A DNA stretch of 51,176 nucleotides. Source: Bryobacterales bacterium (lineage in GTDB: Bacteria > Acidobacteriota > Terriglobia > Bryobacterales > Bryobacteraceae). The notes below the pieces were generated by a model. The model was given only the letters and a program-made list of their open reading frames with translations, was not told where the DNA came from and did no database searches. The position numbers and the translations under genes were made by a program. The stretch spans positions 1 through 51,176 of the forward strand of contig JAEUQD010000260.1 of assembly GCA_016789925.1 (NCBI GenBank), in the 5' to 3' direction. This document shows, one piece after another, positions 1 to 51,176 of the stretch (the stretch's first letter is position 1; the number at the start of each line of letters is the position of its first letter).

Positions 1-1
1 T

Positions 2-634
2 GTCGCCCGCACCGGTCTGCCCGTACTGTTGTCGACTGGCATGTCACCCGTCAGCGAAATCGACGCCGCCGTTGAGAGACTGACACCTTTCGGTGTCGAC
101 CTTACTGTGCTGCAATGCACCTCAGCATATCCGTGCCCACCGGAACGTATGGGTCTGAACTTGCTGAACTTTTTCCGTGACCGGTATGGATGCGAGGTTG
201 GCCTGTCGGACCATTCAGGGCGAATCTACGCGGGACTAGCTGCCGTCACGCTCGGCGCCAAGGTGCTGGAAGTGCACGTGACGCTGTCTCGCGAGTGCTT
301 CGGTCCAGATGTGAGCGCCTCGCTCACCACCTGCGAGTTACGTCAGTTGGTCGAGGGTGTGCGTTTCATCGAGGAAATACTGCGGCATCCGGCCGACAAG
401 GATCAGGCCGCCCGGGAAGCAACTCCCCTCCGCCAGATCTTCACGAAGAGTATTGTCGCCAGCCACGATCTCACTGCCGGCGCCGTGCTCGGCGTCGACG
501 ACCTCGAGGTTAAGAAGCCCGGCATCGGAATACCGGCAAACCGTCTGCCTGACTTGATTGGACGGCGGCTACGGAGGGCTGTGTCGAGAGACGAAATCCT
601 GGACGAGGAGAGAGACTTGGCGCCGGCCCGATGA
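2..634 (+). CDS. neuB: N-acetylneuraminate/nonulosonate synthase NeuB, 3' part
   Basis: This is the C-terminal two thirds of a NeuB-family synthase, which condenses phosphoenolpyruvate with an N-acylated six-carbon sugar to give a nine-carbon nonulosonic acid in the cytoplasm. The reading frame is open from base 2, so the gene starts left of the window. The first residues (VARTGLPVLLSTGMS) match the strand preceding the NeuB 'STGM' motif, followed by the barrel segments LQCTSAYPCP and GLSDHSGRIYAGLAAV. The last 65 residues form the SAF/antifreeze-like lid domain (SIVASHDLTAGAVLGVDDLEVKKPG...GIPA). The stop overlaps the next start as ATGA. Whether the product is sialic, legionaminic or another acid cannot be told from this fragment; the hydrolysing-epimerase type NeuC downstream argues against the pseudaminic route, which uses PseG. 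Confidence 0.93.
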   Translation, partial: VARTGLPVLLSTGMSPVSEIDAAVERLTPFGVDLTVLQCTSAYPCPPERMGLNLLNFFRDRYGCEVGLSDHSGRIYAGLAAVTLGAKVLEVHVTLSRECFGPDVSASLTTCELRQLVEGVRFIEEILRHPADKDQAAREATPLRQIFTKSIVASHDLTAGAVLGVDDLEVKKPGIGIPANRLPDLIGRRLRRAVSRDEILDEERDLAPAR

Positions 635-1812
635 CGGAAGTAGTCAGTCTCGATGTTGGCGCCGAGGCAAGCCTGCGCAAGACAATCACCACGCAGGATA
701 TCGCAGCGTTCGCACAGTTGTCGGGCGACTCTAATCCGCTCCACACAGATGCCGCCTATTGTGCCCGGACATCGTTCCAAAAGCCGGTAGCCCACGGAAT
801 GCTGTTGGGAGCCTACGTATCGACGCTGGTGGGCACGCGCCTCCCAGGGCCCGGCGCCCTATGGGCCCAGCAGTCCTTTCGATGGCGCGCGCCCGTCTTT
901 TCCGGCGACGAAATTGAGTTCGTAATTCGCGTCACCCACAAGTCCGTATCTACTGGTGCGGTAACGGTGGCCGTGAGCGCAACCAATCAGAACGGGCAGA
1001 CCGTCATGGAGGGCGAAGGCGTGGTGATGGTGGTAGAGGAAAGAAGGATATCGGCCGAAAAACCCCTAAGCGAGTGTGTCGCTCTGGTCACCGGCGCATC
1101 GCGCGGTCTCGGCGCCGTGATCGCTAGGGAGTTGGCCAGACACGGCTCGTGGGTGGCCGTCAACTATCTCACACATCTGGATGCGGCGGCGCGCATTTGC
1201 GACGAGATTGCCAGCGAAGGAGGACACGCGCGGGCGATTCGGATCGACGTTCGAGACGCCGTCGATATTCGTGCCGGAATCGAAGAGATCACCGAACACT
1301 TTGGACGGCCGGTAGACATCCTCGTAAACAACGCGACGATGCCGCCGGCGCCGCAGCCGTTTCTCGAGTTGTCTTGGAATGATCTGCAAAGCTTTTTCGA
1401 CACACAGGTTCGCGGCGCCTTCCTGTGCTGCCAGGCTGTGATTCCGGCGATGATGCGGCAGCATGGGGGCCGCGTCGTTAATATCGGTGCAGCCCTGACT
1501 TCGGCCGCGCCGATGCCGCACTGGACGGCGTTCGCCGCGGCCAAGGCGGCGTTACTCTCCCTGACTCGTTCGCTTGCGGCGGAGTTCGGACCGAGCGGAA
1601 TCAGGGTGAATCACGTATCTCCCGGCGTAGTAAACACAGAGTCGACGGCGGTGTTGCCCGAAAAACTGCGCAAGGTCCAGGCAATGAAGACTCCGTTACG
1701 CCGTCTGGCAGAACCCTCCGATGTGGCGCGCGCCGTCGTCTTTCTCTGCTCGGAGCAGGCGGAATTTATCACCGGCACCGATCTACCGGTTTGTGGCGGC
1801 ATGGTGGCATAA
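631..1812 (+). CDS. MaoC-like hydratase / short-chain dehydrogenase fusion
   Basis: A two-domain protein of 393 residues. Residues 1-135 are a MaoC/PhaJ-type hotdog hydratase with the motif FAQLSGDSNPLHTD, retaining the usual Asp and His. Residues 148-393 are a short-chain dehydrogenase with the nucleotide motif TGASRGLG, NNA, and the ending SPGVVNTE...FITGTDLPVCGG. In the FabG family the reductase uses Ser-Tyr-Lys. Here the Tyr position is Phe301 (FAAAK, Lys305 kept) and the Ser position is Ala (NIGAAL), so the second domain may not act as a normal ketoreductase. It overlaps neuB by 4 bases and lies 3 bases before the FkbH gene, which with the following ACP suggests work on an acyl-ACP thioester. 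A role in making a 3-hydroxyacyl group is inference. Confidence 0.85.
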   Translation: MTEVVSLDVGAEASLRKTITTQDIAAFAQLSGDSNPLHTDAAYCARTSFQKPVAHGMLLGAYVSTLVGTRLPGPGALWAQQSFRWRAPVFSGDEIEFVIRVTHKSVSTGAVTVAVSATNQNGQTVMEGEGVVMVVEERRISAEKPLSECVALVTGASRGLGAVIARELARHGSWVAVNYLTHLDAAARICDEIASEGGHARAIRIDVRDAVDIRAGIEEITEHFGRPVDILVNNATMPPAPQPFLELSWNDLQSFFDTQVRGAFLCCQAVIPAMMRQHGGRVVNIGAALTSAAPMPHWTAFAAAKAALLSLTRSLAAEFGPSGIRVNHVSPGVVNTESTAVLPEKLRKVQAMKTPLRRLAEPSDVARAVVFLCSEQAEFITGTDLPVCGGMVA

Positions 1813-1815
1813 CTC

Positions 1816-3720
1816 ATGGCTGCTTCTGACAACAGCAACGACATTCGCGCGACCGTCGACCGGATGCTCGCCGGAGGTGATGGAGCGCGGGCCCTGGCTA
1901 CGTTGCGCTTGCTGTGGAACGTCCAGCCGAACGCTGCAACAGCGGCGCTGATTGAATCCTACCGGGATCGATTAGTACGCCTGCGCCGTTTCAGCGATTG
2001 CCGGCTTGCGGTACTGCGCTCGTTCACGCTGGAGCCCTTGATTCCGATCCTTCGAGCCCAAGCCTTGCTTGACGAGATCAACGTGGTTTGCGAACTGACG
2101 CCTTTGAACGCCTATGCGCAGGAGTTGCTCGATCCCACGAGCGCCGTTTATCGATTCAAGCCCACGGTGGCCATCCTGGCGGCGCAGACTCGAGATCTGA
2201 TGCCGAAGCTATGGAACGAGTGCACATCGGCCTCGCCCGAGGAACTGAACTCCGAAGCAGACGCGGCGGTCTTGTTGCTACAGCAATGCGTGGAGGCGTT
2301 TCGCGCGCATAGCTCCGGCGCATTGATCCTGCACGGCCTGGAACTGCCGCCCTCGCCCAACGCTGGCGTCCTCGACTACCAACTCGTGTGCGGCCAGGCC
2401 GACCGGATCGCGGCGATTAATCGTCGGGTTCGAGATCTGGCAACTACGCATCCGGGTGTCTATTTCCTGGACTACGATAGCTTGATCGCCCGGCACGGCC
2501 GCGCGAACTGGCACGACGAATCCAAGTGGCTGAGTGTTCGCATGCCCATTCGCGGGCGATATCTGCCGCACCTCGCGGTCGAGTGGCTGAAGTTCATCCA
2601 TCCGCTGGCCGGACGGAGCGCCAAAGTGCTTGTAACTGATCTCGATAACACACTTTGGGGCGGCGTTGTAGGCGAGGACGGTATCGATGGCATTCAGATC
2701 GGACCCGAATATTCTGGGGCCGGTTACTTACAGCTACAGAAGGCGATGCTTGACCTTTACCGGCGCGGAATCGTTCTCGCCATAGCCAGCAAGAACAATC
2801 ACGATGACGCGATGCAGGCACTCGATGAGCATCCTGCAATGCTGCTGCGGAGCAAGTTCTTCGCAGCCATGCGAATCAACTGGAACGACAAGGCGCAGAG
2901 TCTGCGCGAAATTGCCGCCGAACTGAATCTTGGTGTCGATAGCCTGGCGTTTGTTGACGATAACCCGGCCGAGCGCGAGCGGATCCGGCAGGAACTGCCC
3001 GAGGTTGCCGTCATCGATCTTCCCGCCGATCCGCTGCAGTACGCCGAGGCTGTACGCCAGTGTGCGCTGTTTGAGCGGTTATCTCTGTCCGAGGAAGACT
3101 TGCATCGGTCTGAACTCTACGTGCAACAGAGGCACCGGTCCTCGCTCGAGCAGCAGTCGGCGTCGGTCGAGGATTTCTTGTTTGCTCTGGAACAACAAGT
3201 CACCATCGAGCCCTTGCGGGAGGCAACCGTAGCACGCGCCGCACAGCTCGCGCAGAAAACCAACCAGTTCAACCTGACTACTCGGCGCTACAACGAACTC
3301 GAACTCCGGGAGATCGCCGCGCGGCCCGACTACGAGGTACTCACGGTTCGCGTGCGCGATCGTTTCGGCGACAACGGCCTCGTAGGCCTCTGCGTGCTGC
3401 GAACCCGCGGCCGGGTTTGTGAGATTGAGTCGCTGCTGTTGAGCTGCCGTGTGATCGGCCGGACAGTCGAGCGCGCCCTGCTGGCCTACGCGGTCGATCG
3501 GTGCCGTTTGCGTGGCGCCGACATCGTGGAGGGCCGGTTCATTCCGACCAGGAAGAACAAGCCGGCCGAGAGCTTCTACTGCAGTCATGGTTTCTCGGAA
3601 AGGGTCGCCGACGATGGTCCGGGTACGTTATGGATGCTCGATCTGAAGCATGCCAGTGTGACCTCGCCGCCCTGGATCAAGCTGAGTACGCCCCCCATCG
3701 AGGTGTTCGCCAATGTTTGA
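1816..3720 (+). CDS. FkbH-like HAD-superfamily protein with C-terminal GNAT domain
   Basis: A 634-residue FkbH-family protein. The first 265 residues are an alpha/beta domain with no motif I can name. Residues 270-400 are the HAD domain with VTDLDNTLWGGVVG (Asp275 and Asp277), IASKNN and VDDNPAERE. The last 180 residues are a GNAT-like acyltransferase domain containing KTNQFNLTTRRY and FGDNGLVG. Characterised FkbH/OzmB proteins dephosphorylate 1,3-bisphosphoglycerate and load the glyceryl unit onto an ACP. A free ACP gene overlaps the 3' end by 8 bases, which fits that chemistry. No polyketide synthase is present, so the thioester probably serves sugar acylation; that is inference. The ATG at 1816 follows the previous stop by 3 bases. 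Confidence 0.92.
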   Translation: MAASDNSNDIRATVDRMLAGGDGARALATLRLLWNVQPNAATAALIESYRDRLVRLRRFSDCRLAVLRSFTLEPLIPILRAQALLDEINVVCELTPLNAYAQELLDPTSAVYRFKPTVAILAAQTRDLMPKLWNECTSASPEELNSEADAAVLLLQQCVEAFRAHSSGALILHGLELPPSPNAGVLDYQLVCGQADRIAAINRRVRDLATTHPGVYFLDYDSLIARHGRANWHDESKWLSVRMPIRGRYLPHLAVEWLKFIHPLAGRSAKVLVTDLDNTLWGGVVGEDGIDGIQIGPEYSGAGYLQLQKAMLDLYRRGIVLAIASKNNHDDAMQALDEHPAMLLRSKFFAAMRINWNDKAQSLREIAAELNLGVDSLAFVDDNPAERERIRQELPEVAVIDLPADPLQYAEAVRQCALFERLSLSEEDLHRSELYVQQRHRSSLEQQSASVEDFLFALEQQVTIEPLREATVARAAQLAQKTNQFNLTTRRYNELELREIAARPDYEVLTVRVRDRFGDNGLVGLCVLRTRGRVCEIESLLLSCRVIGRTVERALLAYAVDRCRLRGADIVEGRFIPTRKNKPAESFYCSHGFSERVADDGPGTLWMLDLKHASVTSPPWIKLSTPPIEVFANV

Positions 3721-3961
3721 AGAAATCCAGGAGATGGTCGCGCGCATCTTCGGCGTACCAGTTGAGCAAGTCCGTCCTGAATCCTCTCCCGACACGATCG
3801 ACACATGGGACTCGCTTCAGCACCTGAACCTTGTCCTCGCACTCGAACAGCAATACGACATCCAGTTCACGCCGGAAGAGATCGAACAACTGCTGTCGGT
3901 CGAGATCATCATCGCGTTCGTGGAGGAGAAAGTCAGCGCCCCCGCGCAAATGGTGCACTAA
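3713..3961 (+). CDS. acyl carrier protein
   Basis: An 82-residue free-standing carrier protein, close to the normal ACP length. The phosphopantetheine attachment motif is DSLQHLNLV with Ser34, and it is acidic and helical as expected. The start overlaps the end of the FkbH gene by 8 bases and the stop overlaps the next start (TAATG), so translation is probably coupled and the stoichiometry linked. In the cytoplasm it would carry the acyl or glyceryl group loaded by FkbH and passed to a transferase, perhaps the GNAT-like protein encoded next. The substrate is inference; the ACP call itself is clear. Confidence 0.93.
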   Translation: MFEEIQEMVARIFGVPVEQVRPESSPDTIDTWDSLQHLNLVLALEQQYDIQFTPEEIEQLLSVEIIIAFVEEKVSAPAQMVH

Positions 3962-5094
3962 TGGCCACTACATTCCGTTACGCAAACTACGACGAATACG
4001 GCCGGATCAGCCAGTTTCTCCACGACTACTGGGCCAACAACCACGTCTACTGCCGCGACAAGCTGCTGTTCGACTGGACGTTCGACCGCCGTGACGAGTG
4101 GAGTGAAGGCGGCTACAGCTTTGCGCTGGCCGAGGATGAAGGCCAACTCGTCGGAATCCTCGGAGGAATTCCATTCTCCTTCAATTGCTTTGGAAGACGC
4201 TCCCACGGAGTATGGATCGCCAACTGGGTAATCAGTCCGGAACACCGCCGGGGACCGACTGCCCTCAAGCTCCTGAGCACTTTCCGCCGCCCGGACTTCC
4301 AGCCCGTGGTGGCGTTTGGCATCAACGCCGCGACTGTTCCGGTCTACAAGATTCTCCGCGGCGATGTGTTGCCCCCAGCGCCGCGCTACTTCGCCTTGTT
4401 GCCGGAAGCGACCGGGCGGATGGCGCGTGTCCTTGAACTAGCCAATCCGTCGTGGAGTCAGGAACAGGCGCTGGGCCTGGCGGAGCGTCTCGTAATTCCC
4501 CGCCCGCGGAGTGAGCGTCCCCAGACAGGCACCGCCATTCCCGAACGCTGGGACGAAACCGACTGGGCCGAGATCGCGACGCAGACGGTGGGCGCCGCTC
4601 GCGACAGCGCCTATTTGAATTGGCGCTATGTGCACCATCCCCGGTTTCAGTATCGGATCGTGACACTGCCGGAGGGCAGGCGTACCGGACTGCTGGCTTG
4701 GCGGCTCGAAACGATTCATCGGCTCGTCGACGGGCAGCTCGTTCCGGTGGACCTGATTGGACGGATGGTGGAGTTTCTTCCGGTTTCCAACGAGAATGCG
4801 CAGCGGATGCTGGATGCATTCCTCCTGGAGTTGGACGCATCCGGAGCGCTGGGCGCCGACTTCTACACGTTTCACGGCCCCACACGCACACTGTTGACCA
4901 CGGGCGGGTTCGTGGACGTCCAAACGATCGCGGACGGCCAAGCCGTCCCGTCCCGGCTCCAACCGCTTGATGGAAAGAGCGGCGACATCCTGAGCGCCAT
5001 GTTTCTGCCGGAGAATGTACCGCCCTGCACGCTTGCGCCAGATTGCCCCTGGTACTGGACAAAGTCAGATTCCGATCAGGACCGCCCGAACTGA
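3961..5094 (+). CDS. GNAT-like acyltransferase
   Basis: A 377-residue protein whose N-terminal half has GNAT character: GILGGIPFSF, then the acyl-CoA/pantetheine-loop-like WVISPEHRRGPTALKLL (about residues 80-96), then FGINAATVPVYKIL. The second half resembles a further acyltransferase-like fold but has no motif I can name. The ATG at 3961 overlaps the ACP stop (TAATG) and is chosen over an upstream in-frame start at 3805 that would run through most of the ACP gene. Its position directly after an ACP suggests it transfers the ACP-bound group to the amino sugar. This is inference from context; an acetyl-CoA donor is equally possible. Confidence 0.72.
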   Translation: MATTFRYANYDEYGRISQFLHDYWANNHVYCRDKLLFDWTFDRRDEWSEGGYSFALAEDEGQLVGILGGIPFSFNCFGRRSHGVWIANWVISPEHRRGPTALKLLSTFRRPDFQPVVAFGINAATVPVYKILRGDVLPPAPRYFALLPEATGRMARVLELANPSWSQEQALGLAERLVIPRPRSERPQTGTAIPERWDETDWAEIATQTVGAARDSAYLNWRYVHHPRFQYRIVTLPEGRRTGLLAWRLETIHRLVDGQLVPVDLIGRMVEFLPVSNENAQRMLDAFLLELDASGALGADFYTFHGPTRTLLTTGGFVDVQTIADGQAVPSRLQPLDGKSGDILSAMFLPENVPPCTLAPDCPWYWTKSDSDQDRPN

Positions 5095-5101
5095 ATACTC
5101 T

Positions 5102-6103
5102 ATGCTCCCTTCGCTGCTTAGCACGCCGGACTCCGCGCGACCGCAAGCGCATCTCGACGTAGTCACCTATCACTACATCCGCGACCTTCCCAACACGCCG
5201 TTTCCGCGGATCAAGGGACTGCTGACGGCGGATTTTCACCGCCAGCTCCGGGCCCTCGTCGAGGCTTACGAAATGGCGACTTTGGAAAGTGCTTTTGCCT
5301 TCCTCATCGGTGCCTATCATCCGCGCAGACACCTGTGCCTGCTGACCTTCGACGATGGCCTACGCGAGCATTACACCGATGTGACTCCGCTCCTGGCCGA
5401 TCTGCATGTTCAGGGCGTATTCTTCCTCATCACATCATGCATGGACGAACGGCGGACCGCACCGGTGCATATGAACCATTTCCTGCTCGCCACGATGACT
5501 TTCGAAGACTACCGCACGCGCTTTGTCGAGCAGGTGCAAGAACTCTCTCCTGGGGCCGATGGACTCGCGCACATCGATCCCGAAGTCGCCCGGCGAACCT
5601 ATCCTTGGGACGACATTGAGGTCGCCAGATTCAAACGATACTTCAACTTCGAACTGGATCCCGGCTTGCGTGACCGCGCGGTTGGCAATCTCTTCGAGAC
5701 TTACGTCGGAGGCGCTTCCGAATTCGCCCAACAACTCTATCTGAACTGGACCGAAGCCCGCGAGATGCAGAACGCCGGAATGGTTCTGGGTGGTCACACA
5801 CACCGGCATCGTCCGCTTTCGGCGCTCCCGGCGGCCGAACTGCGCGACGACTTGAACCGTTGCGTAACGCTCATGGAAAGTAACGTTCATCCACAGCCGT
5901 TGTGGCCCTTTTCCTATCCCTATGGCCGCCGGGATTCCTACAACGACGAATCCGTCGCCGAGTTGAGAAGAGCCGGCTATCACTGTGGGTTCAGCACCGA
6001 AGTCGGCGGCAACTATCCGGGCGCCGACGTATTCAGCGTGCGCCGCTTCGACACCAAACAAGTGCCGGGAGGCCCATTACTTCAGCACGTGACGCAGAGT
6101 TAA
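5102..6103 (+). CDS. polysaccharide deacetylase (NodB-type, CE4-like)
   Basis: A 333-residue deacetylase. Motif 1 is LTFDDG (the general-base Asp and metal Asp), motif 2 is GGHTHRH (H-x3-H metal site) and motif 3 is FSYPYGRR. A helical insertion of about 100 residues lies between motifs 1 and 2 (MNHFLLATMTFEDY...YFNFELDPG), also seen in some deacetylases of nonulosonate and exopolysaccharide loci. There is no signal peptide, so it probably acts on a cytoplasmic sugar precursor. The ATG at 5102 lies 7 bases after the GNAT gene; a longer in-frame start at 5015 inside that gene is not needed. Removing an N-acetyl group before re-acylation from the ACP would fit the order of genes, but this is inference. 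Confidence 0.88.
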   Translation: MLPSLLSTPDSARPQAHLDVVTYHYIRDLPNTPFPRIKGLLTADFHRQLRALVEAYEMATLESAFAFLIGAYHPRRHLCLLTFDDGLREHYTDVTPLLADLHVQGVFFLITSCMDERRTAPVHMNHFLLATMTFEDYRTRFVEQVQELSPGADGLAHIDPEVARRTYPWDDIEVARFKRYFNFELDPGLRDRAVGNLFETYVGGASEFAQQLYLNWTEAREMQNAGMVLGGHTHRHRPLSALPAAELRDDLNRCVTLMESNVHPQPLWPFSYPYGRRDSYNDESVAELRRAGYHCGFSTEVGGNYPGADVFSVRRFDTKQVPGGPLLQHVTQS

Positions 6104-6106
6104 GCC

Positions 6107-7399
6107 GTGGATCGTAGACGTCCAAAGGTATGTGTCGTGTTGGTGGATCGCGCCAACTATGGCCGCTTAAAGCCGGTGATCCGTGCGATCTCACACCGGC
6201 CGGAACTTGAACTGCAAATCCTTGCCGCCGGAACGATGGTCCTGGCTCGATTCGGGCATCCTGTTGACGTTGTTGCAGCCGACGGATTTCGGATCGACGG
6301 TGAGATCTTTGTTGAGTTAGAAGGATCGACTCCGACGACCATGGCGAAATCCGTGGGCTTTGCCGTGGTGGAGTTTGCGAGTGAGTTCCAGAGGCTGAAG
6401 CCGGATGTCGTATTGCTGATCGGTGACCGCTACGAGGCCCTCGCTGCCGCCATCGCCGCAGCCTACATGAACATTTGCATCGTCCATGTACAGGGGGGTG
6501 AAGTGTCGGGTTCGATTGACGAAAGCGCCCGGCACGCCATCTCGAAGTTCGCACATTACCACTTCCCAAGTACGAAGCGTTCCGCGGAGTACTTAATCCG
6601 GATGGGCGAGACGCCCTCGACGATTCTCGGCATCGGCTGTCCCTCCAGCGACATTGCCCGGACCTTGGACACGCGCGTTACACCAGCGATGGTGAACGCA
6701 GCCGGCAGTGGCACCATGCTGGATGTGAACAAGCCATACCTGTTGGTGATTTTTCATCCGACCACCACGGAGTACGGCGGTGAACAAGCGCAGATTCAGC
6801 AACTGCTCTCGGCGCTCGACCGTCTTTCACTCCAGACGCTGCTGCTGTGGCCGAATATCGACGCAGGTGCGGACCAGATCAGCAAAGCGATCCGTATTTT
6901 CCGCGACCAGAACGCGCCGAAATGGCTGCGGATCGTAACTAACCTGATGCCTGAACACTATCTGAAGGTTCTCGCCAGTGCGGCGTGCGCGATCGGGAAT
7001 TCGAGCAGCTTCGTCCGGGACGCCGGCTACTTTGGCACCCCCGTGGTATTGGTGGGCGAGCGGCAAAAAGGGCGGGAAGCTGATATTCACGTCAGCCGTG
7101 TCGCACCGGTAGCGGACGACATCTTCCGGACAAGCTTGCGGCAAATTGAGCATGGGCGCTATGCACCCAGCAGCCTTTACGGCGACGGGATGGTTTCCGA
7201 GCGGCTGGCCGAAAGCCTGACGCGGCTGAGACCGTACACGCAGAAGCGCCTTCACTACATCTTTGAGGAGACAGTAGCAGGACCAACTAACGGCCATGCG
7301 AACCTTGGGCATCATCCCGGCGAGAGGCGGATCGAAGGGGATTCCGAACAAGAATCTGGCGCTGCTCGCGAACAGACCGTTATTGGCATACACGGTTGA
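6107..7399 (+). CDS. neuC: UDP-N-acetylglucosamine 2-epimerase, hydrolysing (NeuC type)
   Basis: NeuC converts UDP-HexNAc to the free 2-epimeric sugar plus UDP and supplies NeuB with substrate. The N-terminus has VDRANYGRLKPVIRAI (family form: R-x-D/N-Y-x-x-x-K/R), then LIGDRYEALAAAIAAAYMNI, HVQGGEVSGSIDE and HYHFPS, ending with GNSSSFVRDAGYFGTPVVLVGERQKGRE, all typical of the family. The start is a GTG 3 bases after the deacetylase stop. The protein is 430 residues against roughly 380-390 for the family. The extra C-terminal 34 residues come from a 104-base overlap into neuA and look like out-of-frame neuA sequence, so the original stop was probably lost. Confidence 0.93.
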   Translation: MDRRRPKVCVVLVDRANYGRLKPVIRAISHRPELELQILAAGTMVLARFGHPVDVVAADGFRIDGEIFVELEGSTPTTMAKSVGFAVVEFASEFQRLKPDVVLLIGDRYEALAAAIAAAYMNICIVHVQGGEVSGSIDESARHAISKFAHYHFPSTKRSAEYLIRMGETPSTILGIGCPSSDIARTLDTRVTPAMVNAAGSGTMLDVNKPYLLVIFHPTTTEYGGEQAQIQQLLSALDRLSLQTLLLWPNIDAGADQISKAIRIFRDQNAPKWLRIVTNLMPEHYLKVLASAACAIGNSSSFVRDAGYFGTPVVLVGERQKGREADIHVSRVAPVADDIFRTSLRQIEHGRYAPSSLYGDGMVSERLAESLTRLRPYTQKRLHYIFEETVAGPTNGHANLGHHPGERRIEGDSEQESGAAREQTVIGIHG

Positions 7400-8036
7400 A
7401 GCGGCACTGGCATCCCGCCGCCTGAATCGGACGGTACTGTCCACCGATTCGATCGAGATTGCCCGGGCGGGAGCGCAAATGGGTGTTGACGTGCCGTTTC
7501 TTCGGCCGCCCGAACTGGCGCTGGACTCCACGCCAACCATTCCTGTCTTGCAGGATGTAGTGAAGCGCCTGGAAGCACGCCAAGAATTCTACGACGCGAT
7601 ATTCACGTTGCAGCCGACGAATCCTTTACGTACGGTCGACGATATCGACGGGGCGATCGAACTCCTGGAGCGCACGGGAGCGGATTCAGTGATCGGGTTC
7701 GTCGACGTCGGGGAGCGTCATCCCGCACGGATGAAACGGATCGACGATTGCGGTCGGACTCACGATCCGCCCTTCGCCGAGGTGTTCGAGGGCCAACAGC
7801 GCCAGGCGCTGGAGAAGCTGTATCTGCGCGAAGGGTCAGTGTATCTGACGCGCCGGGATGTATTGATGAACGAGAACTCACTGAAGGGCCGCGACTGCCG
7901 GGCGTGGATCATAGCACCGGAGCGGGCGTGCAATATCGATACGCCCTTCGACCTTTTTCTGGCCGAGCAAATGCTGAAGTGGCGTTGCATCGGAAATGGC
8001 TGTAGTGCACGGCCAGTTCTTTCCGCAATCGGTTGA
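7296..8036 (+). CDS. neuA: CMP-nonulosonate (N-acylneuraminate) cytidylyltransferase
   Basis: NeuA activates the nonulosonic acid with CTP to the CMP-sugar used by a transferase. The 246-residue protein begins with the nucleotide-binding signature IIPARGGSKGIPNKNLALL and continues with STDS, LQPTNPLRTVDDID and an ending around CNIDTPFDLFLAEQML, all standard for the family. A GAGGAG ribosome-binding site at about 7264 is too far upstream for direct use, so start choice rests on the conserved N-terminus. The gene starts inside neuC. No CMP-sialic-acid-type transferase could be recognised in the window, so the acceptor step is probably done by one of the uncharacterised transferases or lies outside. 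Confidence 0.94.
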   Translation: MRTLGIIPARGGSKGIPNKNLALLANRPLLAYTVEAALASRRLNRTVLSTDSIEIARAGAQMGVDVPFLRPPELALDSTPTIPVLQDVVKRLEARQEFYDAIFTLQPTNPLRTVDDIDGAIELLERTGADSVIGFVDVGERHPARMKRIDDCGRTHDPPFAEVFEGQQRQALEKLYLREGSVYLTRRDVLMNENSLKGRDCRAWIIAPERACNIDTPFDLFLAEQMLKWRCIGNGCSARPVLSAIG

Positions 8037-8041
8037 CCTGC

Positions 8042-8260
8042 ATGAGAAATCGATGGATCGCTAACGGCGAAGATCCGCGGTTCTTCGCCGGGAAGCATTG
8101 CCTGGATGCCGGCTGCAGCGGCGGACGGTTCCTGGTCTCTATGGAACGGCTCGGCGCCTCCTCCGTCGCTGGGGTCGCCATGAGCGAGAGGGACGTCCAG
8201 GACGCGCGCCGGCGCCAGGCAATGCTTCAACTTCCGCAACGAACGGTTTCTGCCCGATGA
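8042..8260 (+). pseudogene. truncated SAM-dependent methyltransferase stub
   Basis: A 72-residue reading frame with a recognisable methyltransferase motif I region: FFAGKHCLDAGCSGGRF followed by MERLGASSVAGVAMSERDV, resembling the first beta strand, glycine loop and second strand of the Rossmann fold. The rest of the roughly 200-residue domain is missing. The frame begins 5 bases after the neuA stop and its TGA overlaps the ATG of the next gene (ATGA), so both gene ends still look translationally coupled while the middle is gone. An internal deletion of an originally full-length gene is the simplest reading. It is unlikely to be catalytic, but its translation may still couple neuA to the dehydrogenase. 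Confidence 0.62.
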
Positions 8261-9216
8261 GAAATGCTCGCATACTGATCGCGGAATCGGCGGGATTTTC
8301 GCCGCGCGCCCTACATACGTTGCGCGCTGCCGGAGTCGCCGTGACGGAGGCCGATCTGACGAGGTCCGATCTCATGCGTGCCATCGGTTCTGCCGACGTC
8401 GTCTGGGTCCGGCTGCGTACGCGCGTTGATGCCGCTCTCCTCTCCAAGGCGCCGCGCCTGCGGTTTCTTGTAACGGCCACTACCGGCCTCGACCACATCG
8501 CGCTTGACGAGACGGAACGTCGCGGGATCCGCGTGCTCTCCCTTCGCGGCCACACCAACTTCCTCCGCGGGATTCACGCAACCGCCGAGCACACGCTGGC
8601 GCTTACTCTGGCCCTGCTGCGAAAACTGCCTTGCGCCGTTTTCCACACGACCGGAGGAGGTTGGAATCGGGACTTGTTCCGAGGCCATGAGATCTTCGGA
8701 CGCACCGTCGGAATTGTCGGTTGGGGCCGCATCGGACGCATGGTGCACACCCTGTTCGAGGCCTTTGGAGCTAGGGTCCTTGTGTGCGACCCCTATGCCA
8801 CCGACGTTGCCGCACCGCGGGTGGAGTTGCATGAGTTGCTCAGCCGCTCCGAGATTGTCACGCTCCATGTGAACCTGTGCGAGGGAACGCGGCGAATGAT
8901 CGGGCCGGCTGAGTTCTCTTCCACACGCCCGGGTGCGTGGCTGATCAATACTTCGCGAGGGGACATTGTGGATGAAGACGCCCTACTCACTTCTCTGTGT
9001 TCCGGCCGCCTGGCAGGTGCCGCGCTGGACGTCCTGTGCGAAGAGGATGCACAGGGCATGGAGTCGAGCGCGTTGGTTCAATATGCGCGTGTCCATAACA
9101 ACCTGATTCTCACGCCGCATATCGGCGGCTGCACCTTCGAGTCAATGGCGGCGACCGAAGAGTTCTTGGCCGAACGGCTTGTCGCCGCCCTTCGGGAGCA
9201 GTTATGTGCGGCATAA
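8257..9216 (+). CDS. D-2-hydroxyacid dehydrogenase (SerA/PdxB-like)
   Basis: A 319-residue NAD-dependent D-isomer-specific 2-hydroxyacid dehydrogenase. The N-terminal substrate domain contains FLVTATTGLDHIALDE; the NAD motif is VGIVGWGRIGRMV (G-x-G-x2-G, near residue 150), followed by CDPY. The catalytic Arg is in INTSRGDIVDEDAL and the His in TPHIGGCTFES. ATG 8257 overlaps the methyltransferase stub's stop; a start at 8098 in the same frame would run through the stub and lacks family similarity. In this locus it may oxidise or reduce a glycerate- or erythronate-like hydroxyacid, possibly feeding the acyl group of the ACP module. That link is speculative. Confidence 0.87.
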   Translation: MRNARILIAESAGFSPRALHTLRAAGVAVTEADLTRSDLMRAIGSADVVWVRLRTRVDAALLSKAPRLRFLVTATTGLDHIALDETERRGIRVLSLRGHTNFLRGIHATAEHTLALTLALLRKLPCAVFHTTGGGWNRDLFRGHEIFGRTVGIVGWGRIGRMVHTLFEAFGARVLVCDPYATDVAAPRVELHELLSRSEIVTLHVNLCEGTRRMIGPAEFSSTRPGAWLINTSRGDIVDEDALLTSLCSGRLAGAALDVLCEEDAQGMESSALVQYARVHNNLILTPHIGGCTFESMAATEEFLAERLVAALREQLCAA

Positions 9217-10970
9217 CGGGCGTTTTCGGGAGTGCGTGTTCGGTGGATCGTGTGCTCGCCATGGTCTCCAGCCAGCGGCATCGCGGGCCCGACTCTACCG
9301 GAGTGCACGTCGATTTCTCGCAAGGCGTCGGCCTCGGCCACAATCGTCTAAGCATCATTGACCTTTCATCCGCCGGGCGGCAGCCCATGACGGATCCCGC
9401 CGAGACCATGCACATCGCCTTCAACGGTGAAATCTACAATTACCGCGAGCTTCGCGACGAACTGTCCGACTATCCGTATCACAGCCGGACGGATACGGAA
9501 GTCGCTCTTGCTGCCTATCAGCGCTGGGGCCCGGACTGCGTGCGGCGCTTCACCGGGATGTTTGCGTTCCTCATCTGGGACAGCCGCGCGCACACGCTCT
9601 TTGCCGCACGCGACCGCTTCGGCGTGAAGCCCCTTTACTACCACCATAGTTCCGACGGTTCTCTCTATCTCGCCAGTGAGATCAAAGCGATTCATGCGGT
9701 CGGCGTTAAGGCGGAGCGTGACACCACAGCGTGGGCAACCTATCTCACGCATGGCTTGCATGACCATTCAAGCCGCACGTTCTGGAACGGGGTGTGCTCC
9801 CTGCTCCCAGGGCACGCCCTCACGTGGCGTGACGGCGTATTAAAGACCTACCAATGGTACGACCTCGCATCGACGGCCGGACCAGACTTCGATCCGCGCA
9901 ATGACGATGAAATCATCGAAGACTACCGTAAACTGCTTCGCCAGGCAGTAAAGCTCCGATTCCGTTCTGACGTGCCGGTGGGCATTGCGGTGAGCGGGGG
10001 ACTGGACTCGGCTACGCTGATCGGGATTATTCGCGAGATCCAGGAACAGGAATCGAACATCAAGGCGTTCACTTACATCACCGGCGATCCGCGTTACGAC
10101 GAGCTCCCATGGACGCTCGACACCTTGACCCGCACACGTCATCCTCTCGTGATCACGGAGCTTCGCGCTTCCGAAGTTCCCGATTTGGCTGCCGATGTCA
10201 TGCGTTTCGAGGACGAGCCTTTCGGTGGTGTCCCCACGCTTGCCTACGCCAAGCTATTCGAGACGGCGAGAAGAGAGGGCGTCACCGTTGTCCTTGACGG
10301 GCAAGGGATGGACGAACAGTGGGGCGGGTATGACTACTATGCGTCAAGCTGCGGGGCTGGGATTGTCCAGGCCACCAGCGATCGGCCCGTTCGAGCGGAT
10401 TGCCTCGTGCCGGAGTTCCGTCGTCATGCCGAACCGCTGGACGCGGTGGCGCCATTCGCCGACAGGCTTCGGAATCTGCAGTACCGGGACGCGTGTTATA
10501 CCAAGATTCCGCGGGCTCTACGGTTCAATGATCGAGTGTCGATGCGATCGTCTGTAGAGCTCCGGGAACCGTTTCTGGACCACCACCTGGTGGAGTTCGC
10601 CTTCCGGCAGCGTCCGGAGTTCAAGATCGAGAGCGGAACCAACAAGGTGCTTCTCCGGCGCATCGCGAGCGCCTTGCTGCCACATCGCGTCGCGGAAGCG
10701 CCGAAGCGCCCCGTGCAGACTCCGCAGCGCGAATGGTTGCGGTCTGAATTGCGGGATTGGGCGAACGATCTGATCGAGACGGCCCTGGCAGCATACGCCG
10801 ATACGTGGCTCAACCCCCTTGCCGTCCGAACGTTCTGGGGAGCGTATTGCAAGGGGGCGTTCGATAACAGTTATTTCGTTTGGCAGTGGCTTAGTTTGGG
10901 ACTCGCTGTGCAAGCAAGCCACGAGCCGGCAACTACGAGAATCGATGAGCGACATTGCACTCACTGTTGA
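9204..10970 (+). CDS. asnB: asparagine synthase-type glutamine amidotransferase
   Basis: A 588-residue class II glutamine amidotransferase plus ATP-pyrophosphatase domain. It begins MCGITGVFG with the N-terminal Cys2 nucleophile, then RHRGPDSTG, NGEIYNYRELR and RDRFGVKPLYY. The synthetase domain has the PP-loop VSGGLDS (Ser264-Ser269) and DGQGMDEQWGGYDYY. Homologues in polysaccharide loci amidate uronic acids or other carboxylated sugars, which fits a glycan with a carboxylated nine-carbon sugar better than free asparagine synthesis. The ATG lies 13 bases before the end of the dehydrogenase gene. Family assignment is secure; the sugar-amidation role is inferred from context. Confidence 0.92.
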   Translation: MCGITGVFGSACSVDRVLAMVSSQRHRGPDSTGVHVDFSQGVGLGHNRLSIIDLSSAGRQPMTDPAETMHIAFNGEIYNYRELRDELSDYPYHSRTDTEVALAAYQRWGPDCVRRFTGMFAFLIWDSRAHTLFAARDRFGVKPLYYHHSSDGSLYLASEIKAIHAVGVKAERDTTAWATYLTHGLHDHSSRTFWNGVCSLLPGHALTWRDGVLKTYQWYDLASTAGPDFDPRNDDEIIEDYRKLLRQAVKLRFRSDVPVGIAVSGGLDSATLIGIIREIQEQESNIKAFTYITGDPRYDELPWTLDTLTRTRHPLVITELRASEVPDLAADVMRFEDEPFGGVPTLAYAKLFETARREGVTVVLDGQGMDEQWGGYDYYASSCGAGIVQATSDRPVRADCLVPEFRRHAEPLDAVAPFADRLRNLQYRDACYTKIPRALRFNDRVSMRSSVELREPFLDHHLVEFAFRQRPEFKIESGTNKVLLRRIASALLPHRVAEAPKRPVQTPQREWLRSELRDWANDLIETALAAYADTWLNPLAVRTFWGAYCKGAFDNSYFVWQWLSLGLAVQASHEPATTRIDERHCTHC

Positions 10971-12243
10971 GGGCCTTTCCAAGCGGTATCGAATCGGCGA
11001 ACGGACCCAGGCATACCAGACGCTGCGGGACTCGTTGACGGGCCTGCTGCTGACGCCCTACCGCCGGATTCGGACGCGGCTTCAGACCGCGGATGAGAAT
11101 TCCGCAGGCGACAACTTGATCTGGGCTCTCAAGAACGTCTCGTTTGAGGTGAGGCGGGGCGAGGTGATCGGCATCATTGGCCGGAACGGAGCCGGCAAGA
11201 GCACGTTGCTGAAGGTCCTTTCCCGCGTAACGGAGCCGACCACCGGGTATGCGGAGTTGTGCGGACGCGTGGGATCTCTGCTCGAAGTCGGGACTGGCTT
11301 TCACCCTGAATTGACCGGACGAGAGAACGTCTACTTGAACGGTGCGATCCTCGGGATGAGGCGGCAGGAAATCCACAAGAAGTTCGAAGAAATTGTCGCC
11401 TTCGCCGGTATCGATCGATTCATTGACACACAGGTGAAGTTTTATTCCAGCGGCATGTATCTACGGCTCGCTTTCGGAGTCGCCGCGCACTTCGAGCCGG
11501 AGATCCTGGTGGTGGACGAAGTGCTCGCGGTAGGCGATCTCGATTTCCAGAAGAAGTGCCTCGGGCGCATGTCGGAGGTTGCACGCGAGGGACGCACGGT
11601 TCTCTTCGTCAGCCACAACCTGACAGCGATTTCCAGCCTCACGGAACGGTGCCTGCTGCTGAGCGATGGTCAGGTCGCCAAGTATGGCGAAACCGAGGGG
11701 ACCATCGCGGCCTATCACGCCTCGCTCGTCAATGCCCAGGTGAACCTCGCCGACCGCACGGACAGGACAGGGTCAGGCCAGATCCGGTTCACGGCCCTCG
11801 AAATCCTGAATGGCGACACGGGCGAGGCCGCTTGCTCAATTTGCTCGGGGCAGGGCGTGCGGATCCGGTTGTACTGGGAATGCGCCGCTCCTGTGAACTC
11901 CGCCGACGCGGCAATGGATATTCGCGTGAACAGTTCGCTAGGCGTCCCGATTGCCAGCTTCTCCAGCCGATTTGAGCCCTGGGAACACGCCCCGCTCCCC
12001 AAGCGGGGCGCTTCGGAATGCATAATCCCATCCTTTGCGCTCGCACCGGACGATTACACGCTCGACATCTGGGCCGGCATTCGAAATCGCCAGGCAGATT
12101 ACCTCGGCAGCGCGGCGCTGTTGCCCGTGCGCATGAGCGACTACTTCGGAACCGGCCAGATGCCACAGTTCCGAAAACATGGAGCAGCCTTACTCCGTCA
12201 TTCTTGGACGCTGTTCCCGAATACTCCGGCCGCCGGGCACTAG
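10945..12243 (+). CDS. ABC transporter ATPase of Wzt/TagH type with C-terminal glycan-binding domain
   Basis: A 432-residue ATPase. Walker A is GRNGAGKST, the signature is the divergent FYSSGMYLRLAFG seen in polysaccharide exporters, and Walker B is ILVVDEVLAVGD followed by the His switch in VSHN. Residues from about 250 on (GSGQIRFTALEIL...PNTPAAGH) form a beta-sandwich like the Wzt C-terminal domain that recognises the finished O-antigen. The ATG at 10945 overlaps asnB by 26 bases; an earlier in-frame start lies deep inside asnB. Such ATPases work with a Wzm-type membrane permease, but none is visible in the window, so the partner lies outside or elsewhere in the genome. Confidence 0.9.
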   Translation: MSDIALTVEGLSKRYRIGERTQAYQTLRDSLTGLLLTPYRRIRTRLQTADENSAGDNLIWALKNVSFEVRRGEVIGIIGRNGAGKSTLLKVLSRVTEPTTGYAELCGRVGSLLEVGTGFHPELTGRENVYLNGAILGMRRQEIHKKFEEIVAFAGIDRFIDTQVKFYSSGMYLRLAFGVAAHFEPEILVVDEVLAVGDLDFQKKCLGRMSEVAREGRTVLFVSHNLTAISSLTERCLLLSDGQVAKYGETEGTIAAYHASLVNAQVNLADRTDRTGSGQIRFTALEILNGDTGEAACSICSGQGVRIRLYWECAAPVNSADAAMDIRVNSSLGVPIASFSSRFEPWEHAPLPKRGASECIIPSFALAPDDYTLDIWAGIRNRQADYLGSAALLPVRMSDYFGTGQMPQFRKHGAALLRHSWTLFPNTPAAGH

Positions 12244-12264
12244 TCTTATTGCAGGTGCACTCGT

Positions 12265-13272
12265 ATGACCATCACGGTGCTTATCCCGACTTATTGCCGC
12301 TATCCGTTTCTTAGGGATCTTCTGGGAGACCTGGCGGCGCAGACACGCCCTCCTGACGAGGTACTCATCGTCGATCAGACGCCGGAAGGAGAGCGCGACG
12401 AGTGCCTCTATCGGGAGTTCGGCGGGAAGTTGCCGTTGAAGGTGCTGTACTTGACGGTGGCGCGTGGACTCTGCTTGGCGCGAAACCTGGGCATCCTTCA
12501 CGCCACAAGTGACAGCATTCTCTTTCTCGATGACGATCTCCGGTTTGAAGAAGAACTGCTTTCCCAATATGAGCGAGTCGCGGCCGGCGGTTTCGAAGTC
12601 GTCCATGGCGGGGTCCGGTTTCGCGACCATGCCCTGTGGAAAGCCAGACCAGCCATTGATGATCCCGTCTATCAGATAATCGCGTCACCGAATACGGATC
12701 AGGTGGCTGGAACCATCGGCATTGCAGCCGGCAACTCGCTGGTCAACCGCGGCTTGCTGACGCAGCTCGGCGGCTTTGACCGTCAGTTTGACACGGGTTT
12801 CGAGGATTGGGACTTCGGTATGCGCGTCTTTTACTCCAGCGCCCGCACAATTTATCACCCAGGCCCGTCGGTCAGACACCTGAAAGCACCGACGGGAGGA
12901 CGCCGCGATTACTTCATGACCGGGTGGGGGCGGTTGCTCGGGTCATGGCGGGAGTTCACACCCAGTTCGCGTGCATCCCTGTTCTATTTCTATGGGAAGC
13001 ACTTTACGCGGAGGGGAGCTCGACGCCTCTGCCTGTGGAGACTCCTGGAAGTCTTTGAGTTGAAGTACCGGCTGTTCCGCTATCCATGGGGTGTGCCCAT
13101 CGCCGTGTTCTGGTGGCTCGCCTCGGTCTTGCGCGCCAGACGCATGTTGCGTGCTGGACCCTTGACGATTGGGCGCTACGAACAACCGCCTTATACGACT
13201 TGGACAAGTCCCGCCTGGCAGGAAAGCCGCACGCTGGAAGGAATGGGGGCTACGCTGCTTGCGCCCAAATAA
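12265..13272 (+). CDS. family 2 glycosyltransferase
   Basis: A 335-residue GT-A type transferase. It starts with VLIPTYCRYPFLRDLL and VLIVDQTPEG, has ARNLGILHATSDSILFLDDDLRF carrying the DXD-like DDD, and GFEDWDFGMRVFYS as the ED acceptor-site motif (ED-x-D). The C-terminal part carries an amphipathic or membrane-associated stretch near WGVPIAVFWWLASVL. It transfers one sugar to the lipid-linked glycan at the cytoplasmic face. The donor cannot be predicted. It starts 22 bases after the ATPase stop and overlaps the next gene slightly. Confidence 0.88.
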   Translation: MTITVLIPTYCRYPFLRDLLGDLAAQTRPPDEVLIVDQTPEGERDECLYREFGGKLPLKVLYLTVARGLCLARNLGILHATSDSILFLDDDLRFEEELLSQYERVAAGGFEVVHGGVRFRDHALWKARPAIDDPVYQIIASPNTDQVAGTIGIAAGNSLVNRGLLTQLGGFDRQFDTGFEDWDFGMRVFYSSARTIYHPGPSVRHLKAPTGGRRDYFMTGWGRLLGSWREFTPSSRASLFYFYGKHFTRRGARRLCLWRLLEVFELKYRLFRYPWGVPIAVFWWLASVLRARRMLRAGPLTIGRYEQPPYTTWTSPAWQESRTLEGMGATLLAPK

Positions 13273-14689
13273 TCCACCCAGACTGCTCATCCCGGTCACA
13301 TCCGCCTGGTGCGTGAGAAATCTTGTCCTTTCGGGCCTAGCCGAACGGCTTGCTGAATCGGCGGAGGTGGTGTTTGGCACACCAGAGGACCGTCCGCTAA
13401 CAGAGCAGCTAGCCGGCTGGGAGACGCTCACGCTGCCCACGGTGAGTCAATCCAGCAACGCCTACGAGTCCCGTCGCCGCCGCCTCGGTCGTGCGCACTT
13501 CTGGGTCACCAGCACGATGGTCGCGGACTCGCTCACAAAACTGTATCAACACAGAGCGTCCTGGAAGAAGCGCCTCTATATTCTCGCCAACTACGGACTC
13601 CGTGGGCGCTTGGAGGCCAGACCTCACTGGTACTCGCGTCTCGTCCGATTGGAACGCGAGCTTTGGTGGAAATTGAATGAGCTTTCGGAGGAAACGGCGC
13701 ACCGCCTCCTGTCTGGCTTCGATGCGGTCGTTTTTCCTATGCCGCATAGCCCTCGCGAGTGGTGGACGGCTCGCTGGGCGCAGCGCTTCGGACTCAAGAC
13801 GATTGCGATGATTCACTCCTTCGATAACCCGACGACAACCTTTCGGCATCCCATTCACTACGACGAGTACCTGGTGTGGAATACGCGGATGGCCGGTGAG
13901 TTGACACGTATCTACCCAGAAATCGACCCGTCCTCCATTCATGTCACCGGCACGCCCCACTTCTATTTCCATTACTGTCCCTCGTTTGCAGGTAGCCGGT
14001 CGGAACTGGCTGCAATGTACAACCTGAATCCCAGACGGCCGATCCTCCTCTACGCCGGCGGCCCAATCTCATTGGTTCCGCACGAAGCTACGCTAGTCCG
14101 CCGCTTGTATGACGACCTTCTCAACTGGCCCATCGATGCCCGGCCACAGATCATCGTCCGCCCTCATCCGATCGAACCGCACTTTCAACACTGGGAAGAA
14201 CTGCGCGCCAGTTGCGCCGATGTCCGATGGAGTATTCCGTGGCAACCGGCACACCGCGACCGAGAATGGGTGATTCCGTCAGCAGCCAATATGCGCGAAT
14301 TCTGCATGCTAGTCCGCAATGCGGACTTAGTAGTCAACTGCTGCTCAACGATGTCGATTGACGCAGCCATCTGCGATACCCCGGTAATCTGCCTTGACTA
14401 TGTGCTACCTCCATTTGAAGACTTCGCGTCGCACGTGCATCGTTACTATCAGTGGGATCACTACAAGCCGTTGATTGCAACTGGCGGCATCCGTCTCGCC
14501 GCAAGCCCGGAAGAACTGCTGTCATTCGTGCGTCAGTATCTGGCAGACCCGAGTCTCGACCGCGAGCACAGGGCGCACCTTGTCAGCCAAACGTGCGGCC
14601 CTTGTCCGGACGATCCCATTCCGGCCATCGCGTCGACAATCACCAGGCTCATCGGGGCCGAACACAGAGTATCGCAACCTACGCACTGA
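13259..14689 (+). CDS. GT-B-like glycosyl/glycerophosphate transferase, uncharacterised
   Basis: About 476 residues. The N-terminus RLLIPVTSAWCVRNLVLSGLAERL looks like the first strand and helix of a GT-B fold. The second domain has ILLYAGGP, QIIVRPHPIEPH and the nucleotide-site-like stretch LVVNCCSTMSIDAAICDTPVICLDY, resembling CDP-glycerol glycerophosphotransferase or lipid-A-disaccharide-synthase-like GT-B enzymes. The start is uncertain: a TTG at 13259 overlaps the previous stop by 14 bases, while an ATG at 13169 would overlap it by 104 bases. The first strand requires a start before 13290. Substrate unknown. It is followed by a 41-base gap, one of the larger gaps in the run. Confidence 0.68.
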   Translation: MRPNNPPRLLIPVTSAWCVRNLVLSGLAERLAESAEVVFGTPEDRPLTEQLAGWETLTLPTVSQSSNAYESRRRRLGRAHFWVTSTMVADSLTKLYQHRASWKKRLYILANYGLRGRLEARPHWYSRLVRLERELWWKLNELSEETAHRLLSGFDAVVFPMPHSPREWWTARWAQRFGLKTIAMIHSFDNPTTTFRHPIHYDEYLVWNTRMAGELTRIYPEIDPSSIHVTGTPHFYFHYCPSFAGSRSELAAMYNLNPRRPILLYAGGPISLVPHEATLVRRLYDDLLNWPIDARPQIIVRPHPIEPHFQHWEELRASCADVRWSIPWQPAHRDREWVIPSAANMREFCMLVRNADLVVNCCSTMSIDAAICDTPVICLDYVLPPFEDFASHVHRYYQWDHYKPLIATGGIRLAASPEELLSFVRQYLADPSLDREHRAHLVSQTCGPCPDDPIPAIASTITRLIGAEHRVSQPTH

Positions 14690-14730
14690 ACTGAACCAAC
14701 TTACCTGGGCAGACAAAGCAGAGTCCCCAT

Positions 14731-15603
14731 ATGCAGGATACGAAGTTAAACATCTCGACAAACAGGGAGCACTACGATCACAATTACGCCCAGGTGAACG
14801 CGGAAGCCCTGGTCGCACAAATTCGTGACCTGAAGAGATTCTTCGACGACGCTACCAAGACCAGTACCTCCTGGCACGGCTTCTATCATGGTGGCTTTGC
14901 AGAGCGGCTCGGAAGGAAGCGAGTACTCGAGCTGGGTTGTGGGGACGGTCTGAACGCTCTGATCATGGCGTCCTTCGGCGCGGAAGTCGTTGCCGTCGAC
15001 ATTTCACATGAGAGCGGCCGGATTTTGAGGGAAGCATCCTGCGAGCTTCAAATCGAGGGCCTATGCGTCATCGTGGGCGATTTCGCGACGATTCCTTTCG
15101 AGCCGCATTCCTTCGATTTCGTCGTCGGTAAGGCGTTCCTCCATCACCTCACCCATGACCTGGAAGACAATTACGTCGCAAAGGCTGCGTGTCTGCTGAA
15201 GCCGTGTGGCGAAGCTCGCTTTTTTGAGCCCGCCGTAAACAGCCGCCTTCTTGACGCCCTGCGCTGGATGATTCCTGTGCCTGGCCGCCCCTCGATTCTC
15301 ATGAAGAGGCGGTTTCGCAAGTGGAAGGAACTCGATCCCCACCCTGAGCGCGATAACAGCTCCGATCACTTCCGGCGGCTGGGAACCAAATACTTTGACT
15401 CTGTGGATATCGTTCCTGTCGGTTCTCTGGAGCGCCTCTGCCGCTTGATGCCGCAAGGCAGCTTCAATCGAGGGTTCAGACGCTGGGCGCATCGAGCCGA
15501 GTTGTGGTTGCCCATGTATCTCAGGATGAAGGCGGCAAGGTCTCAGCTCATTGTCTTTCGGCGACCCAGGCACAGTGCTGAATCATCAGCTAGTGTTCAT
15601 TGA
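14731..15603 (+). CDS. class I SAM-dependent methyltransferase
   Basis: A 290-residue methyltransferase with motif I VLELGCGDGLNALIM near residue 68, the acidic end of strand 2 in VVAVDIS, and the post-motif GKAFLHHLTHDLEDNYVAKAACLLKPCGEARFFEP typical of methyltransferase-11/ubiE-like enzymes. The C-terminal 110 residues are basic and contain no named domain. It likely methylates a sugar or glyceryl hydroxyl of the glycan. It is not closely similar to the methyltransferase at 16013, so the two are not a tandem pair. The 41 bases before the ATG hold no strong ribosome-binding site. Confidence 0.85.
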   Translation: MQDTKLNISTNREHYDHNYAQVNAEALVAQIRDLKRFFDDATKTSTSWHGFYHGGFAERLGRKRVLELGCGDGLNALIMASFGAEVVAVDISHESGRILREASCELQIEGLCVIVGDFATIPFEPHSFDFVVGKAFLHHLTHDLEDNYVAKAACLLKPCGEARFFEPAVNSRLLDALRWMIPVPGRPSILMKRRFRKWKELDPHPERDNSSDHFRRLGTKYFDSVDIVPVGSLERLCRLMPQGSFNRGFRRWAHRAELWLPMYLRMKAARSQLIVFRRPRHSAESSASVH

Positions 15604-15635
15604 CACGTACGTTGCGTTACGCACTCCTGTGTTAC

Positions 15636-16006
15636 CTGATTGCCGCGAGGGTGGCTATCCTTTGCGAAATAATCATGCCTTGCCTTTCGACGGGCGGTTG
15701 CTTGTGCTGACGACACCCAATATGGTCTCAGGGCATTTTCGGCCTCTCGGCTGCTGGTGGATAGGAATGCTGGCTTCACTGGCTTCACATGCCCGTATCT
15801 TCCTGCTCTCGTGACGATCCATTACCTAAATTACCTAACTTTTTGAACGCATTTGCCTGACAAGCATCCAAACGTCGAGCTACCACACGCTGATGTACAA
15901 GGCAGTCTAATACCGTAAGCAGCCTACACGCGGTGATCTTACAGGGACGCCGTTGTGCGCGCATCAGGCAGTCTCATTAACCGTGGACCCCAGTTGTACG
16001 CTCCAC
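15636..16006 (+). pseudogene. degenerate partial duplicate of the downstream methyltransferase
   Basis: This gap between genes is not empty. Base by base it follows the 3' half of the methyltransferase gene at 16013-16942 (about 16560-16930). Shared stretches include tcctttgcgaaat, ctgacgacacccaa, cagggcattttcgg, gggcctgac-like, agctaccacacgc, gcgcgcatcag and ttgtacgc. The copy carries several small insertions and deletions, including a repeat of ggcttcact near 15775 and of attacctaa near 15820, and an in-frame TGA at 15812. It is therefore non-coding. The fragment ends where the ribosome-binding site of the intact copy begins. By eye roughly three quarters of bases match; an alignment would give the exact figure. 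Confidence 0.85.
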
Positions 16007-16012
16007 TAGGAG

Positions 16013-16942
16013 GTGAATCCTACGCGGAATGGCGTGGCGAGCAGTTCCGTTGACCGCGCCGACCAGGGAAGACTGACTGGGCTAGCGTGTTGGTGCGGTC
16101 AGAGCACTTGGGTGACGCTGTTTCGGACTCGCCGTTTTGGCGTCCTGCGCTGCTCCGGCTGCTCCACTCACCGGATCGATCCACCCCCACTGTGCGCCGA
16201 GAGCGAAAGTGAACGCTTTTACACTGACTATTATGAGACGGTTGGGGCTGATTCAATCGCCCTATCTGACCCTACGCGATCAAGATCCGGAGCCTTGTGG
16301 AAGGTGGCCGAACAGGTTCCACTCTTGAATCAGGTTCGGAACACTGCAATTGATATCGGATCGGGTGAAGGCCATCTGTGTGCGGAACTCGCTGGGCGAG
16401 GGTGGTCTTCCGTCGCCGGCTTTGACATATCCAGGTCTCGAGTGTCAAGAGCACGGCGACTATATCCTCATTTGCAATTTTATGATGTACCGCTGAGTGC
16501 CTCGGGGATTGCCACGGGTTCCGTTGATTTAGTGGTGATGGAGGCGGTTATCGAGCATTTGCCGGCTCCGCTGGCCTTCCTTTGCGAAATCATGCCTTAC
16601 CTTGCGCCGGGCGGTGTGCTTCTGCTGACGACACCCAACATGGATTCAGGGCATTTTCGGCTCCTCGGTCGCCGCTGGACGGGAATGCTGGCTCCGCATG
16701 CACATATCTTCCTGTTCTCGCCACGATCGATTACTCTACTTTTCAAACGCACGGGCCTGACGAACGTCCAAACCGGAAGCTACCACACGCCTATGTATAC
16801 GCCGACGCAATACCTCAAGCGCCTTGCGCATGGCGATGTTACCGGGACCCTGTGGCGCGCGCATCAGGAAGTGGGCGGGATCTACGGCCGTCTAATTAAT
16901 CGAGGACCCATGTTGTACGCCGTAGGACAAAAGCCACTCTAA
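16013..16942 (+). CDS. SAM-dependent methyltransferase with N-terminal Cys motif
   Basis: About 309 residues. The N-terminal 55 residues hold a small zinc-ribbon-like Cys pattern (CWCG ... CSGC). The methyltransferase core has AIDIGSGEGHLCAEL near residue 115, VAGFDISRSRVSRARR, and the post-motif MEAVIEHLPAPLAFLCEIMPYLAPGGVLLLTTPN. This architecture is common among O-antigen and capsule methyltransferases. The GTG at 16013 sits directly against an AGGAGG at 16008-16013, too close for use, so a second GTG at 16034 is a plausible true start. A decayed partial copy lies immediately upstream. Confidence 0.84.
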   Translation: MNPTRNGVASSSVDRADQGRLTGLACWCGQSTWVTLFRTRRFGVLRCSGCSTHRIDPPPLCAESESERFYTDYYETVGADSIALSDPTRSRSGALWKVAEQVPLLNQVRNTAIDIGSGEGHLCAELAGRGWSSVAGFDISRSRVSRARRLYPHLQFYDVPLSASGIATGSVDLVVMEAVIEHLPAPLAFLCEIMPYLAPGGVLLLTTPNMDSGHFRLLGRRWTGMLAPHAHIFLFSPRSITLLFKRTGLTNVQTGSYHTPMYTPTQYLKRLAHGDVTGTLWRAHQEVGGIYGRLINRGPMLYAVGQKPL

Positions 16943-16976
16943 GTGTCATTGGCTTTCATTGGCTCGACGACCTGCC

Positions 16977-18161
16977 ATGAACCGCCAGATCATCTATATC
17001 TGCGCTGAATACGCAGGTGTCGCCCCACGAAGCGGTGGCATCGGCCACGCCATGCGGGGTGAGGCTGAGTGGTTCGCTGCGGCAGGCGCAGATGTTACTG
17101 TGCTCTGCCCGTGTGTCGAATACTCTCGGGAGCGCGTCGTTTCGCAAAACGGCGTTTCAATTTGCATTCTGCCACTGGGTGGCGTGGCGCGGGCGCGCGC
17201 AATTCTGGAACGGATTCAGACCGTGCGGCGGGTCCGATCGTTGCTGACCGATCGACAGCCGGCACTCGTGATTGCACCGGAATACTCCGGTCCCGTTCCT
17301 TACAAAGGCTTCTCCCAGCCTTTAATTGTCCAGATCCATGGGTCGGCTACGCTCCTTGCCGCCGGTTGCGGCCACCCGGCACGAGGGGTGATCCGGAACC
17401 TTGAGTGTCGGACGGCCGCGCAGGCTGACCACATTCAGGCCGTGTCGCGATACGCCGCAACCGAGACTGCCCGAGTGTTTGGGCTTGTCTTTCGGTCCGT
17501 TTCCGTTGTGCCCAACACCGTGGATACTGTCACCTTCCAACCTGCCCGCGCTTGCGTCGATCGGAGCCGTCTCTTATATGTAACGGCGCGGCTGAGCGAA
17601 GTAAAGGGATTGTATGTGCTGGCGGAAGTTGCGGATCGGACACTTACGGCGCACGAGCGGGCGACTTTGACCGTGATCGGGCGGGACGACTCGAAAGGCT
17701 CGATGCGTGCAGCGTTCATTGCCAGAGTCGCGCCGGCACTTCGATCCAGAATTTCATTCATCGACAGTTGTAGCCGCTCTGAACTTGCGGTGCACATGGC
17801 TGGATGTGCGTTCGTTATCGTCCCCTCGCTGGTCGAGACGTTCTCGATGGTTTGCATCGAGGCGATGGCCTCCGGGCGTCCGGTCGTCGCTTCAGACCGC
17901 GGTGGGATACCAGAAGTAGTGGAGAGCGGCGTAAGTGGAATTCTGGCCGATCCGGCCGCTCCGCAGACATTCGTCACCGCTGTCGGAGAACTGCTGAGGA
18001 ACCCGGCTTTGGCCGATCGAATGGGCGAACAGGGCCGGCGATTCGCGGAGACTCGCTATCGCCCCGACGTTGTTTATCGCCAGACGGCCGCCATCCACGA
18101 CGCGCTTCTGGAGCGGCTTGGGCGTCGGGCGCCCAATGCCTTTGCTGGGAGACTGCTATGA
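16977..18161 (+). CDS. family 4 (group 1) glycosyltransferase
   Basis: A 394-residue GT-B transferase. The start contains the acceptor loop APRSGGIGHAMRGEAEWF, the linker has VSVVPNTVDTVTFQPA and LLYVTARLSEVKGLYVLAEV, and the C-terminal donor site has VPSLVETFSMVCIEAMASGRPV with the EX7E pair of retaining GT4 enzymes. The ATG at 16977 is preferred over a TTG at 16959. The stop overlaps the next gene as ATGA. It adds one sugar to the lipid-linked repeat in the cytoplasm; donor and linkage are unknown. Confidence 0.9.
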   Translation: MNRQIIYICAEYAGVAPRSGGIGHAMRGEAEWFAAAGADVTVLCPCVEYSRERVVSQNGVSICILPLGGVARARAILERIQTVRRVRSLLTDRQPALVIAPEYSGPVPYKGFSQPLIVQIHGSATLLAAGCGHPARGVIRNLECRTAAQADHIQAVSRYAATETARVFGLVFRSVSVVPNTVDTVTFQPARACVDRSRLLYVTARLSEVKGLYVLAEVADRTLTAHERATLTVIGRDDSKGSMRAAFIARVAPALRSRISFIDSCSRSELAVHMAGCAFVIVPSLVETFSMVCIEAMASGRPVVASDRGGIPEVVESGVSGILADPAAPQTFVTAVGELLRNPALADRMGEQGRRFAETRYRPDVVYRQTAAIHDALLERLGRRAPNAFAGRLL

Positions 18162-19195
18162 CCGCGCGAATGAATCCTGCTGCCGTGACGGCTAGCCCCG
18201 GACTCTTCCGCCTGTCTGGCTGGCGCAGGGCGCGCATTACTGGGCAACCGCTGGATGATTGCTCGCTGATCGTGCCGACCCTGCGCCGTCACGAGGACAT
18301 CCTCGCATTGTTAACTCACCTGACAAAGGAACCGGAGCCGCCGGGCGAATTGGTAATAGTGGACGGAGCCGGAGACGGCCAACTGGGTCTTGTCTTGGAC
18401 CGGTGGGCGATGGATGTTTCCCTGCCCTTTGACCTCGTCTATGTCGAGGGACCGCGCGGTCTGACACTGCAACGGAACGTCGGCATCGATGTGAGTCACG
18501 GTCAGTTTGTGTTTTTTCTTGACGACGACGCGCTTCCTCTAGAGGGTTATTTTCGTGCGATCCGCACAGCGTTTCTTACTAGCCCTTCGATTGGCGGTGT
18601 CTGCGGCTCGCTCGTGCTGCCTCCCTCAGCGCGTCTGCCGTACCGGTGGCGACTGCGCTTTGCGCTCCGAATCGTACCCAGAATTCGGCCGTTTGCCTAT
18701 CATCCGTCTGGCACATCGGTTCCTCCGATCCTTGCGCCGCAGGCCGGGACCCGCCCCGTCGACATCATGCCCGGTTGCGCGTTCGCCTTGCGCCGGGAAG
18801 TATTCTTGCAGCACCGCTTTTCAGCGTTTTTCACTGGCTATTCCTACGGTGAAGACGTTGAGATGTCCCTTCGCGTCGGCAAGACGTGGCGGCTGCTCTG
18901 CTGTGGCGAAGCTCTCGTCATTCATAGGCAGGCCCCAACCAACCGATTGCATGGCTTCCGTAAGGGCCGCATGGAAATGCTGAATCGGCATTTCATCTGG
19001 AAGCGCCACGTTCCGCATCCCGGCCGGATAAATCAGTTCCGGTTTTGGGCTGATGCCGCACTTGTCGTCGCGCTCGATCTCCTGTCGGCACGGTTCGCTC
19101 ATTCGGCCGGGATGATCGTCGCGGCCGGACGATGCGTCTTCAACGAACCCACCTTCGAAGAGGGCCCCGCGGCCCTCGAATATGAACTCGTATGA
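18158..19195 (+). CDS. family 2 glycosyltransferase
   Basis: A 345-residue GT-A enzyme. Features are SLIVPTLRRHEDILALL, ELVIVDGAGD, the donor-site FFLDDDALPL, and GYSYGEDVEMSLRVGK for the acceptor site. Membrane-associated hydrophobic stretches occur near ADAALVVALDLLSARF at the C-terminus. The ATG at 18158 overlaps the preceding stop; an in-frame start at 17804 lies inside the GT4 gene and is rejected. The stop overlaps the polymerase gene as ATGA, so the two are probably translated together. Confidence 0.88.
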   Translation: MTARMNPAAVTASPGLFRLSGWRRARITGQPLDDCSLIVPTLRRHEDILALLTHLTKEPEPPGELVIVDGAGDGQLGLVLDRWAMDVSLPFDLVYVEGPRGLTLQRNVGIDVSHGQFVFFLDDDALPLEGYFRAIRTAFLTSPSIGGVCGSLVLPPSARLPYRWRLRFALRIVPRIRPFAYHPSGTSVPPILAPQAGTRPVDIMPGCAFALRREVFLQHRFSAFFTGYSYGEDVEMSLRVGKTWRLLCCGEALVIHRQAPTNRLHGFRKGRMEMLNRHFIWKRHVPHPGRINQFRFWADAALVVALDLLSARFAHSAGMIVAAGRCVFNEPTFEEGPAALEYELV

Positions 19196-20544
19196 CAGAC
19201 CTTGTCCCAAGGCGGTTGCTTCTCATCCAGGTACTGATCACATGCGGCCCTCCGGTCCTGCTCCTCAGCAGCGGCAGGTCCTCAGCGGCAGCCATCTGGT
19301 ATTTCGGCGTCCTCCTGGCGATCGTGCTCTGTTCAGCCGCCGGTAAGCGTGCGGCGCCGGGAGGCGCACTCATCGTCGCAACCATTCCCTTGCTAATGGT
19401 AATTCGCGACTACTTTTCCTATAGCTCGGTATTCGCGGTTTTGGCCGTGGGAGTGGCGGTATATGTCTTCGCGATGCCGCAGAGTGTAGCCGAGTTGACC
19501 CGAAATCGGACCGCATTTGGACCTCTTGCCGCTTTGTCTCTCTTTTGGGCCCTTTCCGCGATTACGACTGGCGACGTTCTCACAAATATCCGTGCGCTCG
19601 AACTGGCGCTGGCTGTCGCCAACGTTTACCTTCTCGGGCACAGCCGCCGCTGGCTAGGGGCCAGTCTCAACGGCCTGGTCCTCTGCACCTTCCTGGTCAG
19701 CCTTGGCCTGCTGCCGTTCGGCGAGCGCCTCGGCGCGGCGCAGATTGGTGAGATCTCGCTCGGCAATCCCGCACGCACGGGCTTTCTCTCCGCCTTGGTA
19801 CTGTTACTCGCGTTTGCAGACCGTGGCCGCTGGTTGCTTTTAGAGGCAGCGCGCCGATGGATCTTCGTGATCGTTGCGGCGGCATCCTGCACCCTGGCGC
19901 TTTCCACCTCGCGAGGAGGATGGGCTGTCGCCGTTGTCATGCTGTGCAGCATTGCCGTGCTGGACCGGCGATCCCGGACGCATGTCATGAATTCGGCCGT
20001 GATCACTCTCGTTGCGGTGGTCGTTGTGCTCCAGACGGCGCGGGGCACCACCGTCATTCGCTACTTCGATAAGGTGATGTCATCAGAGAGATCAGTACTG
20101 GCGCGCACCTCGGGCCGCTCCGATCAATGGCGTGTATTCCCTACCGTTGTTTGGGATTCTCCGGTCTGGGGCCACGGTTTCGGCGCGGGGCGGCGGACTT
20201 CGTATGAGTACACCGGTGTTGGCCGCGACTTCCACTCGCTCTACCTTCACGTCGGCACAGAGACCGGTTTGCTCGGTCTGGCTATCCTTGCCTATCTCAT
20301 GGCTAGCATTGGCAGGCGTTGTCGCGACCACCGGCGAATGACTTCCGAGACCTTGCCGCTCGCAGCATTGCTCGGGTTCGCCACTATTGGGATCACCGTC
20401 AACGGATTTGACGCCATCTCGGGTGTCTACGTTGGGCTCGCGCTGCTGGGTGGTGATCTGCGTTCGCTGTACGTCGTTGTACCTACCCCCCACCAATCAG
20501 CCGAGGCACTTGATAGTACGGCCGAAACTGTTCAATCCTTATGA
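19192..20544 (+). CDS. O-antigen polymerase/ligase-like membrane protein (Wzy/WaaL)
   Basis: A 450-residue polytopic inner-membrane protein with about 10-12 hydrophobic segments. Near residues 295-380 it has the large periplasmic-loop signature of the Wzy_C/WaaL family: RTSGRSDQWR, SPVWGHGFGAG and DFHSLYLHVGTETGLLGLAILAY. Such proteins polymerise undecaprenyl-linked repeats or ligate chains to a carrier. Its presence implies a Wzx/Wzy-style step, although a Wzt-type ATPase is also in the locus and no flippase is visible. It is not an exosortase: the exosortase Cys/Arg/His signature is absent. Confidence 0.88.
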   Translation: MTDLVPRRLLLIQVLITCGPPVLLLSSGRSSAAAIWYFGVLLAIVLCSAAGKRAAPGGALIVATIPLLMVIRDYFSYSSVFAVLAVGVAVYVFAMPQSVAELTRNRTAFGPLAALSLFWALSAITTGDVLTNIRALELALAVANVYLLGHSRRWLGASLNGLVLCTFLVSLGLLPFGERLGAAQIGEISLGNPARTGFLSALVLLLAFADRGRWLLLEAARRWIFVIVAAASCTLALSTSRGGWAVAVVMLCSIAVLDRRSRTHVMNSAVITLVAVVVVLQTARGTTVIRYFDKVMSSERSVLARTSGRSDQWRVFPTVVWDSPVWGHGFGAGRRTSYEYTGVGRDFHSLYLHVGTETGLLGLAILAYLMASIGRRCRDHRRMTSETLPLAALLGFATIGITVNGFDAISGVYVGLALLGGDLRSLYVVVPTPHQSAEALDSTAETVQSL

Positions 20545-21701
20545 ATTTGTTAGTTGTCTCTCATGTGGCCCACTACCGGTGCGGTGGGAGCATCCACGCC
20601 TATGAGCCGTACGCGCGGGAGATCGAAGCTTGGGCGGATCTGTTCTCGCCCGTCGTGATCGCCGCGCCGTGCACTGATGGGCAGCCGGCCAAAGGTTGCG
20701 CTTCCATCCGGCGAAGCAACGTCAGGCTGGTGCCACAGCCCCAGGCTGGCGGGGACGCACTTTGCGACAAGGTCCGCCTCGCATGGTCACTACCGCGGAT
20801 GGTCTATGGTTTGAGCTGCGCGATGTGGCGTGCCGAGGCTATCCACGTGCGCTGTCCATGCAACTTCGGCCTGTTGGGCGCTATTCTCGCACCGCTATTC
20901 TCGCGTCGGCTCATCGCTAAATATGCCGGTGACTGGCGGGGATTCCCAAAGGAACCTTGGACGTTTCGCTTGCAACGCTGTCTGCTGTCGTCGAGCTGGT
21001 GGCATGGGCCGGTCACCGTCTACGGTGACTGGCCGAACCAGCCGGCCCATGTCGTGCCCTTTTTTTCTGCATCCATTACGGACAATGATATTGCGCGCGC
21101 TCGCACACTCCGCGATCGTGAGCTCAGTAGTCCCCTTCACGTCGTGTATGCCGGCCGACTAACTCTCTCAAAGAACGTAGGGACAATTCTTGATGCCATT
21201 GCTTTGCTTAAAGATCGCGGTATCCCTGTGCGGTGTACCATTGCAGGCGACGGTCCGATGAGGGACGCCCTAGCTGCCAAAGCAGCGCGTCATGCAATCT
21301 CGGACGCGGTTTCATTTAGCGGCGCCCTTCCATTTGAGCATTTCATGGATCTACTGGCGAGCGCCGATGTACTCGCCCTCACTTCCAATACAGAGGGCTG
21401 GCCGAAAGTATTGCCCGAGGCGATGGCCTTCGGGGTGATCTGCATCAGTACCTGCCCCGGCGGCGCCGCACGGCTTCTCAGCGAAGGCCGGGGGATTTCT
21501 GTTCCCAAGGGCGACGTGAACGGTTTGGCGGCGGCCATCGAAGACATCGCGACCCATCCGGAAAGGTACAACGAACTGCGCCACCGGGCTGCGCTGTGGT
21601 CCGAGCAGTATACGGTGGAAACATTGCGGGAGCGCCTGCGCCAGCTCACAGGTCAGTATTGGACAAATGACCTACGCGCGGCGCCGGGTATCGCCGAGTG
21701 A
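20541..21701 (+). CDS. family 4 (group 1) glycosyltransferase
   Basis: A 386-residue GT-B transferase. The N-terminal half has AEAIHVRCPCNFGLLGAILAPLF and AKYAGDW. The donor domain has LHVVYAGRLTLSKNVGTILDAIALL, CTIAGDGPMRDAL and ALTSNTEGWPKVLPEAMAFGV with an EX7E-type motif, then ISTCPGGAARLLSEGRGISVPKGD. The start overlaps the polymerase stop (ATGA). The enzyme acts in the cytoplasm on the growing glycan; the sugar is unknown. Confidence 0.9.
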   Translation: MNLLVVSHVAHYRCGGSIHAYEPYAREIEAWADLFSPVVIAAPCTDGQPAKGCASIRRSNVRLVPQPQAGGDALCDKVRLAWSLPRMVYGLSCAMWRAEAIHVRCPCNFGLLGAILAPLFSRRLIAKYAGDWRGFPKEPWTFRLQRCLLSSSWWHGPVTVYGDWPNQPAHVVPFFSASITDNDIARARTLRDRELSSPLHVVYAGRLTLSKNVGTILDAIALLKDRGIPVRCTIAGDGPMRDALAAKAARHAISDAVSFSGALPFEHFMDLLASADVLALTSNTEGWPKVLPEAMAFGVICISTCPGGAARLLSEGRGISVPKGDVNGLAAAIEDIATHPERYNELRHRAALWSEQYTVETLRERLRQLTGQYWTNDLRAAPGIAE

Positions 21702-21710
21702 TTGTATCTC

Positions 21711-22847
21711 ATGTCCACCGCTGTTCTTCATCTGATCGATAGCCTGGCCGTTGGCGGGGCCGAACGGGTCGCCGTCAGTATTGTAAATCGCCTTCCGCAA
21801 GACCAGTACACGGTCACGCTCTGCACTACGCGAAGGCGTGGCCCGCTTGCTGACGAAATCGCCCCACACGTCCAACAATTGCATTTGCAGCGTCGCTCCA
21901 CCGCCGACCCCTTTGCCGTTCACCGTCTGGCGGCCGCACTGCGACGGCAGGATGTCCGTGTGTTGCACGCCCATGGAACGTCGCTCTTTCTAGCACGCGC
22001 GGCCGCCGTCCTATCGCCCGCGACAACGGTGATCTGGCATGACCATTTGGGCCTCTGCGAAACCAAACAGAGGCCGCTCTGGATCCGGACCTACCGGCTC
22101 GGCGTCTGGAGGATCGGCGGCGTGATCGCCGTGAACCAGATGCTGGCCAACTGGGCGGTCAATGCGCTGCACGTACCGCCGGAACGGGTGTGGTGCGTTC
22201 GCAACATGGCGTGCCTGGCGCCGCGTTCCACGAATCCTCCGGTCCTCCCCGGGCGTCGAGGCAGCCGAATCGTGTGCTTGGCCAATTTCCGCCCGGAGAA
22301 GGATCACACTGTCTTGATTCAGGCCATGGCGCGCGTGGTCGCTTCCCATCCCGATGCGCATCTCCTTCTGGTGGGTGGCGGGGACCCCGGGTACGTGAGC
22401 AGGATACGTAATCTGGTGGCTCTCCATGGCATCTCCAAACGTGTCACATTCCTCGGTGAGCGTAGGGATGTACCCGACGTCCTGGGTGGCTGCGATGTCG
22501 GTGTGCTGGCGTCTGTCTCCGAAGGGTTGCCTCTATCACTGCTGGAATGCGGCTCGGCTGGATTGGCCGTCGCTGCCACAAGCGTTGGCGAGTGCCCGGA
22601 CGTGCTCGATGGTGGGCGTGCAGGCTTGTTGGTTCCTCCGTCGGATCCTGGTCGCCTTGCGGACGCCCTGCTGACGCTAGTGAACAACCTGGAGATGCGT
22701 TCTGAATACGCGCGCCGTCTCCAGATTCGCATTCGCAGCGAGTTCAGCCCGGGGCCCATCATGGATCGGATTTGCCGCATTTACGACTCTGCCACGGGAG
22801 CCCGCGGCACGGCCCGGATGAGCGCCTCCGCGGGAGCCATACAGTGA
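21711..22847 (+). CDS. family 4 (group 1) glycosyltransferase
   Basis: A 378-residue GT4 enzyme. HLIDSLAVGGAERVAVSIVN is the classic N-terminal 'GGAER' start; RIVCLANFRPEKDHTVLIQAM opens the donor domain, and SVSEGLPLSLLECGSAGLAV carries EX7E. A TTG lies 9 bases upstream in frame, but the ATG at 21711 fits the family start better. The end overlaps the next gene by GTGA at 22844. It is the sixth transferase of the run. Confidence 0.9.
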   Translation: MSTAVLHLIDSLAVGGAERVAVSIVNRLPQDQYTVTLCTTRRRGPLADEIAPHVQQLHLQRRSTADPFAVHRLAAALRRQDVRVLHAHGTSLFLARAAAVLSPATTVIWHDHLGLCETKQRPLWIRTYRLGVWRIGGVIAVNQMLANWAVNALHVPPERVWCVRNMACLAPRSTNPPVLPGRRGSRIVCLANFRPEKDHTVLIQAMARVVASHPDAHLLLVGGGDPGYVSRIRNLVALHGISKRVTFLGERRDVPDVLGGCDVGVLASVSEGLPLSLLECGSAGLAVAATSVGECPDVLDGGRAGLLVPPSDPGRLADALLTLVNNLEMRSEYARRLQIRIRSEFSPGPIMDRICRIYDSATGARGTARMSASAGAIQ

Positions 22848-24997
22848 TTACACGAGTCGCATGCACGTTTATCCTTCTGTTTGCCATGGCCGGCGCTCCG
22901 CAGGAGGTTCCCGCCCTCGTCCCTTATATCGCTCCCGGCGGCGTTCGGGATGCCGCGGTCTTGCGGACTGAAATAGCGCCGGGAATGCTGGTGACAATCT
23001 TTGGCGAGAGACTGGCCACTGAACCGGTGATCGTGTCCGATTGGCCATTGCCTGAAAGTGTCGCCGGCGTTTCAGTCGAGACGGTCACCGCCGAACTGGT
23101 GCGCCCCGCGCCTCTCCTATTCCTTTCTCCTCGGCAGATCAACGCGGAGATCCCTTATGGGGTCAAAGGCGACTCGATCGGAATCCGCGTTCGCGGCCCT
23201 TCGGGTCTGAGTGGCAGCGAGCGTGTCCCTCTGGTGCCCTCGGCGCCGCGGGTGTTCGCCATTGTCGATGTCTCGTCCGCCAGGGTCTCCCCGGAGCGTC
23301 CGGCTGCACCCGGCCAAGTGCTGACGGCATACGTGACGGGAATGGGAGAACTGGACTCGGAGGGTCTTGCAGCTGCACTTGTTCGGGCCAGAGTCGGCGG
23401 GGCGCCCGCCGATGTGCTTTACGCTGGACGCCCGGCCGGCTCGCTTCTGGATCAGATCAACTTCCGCGTTCCTCCGGATGTCGGAATTGGCGAACTATCC
23501 TTCGAACTCAGCGTTGGAGGAACGCCCTGGGAATCAGCCGCAAACCTGGCCGTCGCGGCGTCCGCTGCGCGACTTCCCAAGACGTTCCACGTGGCGGTGA
23601 GCGCTGCCCCCGGCGGCGACGGCTCCAAGGACAATCCGTGGAGCCTCTCACATGCGCTCAACCATCCTGCCGCTCTGTCTCACGGCGACACGATACTCTT
23701 GCACGGCGGCGTGTACTCGGGATCCTTCACCAGCAGGCTCACGGGAACGCCCGAGGCCTCGATTGTCGTCCGAACCGCCCCTGGCGAACGGGCCACCATC
23801 GATAGCGGATCGTCAGGACAAGACGCGCTCACAGTCAACGGAAGCTTTACCTGGTACTCGGAGTTCGAAGTCAGGTCGTCGGATCCGGTCAGGTCAACGG
23901 AAAACACGGGGTCATTCCCCGGCGATATCAAGCGTGGTTCCTGCATTACCTCGAACGGTCCGGCCAACCGCTACATCAACCTCGTCTTGCACGACTGTGC
24001 GCAGGGAGTCAGCTTTTGGACTCCTTCGGTCGGTTCGGAGTTGTACGGGAATCTCATCTACTACAACGGCTGGAATGGCGGCGACCGTGGGCATGGCCAC
24101 GGGATCTATACACAGAATGAGACCGGCGTGAAACGCATCGACGAAAATATAATCTTCGACCAATTCGGTCTCGGCATCCAGGCCTACGGTTCCAACCAGG
24201 CCGCTGTCCGCGGCTATGAGTTGACCGGAAACATCGTTTTCAACAACGGCACTCTTTCGAAGGGTGGCGCCGTCGACAACATCCTCTTCGCCGGCGGTGG
24301 GACCACGAAGGCCAATATCCGCCTGGAGGCCAATCACACCTATCACACGCCGCTGTCCAACGTCGGCCTGTCGCGGCTCGGCTGGCAATGGGACGGCGTC
24401 AACAAGGACATCGTCGCGATCGACAATCATTGGATCGGCGGAGCGCCGGCTCTCCAGGTCTGTAACTGGGATTCCGTAGTGTTCCGGAGCAACGTCCTCT
24501 ATTCAAAGAGCACAGCTGTGGCGACGCTGTTGCGCCCTTCACAAAGCCTGGCTTCCTACCAGTGGGATAAGAACGTGTACTATGGCAGTCCGCTATTCTC
24601 CATCGGAGGCCAAACTTACGGGTGGTCCGATTGGAAGGCGGCTTCCAAAGTGGACCAAACCAGCCGCTACGCGGCTGAGCCGCCGAAGGGGACTTGGGTT
24701 TTTGTCCGCCCGAACCGCTATCAGCGCGGCCGGGCAAACATTGTGGTGTACAACTGGGACCGGAAGAGCACAGTTGAGGCCGACCTGTCTTCGGTGCTCC
24801 GCCCGGGCTCACGATTTGAGATTCGAGATGCGCAGAACTTCTTCGGCGCTCCGGTGCTCACCGGTGTGTTCGACGGCTCGCCAGTGAATCTCCCCATGGA
24901 GGGGCTCCGAGTGGCGGAGACCGTCGGAACGGTGTCCGTTCCGCCACGGCACACGGCGCCCGAATTCGGGGTCTTCGTCCTGCTACCCGCTTCCTGA
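22844..24997 (+). CDS. secreted TIGR03437 / parallel beta-helix protein
   Basis: A 717-residue protein with a signal peptide (VACTFILLFAMAGAPQ). Residues 30-235 are a TIGR03437 (Solibacter-type) domain: GMLVTIFGERLA, LLFLSPRQINAEIPYG, PSAPRVF and DQINFRVP. Residues 245-600 are a right-handed beta-helix of pectate-lyase or epimerase type, recognisable from GDTILLHGGVYSG, RGHGHGIYTQN and GLGIQAYG. A C-terminal beta domain has FVRPNRYQRGRANIVVYNWD and [12 protein letters not shown]. The GTG start overlaps the preceding stop (GTGA). It is likely periplasmic or extracellular and may bind or cleave the glycan. The helix module is paralogous to residues 27-455 of the giant protein at 35512-39996. 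Confidence 0.82.
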   Translation: MITRVACTFILLFAMAGAPQEVPALVPYIAPGGVRDAAVLRTEIAPGMLVTIFGERLATEPVIVSDWPLPESVAGVSVETVTAELVRPAPLLFLSPRQINAEIPYGVKGDSIGIRVRGPSGLSGSERVPLVPSAPRVFAIVDVSSARVSPERPAAPGQVLTAYVTGMGELDSEGLAAALVRARVGGAPADVLYAGRPAGSLLDQINFRVPPDVGIGELSFELSVGGTPWESAANLAVAASAARLPKTFHVAVSAAPGGDGSKDNPWSLSHALNHPAALSHGDTILLHGGVYSGSFTSRLTGTPEASIVVRTAPGERATIDSGSSGQDALTVNGSFTWYSEFEVRSSDPVRSTENTGSFPGDIKRGSCITSNGPANRYINLVLHDCAQGVSFWTPSVGSELYGNLIYYNGWNGGDRGHGHGIYTQNETGVKRIDENIIFDQFGLGIQAYGSNQAAVRGYELTGNIVFNNGTLSKGGAVDNILFAGGGTTKANIRLEANHTYHTPLSNVGLSRLGWQWDGVNKDIVAIDNHWIGGAPALQVCNWDSVVFRSNVLYSKSTAVATLLRPSQSLASYQWDKNVYYGSPLFSIGGQTYGWSDWKAASKVDQTSRYAAEPPKGTWVFVRPNRYQRGRANIVVYNWDRKSTVEADLSSVLRPGSRFEIRDAQNFFGAPVLTGVFDGSPVNLPMEGLRVAETVGTVSVPPRHTAPEFGVFVLLPAS

Positions 24998-24999
24998 GT

Positions 25000-25656
25000 A
25001 TGCTTAAGCGCACCATGGACATCGCGGTCGCAGCGGTCGCCCTCCTGATCCTCTGCCCGCTGTTCGCACTGCTGGCGATCATCGTCAAGCTGGACTCTCC
25101 TGGGGGCGTCCTTTATCGTGCCAACCGGATGGGGCTCGGTGGCCGCCGTTTCAGAATGCTCAAGTTCCGATCCATGGTTGAGCACGCCGACGAAATGGGA
25201 CCGGGCGTAAGTGTAGAACACGACCCGCGGATTACGAGGGCCGGTGCAGTGTTGAGACGAACCAAACTGGATGAACTGCCACAACTCATCAATGTGTTGG
25301 TGGGCGACATGAGTTTGGTGGGTCCCCGGCCTGAAGCGCCCGAGTTCGTCCAGCAATACTCGGCAGAGGATATGGTGGTGCTCTCCGTCCGTCCGGGGAT
25401 CACCGATTGGGCATCCATACGCGGTGTTGACGAGGGACGTGCGCTCGCGTGCCTTGAAAACCCACAAGCCGAATACCAATCGTCGTTTCTGGCGGCGAAA
25501 TTGGAACTGCAACGAGATTACGTCCGGAATCGCAGCTTCCGCATGGATCTCTCGATTCTCCTTTGCACGGCTGTAACGCTTCTTCGTCGTTCCTGGACGC
25601 CTCCTTCGTCCAGATCCCATGCAGGACGACCTGACCTTACCCGCAGTACTCATTAG
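25000..25656 (+). CDS. initiating sugar-phosphate transferase (PglC/WcaJ-type, short form)
   Basis: A 218-residue polyprenyl-phosphate sugar-1-phosphate transferase. It has one N-terminal hydrophobic segment (AVAALLILCPLFALLAIIV), then LKFRSMVEHAD, the signature RRTKLDELPQLINVLVGDMS plus LVGPRPEAPEF, and VRPGITDWASIRG. It lacks the long N-terminal membrane region of WbaP, so it is of the small PglC-like class. It puts the first sugar phosphate on undecaprenyl phosphate at the cytoplasmic face and so starts each repeat unit. The 3' end overlaps the ATP-grasp gene by 38 bases. Confidence 0.94.
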   Translation: MLKRTMDIAVAAVALLILCPLFALLAIIVKLDSPGGVLYRANRMGLGGRRFRMLKFRSMVEHADEMGPGVSVEHDPRITRAGAVLRRTKLDELPQLINVLVGDMSLVGPRPEAPEFVQQYSAEDMVVLSVRPGITDWASIRGVDEGRALACLENPQAEYQSSFLAAKLELQRDYVRNRSFRMDLSILLCTAVTLLRRSWTPPSSRSHAGRPDLTRSTH

Positions 25657-26788
25657 CACTGCACACGACAAACTTTCGCACTTAATTGCGACGGACCTCA
25701 CGAGGCGCGGCGTGCGGGTGGAAGGCATTGGTTCGCAGTGCCCGCCGGCGTTACGTCTGTCGCGTTTACTGACGCGGTTCCATTCGGCCCCGTCACTCGA
25801 CGATCCGGCGTCGTTTGTAAATCGTGTTTGCGAGGTAATGCACGAGCGCAGGCTCACAATGTTCCTGCCATCGTGCACGGAGGTCAATCGCTTGGCCCCA
25901 TTTCAGCCGCGGTTGTCCAAAGAAGCCAACTATCCCTTTGCAGACGACCGGATCGTCAGCGCCGTCTCCAACAAAACGGAGCTCGCGTTACTAGCCGAGC
26001 AGTGCGGCGTCGCCGCTCCGCGCACCCTGCCGGCAGAATCAGTCGATGCCCTCGATCCCATGAGTCAGCTTCGATTTCCGGTCATCTGCAAGCCCAACCG
26101 CTCCTGCGACTCCAACGGGTTGGGTGTGGCGGCGACTCCCGATGCGCTCCGTCGCGCCATTTCCAAGAAGGCGGGGTTTGTCGTGCAGGAATACGTCGAC
26201 GGTCCTCTCATCGTTTGGAATGGCGTCTATCGAAGCAGCCGGTTACACGCGGTGTTCACTTTTGAAGCTGTCCGTACGTCGCCTGCCTTCTGCGGCGTTT
26301 CTGTCATGCGACGGTCCATCCATCTCCCCCAGTTGGATCGGCTCGCGGAACGTCTTCTCGCTTTCATTGGCTACGAAGGCTTCTGCTCGCTCGATTTCAT
26401 GCGCGATCGCTGCAGCGGAGACTACTTCCTCATCGACTTCAACCCGCGATTTCCGAGTTCGTTGCATGCATCGCTCGACGCGGGCATTTCATTCCCCTGC
26501 GTGCTCTTGTGCCTCACGCTGGGACGGCCGTGCCCTCCTTGCGACTATCGCGACGGAATAACGAGTCTATCCGTCAGCGGCCACATCCACCGGCTGTTCC
26601 GCCGCCGTCCTGGAGGGCCGGGCGTGCCGACACTATTGGGTGAGACTCTCACAGCCCTTCGCTGGATACACCGATCCGAGGAATCTTACCTATTACGACC
26701 GTTTCCGTTTGCTGGCCCGTTTTTCTCACTAATTGAGAGTGTCCGGCCCCAAGCGAAGCGTTTGGCGGACCAAGCACTTGGCCTCTGA
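25619..26788 (+). CDS. ATP-grasp family protein
   Basis: A 389-residue protein of the carbamoyl-phosphate-synthase/biotin-carboxylase-like ATP-grasp type. The N-terminal pre-ATP domain has FLPSCTEVNRLA. The ATP-binding segment has ICKPNRSCDSNGLGV and VVQEYVDG, and the metal-binding loop is YFLIDFNPRFPSS (usual form 'EINPR'; here Asp replaces Glu). ATP-grasp enzymes ligate a carboxylate to an amine or thiol. In exopolysaccharide loci relatives may add amino acids or peptides to sugars. The substrate is unknown. It overlaps the sugar transferase, hinting that both act on the same lipid-linked intermediate. Confidence 0.85.
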   Translation: MQDDLTLPAVLISTAHDKLSHLIATDLTRRGVRVEGIGSQCPPALRLSRLLTRFHSAPSLDDPASFVNRVCEVMHERRLTMFLPSCTEVNRLAPFQPRLSKEANYPFADDRIVSAVSNKTELALLAEQCGVAAPRTLPAESVDALDPMSQLRFPVICKPNRSCDSNGLGVAATPDALRRAISKKAGFVVQEYVDGPLIVWNGVYRSSRLHAVFTFEAVRTSPAFCGVSVMRRSIHLPQLDRLAERLLAFIGYEGFCSLDFMRDRCSGDYFLIDFNPRFPSSLHASLDAGISFPCVLLCLTLGRPCPPCDYRDGITSLSVSGHIHRLFRRRPGGPGVPTLLGETLTALRWIHRSEESYLLRPFPFAGPFFSLIESVRPQAKRLADQALGL

Positions 26789-27857
26789 AGCTAATCCGGC
26801 CGCCGGTCACGCACCACGTCGCGCCGTGTTGCTAATCGGCAATTTTCTTTCGCGAGCCATGACTACGAGAGGCGTGGGGGAGGACTTGGCCGAACATCTG
26901 GCGGCGGATGGATGGCCGGTGTTCACTACTTCCTCCTATCCTGGCCGTTTCCGTCGATTGGCGGATATGTTGTCCACCTGCTGGCGCTACCGCACTGCAT
27001 ACTCAGTCGCCCAGGTCGAGGTGTACAGCGGCGCGGCCTTCGTTTGGGCCGAACTGGTGGCCATCCTGTTGCGCATCATCGGAAAGCCCTATGTACTGAC
27101 GGCTCACGGTGGCTTGTTGCCTGAGTTTCTGGAGGCGCGCCCATTCCGCGCCCAACACCTTTTCGCCTCGGCCGCCTGTGTCACTGCGCCATCCGGCTAC
27201 CTCGCTGAAAAGTTGAGCAAGTACCGTGCCGGCGTGATCGTTCTGCCCAATGCTGTCGACATCACCGCATGCCCATTTCGGCGCCGCGACCACCCAGCGC
27301 CGAGTCTCGTCTGGCTAAGGGCCTACGAGAAGATCTACCGTCCTTGGCTGGCGGTTCATGCCCTCGCTGAGTTGTTGCGCGACTACCCGGATACGACCCT
27401 AACGATGATCGGGCCCGACCGTCAGGACGGAAGCCTCGAACAGGCCAAGCAGGCCGCCCGGGATCGTGGAGTCATGGATCGCGTCGATTTTATGGGTCCG
27501 ATCGACAAGAAATCCGTACCCGGGCGCCTTGCTCGCCATGATGTCTTCCTCAATACGACGGCCGTCGACAACACACCGGTGAGTGTGATCGAGGCGATGG
27601 CCTGCGGACTCTGTGTAGTCAGTACGTCCGCTGGCGGGATTCCGCATCTGTTGCATCACGAGAAAGACGCTCTGCTTGTCTCTGCCAACCCGGACGGCTG
27701 CGAAATCGCAGGAGCAGTTCAGAGGCTTCTCGAGGACTCATCCTTAGCCGGAGCCATCTCCATCCAGGCGAGGCACACAGCGGAAGACTGCTCGTGGGAA
27801 GCGGTTCTACCGCGTTGGGAACGTCTCCTGTCGTCTCCTGTCGGGACACGCGCTTAA
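26778..27857 (+). CDS. family 4 (group 1) glycosyltransferase
   Basis: About 359 residues. The N-terminus has LLIGNFLSRAMTTRGVGEDLAEHL, the donor domain has APSLVWLRAYEKIYRPWLAVHAL, and the GT4 site is NTTAVDNTPVSVIEAMACGLCVV, where the first Glu of EX7E is replaced by Asp. The start is uncertain: TTG 26778 overlaps the ATP-grasp stop, GTG 26826 lies just before the first beta strand, and TTG 26733 is further upstream. Near the 3' end the decamer cgtctcctgt is directly repeated. Sugar and linkage are unknown. Confidence 0.82.
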   Translation: MASEANPAAGHAPRRAVLLIGNFLSRAMTTRGVGEDLAEHLAADGWPVFTTSSYPGRFRRLADMLSTCWRYRTAYSVAQVEVYSGAAFVWAELVAILLRIIGKPYVLTAHGGLLPEFLEARPFRAQHLFASAACVTAPSGYLAEKLSKYRAGVIVLPNAVDITACPFRRRDHPAPSLVWLRAYEKIYRPWLAVHALAELLRDYPDTTLTMIGPDRQDGSLEQAKQAARDRGVMDRVDFMGPIDKKSVPGRLARHDVFLNTTAVDNTPVSVIEAMACGLCVVSTSAGGIPHLLHHEKDALLVSANPDGCEIAGAVQRLLEDSSLAGAISIQARHTAEDCSWEAVLPRWERLLSSPVGTRA

Positions 27858-27867
27858 CTGAGCCGTT

Positions 27868-29298
27868 ATGCAAAACCTTGCCACCCAAGTCTATTCGGTT
27901 GCCCCGCCAAGGCTGCGCTCCATGCTGGCCAGTGCGATGGGTTATCGTCTTCGACATCGCCGGTACGGCCCGGATGCCGAGGAATTGGTCCGGCAGGCAC
28001 TTGACCGGGAGTCTTGGAGCGAGACGACGTGGCGCGCCTGGACCGACAACCGGCTTGCCGAAATGTTGCGGCATGCGGCTGCCAACGTTCCCTTTTATCG
28101 CAATCATTGGACCGCCCGTAGGCGGCACGGCGACCAGTCGCCCGTGGAGCGCCTTGAGAGTTGGCCCATCCTCGACAAGCAGGCGCTCCGCGACCAGCCG
28201 GAGGCGTTCGTTGCCGACGGCTACAACGCTTCCCGCCTGGACCACGAAACCACGAGCGGAACGACGGGTGCCCCCATCCACTTGTGGTTCAGCTTGCGGT
28301 GCGAGCAATTGTGGTATGCCCTCTGTGAAGCCCGGTGGCGCCGCTGGAATGGCGTGAGCCGGGAAGACCGGTTCGGGATGCTGGGCGCGCAGCTCGTCAC
28401 TTCCCTGAAGCAGTCCACTCCTCCGTTTTGGGTTTGGAATGCACCGATGCGACAGCTCTATTTGTCGGCGTACCACATGCAGCCGGAGCGGCTTCCGCTT
28501 TACCTGGACGCCCTTGTTCAGTATCGGGTCCGGTACGTGTGGGGACATAGCGCTTCACTCCATGCGCTGGCTCGTGAGGCCCTTCGCACGCGCCTCGGTT
28601 CGATTCGCTTCGACCTTGCCCTGAGCACGTCCGAACCGCTCCATCCGCGCCAGCGCCACGACATTGCGGAAGCCTTCCAATGCCCTGTCCGTGAGACCTA
28701 TGGAATGGCGGAGAACGTCGCCGGCGCGTCGGAATGCAGCCAGGGGACACTGCATCTCTGGCCCGATGCGGGCCACGTCGAGTTCCTGTGCGAGGACCGG
28801 ATGGCCGCGCCCGGGCAGACCGCCGATGTCATCTGTACGGGCCTGCTCAACCCGGCGATGCCGCTCATCCGGTACAGGGTGGGTGATCTCGCCAAGGCGC
28901 CGGATCCGAGGGAACAATGCTCTTGCGGCCGCTCGCTACCGGTGATCGGTCCGATCGAGGGTCGCATCAGCGACATGCTACGCACTGCCGACGGACGGCT
29001 CATCAGCCCAAGCGCGGCCGAAATGGTCTTCGAGACTGATCTTCCGCTCGCTGAGGCGCAATTGGTGCAGGAGACGCTGAACCGGATCCGGGTTCGTTAC
29101 GTACCCGGCCCGGGATACTCGGCCCGCACCGAACAGATATTGCGAGGGCGTATTCGCGAGCGGATTGGCGATCTCGAAGTCGTCTTCGAACAAACCAACC
29201 AGATCCCTCGTGGAGCCCACGGCAAATTCAGAGCGGTTCTCTCGTTGTTACCGCCGCCCGAGAACTCGCTCGCTGCCCATACGGAGACTCAATCATGA
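27868..29298 (+). CDS. PaaK/CapK-like adenylate-forming enzyme
   Basis: A 476-residue member of the phenylacetate-CoA-ligase/CapK family. The phosphate-binding loop is TTSGTTGAPIHLWFS; then come TYGMAENVAGA, LIRYRVGDLAK, and the Cys-containing CSCGRSLPVIGPIEGR that is typical of CapK-like proteins. It would activate a carboxylate as an adenylate and transfer it to a thiol or possibly an amine. CapK-like proteins are frequent in capsule and PEP-CTERM-type exopolysaccharide loci, with no settled function. The stop overlaps the ATG of the (frameshifted) acetyltransferase gene. Confidence 0.87.
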   Translation: MQNLATQVYSVAPPRLRSMLASAMGYRLRHRRYGPDAEELVRQALDRESWSETTWRAWTDNRLAEMLRHAAANVPFYRNHWTARRRHGDQSPVERLESWPILDKQALRDQPEAFVADGYNASRLDHETTSGTTGAPIHLWFSLRCEQLWYALCEARWRRWNGVSREDRFGMLGAQLVTSLKQSTPPFWVWNAPMRQLYLSAYHMQPERLPLYLDALVQYRVRYVWGHSASLHALAREALRTRLGSIRFDLALSTSEPLHPRQRHDIAEAFQCPVRETYGMAENVAGASECSQGTLHLWPDAGHVEFLCEDRMAAPGQTADVICTGLLNPAMPLIRYRVGDLAKAPDPREQCSCGRSLPVIGPIEGRISDMLRTADGRLISPSAAEMVFETDLPLAEAQLVQETLNRIRVRYVPGPGYSARTEQILRGRIRERIGDLEVVFEQTNQIPRGAHGKFRAVLSLLPPPENSLAAHTETQS

Positions 29299-29345
29299 GT
29301 CAGGTGCCCATCATTCCCTTGGGCTCAGCGGATCTCGATCAAAGT
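29295..29345 (+). other. frameshifted 5' end of the acetyltransferase gene
   Basis: An ATG at 29295 overlaps the CapK stop (ATGA) and opens a frame reading MSQVPIIPLGSADLDQ, which looks like a normal GNAT beginning. The continuation ('VARIHCASFPQSLLSR') is in the +1 frame from 29344. One extra A in the CAAAG run near 29340-29343 would explain the break: with CAAG the two parts would join as ...DLDQ-VARIH.... Either the gene is frameshifted, the base is a sequencing error, or ribosomes slip here. Confidence 0.72.
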
Positions 29346-29967
29346 GGCCCGGATCCACTGCGCCTCTTTTCCGCAAAGCCTCTTGTCCCGGACGGGACCT
29401 TCTGCCGTAACTCGCTACTACGACTGGCAATTCCTGGGTCCCCAGAGCGTTACGGCGCAGGGAGTTCATCTCGACGGTCGTCTGGCCGGATTCTGCATCT
29501 CCGGAGTGTTTCAGGCGGCAATGCTCGGCTTCCTGCGCCGCAACCTTGGCCTCCTCGCCCGAGAGATCGTCCGTCACCCGCGTCTGCTCTTTACGCCGCT
29601 GTTCGCCGAGAGACTCCTCTTCGGGGTCTATCTCTTTTTAAGACCTCGTGGCGAGGCCGCCGGACCCCTTGAGAATCCTTACCGCATTCTGTCTTTGGCA
29701 GTCCATCCGGACTTCCAGGGACGCGGCGTGGGCCGAGCCTTGTTGGAGGCCGCTGAACTGGCTGCTCTCGCCTCCGGCGTTTCCACGATGAGCCTGCGGG
29801 TGGATCCACTCAACGAGACCGCAATCCGCTTGTACAAGAATCACGGCTGGCGAGAGAGCCTCGAGGCTGGAAAGTGGCGAGGGTTAATGGTGAGGGTGCT
29901 CGCCGTCCACACCGTTTCGCCGGCAACACTCACCCTTGGCCACCAGGAAGGTCATGCTCATGGCTGA
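29344..29967 (+). CDS. GNAT N-acetyltransferase (5' end disrupted)
   Basis: A 207-residue acetyltransferase of the GCN5 superfamily. The acetyl-CoA-binding motif A is clear: LSLAVHPDFQGRGVGRALLEAAELAA (R/Q-x-x-G-x-G/A loop), followed by SLRVDPLNETAIRLYKNHGWRE. The open frame begins at a GTG at 29344, but this is likely internal; the coupled ATG is at 29295 in another frame. RIHCASFPQSLLSR is a typical first helix of the family, so the GTG-start product would lack only the first strand and may or may not fold. It probably acetylates a sugar amine made by the nearby aminotransferases. Confidence 0.8.
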   Translation: MARIHCASFPQSLLSRTGPSAVTRYYDWQFLGPQSVTAQGVHLDGRLAGFCISGVFQAAMLGFLRRNLGLLAREIVRHPRLLFTPLFAERLLFGVYLFLRPRGEAAGPLENPYRILSLAVHPDFQGRGVGRALLEAAELAALASGVSTMSLRVDPLNETAIRLYKNHGWRESLEAGKWRGLMVRVLAVHTVSPATLTLGHQEGHAHG

Positions 29968-30799
29968 CTTATGTGCGACTCCGGCCCGCGGCGCCCCAGG
30001 GCTCCGTGAACTCATCAGGCGCACCCTGCCTCCGTCCTTGGTACTGATTCTTGCCCAATTACGCCGCACGGTTATCCGCACGACATACACTTCACCGGAC
30101 CATTGGCGTTCTCGCGCGCTTCGTACCACGGGATCAAAGGTACTTTGGGGCAACGAAACTTACAACCGTCTGTTTCGCCAAATCCAAGCCCGATTTCTCC
30201 AGCCTTATGTCGAGCGCCTTCCATCCCATGCCCACGTGCTGGATGTCGGCTGTGGCGTCGGCGATGTCAGCCGCTTGGCCCTCTCCATGCGTCCGGACCT
30301 CTCCATCGATGCGGTCGACCTCCCGGAAATGATCGCCGCCGCAACCCGGGAGTGCCCTTTGCCCCAGATCACGTACATTGCCCGCAAGGCGGAAGACTTC
30401 TTCGATTCCTCGAAGGCCTATCACCTCGTGATTTCCTCCGGCTGCTTCGGCATAATTGCCGAGATCCCAAAGCTCGAGAGGGCGATACGCAACATCGCGT
30501 CGATGACCGCTCCCGAAGGTGTCGTGATCATGATGGAGCCGCTTCACACCTGGAGATACCTTGCCCGCGCGAACTATGGGTCCAGTCAAGTTATCCAACT
30601 CGTGTCCGGACTGGGCTTCGAACTAATCGTGAGAAGCGGCGCTCTGTTTTGGCCCTACCAACCGTGGCTGACCCGCTCCGAGGTTCCAGCCTCCACGGTC
30701 GAAGCAAGATTCGCGCAAGGAGAACGGTTGCTCAGCCGGCTGGGTACGAACAAGTGGGCAGACTACCAGTTTCTCGTATTCGCGAGAAGTCTCCAATGA
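29954..30799 (+). CDS. class I SAM-dependent methyltransferase
   Basis: A 281-residue methyltransferase. The SAM motif is VLDVGCGVGDVSRLAL around residue 95; DAVDLPEM ends strand 2, and VISSGCFGIIAEIPKLERAIRNIASMTAPEGVVIMMEP is the motif II/III region. The N-terminal 80 residues are basic (RRTLPPSLVLILAQLRRTV) and may contact membrane or acceptor. ATG 29954 lies 5 bases after an AGGAAG and overlaps the acetyltransferase by 14 bases; ATG 29960 is an alternative. It likely O- or N-methylates a sugar of the glycan. Confidence 0.84.
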   Translation: MLMADLCATPARGAPGLRELIRRTLPPSLVLILAQLRRTVIRTTYTSPDHWRSRALRTTGSKVLWGNETYNRLFRQIQARFLQPYVERLPSHAHVLDVGCGVGDVSRLALSMRPDLSIDAVDLPEMIAAATRECPLPQITYIARKAEDFFDSSKAYHLVISSGCFGIIAEIPKLERAIRNIASMTAPEGVVIMMEPLHTWRYLARANYGSSQVIQLVSGLGFELIVRSGALFWPYQPWLTRSEVPASTVEARFAQGERLLSRLGTNKWADYQFLVFARSLQ

Positions 30800-31782
30800 A
30801 CGTGCTCGCCGACACAGCCCGGTTTCTAGCTTATCATCTCCTCCCCCGTGAGTCGCTGGCGCGGAGGCTTGCTGCATGCTTTGCCATGCCGGGATTCAAA
30901 TTCCAGCCAGAGTTCTCCGGCCGCGTGGCGATCTTAAAACTGGCGCGCCATTTCCTTGCCGCTGGACACCGGCCCGTCGCCCTCCTGCCCGACTATCTCT
31001 GCAATGTCGTCGAAGTTGCTGTCCGGAAGGCTGGCTTCGATATTCTGCACTACCGTACCGACGACCTCCTTGAACCGGATCCCACCGCTATCGTCCGTGA
31101 ACTCCAAACCAGTGCTCCTGGCCTCCTGCTCACGTCCAATATGTTCGGATCTTCCGCTCTCCTCGATGCCATGCCAGACGACACTTTCCGCGCGGCTGTT
31201 CTATCGAGCGGAGTCGCCGTCCTCGTCGACCTCTGCCAGGATATCTCCCTCATCCACCGGCTACCTTCCGGTTATGGCAATTGTCTCGCCGCGGTAGTTA
31301 GTTTCAACGACAAGAGCTTTCCCAGCGTTATGGGTGGAGGTATCCTGGCCCCCTTCCCTGTTCCGCCTAGTTCCAAGCGGCTCGCCTGTCGTGAGGTTCT
31401 GAAGTTGTATCGGGAACTGGGCATAAAACTGTTGAGCGCCACCGGTATTGTCCCGCGCCGCACCCAAGCCCGTTTCGAGTACTCGCATTGCGCACGCTTC
31501 CCATATACCTTCGAGTTGTACGAACCGGCACGCATTCAGTACATCCTGGGACTCATCGGCTTTAATCGTCTGAACGAACGAAATCGCCTGAAGCTTGATC
31601 ACGCGCGGCGGACTCCAGACGTGAGACGGACCCGCTTCTTCGAAACAGCCCCGTTTCTGATAACCGGCTCGACTCCTCCTCGGGGTCGCCGCAAGCCCTC
31701 CTATGCGCGGTTCAACCAACCCTTGGAAAGCCTCCGGCCTGACCTTCACGCCATTCACAATAAGGGCTTTTGGGATTCCTAA
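30796..31782 (+). CDS. DegT/AHBA-synthase-like PLP protein, divergent
   Basis: A 328-residue protein I place tentatively in the DegT/DnrJ/EryC1 aminotransferase fold. ALLPDYLCNVVEVAVRKAGFDILHYRTD matches the 'P-x-Y...A-V...G...D' region, AVLVDLCQDISL matches the cofactor-Asp region (usual 'EDAAQ'), and VVSFNDKSFPSVMGGGI matches the PLP-Lys region (usual 'SF...K...GEGG'). The protein is about 60 residues shorter than normal family members. ATG 30796 overlaps the methyltransferase stop; the frame is open upstream to 30103 but that part is a shadow. It may make an amino sugar, or be a non-catalytic partner of the classical DegT enzyme encoded at 34343. Confidence 0.58.
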   Translation: MNVLADTARFLAYHLLPRESLARRLAACFAMPGFKFQPEFSGRVAILKLARHFLAAGHRPVALLPDYLCNVVEVAVRKAGFDILHYRTDDLLEPDPTAIVRELQTSAPGLLLTSNMFGSSALLDAMPDDTFRAAVLSSGVAVLVDLCQDISLIHRLPSGYGNCLAAVVSFNDKSFPSVMGGGILAPFPVPPSSKRLACREVLKLYRELGIKLLSATGIVPRRTQARFEYSHCARFPYTFELYEPARIQYILGLIGFNRLNERNRLKLDHARRTPDVRRTRFFETAPFLITGSTPPRGRRKPSYARFNQPLESLRPDLHAIHNKGFWDS

Positions 31783-31791
31783 GTGTGACTT

Positions 31792-33048
31792 ATGAATATC
31801 TGGTTGATTCAACCCGGAGAACGCCTGCCCCTGACCCCCGATGTGCGCAAAATGCGTACGGCCTTTTTGGCAGATGCGCTCGTCGAGCGCGGTCACACAA
31901 TAATATGGTGGGCGAGTGCATTCGACCATTTTCAAAAGAAATGGATCTGCGTGGACGAGACCGAGTTCCATGTCTCTGACAGCCTTACTATCCGCTGCCT
32001 GAAGGGTTGTGGCTATTCAACTAACATCTGCTTCCGTCGAGTCGTCGATCACCGCCTTGTCTCCTGGGCGTTCAGCCCATGGGCTCGCCAAACCCAGCCG
32101 CCCGATGTCATCGTCGCCTCCACGCCCCCTTATGACCTTGCCTATCAGGCCGCCCGTTACGCCCGGCGCCATGGCATTCCCCTCTTAGTGGATATCCGTG
32201 ATCCCTGGCCCGACCTGTTCCTCAATCACGTCCCACGCGCGGCTCGCCCCATCGCCCGCGTGGCTCTGACTCGCGAGTTTTCCATGATGCGCCAACTCTG
32301 TCTTTCGGCAGTGGGCATCATCGGCGCTACCGGGACCTTTCTCGATATGGGACTGTGTTACGCCGCGCGCGAGCGGAACGCATCGGATCGTGTCTTGTAC
32401 CTCGGCTACCGGCCACGTCGCGAAGGGCCGCGGAGCGAGAGGATCCGTGCGGTGGCGGAACGGTGCCACGGCGCTTTCGTCGTCATCTTCCTCGGAACAC
32501 TAGCCGCCTATCACAACCCAGCAGTGATGCTGGACGCCGCCCGCCGCTTACAGGACCGGCACATTCTGTTTGTTATTGCCGGCGACGGTGAGTTACACGA
32601 TCAACTCGCGGCGCACGCGGCCGCCCTACCGAATGTCGTCATGACCGGCTGGCTGGGCCAGGCCGATATCGACAGCATGTTGCCGCTGGCCCATGTGGGT
32701 GTCTGTCCAACTCCCTTTGACATTGACCTGTTCCCCAACAAGGCATTTGTTTACTTCTCGGCTGGCTTACCGGTCTTGTCTGCGTTCCAGGGAGACCTCC
32801 AGCAGTTGCTTACCTCTGAACAGGTGGGTTTCCACTTTCGCCCCAACGACGGTGAAGCCCTGGCTAACTGCATCTCTCTACTCGACAATGATCGCGCTCT
32901 TCTTGCCCGCATGAGCGCCAACGCTTTACTGCTGTTCCGGCAGCGCTTCGACGTGAGTACCGTCTATCGCGAATATGCCGACCTTGTCGAGGCGGTGTGC
33001 CGACCGGCAATTGCTGAACGGGCGCCCGCCGTCCTGTCACCGCTTTGA
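31792..33048 (+). CDS. family 4 (group 1) glycosyltransferase, WbuB-like
   Basis: A 418-residue GT-B transferase. The N-terminus MNIWLIQPGERLPL, KMRTAFLADALVERGH and ASTPPYDLAYQAARYARRHGIPLLVDIRDPWPD are characteristic of the WbuB-like GT4 branch. The donor domain has FVVIFLGTLAAYHNPAVMLDAA, IAGDGELHDQL and CPTPFDIDLFPNKAFVYFSAGLPVL, where 'PNK...Y.AG.P' takes the place of a clear EX7E. It starts 9 bases after the DegT-like gene. This branch often transfers N-acetylated amino sugars such as FucNAc, but no substrate is assigned here. Confidence 0.87.
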   Translation: MNIWLIQPGERLPLTPDVRKMRTAFLADALVERGHTIIWWASAFDHFQKKWICVDETEFHVSDSLTIRCLKGCGYSTNICFRRVVDHRLVSWAFSPWARQTQPPDVIVASTPPYDLAYQAARYARRHGIPLLVDIRDPWPDLFLNHVPRAARPIARVALTREFSMMRQLCLSAVGIIGATGTFLDMGLCYAARERNASDRVLYLGYRPRREGPRSERIRAVAERCHGAFVVIFLGTLAAYHNPAVMLDAARRLQDRHILFVIAGDGELHDQLAAHAAALPNVVMTGWLGQADIDSMLPLAHVGVCPTPFDIDLFPNKAFVYFSAGLPVLSAFQGDLQQLLTSEQVGFHFRPNDGEALANCISLLDNDRALLARMSANALLLFRQRFDVSTVYREYADLVEAVCRPAIAERAPAVLSPL

Positions 33049-33075
33049 CTTACTCCCCTTTGAACGGAGCGACGC

Positions 33076-34356
33076 ATGAAGATCACTCTGATCCACGGAA
33101 GATACTTCAATAGCTGGGAGGCGCTCGGCCTCGGCTACATCGGCGCTTATCTCCGATCACACTTGCCAGGCGTCGAGTTGAACTTTTTTCAAGGCTGTTT
33201 CGATTCCGACGATGAGATCATCGCTGGTTCCGTCAATTCCGATATCGTCGCATTCTCGTGTACGGCGCCAACTCTCGGAAGCTCCCGAGCCATCGCGGGC
33301 GCCGTGAAGCAACGGGATCCTGGCATTTGGACCGTTGTCGGCGGCTATCATTGCTCGGCTGACCCTCGCCCGTTGCCCGAGTTCGATTGCATTGTTGTGG
33401 GAGAGGGCGAAGCCGCGATGCTCGACATCGCGCGCGGCCGACGAGTCCCGCTTGTTTACGGCCGCCCGATGTCATTCCAGGAACTGCCATGGCCCGACCG
33501 GTACCTGATTCGCAATGAACGCAACATCCGGGTGGCCTGCGAGGACAACGGGATCCGGATTACTTCGTTTCAAAGCCACCGCGCATGCCCATTCCAATGC
33601 AAGTACTGTCTCGATGGCTTCAACAAGGTCCTCTATCCGAACGCGCGCAAAGCGCCCATGCGCTATCGCGATCCCGCCGATATCGTCGCTGAACTCGCCG
33701 ACGCTACGCGCACGTGGAGACTCGATCTCGTCAAGTTCTCCGATCCGACTTGGAATACCGACATTCGTTGGGTTCGGGAGTTCTGTGCCGAGAAAGTCCG
33801 TCAGCGTGTCGGAGTGCCGTTCTATCCCAACATCCACGCTACGTTGACATCTCCTGAAATGATGAACGACATGCGGCGCGCTGGATGCACTCAGATTGCC
33901 GTCGGGGTCGAATCGGGCTCGCCGAAGATCCTCAGGCAGATCGGCAAGGGCACTACCGTTAGTTCCATTCGAAACTGCATCCGTTGGGCAAAGGACGCAG
34001 GCATCGCCGTCCGGGCCTACTTCATTCTGGGTATGCCTGAAGAAACCGTTGCGGACCTCGAGTTAACGGAACAATTCGCCGACGAGCTAGATGTTGACGA
34101 GTATGGCTTTACGATCCTCTGCCCCTATCCGGGCACCCAAATGTATGATCCTCGCGTCCACGAGCCGTTGCTCAGTCACATGACGGACGAATACTCGAAC
34201 GATTTCTGGGCGACCAATAGCGTCTCGAACGCCGAGTTGCGTCAGTGGCAGCGCCGCCTGACGGCAAAGTTCGCCGACAGGCTCACCTGGCACAACCGGG
34301 CTGTGCAAGACCATTCAACTGTTTCAGCGGGAGAACCGTACTGTGTCACTTATTAG
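33076..34356 (+). CDS. B12-binding-domain radical SAM protein
   Basis: A 426-residue radical SAM enzyme with a cobalamin-binding-like N-terminal domain (about 1-125: LGYIGAYLRSHLPGVEL, IVAFSCTAPTLGSSR, TVVGGYHCSADPRPLPEFDC, VVGEGEAA). The iron-sulfur motif is CPFQCKYC (C-x3-C-x2-C), near residue 173. The rest has the usual VGVESGSPKILRQIGKG, AYFILGMPEET and CPYPGTQMYD. Members methylate unreactive carbons or perform other radical changes, often on lipids or sugars. In a glycan locus a C-methylated sugar is possible but unproven. An upstream GGAGCG precedes the ATG; the 3' end overlaps the next gene by 14 bases. Confidence 0.91.
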   Translation: MKITLIHGRYFNSWEALGLGYIGAYLRSHLPGVELNFFQGCFDSDDEIIAGSVNSDIVAFSCTAPTLGSSRAIAGAVKQRDPGIWTVVGGYHCSADPRPLPEFDCIVVGEGEAAMLDIARGRRVPLVYGRPMSFQELPWPDRYLIRNERNIRVACEDNGIRITSFQSHRACPFQCKYCLDGFNKVLYPNARKAPMRYRDPADIVAELADATRTWRLDLVKFSDPTWNTDIRWVREFCAEKVRQRVGVPFYPNIHATLTSPEMMNDMRRAGCTQIAVGVESGSPKILRQIGKGTTVSSIRNCIRWAKDAGIAVRAYFILGMPEETVADLELTEQFADELDVDEYGFTILCPYPGTQMYDPRVHEPLLSHMTDEYSNDFWATNSVSNAELRQWQRRLTAKFADRLTWHNRAVQDHSTVSAGEPYCVTY

Positions 34357-35560
34357 CCCGATTCCCCTTTCAAATCCCGACATTGGTCACCTGGAGAAGG
34401 CGGCAGTCCTCCGTGTGCTCGGGTCCGGGCGGCTCAGCCTGGGGCCCCTGCTTCCCGCCTTCGAAAGTGCCATTGCTGAGCGAACCGGCGTCGTCCACGC
34501 CATCGCCGTCAACAGCGGAACGAGCGGTTTGCACCTGTGCATCAAGGCTGCAGGTATTGCCGAGGGTGATGAGGTCATCACATCTCCCTTTAGCTTTATC
34601 GCCTCGGCGAACTGCATCTTGTTCGAGGGTGGAATTCCGCGTTTTGTGGACATCGATCCGGTCACCTTCAATCTCGACACGGATCGTATCGAGGATGCGA
34701 TCACTCCCCGGACAAAGGCGATTCTTCCAGTTCACGTATTCGGACGACCTTGTGACATGGCCGCCGTTTTGCGGATCGCGGACCGTTACCACTTGAAAGT
34801 CATCGAGGATGCCTGCGAAGCCATTGGCGCAAGGCTGCAGGGGCGCGCCGCCGGTTCCTTCGGCCAGACCGGTGTTTTCGCCTTCTATCCCAACAAGCAG
34901 ATCACTACTGGGGAGGGTGGAGTGATTGTCACCAACGATTCCAGGGCTGCGGCGCTCTGCCGAAGTTGGCGCAATCAGGGCCGGTGTGATGGCGATGCCT
35001 GGCTCAGCCACGCCCGCCTGGGTTACAACTATCGCCTTTCAGACATTCAATGTGCCCTCGGGCTGGCTCAACTTTCGCGTCTGGATACATTCCTGGCGCT
35101 GCGTGCGCACGTAGCCGCGCGTTACACAGAGTTCCTCCAGGCGGAGGTGCCGGAGGTGCTCCCGCCGGCGCCCCCCGCTGCTGGCAGCGAAATGAGTTGG
35201 TTTGTCTACGTAGTCCGTCTTCACGATGAGTTCACACAACAACATCGTGACTGCATCGTGAACGACTTACGCGCGGCGCACATTGGTACCAACATCTACT
35301 TCACGCCGATTCACTTGCAGCCGTTCTTCCGGCGTCAGTTTGGATACCGGCCCAACGATTTCCCGATTACCGAGCGGATCTCAGCCAGGACAATCGCTCT
35401 GCCGTTCTTCAACCGCTTGACTGACCGCCAGATCGCTTTCGTCGTCCATGCATTGAGGAAAGCGATCGGGAGGTTGAAACCCCGATCGCTTTCCCTAGGC
35501 GCGAGAGCTACTTACTGCGCCAGTGCCGCCAGCTCGGTCGCCGTCAGTGCCCGGTTGTAG
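34343..35560 (+). CDS. DegT/DnrJ/EryC1/StrS-family sugar aminotransferase
   Basis: A 405-residue PLP-dependent aminotransferase. Family marks are AVNSGTSGLHLCIKAAGI, EVITSPFSFIASANCILFEGG, VIEDACEAIGA, the PLP-Lys region FAFYPNKQITTGEGGVIVTND and GYNYRLSDIQCALGLAQL. It converts a keto nucleotide sugar to an amino sugar. The start is a GTG overlapping the radical SAM gene. The normal family end falls near residue 375 (HALRKAIGRL). The frame then runs through a perfect hairpin (35457-35494) and adds about 25 residues that are antisense to the convergent giant gene, overlapping it by 49 bases. This tail is probably not functional. Confidence 0.92.
   Translation: MSLISPIPLSNPDIGHLEKAAVLRVLGSGRLSLGPLLPAFESAIAERTGVVHAIAVNSGTSGLHLCIKAAGIAEGDEVITSPFSFIASANCILFEGGIPRFVDIDPVTFNLDTDRIEDAITPRTKAILPVHVFGRPCDMAAVLRIADRYHLKVIEDACEAIGARLQGRAAGSFGQTGVFAFYPNKQITTGEGGVIVTNDSRAAALCRSWRNQGRCDGDAWLSHARLGYNYRLSDIQCALGLAQLSRLDTFLALRAHVAARYTEFLQAEVPEVLPPAPPAAGSEMSWFVYVVRLHDEFTQQHRDCIVNDLRAAHIGTNIYFTPIHLQPFFRRQFGYRPNDFPITERISARTIALPFFNRLTDRQIAFVVHALRKAIGRLKPRSLSLGARATYCASAASSVAVSARL
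35457..35494. terminator. perfect 14-bp hairpin between convergent genes
   Basis: GGAAAGCGATCGGG (35457-35470) and CCCGATCGCTTTCC (35481-35494) are exact reverse complements separated by 10 bases. The arms carry AAAG/CTTT at the outer ends and a GC-rich inner half. There is no long T tract on either side, so rho-independent action is plausible but weaker than usual. It lies inside the last codons of the aminotransferase frame and 18 bases beyond the stop of the convergent giant gene, so it could end both transcripts. Confidence 0.72.
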
Positions 35561-38500
35561 ATCCGGAACTCGTCGATGGAGCCCGAATAGGGAAGTGGAA
35601 AAGTCTCGGAGTTGTTTTGGCCGAAGCGGAACGGTACGCTGGTCGTGACCGGACGGCTCGGTTGGGGGAAAGACGACGTCCCCACTCCATCCACGTAATA
35701 GCTGACGCTTTGGCCGAGCCGCACGACCACCGCAACATGATGCCAGCGGCCGTCGTTCACCTTCCCCACCTTATCCGTAGTGACCCGAGGCTGCCCGGCG
35801 CCCGCGTTGTTCGCGCCCAGTTGGAAGCTGAGGTTGCCTTGCGGCGATACCCTCAGCATGTACCCGACCGTCGTGCCGCCGACTGTTTCCAGTTTGTTGA
35901 GAAGCACCTCCCACCGATCATGGTTGGTCGTCTTCACCCATCCGGCGATCGTCATGTCGGAAACCAGGTTGAGCGCTGTGGCCGGAGCTCCCGCGACAAC
36001 TCGCGCCTCGCTGTTCGAGCCGTTGAAGGTCAGGGCCTGACCCGAACGGCCCAGCGCTGTCGCCACGCCGCCGATCATTGTCAGGTTCAGCAGATTGCCG
36101 GACTTGTCGGCGGCCTGGCCGCCCGCGAGATCGGCGCTATCGAACGTCCAGTACGCCGCAGTCCCGGAACTGCTCTGAGGTGGCGGCGCCGGTGCGCTAA
36201 CGGTGATCTTCACTTCATCGTTTGCACTCAGCTGCCCGTCTGTTGCCGAAAGGCGCAGAACATAGCTGCCTGCGGCGGAGAACGACGCAGTTGTCACCTT
36301 TGACGACACGTTGCCGAACGTCACTGTTCCCGCGCCGCTGACCACCGACCAGGCCACCGTCACATTCGCCGACGGTAGGCCGTCATCGGATACCGATCCG
36401 TTCAAGTTTGCCCCCGCAGGCAGCGTGATCGCCTGATCGGATCCCGCGGATACCTGCGGAGCAACATTGATCGGCGTTGGGACTGGCGCCGGTGTTGGTG
36501 TTGGTGTTGGTGTCGGTGTCGGTGTCGGTGTTGGTGTCGGCGTGGGTGTTGGTGTCGGCGTCGGTGTTGGTGTCGGCGTCGGTGTTGGCGTGGGAGTCGG
36601 TGTCGGTGTGGACGGGCCAGCCGTGGGTGCACCCGTCACTGCTGCAGCCACCTCCGTCGCAGTCAATGCCCGGTTGTGGATTCGCACGTCATCCAAAGAT
36701 CCCGTGAAATTGGCCCCGTAGGGACTGTACGGGTTCCGGCCGACATTCAACGCGACCCTGCTGGTAGCCCCCTTCGTATTCCACGTCTGCGTGGTCGTGG
36801 CAGCCCCATCGACGTAGAACGTTACATCTCTCCCTAGACGAAGGACTACCGCCACGTGATGCCACTGGCCGTCATTAATGGTTCGGCTCGAGTCGATCGC
36901 ATCACGCGATCCAGTGGCCACATTGTCGCCGCCAATCCGAAGATTGACGTAACCTGACGCTGTCGTCCGCAACAGCCAGCCCGCTTCCATTCCCGCTGCC
37001 GAGTACTTCGAGAGAATCCCCTCGACGCGTGTGGATCGCGTCTTTACCCAAGTCATAACCGTCAGATCGTTGGTGAGCTGGAAATTGCCGCCGCCCTGTG
37101 GGTCGGCGTTCGCCATCGCATACCCGGTCGATCCATTGAAAGCGAGTGCTTGACCCACCTTGCCGCTCTCCGAGCTCACGCCTCCGTAAATCGTCAAATC
37201 CATACCGCCGCCGGACCGGTCCGCCATGCGGTTTCCGCTCTGGTCTCCGCTGTCCATCGTCCAGTACCCGACAGGACCCGCACCGCTAGAGCCGCCCGAA
37301 CTTGGCGCCGGGTTCGCCGTAATGTTGACGGTCGCCGAGTTGGTAAGGGTTCCGTCGCTCGCCGTGAGCCTCAGCACATAGTTGCCAGCCACTCCAAACG
37401 CAGCCGTCGTCGATGTGCTGCTTGCGCTGCCAAATGTCACCGTTCCCGGGCCGCTGACCACTGACCAGTTTGCCGTCAAGACGTTACCCGGCAGGCCGTC
37501 ATCGGTCATCGTACCCGAAAGGCTCGCTATTCCAGGCAGTGTGACCGTCTGATCCGATCCCGCCGATACTTGCGGCGCCACGTTGATCGGCGTCGGTGTC
37601 GGTGTTGGGGTTGGATTTGCCGGCCCTCCGCCTGCGGGCACTCCTGCCGCCGCTAAAGCCACCTCCGTCGAAGTCAACGCCTGGCTGTAGATCCGTACAT
37701 CGTCCAGCGATCCGGTCAAATTCTCCCCATACGCGGTGTACGGGTTCCGGCCCACATTGAGTGCAACCTTGCTGGCCGCCGCCTTCGTGTTCCACGGCTG
37801 TGTTGCCGCAGCAGCCCCATCGACGTAGAACGTCACATCTCGCCCAAGACGCACAACTACCGCCACATGATGCCACTGACCGTCATTAATGGTTCGTCCC
37901 GAGTCGATTGCATCGCGTGATCCGTATGAGACATTGTCGCCGCCAACCCGAAAGTTGACGTTTCCCGAGGCAGTCGTCCGTAACAGCCAGCCTGTCTCCA
38001 TTCCGGCTGCCGAGTACTTGGATAGAATTCCCTCCATCCGCCTGGATCGCGTCTTGACCCACGTCATCACCGTCAGGTCGTTAATCAGTTGGAAATTGCC
38101 GGCCCCCTGCGGGTCTCCATTGGCCACCGCGTACCCTGTCGATCCATTGAAAGCGAGACCTTGACCCACCCTGCCTGTGTCCGAACTAACGCCTCCGTAG
38201 ACCGTCAGATCCATACCGCCGCCGGACCGGTCCAGTTCGCGGTTTCCGCTCCGGTCGGCCGTGTCCATCGTCCAGTATCCGGCCGGACTCGGACCGCCCG
38301 ACCCACCCGAACCACCTGAACTCGGAGCCGGGTTCACCGTGATGTTCACGGTCGCCGAGTTGCTGAGCGAGCCATCGCTCGCAGTCAATTTCAACACGTA
38401 AGCGCCAGGCGCCCCAAATACGACGGTCGTCGAGATGTTGCCCGGGTTGCCGAATGACGCCGTTCCCGGTCCGCTCGCCATCGACCAGTTCGCTGTAAGC

Positions 38501-39996
38501 GAATTGAAGGGACGGCCGTCATCGGACATACTCCCATTGAGCGTTGTCGGTCCAGGGAACGTGATCGTCTGCGACTCGCCGGCCGACACCGTGGGCCCCA
38601 CATTCGTGGGACTCGCCCCTGATTTCACAGTGCGCAACACGACGAACGCGCCGAATTCCGGATCCGTGTGCACCGGCGAAACTACCGGGCTGCCTTTCGG
38701 CTGAGCCACCTCCGTCAGCCCGACCATCGGCACGTAAATCGGCTGACCCGAATATACCCCGCTAAGCACTGGCGCCCCGAAAAAGTTCTGTGCATCACGC
38801 ACTTCGAAGGAATCACCGACTCCCAACACGCTACTCAAATCAACTGGCACCGAGCTCATACGGTCCCAGTTGAAGACGGCTACGTGCGCCCGCCCCGATT
38901 CATAACGGTTTGGCCGTACAAAGACCTTCAATCCGGTAGGCCGTGCCGACAGGTAGGTGTTGTTCGGATACGAACTCGGCCCAATGTTCTGAACCGGCCC
39001 GTAGAAGGTGTTCCCCGTGATGACGCCGGGACAGTTTGTGAGAGACAGCGCCGACCCGGCCGGATGGGCGAAATAGTTATCCGTCGCAATCAGGTTCGAG
39101 CAACCGTTGCTGGTGTATCCCAACTCATTTCGTCCGCCGCTTCGCGTCGGAGAGTAGTATGTGTAGTTATCTTTTATGATCGGATCTCGTGCTGTTTTGC
39201 CGCCACCGAGCAATATGTTCCACTGATATCCGCTAACCCTAGACATACTCCCATTGTTAAAGATTACATTGCCTCTGAAATCCATGTTGTCGATGTAAGA
39301 TCCAGACGTGTACGCCTGGATACCGAGCCCATACTGATTAAAGATAATGTTATCGATCAGCTTCCGTGGCCCGGTCTGGTTTTGCACGTACATGCCATGA
39401 CCGTGCCCGCGGTCTGCCCCATCGAAGCCGACGTTATAGACTAGATTCCCGTATGCTTCGCTATCGGCGGCTGGCGTCCAGAGATTGGCGCCTTGACAGC
39501 CGTCGTGGACCACCATGTTGATCAATTTCGTTCCGGGTGCGTTCACCTCCACCAGTGAGTAGCCCGCAAGCGGCGGGAATCCTGTGTTAGTCGTTCCACT
39601 GGTATACCGTGTGGGATTTGAAAACATCACCTCAAAGCCCCAATACCAGGTATAGCCCCCGTAGACGCGCAAACCCACTCCCACGGCGCTTCCGCCGTCA
39701 ATTCGCGCGTGTTCGCCGGGATATTGCCGCACCACGATCGGCGCTCCCGCTGTTCCCGTCAAATAACTGAGGAAGGTGCCATTGTAGGTCCCTCCACGCA
39801 GCCAGATCGTATCGCCGGGCTTTACGGAACTGGGATGAGACAAGGCTGTATCGAGAGTCCACGGCCGCGAAATGCTGCCGTTGCCTCCTGCCGATGCCTG
39901 GGGTGAAACGTAGAACTCCGTCGCGCTGGCAGTCGCCGGCGCAAACACAAACAGCGGCAGCAACAGCACTGCCGCCCGTCTAAAGGGGTGATGCAT
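35512..39996 (-). CDS. giant secreted beta-helix protein with three PKD-like/LamG-like units
   Basis: A 1494-residue secreted protein. Residues 1-26 are a signal peptide ([16 protein letters not shown]). Residues 27-455 are a right-handed beta-helix ([34 protein letters not shown]) ending in [14 protein letters not shown]. Three similar units follow, each with a PKD/Ig-like domain (VSAGSDQ..., [16 protein letters not shown]) and a concanavalin-A-like LamG domain (YWTMD..., [39 protein letters not shown]). Approximate LamG positions are 575-785, 908-1118 and 1278-1494. Linkers are (PT)4 and (PT)20. No anchor motif is at the C-terminus. LamG domains usually bind carbohydrate, so it may hold or trim the glycan made by the neighbouring locus. 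A GAGG about 10 bases upstream supports the ATG. Confidence 0.88.
35520..38600 (-). repeat. three long direct repeats encoding LamG+PKD units
   Basis: The DNA encoding the three LamG/PKD units is visibly repeated. The recurring start 'gccacctccgtcg...gtcaa' lies at 36647 and 37658, with a more diverged copy at about 35525. The first two are 1011 bases apart; the next step is about 1122 bases, the difference being due mainly to the expanded Pro-Thr linker. The two upstream-coded units (37658-38600 and 36647-37600) match closely at the DNA level, including gtacgggttccggcc and cgtcattaatggttcg; the third is more diverged. Confidence 0.83.
36491..36610 (-). repeat. imperfect hexanucleotide tandem repeat (Pro-Thr linker)
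   Basis: Twenty contiguous copies of GGTGTN-type hexamers (read on the plus strand; wobble changes give GGCGTC, GGTGTT, GGCGTG, GGAGTC) occupy 120 bases. On the minus strand they encode about 20 Pro-Thr pairs between the second and third LamG/PKD units. The equivalent linker at about 37588-37611 has only 4 units, so this tract has expanded in whole codon pairs, keeping the frame. Confidence 0.92.
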
Positions 39997-40094
39997 ATTT
40001 TGACCTCAACCTTACCCGGACGCTGTTAGGATTGTTGTATTTTCCTGGCTATGCCTATCGACAGATGCCGGTAATCATTTCGTCCACTCGAAAC

Positions 40095-40132
40095 GCTTAC
40101 AAAAGTAAGCATTCTAGCTTGTTCTTGTAAGC
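40095..40132. promoter_or_regulatory. candidate operator: GTAAGC inverted and direct repeats
   Basis: The 362-base gap 39997-40358 has no credible gene. About 100 bases upstream of the giant gene's start it holds GCTTAC (40095-40100), AAAA, GTAAGC (40105-40110), a perfect inverted repeat, and a second GTAAGC at 40127-40132, exactly 22 bases (about two helical turns) after the first. This layout is typical of a dimeric regulator's site with an extra half-site. I could not assign -35/-10 or -24/-12 elements with confidence. Confidence 0.5.
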
Positions 40133-40211
40133 ACTCAAACTCCGTGGCGGACTGCATCGATAGGTGTTACTGAGAATCGGTCATGAGTGAACATCGTACC
40201 ATATCGGAACT

Positions 40212-40233
40212 TACTGTCTGCCAGGAAACAGTA
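40212..40233. promoter_or_regulatory. inverted repeat TACTGT-N10-ACAGTA
   Basis: A second short inverted repeat in the same gap, TACTGT (40212-40217) and ACAGTA (40228-40233), is spaced by 10 bases. It could be an operator half-site pair or a weak hairpin after the PEP-CTERM gene. Function unknown; short enough to arise by chance. Confidence 0.3.
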
Positions 40234-40346
40234 GGCACAAAGTGAGGTCAGGATGAAAAAAAGTGCGGATAGTTGGCGGGAATGACGGAAAACGCCATGG
40301 TCGGCGCCGCTCCGCGACGCCCGGCCACTTGTGTTTGTCGGATCCT

Positions 40347-40364
40347 GGCTAGCCGCGGCTAGCC
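40347..40364. terminator. 18-bp perfect palindrome overlapping the PEP-CTERM stop
   Basis: GGCTAGCCGCGGCTAGCC reads the same on both strands and contains the stop codon of the minus-strand PEP-CTERM gene (cta at 40359-40361). As RNA it can fold only with a very tight loop, and no T-run follows on the minus strand, so it is a poor intrinsic terminator. It may instead be a protein-binding or restriction-type palindrome. Confidence 0.35.
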
Positions 40365-40994
40365 GCGCCGGTACAGGCGGACCGCCCCCAGCCCGATTCC
40401 GCCCAGCAGAAGCGTCCACGTGGCTGGTTCAGGGATGGCGGTCGGAGTTGCATTCAGGGCGATGACATCGAAATCGATTTCTCGAGCGGTACTTGTGAGC
40501 GCGATCTTGATCGGCATACCCACGTGCGGGTCTCCGGCGGCTAGCGCCGGCAACGTCACTGAGAACGGCGCGAACGAGTACTGTGAGATCACGGAACTGG
40601 ATCCACCCACCGACGCAAGAGTGTCGGTGCCAGCCATCAGGGCCATCGTAAAATTGGGCGGGCTGTCGATCCAGCGACCTACGAAGGCCGAGAGTTCGTA
40701 TTCCACGCCGGCTTGGTACACGTCGGGAAGCGTTTGCGAGATCCCGGCCGCGTGAAGCCACCCGATTTGATTTCCATCCGGCAAACCGGCGGGAAACCAG
40801 GTACTGGCTGGATTCCAGACACCATACATTGACCCGAAGTCGCCAGTCCATCCGGGTGGCACACTCGTGTTGAAAGTGGCGTCGGGCAGTATCGGCGACT
40901 CGAAACTACTGTTCGTTATTGCGATTGGCGCGGCGGTCGATTCGAAAGCGCACACAAGCGATAGCATCGCTGCTGCGATTGTCAGGCGGTTCAT
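40359..40994 (-). CDS. PEP-CTERM sorting-domain protein
   Basis: A 211-residue secreted protein. Residues 1-21 are a signal peptide (MNRLTIAAAMLSLVCAFEST). The middle has the pattern of short PEP-CTERM beta proteins: NSSFESPILPD, GWTGDFGSMYGVWNP, LPDGNQIGWLHAAGISQTL and VYQAGVEYELSAFVG. The C-terminus is AIPEPATWTLLLGGIGLGAVRLYRRG: the PEP motif, a hydrophobic segment and a basic tail. Exosortases cut at PEP and link the protein to the envelope or matrix; no exosortase gene is in the window. GGAGGA precedes the ATG. Its place beside a glycan locus and a two-component system fits the known link between PEP-CTERM proteins and exopolysaccharide. Confidence 0.92.
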   Translation of the reverse strand: MNRLTIAAAMLSLVCAFESTAAPIAITNSSFESPILPDATFNTSVPPGWTGDFGSMYGVWNPASTWFPAGLPDGNQIGWLHAAGISQTLPDVYQAGVEYELSAFVGRWIDSPPNFTMALMAGTDTLASVGGSSSVISQYSFAPFSVTLPALAAGDPHVGMPIKIALTSTAREIDFDVIALNATPTAIPEPATWTLLLGGIGLGAVRLYRRG

Positions 40995-41037
40995 CGTAAA
41001 TCCTCCGTTTGTCGGCTGTCACTATCCTGCCGTCCGA

Positions 41038-41084
41038 CCTTGCTGCAGGCAAGGACCCTACGGACCAGTACGTAGGGGAGTCCT
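41038..41084. promoter_or_regulatory. two adjacent hairpins upstream of the PEP-CTERM gene
   Basis: CCTTGC (41038-41043) pairs with GCAAGG (41049-41054). Directly beside it CCTACG (41057-41062) pairs with CGTAGG (41071-41076), extended by AGGAC/GTCCT across a short bulge (41052-41056 with 41080-41084). They share a few bases, so the two folds are partly exclusive. They lie 44-90 bases upstream of the minus-strand start codon, in the probable leader or promoter of the PEP-CTERM gene, and after the response regulator's end. They could be operator sites or an mRNA leader structure. Confidence 0.4.
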
Positions 41085-41236
41085 GGTTAGACTTACGGTC
41101 CAAGTTACTCGTCCAGCGAGGTCCTCCGCCTCCACGGAGCACGCCAGCCGTTTCCTCCTGAGTGTCCTTAAGCCGTAATGCCATGCCAGGAACCTCCCTG
41201 ATCATTCAGACTTGCGATCCGGCTTCCTACCTCCGG

Positions 41237-41878
41237 CTAATCCGCTCGTAGCCCATGCCGGATCGCGAAGGCTGTCAATTCCGAATTGCTCTGTACTCCC
41301 AATAGCTTCATCAATCTGTACTTGTGGAACTCCACTGTCTTGGTGGAAACTCCCAAGATCCAGGCTATCTCCTTTAACTGCCGTCCCTCGGCCACCAATT
41401 GCAGGACCTCCCTCTGTCGCTCGGTAAGCAGTCCAATCCGCGGCCGCTGCCCGTCATGCCCGTATTCCGGTAATCCACCTCCATCGTGGCATCCCAGGTG
41501 TGGGAAATACGATTCCCCCCGTACTGCCATTCGGATCGCCGTGATCAAATCCTCCGGCGCCTCCCGTTTCAGGACGTAGGCATCGGCGCCGGCATCGATC
41601 GCGTCCTGCACAAACATCGGATCCCCATGCATGCTGAGAAACACAACATGCATGTCGGGTATTAATGCACGCAACTGCCGTACTGTATCTATTCCGTTTA
41701 GCAACGGCATCGAGACGTCGATAACAACCACGTCGGGTTTGAGCAGTGGCGCTTGCTCAAGCACCGCGCGACCGCTTTCTACTGCCCCGACAATCTCAAA
41801 CTCAGCCGCCAGCAGTTTCTCAATGCCGGCCAGAAACATCCGGTGATCATCCGCTAAGAGAATCCGCGCTTTCCGCAT
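41237..41878 (-). CDS. NarL/FixJ-type response regulator
   Basis: A 213-residue two-domain regulator. The receiver domain (1-120) has ILLADDHRMF (acidic pair Asp10/Asp11), the phospho-acceptor Asp54 in VVVIDVSMPLLNG, FLSMHGD and VLKREAPE with the conserved Lys. The LuxR-type DNA-binding domain (about 148-213) has LTERQREVLQLVAEGRQLKEIAWILGVSTKTVEFHKYRLM. Its start overlaps the end of the kinase gene by 32 bases, so the pair is co-transcribed and likely a cognate couple. The next gene downstream encodes the PEP-CTERM protein, a possible target together with the giant secreted protein. Confidence 0.94.
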   Translation of the reverse strand: MRKARILLADDHRMFLAGIEKLLAAEFEIVGAVESGRAVLEQAPLLKPDVVVIDVSMPLLNGIDTVRQLRALIPDMHVVFLSMHGDPMFVQDAIDAGADAYVLKREAPEDLITAIRMAVRGESYFPHLGCHDGGGLPEYGHDGQRPRIGLLTERQREVLQLVAEGRQLKEIAWILGVSTKTVEFHKYRLMKLLGVQSNSELTAFAIRHGLRAD

Positions 41879-43403
41879 ATACTCCTCCGCTCAGCGGTAC
41901 GGTCGCCGTCACACAAGTGCCTTGGCCGGTCTTCGAATGCAGTGAAAACGTTCCTCCCAATACTCTTACGCGTTCCTCCATAGTCATAATTCCCAATCCT
42001 CCGAACTTGTGGCGATTTTGTTGGTCGAATCCGACTCCGAAATCCTCGATCGACAGGCGCAGGCAGCCCCCCGCGGACTCGAGCGTCACTCTTCCTCGCT
42101 GCGTTCCTGAGTGTTTCACCACATTGTTCAGAGCTTCTTTCGCCACTCGATACAAGCACAAGGACGCAAGCGGCAGGATCTTGCTGGGCAGTTCGCCGAC
42201 AGTGAAGTGCAACTCAATTCCCGTACGCTCCGCTAAACTGGTGCATTCCGCAACAATCGCGTCGGCCAGCCCCTTACCTTCGAGCCGAGGCGGATGCAAT
42301 CGCAACGCCAAGTCGTGAACATCGCGCGACAGATCCTTCAACTCACCGCGAATCCGGTTCAATTCCCGGCACAGTGGTTCCTGCGGCGAGCCGACCTCGG
42401 CCTCCAGCGCGTTCACATCCAAGATCAGCACGGCCAAACGTTGGTTCACATCGTCGTGCAGTTCCCTCGAGATCCGAGCGCGCTCCGTTTCCTGCCCATC
42501 CAGCGCCGCCAGCGCCGTCACGCGGAGCCGTTCCCTCTCCTGTCTCGCCCGCTCCAGGTGTTTCTCCTCGGTAATATCCTCCCAATAACCCACAATCTCT
42601 ACGATCCCGCCATCCTCGCCATGCACGGCCGACATGGTGTCGCGCACTTCCCGGTAGGTCCCATCTCTGTGCCTGAACCGGTACTCCGTTGTCACACTGG
42701 ATGACTCGTGCAAACGCCCGACCGCCGCCAGCACTCCCGAAAGATCGTCGGGGTGGATCCGCGCAAACCACAAATCGATCCCTTTGAAGTCCTCGCTCGA
42801 ATAGCCGAACAGGCGGGCAACCTGGTGCGATGCGAACGTCGTGATGAAGGGATACTCCGGTAAGCAACTGTGTACGACGCCTGGCAAGTGCCGCAGTAGT
42901 CCTTCCAGCCGGACTCTGTTGGGGACTAGGCCGAATTCCTGACGGCGTCCCGCGTCTTCCGCCGCTTCTCGCCCACTCCCCCCTCGCTCAACCCTACCCG
43001 CAACCGCCTGCGTAGTCTCGCAAAGTCCAACGCCTTTGGAACGAATCGCATAGCCGCTGTGGCGCCCCGCTTCATCCCGCAGAACTGAAATGTGAACGTC
43101 GCCGGCCGTCAACAACCCGCAAAACCGACCATTGGGGCTGCCCTGGCCCAGAGCTTCGTCCGCCGCTGCTCGCTGGCCGGCCCGCCGCCAGTTCGCCTCC
43201 GGGGAACAGCACAGGAAACTGACATGCCGTCCCACAGCCTCCTCCGCGCTGTACCCCCAAACGCGCCGCGCTGCCTGACTCCACCTCCTGATCACACCGT
43301 CTGGATTCGTTGTGATCAACGCGTCTTCCGCATCGAGAGCATTGCTCGCGTCCCTCATGGAGGCAACTCGACACACGCGAACACCCGACCGAACCCTCCC
43401 CAT
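41847..43403 (-). CDS. soluble PAS-domain sensor histidine kinase (HisKA_3 type)
   Basis: About 518 residues from the ATG at 43403, or 530 from a TTG at 43439. Two PAS domains come first (about 30-145: ITTNPDGVIRRWSQAARRVWGYSAEEAVG; about 180-295: RLFGYSSEDFKGIDLWFARIHPDD through VGYWEDITEEKH). A short coil leads to the dimerisation helix ERARISRELHDDVNQRLAVL with the phospho-acceptor His328 (numbering from 43439). The ATPase part has YRVAKEALNNVVKHS, IEDFGVGFD and FGGLGIMTMEERVRVLGGTF. There are no membrane segments or signal peptide, so it senses a cytoplasmic cue. Its partner is the overlapping NarL-type regulator. Confidence 0.92.
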   Translation of the reverse strand: MGRVRSGVRVCRVASMRDASNALDAEDALITTNPDGVIRRWSQAARRVWGYSAEEAVGRHVSFLCCSPEANWRRAGQRAAADEALGQGSPNGRFCGLLTAGDVHISVLRDEAGRHSGYAIRSKGVGLCETTQAVAGRVERGGSGREAAEDAGRRQEFGLVPNRVRLEGLLRHLPGVVHSCLPEYPFITTFASHQVARLFGYSSEDFKGIDLWFARIHPDDLSGVLAAVGRLHESSSVTTEYRFRHRDGTYREVRDTMSAVHGEDGGIVEIVGYWEDITEEKHLERARQERERLRVTALAALDGQETERARISRELHDDVNQRLAVLILDVNALEAEVGSPQEPLCRELNRIRGELKDLSRDVHDLALRLHPPRLEGKGLADAIVAECTSLAERTGIELHFTVGELPSKILPLASLCLYRVAKEALNNVVKHSGTQRGRVTLESAGGCLRLSIEDFGVGFDQQNRHKFGGLGIMTMEERVRVLGGTFSLHSKTGQGTCVTATVPLSGGVYAESADSLSG

Positions 43404-43602
43404 GGACGTCACCGTCGCAGACGGCCACAGACGGGCCAATTAGACTATTGCATAGAAATGGTCACAACGCAATGGTCGACAATAATACCTGGTTTTCCTG
43501 TGACTTGTCTCCGGCCGCGAGGGTGAGACCGATGATTGCCGAACCCGCCGCCTGGATCAGGATTCCCGGATACTCCTCGGAGACATGTCACTTGGACTTG
43601 GC

Positions 43603-44925
43603 TCAAGGCCTGTGATTCCGGTTCGCGTCGTTGCCTATTTCGCGCAGCCGCCAGTCTTTGAAATCTACCCGGCGGTCCCAGTCCTTCTCCTCCGGCGGGC
43701 CTAGTTGCCGGATCCGCCAGACTTGCAACTCGCGGTCCCCACGGGCCAACCGCAGGGTGGTCAGCAGAATCCAGTCGTCGGACGGGATCGAATCGTCCAT
43801 CACGAGAATTCGTTCTCCCGCGCGGATCGGCTTCAGCCGGCCGAACTCCTCCACCATCCTGGTAACTTTCCAGTTGTCCTGCGCGATCCACTGCTCCGCC
43901 CACGGCCGGTGCCGCCAGTTCAACAAGCTCAATATCACTAACACCAAGGCCAATCCCGGCGTCCGGAACCGTCCGGCCAGACTTCCCCACAGCATGGCCC
44001 AAGCGGCGTACGGCAAATAATAGACATAGAAGCTTCGCGGCGCGATCAGGAGCACCGGTAGCGGGATCGCCAGAAACGCGAACGCCGCCAGCCGCGCCCA
44101 GCCCGCGCGTTTCACAAGCACAATCCCCACGAGGCCGGCCAGTACGATCCCATTCACCAGCACGGGTTGGCTCCACCGTTCGTACAGGAGCATCCCCCAA
44201 TAGTGTTCCCAACCTCGCACCAGCGTTCCGATCGAGAACTCCGGCACGTATTCGCTGACCACCGTACCCCGTCCCATCGCCGCCACCTTCGCCGCAGCCA
44301 TTGTCAAACCGATCGCCGTCACCCCGCCCACGATCTTCCAGGCCGGCCGTCTGCCTAGGACCACGTCGAGGCCCACGAGCACGACAGGCAGGCTGAGGGC
44401 GATTTCCTTCGACCCCATTGCCAGCAGTCCCAGCCCCACCACGCCCCAATGCGAGGGCCGGTGGCAATACACGAGCACGGCGCCCCAAAACGTCGCGAAA
44501 CAGGCAACGTCGTAGATTGTCGCTGTGCTCATGTAGATGTCGGAGAGGTAAGGATGATAGGCGAAGACGAGGGCCGTGCCCCAAGCCCCGTATTCATTCC
44601 CCGACAAGGCGAGCGCCAGCCGGTAGACGAGCCACACATTGAGGATCAGCAGTCCAAAACACAGCAGGCGGTAGGGAAACGGGTGCAATCCAAACGCTTC
44701 ATAAACGATGCGGTAGAGAATGGCTCCCAACGCCCGGTAATCGTTGTTCCAAACCGAGATCAAGTCCAGGAAGAGCCGCCACACGGGCCGGTCCCACGCC
44801 GTGTACAGATTCATCATGTCGTCCGGGAAGAACGGCGAGGCGAGGCCGCGCCCGGCCCAAAACAACAGATAACTCAGTAAAATCGCAGGGAAGGCGACGG
44901 CTAGGATACGACTTCGAAGTCCCAT
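43603..44925 (-). CDS. polytopic membrane protein, GT-C/GT39-like
   Basis: A 440-residue protein with about 9-10 membrane segments and a soluble C-terminal domain of roughly 100 residues (AQDNWKVTRMVEEFGRLKPIRAGERILVMDD). The first periplasmic loop has FFPDDMMNLYTAWDRPVW: an acidic pair in that loop is the usual catalytic mark of GT-C enzymes that use polyprenyl-phosphate sugars. No closer family is recognised. It starts inside the end of the upstream dehydratase gene (25-base overlap), so the two are likely co-translated. The 163 bases between its end and the kinase gene hold nothing I can name. Confidence 0.7.
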   Translation of the reverse strand: MGLRSRILAVAFPAILLSYLLFWAGRGLASPFFPDDMMNLYTAWDRPVWRLFLDLISVWNNDYRALGAILYRIVYEAFGLHPFPYRLLCFGLLILNVWLVYRLALALSGNEYGAWGTALVFAYHPYLSDIYMSTATIYDVACFATFWGAVLVYCHRPSHWGVVGLGLLAMGSKEIALSLPVVLVGLDVVLGRRPAWKIVGGVTAIGLTMAAAKVAAMGRGTVVSEYVPEFSIGTLVRGWEHYWGMLLYERWSQPVLVNGIVLAGLVGIVLVKRAGWARLAAFAFLAIPLPVLLIAPRSFYVYYLPYAAWAMLWGSLAGRFRTPGLALVLVILSLLNWRHRPWAEQWIAQDNWKVTRMVEEFGRLKPIRAGERILVMDDSIPSDDWILLTTLRLARGDRELQVWRIRQLGPPEEKDWDRRVDFKDWRLREIGNDANRNHRP

Positions 44926-46154
44926 CCAAAGCCCGGCTTCTCCAGCGGTCTCGTGTAGATGCCCTCGGGCCCGCGGGAGATCACATTATCCTCTTCGTAG
45001 CGCTGATATACCTCTTTCGGTCCGCCCGGAGCAGGCATGAACAGTTCCGCCCAAGGGCTGTTCACCGTGGCCAGAATCCAGTGGACCGAGTCGCGGGCTC
45101 CGCCGCCATGCGGAATCACCGGAATGTCGTAGGCCGCAGCCAGCGCCCCGATGCGCCGCAACTCGGTCATCCCGCCGCACCAGTGAATGTCCGGCTGCCA
45201 GATTTCGGCAGCGTTGTGCGCCAACAACTGCCGGAAGCCGTAGCGGGTGTACTCGTGCTCGCCGGTGACGATGCGGGTCGACTTGATCTGTTGCCGCAGA
45301 CGCCCAAAGCCTTCGTAATCATGAGGCTGCAAGACTTCTTCCATCCAGTAGACCTTGTAGGGCTCGAGCAACTCCGCCATCTCCAGCGTGTAGCGCTCGG
45401 TCCAAGCCATCCAGCAGTCCAGCATGATGTCGCCGTCTTTGCCCAGTTGTTCCCGGGTGCGGCGAACCAGTTCCACGTTCTTTCGCTGACCTTCCTTGCC
45501 ATCGGCCGGACCGTGGGGGATGGCCAGTTTCAGCCGCTTGTAGCCAAATTCGATATGCTGTTCGCAATCATTGCCTGTGCAGTAGGCCGGAATACGGTCT
45601 TTGGTCTCGCCGCCCAACAGCTTGTAAACAGGCGTGTTCAGCGCTTTTCCGACGATGTCCCAGAGCGCGAGATCGGCCCCCGAGATTGCGTTGATCACGG
45701 CTCCCATGCGGCCGTAAGACATGGTTGACCGCCAGAGAATATCCCAGAGTTTTTCAATGTTGAACGGATCCTCGCCCAAGAGCAGTTTGGGAAAGTGGCC
45801 TTCCACAATCGGACCGCCGGCGGGCCCTCCGCTGCCGTAGCCGGCAATGCCTTTGTCGGTCTGGATCTCCACCATGAACGACCCCAAAGCCGGCGCATCG
45901 GCCTGAAATAGCGACCGCATCGGCTTGTACTTCGGATAGATCGACATCGGGTTGGCCACCTCGACGCCACCGGTGGACCACGATCCCGCGGCCGGCGTGT
46001 ACGACGGCACAGGCCGCTTGGGACGGGTCTTCACGAGCCTGACCCCCGTGATTTTCAGCTTGCTCTTCTCCTGCGCCCACGCCAGTGGCGGTGCGGCAGG
46101 CAGGGCTGCGCCTATCCCGGCCATCGCTTTCAACAGGCTGCGTCGATCCAACAT
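44901..46154 (-). CDS. Tat-exported enolase-superfamily enzyme, L-rhamnonate dehydratase-like
   Basis: A 417-residue protein of the mandelate racemase/muconate lactonising group. The N-terminus MLDRRSLLKAMAGIGAALPA is a twin-arginine signal. The body closely follows L-rhamnonate dehydratase in pattern: FNIEKLWDILWRSTMSYGRMG, AISGADLALWDIVGKALNTPVYKLLGG, metal ligands in IMLDCWMAW, YWMEEVL and VTGEHEYTRYGFR, then WQPDIHWCGGMTEL and VIPHGG. It would dehydrate an acid sugar outside the cytoplasm. The start at 46154 is chosen because GAGGAG lies 7 bases upstream; an in-frame ATG at 46181 precedes that site. Exact substrate unproven. Confidence 0.87.
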   Translation of the reverse strand: MLDRRSLLKAMAGIGAALPAAPPLAWAQEKSKLKITGVRLVKTRPKRPVPSYTPAAGSWSTGGVEVANPMSIYPKYKPMRSLFQADAPALGSFMVEIQTDKGIAGYGSGGPAGGPIVEGHFPKLLLGEDPFNIEKLWDILWRSTMSYGRMGAVINAISGADLALWDIVGKALNTPVYKLLGGETKDRIPAYCTGNDCEQHIEFGYKRLKLAIPHGPADGKEGQRKNVELVRRTREQLGKDGDIMLDCWMAWTERYTLEMAELLEPYKVYWMEEVLQPHDYEGFGRLRQQIKSTRIVTGEHEYTRYGFRQLLAHNAAEIWQPDIHWCGGMTELRRIGALAAAYDIPVIPHGGGARDSVHWILATVNSPWAELFMPAPGGPKEVYQRYEEDNVISRGPEGIYTRPLEKPGFGWDFEVVS

Positions 46155-46232
46155 AGATGCTCTCCTCAGTTTCTGTTTCACGTCTCTAAAGCTCTGGGCT
46201 TCAGCAGCCGATTATTCCCTTGGGTACACGTG
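46155..46232. promoter_or_regulatory. short divergent promoter region
   Basis: Seventy-eight bases separate the start codons of the minus-strand dehydratase and the plus-strand surface protein, so both promoters must lie here or slightly inside the neighbouring genes. The dehydratase ribosome-binding site is at its left side. I could not assign convincing -35/-10 boxes. Confidence 0.45.
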
Positions 46233-48692
46233 ATGTCAAGTCTCGCTCCAAGTACACGGCTCGGTCTGTTGGTGGCGGCGGTTCTGTTGGGCGCCCTGCT
46301 GTTTCCGGCAACGGTAGGCGCGCAAACGTCTGAATTCAAGGTCTCCACCAGCGCCAAGGGCGCCCGATTCAAGGTGGATGGGCAGACTTATGTCTCCGAA
46401 GCAACCTTCCACTGGCCGCCGGGCAGCAAGCACGTCCTGGAATTTCCAATTTCCGTCGACTTGGGTGGATACCAATTCAGTCCGCTGTTTAATGCCCGCT
46501 ACACGTTCGGCGGGTGGTCGGATAGTCTTGGCCTCCTGGTACCCTCGTCGGAACTGGTACAGGTGGTCACGGCCGACCCGACGATCGAGAGCTACGTGGC
46601 CAACGTCTCTGTGGAGTTTCTTGTGCGGGTGGTTTGGTTCGACACCTTACCGACGCCGCGGCTTGACCAGACGGGCGTCTCACCCAGCGCCTGCGGCGCA
46701 CCGGGCAATCCGGTCCCACTCGAATTTCGTATCGGCGTCATTTACATCGACGGCGTCTGCTACTGGAACAACGTGGAACTCTGGATGGCCGAGGGTACAC
46801 ACTCCTTGAACGCCTTCCCCTATCCAGGGTATGTGTTCATCGGTTGGAAGGCCGATGTGTCGCCGCCAAATGGCTTCCTGCGCACATTCGAAATCACGGG
46901 TCCACTCACGCTGGTCCCCCGGTTTTCGCCGGCCAAACGAGTCAATTTCAGGACAGAGCCTCCCGGCATGGCTGTCAAAGTAGATGGCACGGCTATCCGG
47001 ACCACCGATATCGAGCCATGCGAGCCGAACAACGTCTTGCCCCCCGGCGCGCCGCTCACCAGCAAACCCATGTGCACCGGCGAGTTTGACTTTGCGCCCG
47101 ATTCGCGCCACGTGATTGGAGCTCCTTCTCCCCAGGTTGACCGGTACGGCCGGACCTGGGTTTTTCTTGGCTTCTCCAACGGGATGGGGCAGGATGCGGT
47201 CTACATCACGAGTCCGAATGTCTGGCCGGAAGATACGCTGGTGGGCCGTTTCGTCCGTGGAACCCGCGTCAGTCTCACCACGAAACCTCCTGGCTTGGGC
47301 CTGTCGGTCGATGGCGAGGACGCCTCTTCCGTGAACAACTACGTATACGCCCCCGGCGGCCGGCACACGGTCACCGCGCCCACCGAACAGGTGGATGCGC
47401 GCGGACGACGCTATCGCTTCAAGGGCTGGTCTAACGGAGGTCCGGCAACTCAGGAGTTTGTCGTCCCCGACACCGTTGACCTGACGTTTCAACTCGAAGC
47501 GGAGTATGAACTCCTGAACCGGCTCATGATCACGTCCAACGTTGCTGGAGGCGCGGTCCTGGTCGACGGCGAGCAGTGCGATATCCCTTGCACGGTCGAC
47601 CGCCCGCGAGGCGCCAACGTCACTCTGGAAGCGCCCTCCACGAAAAACGCCGGCGACGGACGCCGTCTGGAGTTTGAACGCTGGAGTGACGGCCAGTCTC
47701 GGGTCCGTAACCTCACGATCCCCGCCGCCGACCCACCCCCTCTCCAGGTGTTGTACGCAACGGCCTACCTGCTTCGCCTGGCCATCGACCCCGAGGAAGG
47801 CGGCAAGATCACTGCCAATCCTCCCTCCCCCGATCACTATTACCGGGAGGCGACCAAGGTCTTCTTGACCACGCAGCCTTCCGAAGGCTACCGGTTCCGC
47901 CGTTGGGACTATGACGCCCAGGGTACCGATCCCGCGGCGGTGGTCGTCATGAGTGCCAGCCGTTCTGTCGCTGCCCGGTTTGACAAGGTGAACGTCATGC
48001 CTCCGCTGACGATTCGCAATGCCGCGGGTGGCGATGACAACGTAGTCGCGGCGGGCTCGCTCATCTCGATCTTCGGCACGAACCTGGCGCCGCGCTATGA
48101 AGTGGGTCCGACGGGTCCCATTCTTGCCCAAGTTCTCGCCGGAGTTTCTGTCGTCGTCGAAGACCGGATTCTCCCACTCCTGTTCGTTTCTCCTGAACAG
48201 ATTAACGCCCAGTTACCGCGTGACCTCGCCCCCGGCGATTACGAATTGCAGGTCATTCGAGCGGGAGCGCTAACGCAACGCGGCAAGTTCCGGGTCGAAA
48301 GGACGGCGCCAGGCCTCTTCAGCCACCTCGTCGACCTCGAGCACTACGCCGTCGCTCAACATGAGGAAGGCGGCGCAGTCTCTCTGGACAGCCCGGCTCG
48401 TGCCGGAGAACTGATCACGCTCTCGGCGACCGGCCTGGGTCCCTACCGGATCGCGATTCGCGAAGGGTTGGCCCTACCCGCAGTGCCCCTTTACGCACTC
48501 GACGCGGAAGTCGAACTCTACGCCGGCGAAACCCCTCTCCCCCTGGAATGGGCCGGAGGCCATCCGGGGCAGGTGGGCATGGACCTCATCCGCTTCCGGA
48601 TTCCCGAAACGCTCAACGGGGTCGCCGCGCTTTCCGTCACAGTCAAAAGCGAGGGCCGGACCAGCAACACGGTGATCATCCCGGTGCAATAG
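46233..48692 (+). CDS. secreted multi-repeat protein with C-terminal TIGR03437 domain
   Basis: An 819-residue exported protein. The signal peptide covers about residues 1-31 (LLVAAVLLGALLFPATVGAQ). Residues 35-585 are a series of PEGA/InlB-repeat-like beta modules: VKVDGTAIRT, LGLSVDGEDAS and GAVLVDGEQCDIPCTVD, each followed by F.GWSNG or F.RWSDGQ. Residues 590-819 form the TIGR03437 (Solibacter-type) domain: NAAGGDDNVVAAGSLISIFGTNLAP, LPLLFVSPEQINAQLP, APGLFSH and GLGPYRI. It is probably surface exposed and involved in binding; no enzyme motif is visible. A GTG at 46230 directly precedes the ATG. Confidence 0.85.
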   Translation: MSSLAPSTRLGLLVAAVLLGALLFPATVGAQTSEFKVSTSAKGARFKVDGQTYVSEATFHWPPGSKHVLEFPISVDLGGYQFSPLFNARYTFGGWSDSLGLLVPSSELVQVVTADPTIESYVANVSVEFLVRVVWFDTLPTPRLDQTGVSPSACGAPGNPVPLEFRIGVIYIDGVCYWNNVELWMAEGTHSLNAFPYPGYVFIGWKADVSPPNGFLRTFEITGPLTLVPRFSPAKRVNFRTEPPGMAVKVDGTAIRTTDIEPCEPNNVLPPGAPLTSKPMCTGEFDFAPDSRHVIGAPSPQVDRYGRTWVFLGFSNGMGQDAVYITSPNVWPEDTLVGRFVRGTRVSLTTKPPGLGLSVDGEDASSVNNYVYAPGGRHTVTAPTEQVDARGRRYRFKGWSNGGPATQEFVVPDTVDLTFQLEAEYELLNRLMITSNVAGGAVLVDGEQCDIPCTVDRPRGANVTLEAPSTKNAGDGRRLEFERWSDGQSRVRNLTIPAADPPPLQVLYATAYLLRLAIDPEEGGKITANPPSPDHYYREATKVFLTTQPSEGYRFRRWDYDAQGTDPAAVVVMSASRSVAARFDKVNVMPPLTIRNAAGGDDNVVAAGSLISIFGTNLAPRYEVGPTGPILAQVLAGVSVVVEDRILPLLFVSPEQINAQLPRDLAPGDYELQVIRAGALTQRGKFRVERTAPGLFSHLVDLEHYAVAQHEEGGAVSLDSPARAGELITLSATGLGPYRIAIREGLALPAVPLYALDAEVELYAGETPLPLEWAGGHPGQVGMDLIRFRIPETLNGVAALSVTVKSEGRTSNTVIIPVQ

Positions 48693-48764
48693 CGCTCCGT
48701 AACCGCCTTCCTGACGGTGTATGTTGGTGGTGTCGCTCAACACATCAACTCAGGAAGGATCAGG

Positions 48765-51176
48765 ATGCACTGTTGCCCTCTGACCCGTCAGGTTCTCTCT
48801 GCCGCGCTCAAGATTTCCATCATTGCGGCGCTGGCAGGTGGTTTGTACCTCATGCGCGGCGCGGCCGCTCGTCCCGCGGGCCGCGTGGAATTGCAGAGCG
48901 GTAAGTTTACGCGGGAGTTCCGCGTGGAAGCCGGCAAGTACTATCAATTCCTGGCCTCCGCGCCCCATCTCGCCGCGCTCGGCCAGGATACTTCGATTGA
49001 ACTCACCCTCACGGGTCCCGGCGGCGAGACGCTGCGAAAACCTCTGCATGCGGGCGACCCCGATTTGTACCTGACTCTCGCGCCAACTCAAGCCGGAGCA
49101 GTGCAAGTGGTGGCGGAACCCAAAGGCGGCGCCGCCGCGGCGCAGGATCTGGACGTGCAACTGGAACCGATTGGCGCGGTGAACGCGACGGCCCAATTGG
49201 GCTCGGCCTTTCATACTTCCTGGGAATCCGCCGAGGCGATCGAACTGGGCCGCCCGGTCTACGCTGCCAATGACGACCGGCCCTACATCCCGAAACTGGC
49301 TCCCGCCGCCGAAACGTTCGGGCAGATGCTGGCGGGCATCCACTGGTACAAACTCGATTACCGCGGTCCGGGCGACCGCCTGGTTCACTTCAATGTCGAT
49401 ATTCAGGATCGCGACGTGCCGGCCGGCATCGAAATCTTCACACTTCGCGACGGCAAACCCGTCGAATACACGCGAGGCAGGGAACGGTACGAAACCGAGA
49501 AATCCACTAATTTCCACGGCCTCAGCAAGTTTGCGCCACGCGTGATTTCCCCCGGTGTGTACTACGTCCGCGTGATGGCCAACCACCCCTTCTACAAGCT
49601 CGAAACCGACCACTATCCGCCGCCACCGTATTCCGACCCTCGACTGGCCGTGCGCGCCGCCATGGATTACATCGTCCGCCGCGGCGACGCCTGGCACGCC
49701 AACGTTCCGCGCAAAGGCGCGGTCGCTTTGCGTAATTCCAACCCGCTCCAGGAAACACGGCTGTGCATCGCCTGCCATCCCACCCATTTCTCCACCCGCG
49801 GCGAACTCTTCGCGATGAGGGCCGGCTACCCGGTCCGCGCTCGTTCGTCCTTGCAGTTCCTGACTGAACGCCTCGCCAACAATCCCCGGCCTCTTTACGG
49901 AAAGCCCGATGCCTCCTGGGCGCGGATGATCCACGCACCCGGCAACGTCCTTTCTCGCGTGGCCTACCTCACCAACCAGTACGAGCAACTCGTCACCGGC
50001 GAACGCCGCACCGAACTCTACCGCGGCATCGCGGGCTTCTTGGAAATGTACTGGCCCCAGGTGACGCAGCCGCAGATGGAATCAAACGGCAACCTGCCGC
50101 GAATCTCCGGCTTTGAAGTCGCGCTCCACAGCGCCATGCTCTTCGCCGACCTCGCCAAGCGCACTGGCGAGCCTCGCTATCAAACCCTGGTCGACCAGAT
50201 CGAGCGCGTCATCGCCGGCGGCGAGGTGGTCGACAACCTCGACCTCTGCTGGAAAATCGATGCGCTCGTCTGGCTCAACGAGCGCGCCGGAAACAACCGC
50301 TACCGCACGCAGATCGACGATCTGGCGCGGCGCCTTTTGTCGTACCAGCAAGCCGACGGGCGCTGGGCGCTCCCCTTCGGCCTCGAAGAAGTCCAGTACG
50401 ACTTCCGCCTCCAGAAAACCGTTGTCAAGAAAATCCCGAAACTGGCCGGACAGGAAGGTCCACGTGCCGCCGACTTTCAGACCTGGCACGCGATTTACGC
50501 TCTGGCGCGCGCCGGCGTCACGCTCGCCGATCCGCGCTTGAAGAAGGCAGTCGACGTCTGCCTCTCCCGCCAAACACCAAGCGGCGCCTGGCAAGGCAAC
50601 CCCGACTACAAGAACTTCGACACGCCCTTCCGCGACACGCAATACGCGCTCATGGCGTTAACCACTCTCTATCCCGGCCCCCTTCAGAAACAGGTCATGG
50701 CCCGGCAGCGGTTCGGTTGGAATGCCGGTTTCCCCGCACCCCCTTCCGCCTTCGCCACGGGTAACGCGGCGGCGACCGTGGTTGCGCTCGACCAGCATTG
50801 GGACCGGCCGTCCCCGACGACCGCCCGCAAGATTCGCCAGTTGCTCGATTCCCCCCATGTCCTCGTCCGCTATCAGGCAGCCGTCACGCTCGGCCGCTTT
50901 GCCGACCCCGAAGCCATCTCTGCGCTGGCCACACGCCTCGGCGACCCATCCAAACTCGTCCAGCGCGGCGCGGCCTGGGCCCTCCGCAACATCGCCTCCC
51001 GCCGTCCGGAATCCCGTGCCCAAGCTCTCGCCGCTATCGAGCGATCCCTCGATTCCACGGACGACCGTACACGTTGGGGCGCGCTTCGCGTCCTGAACCA
51101 GCACTTCAAATACGTCTCCGAAGAGTGGACTCTCGGCGAACGTGTCCTCAAGATCGCCCGGCAAGATCCCGTCGCC
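48765..51176 (+). CDS. secreted CxxCH (haem c) protein with cyclase-like and HEAT-like repeats, 3' truncated
   Basis: The frame is open from the ATG at 48765 (AGGAAGGA about 8 bases upstream) to the window end: 804 codons without a stop. An N-terminal hydrophobic segment (ISIIAALAGGLYLM) marks export. Residues 40-330 are beta-rich, including KFTREFRVEAGKYYQFLA. Cys334-x-x-Cys337-His338 (CIACHPTHF) is a c-type haem motif. Later regions look like alpha/alpha-toroid cyclase repeats (LLSYQQADGRWALPF, CLSRQTPSGAWQG), then HEAT-like repeats (VRYQAAVTLGRFADPEAISALATRLGD). A periplasmic redox-linked role is possible; function unknown. Confidence 0.8.
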   Translation, partial: MHCCPLTRQVLSAALKISIIAALAGGLYLMRGAAARPAGRVELQSGKFTREFRVEAGKYYQFLASAPHLAALGQDTSIELTLTGPGGETLRKPLHAGDPDLYLTLAPTQAGAVQVVAEPKGGAAAAQDLDVQLEPIGAVNATAQLGSAFHTSWESAEAIELGRPVYAANDDRPYIPKLAPAAETFGQMLAGIHWYKLDYRGPGDRLVHFNVDIQDRDVPAGIEIFTLRDGKPVEYTRGRERYETEKSTNFHGLSKFAPRVISPGVYYVRVMANHPFYKLETDHYPPPPYSDPRLAVRAAMDYIVRRGDAWHANVPRKGAVALRNSNPLQETRLCIACHPTHFSTRGELFAMRAGYPVRARSSLQFLTERLANNPRPLYGKPDASWARMIHAPGNVLSRVAYLTNQYEQLVTGERRTELYRGIAGFLEMYWPQVTQPQMESNGNLPRISGFEVALHSAMLFADLAKRTGEPRYQTLVDQIERVIAGGEVVDNLDLCWKIDALVWLNERAGNNRYRTQIDDLARRLLSYQQADGRWALPFGLEEVQYDFRLQKTVVKKIPKLAGQEGPRAADFQTWHAIYALARAGVTLADPRLKKAVDVCLSRQTPSGAWQGNPDYKNFDTPFRDTQYALMALTTLYPGPLQKQVMARQRFGWNAGFPAPPSAFATGNAAATVVALDQHWDRPSPTTARKIRQLLDSPHVLVRYQAAVTLGRFADPEAISALATRLGDPSKLVQRGAAWALRNIASRRPESRAQALAAIERSLDSTDDRTRWGALRVLNQHFKYVSEEWTLGERVLKIARQDPVA

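Follow-up and report, generated by a model that had tools for sequence, protein, structure and literature searches.

The window analysed here, a stretch of 51,176 nucleotides, carries a large glycan locus on the forward strand (29–35560) together with the genes for two predicted secreted β-helix proteins, P0001 (22844–24997, forward strand) and the giant protein P0002 (35512–39996, reverse strand). The glycan locus starts with a gene for a NeuB-type synthase that is truncated by the contig end. Next come genes for an SDR protein, FkbH, a conserved nonulosonate-cassette protein with no family match (3805–5094, forward strand; the marker in the co-occurrence test described below), a PgaB-like deacetylase and NeuC. 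The locus continues with a CMP-sugar synthetase, PGDH-like and AsnB-like proteins, Wzt, several glycosyltransferases and a Wzy_C/O-antigen ligase protein; the rest comprises a sugar phosphotransferase, a PaaK-like ligase, a radical SAM protein and a DegT aminotransferase. The GTG start codon of P0001 (22844) overlaps the TGA stop of an upstream GT4 glycosyltransferase gene (GTGA) and the downstream gene begins 2 nt past the P0001 stop codon (24995–24997), so that P0001 belongs to the operon and is translationally coupled to the glycosyltransferase gene. P0002 is convergent to this operon and outside it; its gene shares 49 nt with the end of the DegT gene. A link of the helix to its PEP-CTERM neighbour (40359–40994) was ruled out, as no homologue of this gene adjoins other helices.

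P0001 is predicted to be a protein of 717 amino acids. It has an N-terminal TIGR03437 (Soli_cterm) domain (22946–23554; residues 35–237), matched in NCBIfam with an E-value of 2e-37 and a score of 129 bits, where the cut-off is 29; no PDB relatives of this domain were found by sequence. This is followed by a right-handed β-helix defined by AF2 and VIA-align (23579–24682; approximately residues 246–613) and a C-terminal β-sandwich defined by BLASTP and AF2 (24692–24994; approximately residues 617–717). The helix contains the motif DRGHGHGIYTQN, a candidate active site (24083–24118; residues 414–425), and a GLGIQAY motif (24167–24187; residues 442–448). P0002, of 1494 amino acids and encoded throughout on the reverse strand, has a signal peptide (assigned by eye), a β-helix by AF2 (38947–39918; residues 27 to approximately 350) and the same type of β-sandwich by BLASTP and AF2 (38632–38940; approximately residues 353–455). 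Its counterpart of the 12-residue DRGHGHG motif lies at 39379–39414 (residues 195–206) and its GLGIQAY motif at 39310–39330 (residues 223–229). After residue 460 there are three pairs of PKD and Laminin_G_3 domains (35515–38619), with a Pro-Thr linker within this part (36485–36609).

P0001 aligned with residues 26–455 of P0002 with 44% identity over 486 columns (BLASTP, 355 bits, E 2e-110), by comparison with 25 bits for the best of 500 shuffled copies. The motifs start at the following residues of P0001 and P0002 respectively: DRGHGHG at 414 and 195, GLGIQAY at 442 and 223, FVRPNRY at 620 and 359, and a further 12-residue motif at 661 and 400. The preliminary description had proposed that the two proteins are paralogues with the same order of motifs, one carrying a TIGR03437 domain and the other LamG/PKD units; all of the named motifs were found in identical order and each of these points was borne out. 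What the proteins have in common is the helix plus one β-sandwich, which refines the earlier description of a helix and a following domain. Judged by sequence, P0001 and P0002 are true paralogues, and old ones. A recent duplication was ruled out, with the two in different clades and DNA similarity confined to two short stretches. No third copy of the helix protein was found in this genome, a MAG with an estimated completeness of 87.6%.

Both β-helices, named as such in the preliminary description, were predicted with confidence. The AF2 model of P0002 residues 26–459, built with 69 rows, had a pLDDT of 95.3 and a pTM of 0.95 and showed a parallel right-handed β-helix followed by a C-terminal β-sandwich. 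In the model of P0001 residues 22–717 the helix part agreed with that of P0002, with pLDDT mostly > 93; the TIGR03437 part was of lower confidence. An inner Asn ladder of the helix (N243, N277, N307 and N329; all family residue numbers follow P0002) was conserved at ≥ 93%. By these models the helix domain is assigned to the right-handed parallel β-helix (pectate-lyase-like) superfamily. Foldseek placed the PL9 lyase Pel9A first (E 1.9e-9), followed by rhamnogalacturonan lyase, GH120, PL6, GH136, PL31 and RbmB; VIA-align gave Z scores of 28.7 for Pel9A, 28.7 for BT_1002, 27.0 for PsAly, 25.8 for an alginate epimerase/lyase and 23.4 for RbmB, and the P0001 model returned the same set of matches. 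The comparison with polysaccharide lyases that had been suggested earlier thus gives PL9, PL31, PL6, RbmB, alginate epimerases and glycoside hydrolases as the nearest folds. The highest-ranked structural matches were mostly carbohydrate-active enzymes, although the non-enzymes NosD and adhesin PfbA were also in the top VIA-align list; likeness of fold is no demonstration of function, as the β-helix also serves non-enzymes. No AlgG structure was among the top 50 structural matches, an absence that carries no evidential weight. Neither PL6 nor the mannuronan C5-epimerase (AlgG/AlgE) families gave a Pfam or NCBIfam match at E ≤ 1. PL6 structures in the profile search aligned mainly over the N-terminal cap, and a PL9 rhamnogalacturonan lyase was matched with a 12-row profile (E 6.6e-6) but did not appear in the list obtained with 69 rows.

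Full-length homologues with 32–48% identity were found in neighbouring genera by a search of relatives, often as two or three adjacent helix copies with different extensions. One homologue is that of the cultured Pyrinomonas methylaliphatogenes K22 (locus L109, 4065–6287, reverse strand). A scan of species genomes, for which loci were retrieved with a close six-row profile (a first, more diverse profile being unsuitable), gave 64 loci, chiefly in Acidobacteriota but also in Gemmatimonadota, Planctomycetota, Verrucomicrobiota, Bacteroidota, Chloroflexota and Campylobacterota. The C-terminal extensions of the homologues included PKD (14/30), Malectin (11/30) and LamG_3 (5/30) domains as well as dockerin and SLH, so that the exchange of accessory domains noticed between P0001 and P0002 extends to the family. 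TIGR03437 was ruled out as a fixed partner of the helix, occurring in only 3 of 19 N-terminal extensions. In the tree P0001 falls in a clade of eight (support 98/91), six of which were labelled as glycan locus; P0002 falls outside this clade, near multi-copy forms. Searches of a plasmid collection (tblastn) gave no match and none of the open-access literature searched was found to deal with this family. The best reading is that P0001 and P0002 represent a new, uncharacterised family of predicted secreted proteins composed of a right-handed β-helix and a β-sandwich.

The setting in a glycan locus, also part of the preliminary description, recurs in relatives. The order NeuB-SDR-FkbH-3805-PgaB-like-NeuC-CMP-PGDH-AsnB-Wzt is kept across them, although some genomes show gaps in it, and in several genera genes of the P0001 type lie between the same GT4 genes. 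The commonest families among the immediate neighbours of helix genes were Glycos_transf_2 (9/97) and Glycos_transf_1 (7/97), against a background of 35 Glycos_transf_1 matches in a whole genome of 6.9 Mb. At least one glycosyltransferase or polymerase gene was present within 10 kb of the helix in 25 of the 64 loci and at least two in 18, both counts being lower bounds as many contigs are cut. NeuB and helix genes were 10–27 kb apart on a single contig in 11 genomes (G000, G001, G003, G005, G061, G062, G063, G067, G068, G069 and G075), with G033, in which the helix is cut by the contig end, probably a twelfth; the labels of this set and of the 200-genome set below partly name the same genomes twice.

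Association of the helix with any NeuB was weak (Fisher p 0.055), and a nonulosonate link through NeuB in general was dropped in favour of a link with one cassette type. NeuB subtype, assigned post hoc by bit score, was not counted as proof. This link was then tested with an independent marker gene, that of the protein at 3805–5094, which was compared with the helix for its presence across 200 genomes from this bacterial family. The marker was present in 13 and the helix in 18 of these genomes; all 13 genomes with the marker also had the helix, on a single contig in 11 of them, and five of the 18 helix genomes lacked the marker. The hypergeometric p values for this co-occurrence (~1e-16 when counted by genome, 3e-8 when counted by genus) overstate its significance, as related genomes are not independent.

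These data bear on the possibility that the helix proteins are enzymes directed against a foreign polysaccharide, for nutrition or competition, and owe their place beside the glycan locus to chance or hitch-hiking. The closest structures include enzymes for plant polysaccharides (Pel9A, rhamnogalacturonan lyase and BT_1002), P0002 is convergent and outside the operon, and for many distant homologues no glycan locus was detectable around the gene. Such a role is nevertheless improbable given the translational coupling of P0001 within the operon, the place between GT4 genes that its clade keeps in several genera and the co-occurrence of cassette marker and helix in 13/13 genomes. The preliminary description had treated a family located mostly outside glycan loci as an argument against a glycan function; this is not the situation for the closer relatives, although for many of the distant homologues, in Planctomycetota, Bacteroidota and Chloroflexota, no glycan gene was detected within 10 kb.

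A polar cluster with DRGHGHGxYxQN at its centre is retained in P0001 and P0002, so the two proteins do have conserved residues in common at the candidate site, the lack of which had been raised as an objection to a catalytic role. E122, R130, H164, D165, R196, Y203 and N206 were invariant in 12 relatives, made up of the two copies of this genome and ten from a whole-protein search, none of them selected by motif. H198, H200, Q205 and Y229 were conserved at 88–94% in the 69 rows, values that are inflated for positions 195–203, which were covered by the retrieval pattern (with RGHGH). The conserved His, Asp, Arg, Tyr and Gln side chains concentrate in three coils and residues 160–230 hold 11 of 17 conserved side chains; with the pattern positions omitted the clustering had a p value of only 0.024.

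A sequence profile of 69 members matched the PL31 alginate lyase PsAly over 293 positions (E 1e-8), a single sequence reaching only E 0.014. In the profile alignment Tyr203 of the family falls on PsAly Tyr184 and His200 on PsAly Glu181 (PsAly numbering was inferred as chain index + 34, which agrees with the residue letters expected for H154, R156, E181, Y184 and K221). In PsAly, Tyr184 and Lys221 are the catalytic pair and Glu181 is a cation ligand (PMC6796002). Lys221, the PsAly base, has no counterpart, the aligned column being E/D/R/T, and PsAly His154, Arg156 and Lys252 are not conserved in the helix family. By sequence the family would be a distant PL31 relative at most, and our guess for the base of the helix domain is Tyr229 or His/Gln227 on the next strand.

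The non-conservation of Lys221, His154 and Arg156 in the aligned sequences counts against cleavage. The missing Lys base also speaks for a protein of the surface or matrix that is not catalytic, in which the helix would bind the secreted glycan and, with PKD, LamG, Malectin or TIGR03437 units, anchor or organise it. The accessory modules are mostly of binding or adhesion types (Malectin in 11/30, LamG_3 in 5/30 and PKD in 14/30, with dockerin and SLH), several copies with differing extensions often adjoin, and adhesin PfbA is among the structural matches. We consider such a protein possible but doubtful: the conserved polar side chains in three coils exceed the needs of a pure scaffold, and carbohydrate-active enzymes predominate among the top structural matches.

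Known lyases with this fold, and C5-epimerisation, require hexuronate, while the locus has a nonulosonate as its constant acidic sugar. A UDP-glucose/GDP-mannose dehydrogenase (PF03721) was on the helix contig in five of the 11 linked genomes (G005, G062, G063, G068 and G069), a count in which some contigs, that of this genome included, are cut and could hide a dehydrogenase. As hexuronate genes are not consistently linked and the constant sugar is a nonulosonate, a general role as C5-epimerase or hexuronate lyase is disfavoured. A glycan modifier that does not cut, for example an AlgE/AlgG-type C5-epimerase acting during or after polymer export, would agree with the presence of the alginate epimerase/lyase (Z 25.8) and AlgE4/AlgE6 (Z 24.6–24.9) among the closest folds of P0002 and of AlgE4 (Z 25.9) among those of the P0001 model. 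Its need for hexuronate, with a dehydrogenase on the contig in only 5/11 linked genomes, and the absence of an epimerase family match at E ≤ 1 make it very improbable. Of the earlier suggestion 'lyase or C5-epimerase', a lyase function of the modelled helix is plausible by its fold matches; the case for a C5-epimerase is weak.

We slightly favour, with RbmB as the functional precedent, the reading that P0001 and P0002 process the cell's own nonulosonate-containing surface glycan by lyase or hydrolase cleavage. Given the lyase-like fold and the family-wide co-occurrence with the cassette marker, both probably act on the coat of the cell itself, by trimming or releasing it. The proteins would leave the cytoplasm via signal peptides, recognised by eye; the cleft of the helix, lined by the DRGHGHGxYxQN and GI(H/Q)xY strands, would hold the polymer and the helix would cut it by lyase or hydrolase chemistry. 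Cutting could set chain length, clear misplaced polymer or release coat material, as RbmB does for Vibrio polysaccharide, and the TIGR03437 and PKD/LamG units may serve to put one catalytic module at different sites. The data directly support the paralogy, the predicted fold, the conserved residues, the operon membership of P0001 and the family-wide co-occurrence with the cassette. More tentatively, this could be a new CAZyme family for a nonulosonic-acid polysaccharide, with a His/Tyr site unlike the Lys/Arg of known β-helix lyases and with paralogues that act at different places of the envelope through interchangeable binding modules. Acidobacteria are abundant in soils and, to our knowledge, the synthesis and turnover of their surface glycans are almost unstudied. 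The conserved cassette, the co-occurrence test and the candidate active site go beyond the preliminary description. In every genome found with its marker, one nonulosonate cassette comes together with this predicted secreted helix family, which makes the family a concrete candidate for the enzyme by which the glycan is sized or released; it might also yield a new class of depolymerases for nonulosonate polymers.

Among characterised proteins, PsAly (PL31; 6kfn) matches the profile best, with an alignment that covers most of the helix (E 1e-8). This enzyme of 33 kDa lacks the sandwich and, in the portion of its report available, is not described within a glycan-synthesis locus (PMC6796002). The PL9 lyases Pel9A (1ru4), the top Foldseek match, and rhamnogalacturonan lyase (5olr) have VIA Z scores of 27–29 but only 14–18% identity and plant substrates; Pel9A uses a Lys base, whereas no conserved Lys/Asp set was found in the helix family. 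Pel9A also has Ca sites. The AlgE/AlgG mannuronan C5-epimerases have the same class of helix (AlgE4/AlgE6 VIA Z 24.6–25.9) but differ in their 11–13% identity, the lack of a family match and the absence of a consistent hexuronate pathway in the locus. AlgG is encoded in its own glycan locus. RbmB (PDB 9ozl and 9ozd) is likewise a secreted parallel β-helix encoded with the synthesis genes of its own polysaccharide, with VIA Z scores of 23.4 for the P0002 and 25.9 for the P0001 model. It differs in its glycan and has 13–14% identity, with no match in the PDB sequence-profile search at E 0.1; we know of no TIGR03437, PKD or LamG modules or sandwich in RbmB. RbmB cleaves VPS and its gene lies in the V. 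cholerae biofilm cluster (PMC11637428). PelA, too, is a locus-encoded enzyme that cuts its own polymer (PMC9894940), and the PelA/PgaB-type exopolysaccharide hydrolases generally follow the principle that a cell's polymer is cut by an enzyme encoded in the locus for its synthesis (PMC9894940; PMC5933820); these hydrolases belong to other folds and families, and it is this logic alone that they have in common with the helix proteins.

The nonulosonate cassette (window 1–12,243, + strand) has an unusual gene set that encodes, in order, NeuB, an SDR protein, FkbH, the 3805–5094 protein, a PgaB-like deacetylase, NeuC, a CMP-sugar synthetase, a PGDH-like protein, an AsnB-like amidotransferase and Wzt; this gene order is kept across genera, and the product may be an amidated or acylated sugar. 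NeuB (1–634, + strand) is partial, as the contig start falls inside the gene; another NeuB fragment is carried on a second contig (C735) of the same assembly. The 3805–5094 protein (+ strand, 429 amino acids), which had no match in Pfam or NCBIfam, is 47–57% conserved as a cassette component, and among the 200 genomes the helix family was present wherever this protein was found, without exception. Several of its homologues have one in-frame stop within the aligned stretch, perhaps a wrong start or frame effect.

In P0002, a long Pro-Thr linker is encoded by a tandem repeat (36,485–36,609). Adjoining P0002, at 40,359–40,994 (− strand), is a secreted, HpiC1-like protein whose PEP-CTERM signal is weak; PEP-CTERM proteins were also found beside helix homologues elsewhere, none of these being related to the 40,359–40,994 protein.

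Divergent helix relatives at three loci (L036, 11,406–13,172; L037, 11,739–13,124; L041, 10,790–12,595) have SHGPGxYxRN in place of GHGHGxYxQN and are possibly a functional subfamily. The helix homologue of Pyrinomonas methylaliphatogenes K22 (L109, 4065–6287, − strand) lies approximately 10 kb from NeuB and, with its cultured host, is a good candidate for laboratory work.

Follow-up and report, generated by a model that had tools for sequence, protein, structure and literature searches.

An orphan-branch cobalamin-type radical SAM protein encoded in an acidobacterial glycan locus

A B12-binding radical SAM protein is encoded near the end of a glycan gene run in a Bryobacterales bacterium. It is the product of a real gene in a real glycan context, belongs to no named family and forms an orphan branch of a known superfamily. 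The whole stretch of DNA that was analysed, hereafter the window, comprises 51,176 nucleotides (contig JAEUQD010000260.1), and its relevant features are collected in Table 1. As the leading explanation, which we put forward tentatively, the enzyme C-methylates a sugar or amino sugar, in activated or lipid-linked form, at an unactivated carbon during assembly of the surface glycan that the surrounding run encodes; for this we infer cobalamin binding, a sugar substrate, and methylation over other radical outcomes.

Table 1. Features of the window around the B12-binding/radical SAM gene
Feature	Position	Strand	Basis
NeuB-family synthase, 3′ part with SAF domain, cut by contig end	2..634	+	domain match
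UDP-GlcNAc 2-epimerase family	6107..7399	+	domain match
CTP_transf_3 (CMP-sugar synthetase type)	7296..8036	+	domain match
ABC transporter ATPase with Wzt_C domain	10819..12243	+	domain match
Wzy_C / O-antigen ligase-type membrane protein	19192..20544	+	domain match
Bac_transf initiating sugar-phosphate transferase	25000..25656	+	domain match
328-aa protein, no Pfam match	30796..31782	+	ORF; start overlaps stop of preceding methyltransferase gene by 4 bp
GT4 glycosyltransferase, directly upstream	31792..33048	+	domain match
B12-binding/radical SAM protein, 426 aa	33076..34356	+	ORF, ATG start
B12-binding domain, residues 11-117	33106..33426	+	Pfam, 55.5 bits against cut-off of 32.1
SCTAPT loop following Rossmann strand 3, where solved enzymes carry the residue below cobalt	33256..33273	+	alignment; PMC13331322
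Radical_SAM domain, residues 168-334	33577..34077	+	Pfam, 73.1 bits against cut-off of 29.5 (hmmscan)
CPFQCKYC, CX3CX2C iron-sulphur motif, residues 171-178	33586..33609	+	alignment
DegT/DnrJ/EryC1 sugar aminotransferase, directly downstream	34343..35560	+	DegT_DnrJ_EryC1, 400.6 bits

The gene is preceded by a GGAG at 33066-33069, six bases 5′ of its ATG. A CX3CX2C motif in a radical SAM barrel, combined with an N-terminal Rossmann B12 domain, suggests that the protein belongs to class 1 of the cobalamin radical SAM enzymes. The three motif cysteines (C171, C175 and C178) are the only invariant columns in a 62-row alignment, and the motif is preceded by an unusual HRA in place of xRG. GVESGS is retained, and the B12 domain keeps both GGYH (GGxH) and GEGE; across the alignment GGxH is intact in 30 of the 62 rows and EGE in 22, and none of the 12 HpnJ rows has either motif intact. 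A structure model built from this alignment (mean pLDDT 89.9, pTM 0.89) shows a five-stranded Rossmann fold for the B12-binding domain, followed by the radical SAM barrel.

An earlier note on this DNA had described a B12-type radical SAM protein with CPFQCKYC, lying between a GT4 gene and an aminotransferase gene and overlapping the latter. The open reading frames and Pfam matches confirm this arrangement: 27 bp separate the GT4 gene from the radical SAM start, and the end of the radical SAM gene overlaps the start of the DegT gene by 14 bp. The DegT gene opens with a GTG inside the end of the radical SAM gene and has its own GGAG nine bases upstream, at 34330-34333. Between base 2 and 35560 every annotated gene reads on the + strand, and the radical SAM gene lies near the end of this run of ~35 kb. 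That the run is indeed a glycan locus is supported by the NeuB part, the UDP-GlcNAc 2-epimerase, CTP_transf_3, Wzt-type ABC, Wzy_C and Bac_transf genes, and by GT2 and GT4 genes. The genome of the window also holds a MetH activation domain; the GDP-mannose-4,6-dehydratase family has 20 matches in it, all outside the contig of the window. Cobalamin use and a supply of keto-sugars are therefore plausible.

Other parts of the contig hold features of separate interest. Beside the nonulosonate genes, a MaoC-SDR fusion precedes a protein carrying an FkbH N-terminal domain (631-3720, +), an arrangement unusual for a glycan run, and a 741-aa protein with a Soli_cterm domain is encoded inside the run at 22772-24997 (+). 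By eye, the protein without a Pfam match at 30796-31782 recalls a PLP aminotransferase (SFNDKSFPSVMGGG); its single-sequence model has a pLDDT of 31.9. On the opposite strand, a gene for a 1494-aa protein with a beta-helix, PKD, three LamG stretches and a long Thr-Pro repeat (35512-39996, −) overlaps the end of the DegT gene with its 3′ end by 49 bp. A PEP-CTERM protein with an HpiC1-like domain (40359-40994, −) adjoins the glycan run.

One close relative of the protein was found, in a locus (L047) that, to judge by its equal length and position, evidently is the same contig as the relative in G037, a genome of the same order and another family. The two proteins are 67-68% identical over their whole length. 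Within this pair, a pN of 0.22 against a saturated pS of 0.76 points to purifying selection, and the identity over the full length and the selection together show that the gene is not a chance reading frame. The order in L047 is a partial ORF without a Pfam match, a GT4 gene, an NAD-dependent epimerase, a second GT4 gene that the assembly splits over two frames, the radical SAM gene, a DegT gene, and a Bac_transf fused to CoA_binding_3 / Polysacc_synt_2 that is cut by the contig end.

Both close members thus sit between a GT4 and a DegT gene, and these flanks differ between the two loci. The window GT4 has no match to the GT4 adjoining the L047 radical SAM gene, and matches only the other L047 GT4, over 78 residues. 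The two DegT proteins are 34% identical. The earlier note's label of ‘sugar aminotransferase’ is correct as to family (DegT). For the window DegT, the best solved match is perosamine synthetase (E 4.2e-77), and it stays below the cut-off for PseC (TIGR03588; 328.7 bits against 423.5); for the L047 DegT, the nearest solved structures are two entries named aminotransferase or aminotransferase homologue and the ‘Sugar aminotransferase’ 7b0m, with perosamine synthetase next. The radical enzyme itself, not the whole gene block, is retained in the glycan loci, and its conservation beside differing GT4 and DegT neighbours supports a glycan role of the enzyme itself.

The pair is rare. In a search of 61 genomes (the window's own and 60 relatives) at E <= 0.001, 60 hold some match; among the matches listed, only the window and G037 (68%) exceed 35% identity. 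A two-sequence profile at E <= 1e-45 gave matches in 2 of 257 genomes of the order, with no member among its 163 better genomes; among 399 genomes sampled from the class, it matched that of the window alone. With the protein as query at 1e-30, 12 of 396 sampled genomes of the phylum match, all except the window's own at <=37% identity. A scan of genome_contigs with two degenerate peptides, which finds only proteins keeping one of the two, yielded 215 candidate stretches; seven of these are relatives, L047 at 67% identity and six at 22-27%. The two genomes that carry the close pair are fragmented, with a completeness of 87.6% and 81%, and, given an estimated contamination of 6.4% in the window's genome, the host of the window contig is not beyond doubt.

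An origin as phage cargo was rejected: three of 50,697 phage records match, at identities of 25.4-27.0%, and the 65 pattern stretches of a viral_contigs scan held no relative. A plasmid family was likewise rejected: 118 of 72,556 plasmid records match, all below 60% identity. In another phylum, that of the genome (G654) carrying locus L049, 4 of 193 sampled genomes match at 1e-45. A genome of ~2.1 Mb from that phylum (G821) gave 36 first-look candidates, of which nine were scored; these are candidates, not confirmed members.

The surroundings of more distant homologues were screened with phmmer, with 14 query proteins taken from the window and L047; a match counted if the gene centres lay no more than 5 kb apart, and overlapping ORFs were allowed. 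In this crude screen a glycosyltransferase, PGT or DegT match lies near 22 of 43 B12 radical SAM copies, a fraction that is no base rate, since the loci were picked by similarity to the window protein; without the window and L047, whose genes were the queries, it is 20 of 41. A locus with an ABC match only (L061) was left out of the 22, and real cases are overlooked, such as a GT2 beside one L081 copy and a partial GT4 beside L068. The HpnJ loci L064, L067 and L074 (the last with short flanks) gave no glycosyltransferase, PGT or DegT match in the screen.

The glycan-locus placement proposed in the earlier note stands for the window and is repeated in L047, and several distant relatives, but not all, lie among glycan genes. 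L075 has its radical SAM gene between a GT4 and a Polysacc_synt flippase-type protein, and L081 and L082, from the phylum of G654, adjoin GT4 genes, with L082 also near a DegT gene. Two homologues run counter to this. L073 scores 142 bits against the window protein, level with the best outside the pair, yet its neighbours are genes for an amidohydrolase, a methyltransferase and an outer membrane protein; the context screen gave no match for L083 (134 bits). Within the same phylum as the window, L055-L059 each carry one or two B12 radical SAM genes beside glycan genes, which in L055 include GT2, GT4, an NTP_transferase-Bac_transf fusion, a Wzz/AAA protein and an epimerase. Their proteins are the best relatives in the phylum sample, with up to 37% identity over part of the protein, but differ from the window protein in being longer (~500 aa), in their CTFCLW motif and in their tree branch.

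Two arrangements among these homologues merit mention in their own right. L055-L059 (genomes G079, G152, G237, G197 and G229, from two families) hold two types of B12 radical SAM protein, with CTFCLWVP and CTFCLWPG, whose genes lie ~8-9 kb apart in the four of these five stretches that contain both; L055 was annotated and the rest were screened only. In L082 (6306-12774; genome G764), a DegT gene is followed on one strand by three consecutive genes for B12 radical SAM homologues (7457-9016, 8875-10128 and 10139-11626) and then a GT4 gene.

No named family claims the protein. Its best NCBIfam matches are HpnJ (106.3 bits), a ladderane-type family (83.9), BchE (80.8), TIGR04013 (76.7) and MJ_0865/MgmA (75.2), followed by PhpK (70.5), ApyD (66.2) and AprD4 (64.3), none of which comes near its cut-off (251 to 750). 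Assignment was accordingly rejected for HpnJ (TIGR03471, cut-off 577.6), which also forms a separate tree branch, and for BchE (TIGR02026, 481.35), the MgmA-type glutamine C-methylase (TIGR04014, 360), the PhpK-type P-methylase (TIGR04479, 600) and the AprD4 diol dehydratase (NF033070, 500). The HpnJ, CTFCLWVP and CTFCLWPG groups each form a branch of their own with good support, and a 100/98 split divides them (with one further row) from the half of the tree holding the window pair.

Within that half, a quick tree of all 62 rows placed the pair with four short-linker proteins (L077, L078, L075 and L012; SH-aLRT 90). This grouping was discarded, as it appears in only 10% of 200 bootstrap trees in a careful tree of 54 of the 62 rows, from which eight long-branch rows were removed (L050, L076, L004, L051, L066, one L083 copy, L065 and L038). 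With its failure, the pair is an isolated branch.

The predicted fold was compared with solved enzymes by VIA-align, in which AprD4, the apramycin radical SAM diol dehydratase (PDB 6FD2), ranks first (Z 31.6; rmsd 2.9 Å over 380 residues; 20% identity) and MgmA, the methyl-coenzyme M reductase glutamine C-methylase (PDB 9CCB), second (Z 29.2; 346 residues), ahead of TsrM (28.3), OxsB (27.5), CysS (27.2), MiaB (25.3) and TokK (19.9). Foldseek lists MgmA first in a virtual tie with AprD4 (E 2.1e-19 and 2.2e-19), and profile comparison gives 212.9 bits to AprD4 and 199.9 to MgmA. A shared fold with these enzymes does not, in itself, show a function. MgmA is similar to the window protein in length (450 aa) and keeps GEGE, but acts on a protein substrate and retains RGCP and the Arg discussed below. 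AprD4 differs in its CPYPCRFYC, with one residue more between the second and third Cys, and in having FG, not RA, before the motif. HpnJ shares a related radical SAM core, but has degenerate GGxH/GEGE and a longer C-terminal part.

Several positions set the pair apart from its relatives. Ala170 is found in the pair alone, with Gly in all 60 other rows, and Pro224 likewise, where Asp occupies 56 of the other 60 rows and Pro none. At position 254 the pair has His, whereas 52 of the 60 other rows have Arg and one (L075) also has His; the solved enzymes OxsB, TokK, MgmA and AprD4 have Arg here and TsrM has Gln. TsrM is reported not to cleave SAM reductively (PMC8992657, PMC13331322). On the alignment, His254 is best taken as a flag, not a conclusion. 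Asn150 replaces a Tyr found in 53 of 58 filled rows. At the second site, the Asp-Pro of the pair recurs in AprD4, while OxsB has Asp-Glu, TokK Asp-Ala and TsrM Asp-Ser.

The B12 domain of the pair is also compact. The linker from GEGE to the barrel has 25 residues in the pair; of the other 60 of the 62 rows, nine have 27-34, 50 have 38-49 and one has 110. After strand 5 the model has one short strand, at 126-128. For OxsB, TsrM and TokK, a section of PMC13331322 describes a beta-hairpin that follows strand 5, and does not call it defining; the short linker suggests that most of this class 1 hairpin is probably missing from the pair. The residue under the cobalt, in the loop after strand 3, is given as Asn186 in OxsB, Arg69 in TsrM and Trp76 in TokK, with the Trp reported for TokK and inferred for CysS/ThnK (PMC13331322). 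In the SCTAPT loop, Thr63 aligns with the OxsB Asn and TsrM Arg and Pro65 with the TokK Trp76, so that on the alignment the window protein lacks a Trp of the TokK/CysS/ThnK type. Any correlation between this residue and the chemistry is described in PMC8992657 as a matter for more data.

C-methylation, the leading explanation, would proceed as follows. SAM bound at the CX3CX2C iron-sulphur cluster would yield a 5′-deoxyadenosyl radical, which would take a hydrogen from the sugar; methylcobalamin in the N-terminal domain would then deliver the methyl group, with a second SAM for recharging. This explanation is supported by the Pfam domains, the high-confidence model with its fold matches and the retained GGxH and GEGE, as well as by the twofold GT4/DegT context and the MetH match. 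It is further supported by the class as a whole, since cobalamin radical SAM enzymes are reported to be predominantly methylases (PMC13142503, preprint), and by GenK and GenD1, which methylate sugar carbons of gentamicin (PMC5461906). The latter offer a possible working analogue, likened by described activity and not by sequence, although they act on an antibiotic pseudosaccharide and lie outside polysaccharide loci.

Other observations weaken it. The best fold match, AprD4, is a dehydratase, and the best NCBIfam match, HpnJ, is listed together with BchE, OxsB and PbsB among the non-methylases that form or rearrange rings (PMC13142503), enzymes in which the role of cobalamin is called speculative in the same preprint. 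The missing TokK-type Trp, the replacement of three near-universal residues, the cut-down hairpin and the position of L073 outside glycan genes weigh in the same direction. The C-methyl branching suggested in the earlier note is therefore retained as possible, and as the likeliest single reaction, but no residue proves it.

A rival that the earlier note did not raise, and that this analysis suggests is serious, is that the enzyme acts on a glycan sugar by rearrangement or deoxygenation, as HpnJ and AprD4 do. An AprD4-like deoxygenation, or an HpnJ/OxsB-like contraction or rearrangement, would yield a deoxy or carbocyclic sugar; we consider this possible, at somewhat lower confidence than C-methylation. 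AprD4, which with AprD3 deoxygenates the aminoglycoside precursor paromamine (PMC5461906), is the top match of both the fold and the profile comparisons and shares with the window protein an Asp-Pro in place of Asp-Asp. HpnJ is reported to turn hopanoid-linked glucosamine (bacteriohopanetetrol glucosamine) into a cyclitol ether (PMC12583986; see also PMC5462960, on Acidobacteria). Against this, the methylase MgmA is nearly as close as AprD4 in both comparisons, the B12-like domain of AprD4 aligns poorly with the family profile whereas the window protein keeps the B12 motifs, and the NCBIfam scores all lie far below cut-off.

It is unlikely that, despite the glycan run, the enzyme works on a non-sugar substrate, for instance a lipid, a small molecule or the polyprenyl carrier. 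Such a substrate would fit the non-classical genes that the run also carries, for an AMP-binding-like protein just under the cut-off, an Asn synthase and the Soli_cterm protein, but the radical SAM gene twice lies directly between GT4 and DegT genes, and several more distant relatives lie beside GT4, flippase-type, DegT or PGT genes. Sugar epimerisation, the other reaction suggested earlier, appears improbable: inversion of a carbon by hydrogen exchange is in principle within reach of radical SAM chemistry, but no epimerase family is present among the best 25 of 33 NCBIfam matches, and no analysis lends this reaction specific support. A housekeeping branch found mostly outside glycan loci, the outcome that the earlier note named as refuting its reading, is not what was found, and a hopanoid enzyme present here by accident, or a decayed paralogue, is scarcely credible, because the one point in its favour, HpnJ as the best NCBIfam name, is set against a score far below cut-off, a genuine HpnJ of 767 bits elsewhere in the same genome, a separate branch and purifying selection.

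To our knowledge, cobalamin radical chemistry on sugars is known mainly from aminoglycoside antibiotics and the hopanoid head group. Literature titles and abstract openings, a set in which subscription papers are mostly uncovered and which does not show an absence in print, contained no B12 radical SAM enzyme in a polysaccharide locus; in passages of a Burkholderia paper (PMC12013268), the radical SAM mentions concern HpnH.

The enzyme class is already known, and what is new here is an isolated branch of it in a glycan locus. In its broadest form, which we offer as a rather doubtful proposal, a two-member family would edit the skeleton of a polysaccharide sugar by radical chemistry, its radical core rebuilt by replacement of Gly170, Asp224 and Arg254 and its B12 domain compact, lacking the full hairpin. 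Taken with the distant B12 radical SAM relatives encoded in other acidobacterial polysaccharide loci, such a family might then indicate repeated origins of B12-radical glycan tailoring and, on these cells, the presence of C-branched, deoxy or carbocyclic sugars that are so far unknown. If a sugar is the substrate, cobalamin radical chemistry would enter surface polysaccharide assembly, and sugars missing from routine monosaccharide lists would be predicted. At 426 aa and well predicted, the enzyme would also provide a short model for asking what decides between methylation and rearrangement within the class.
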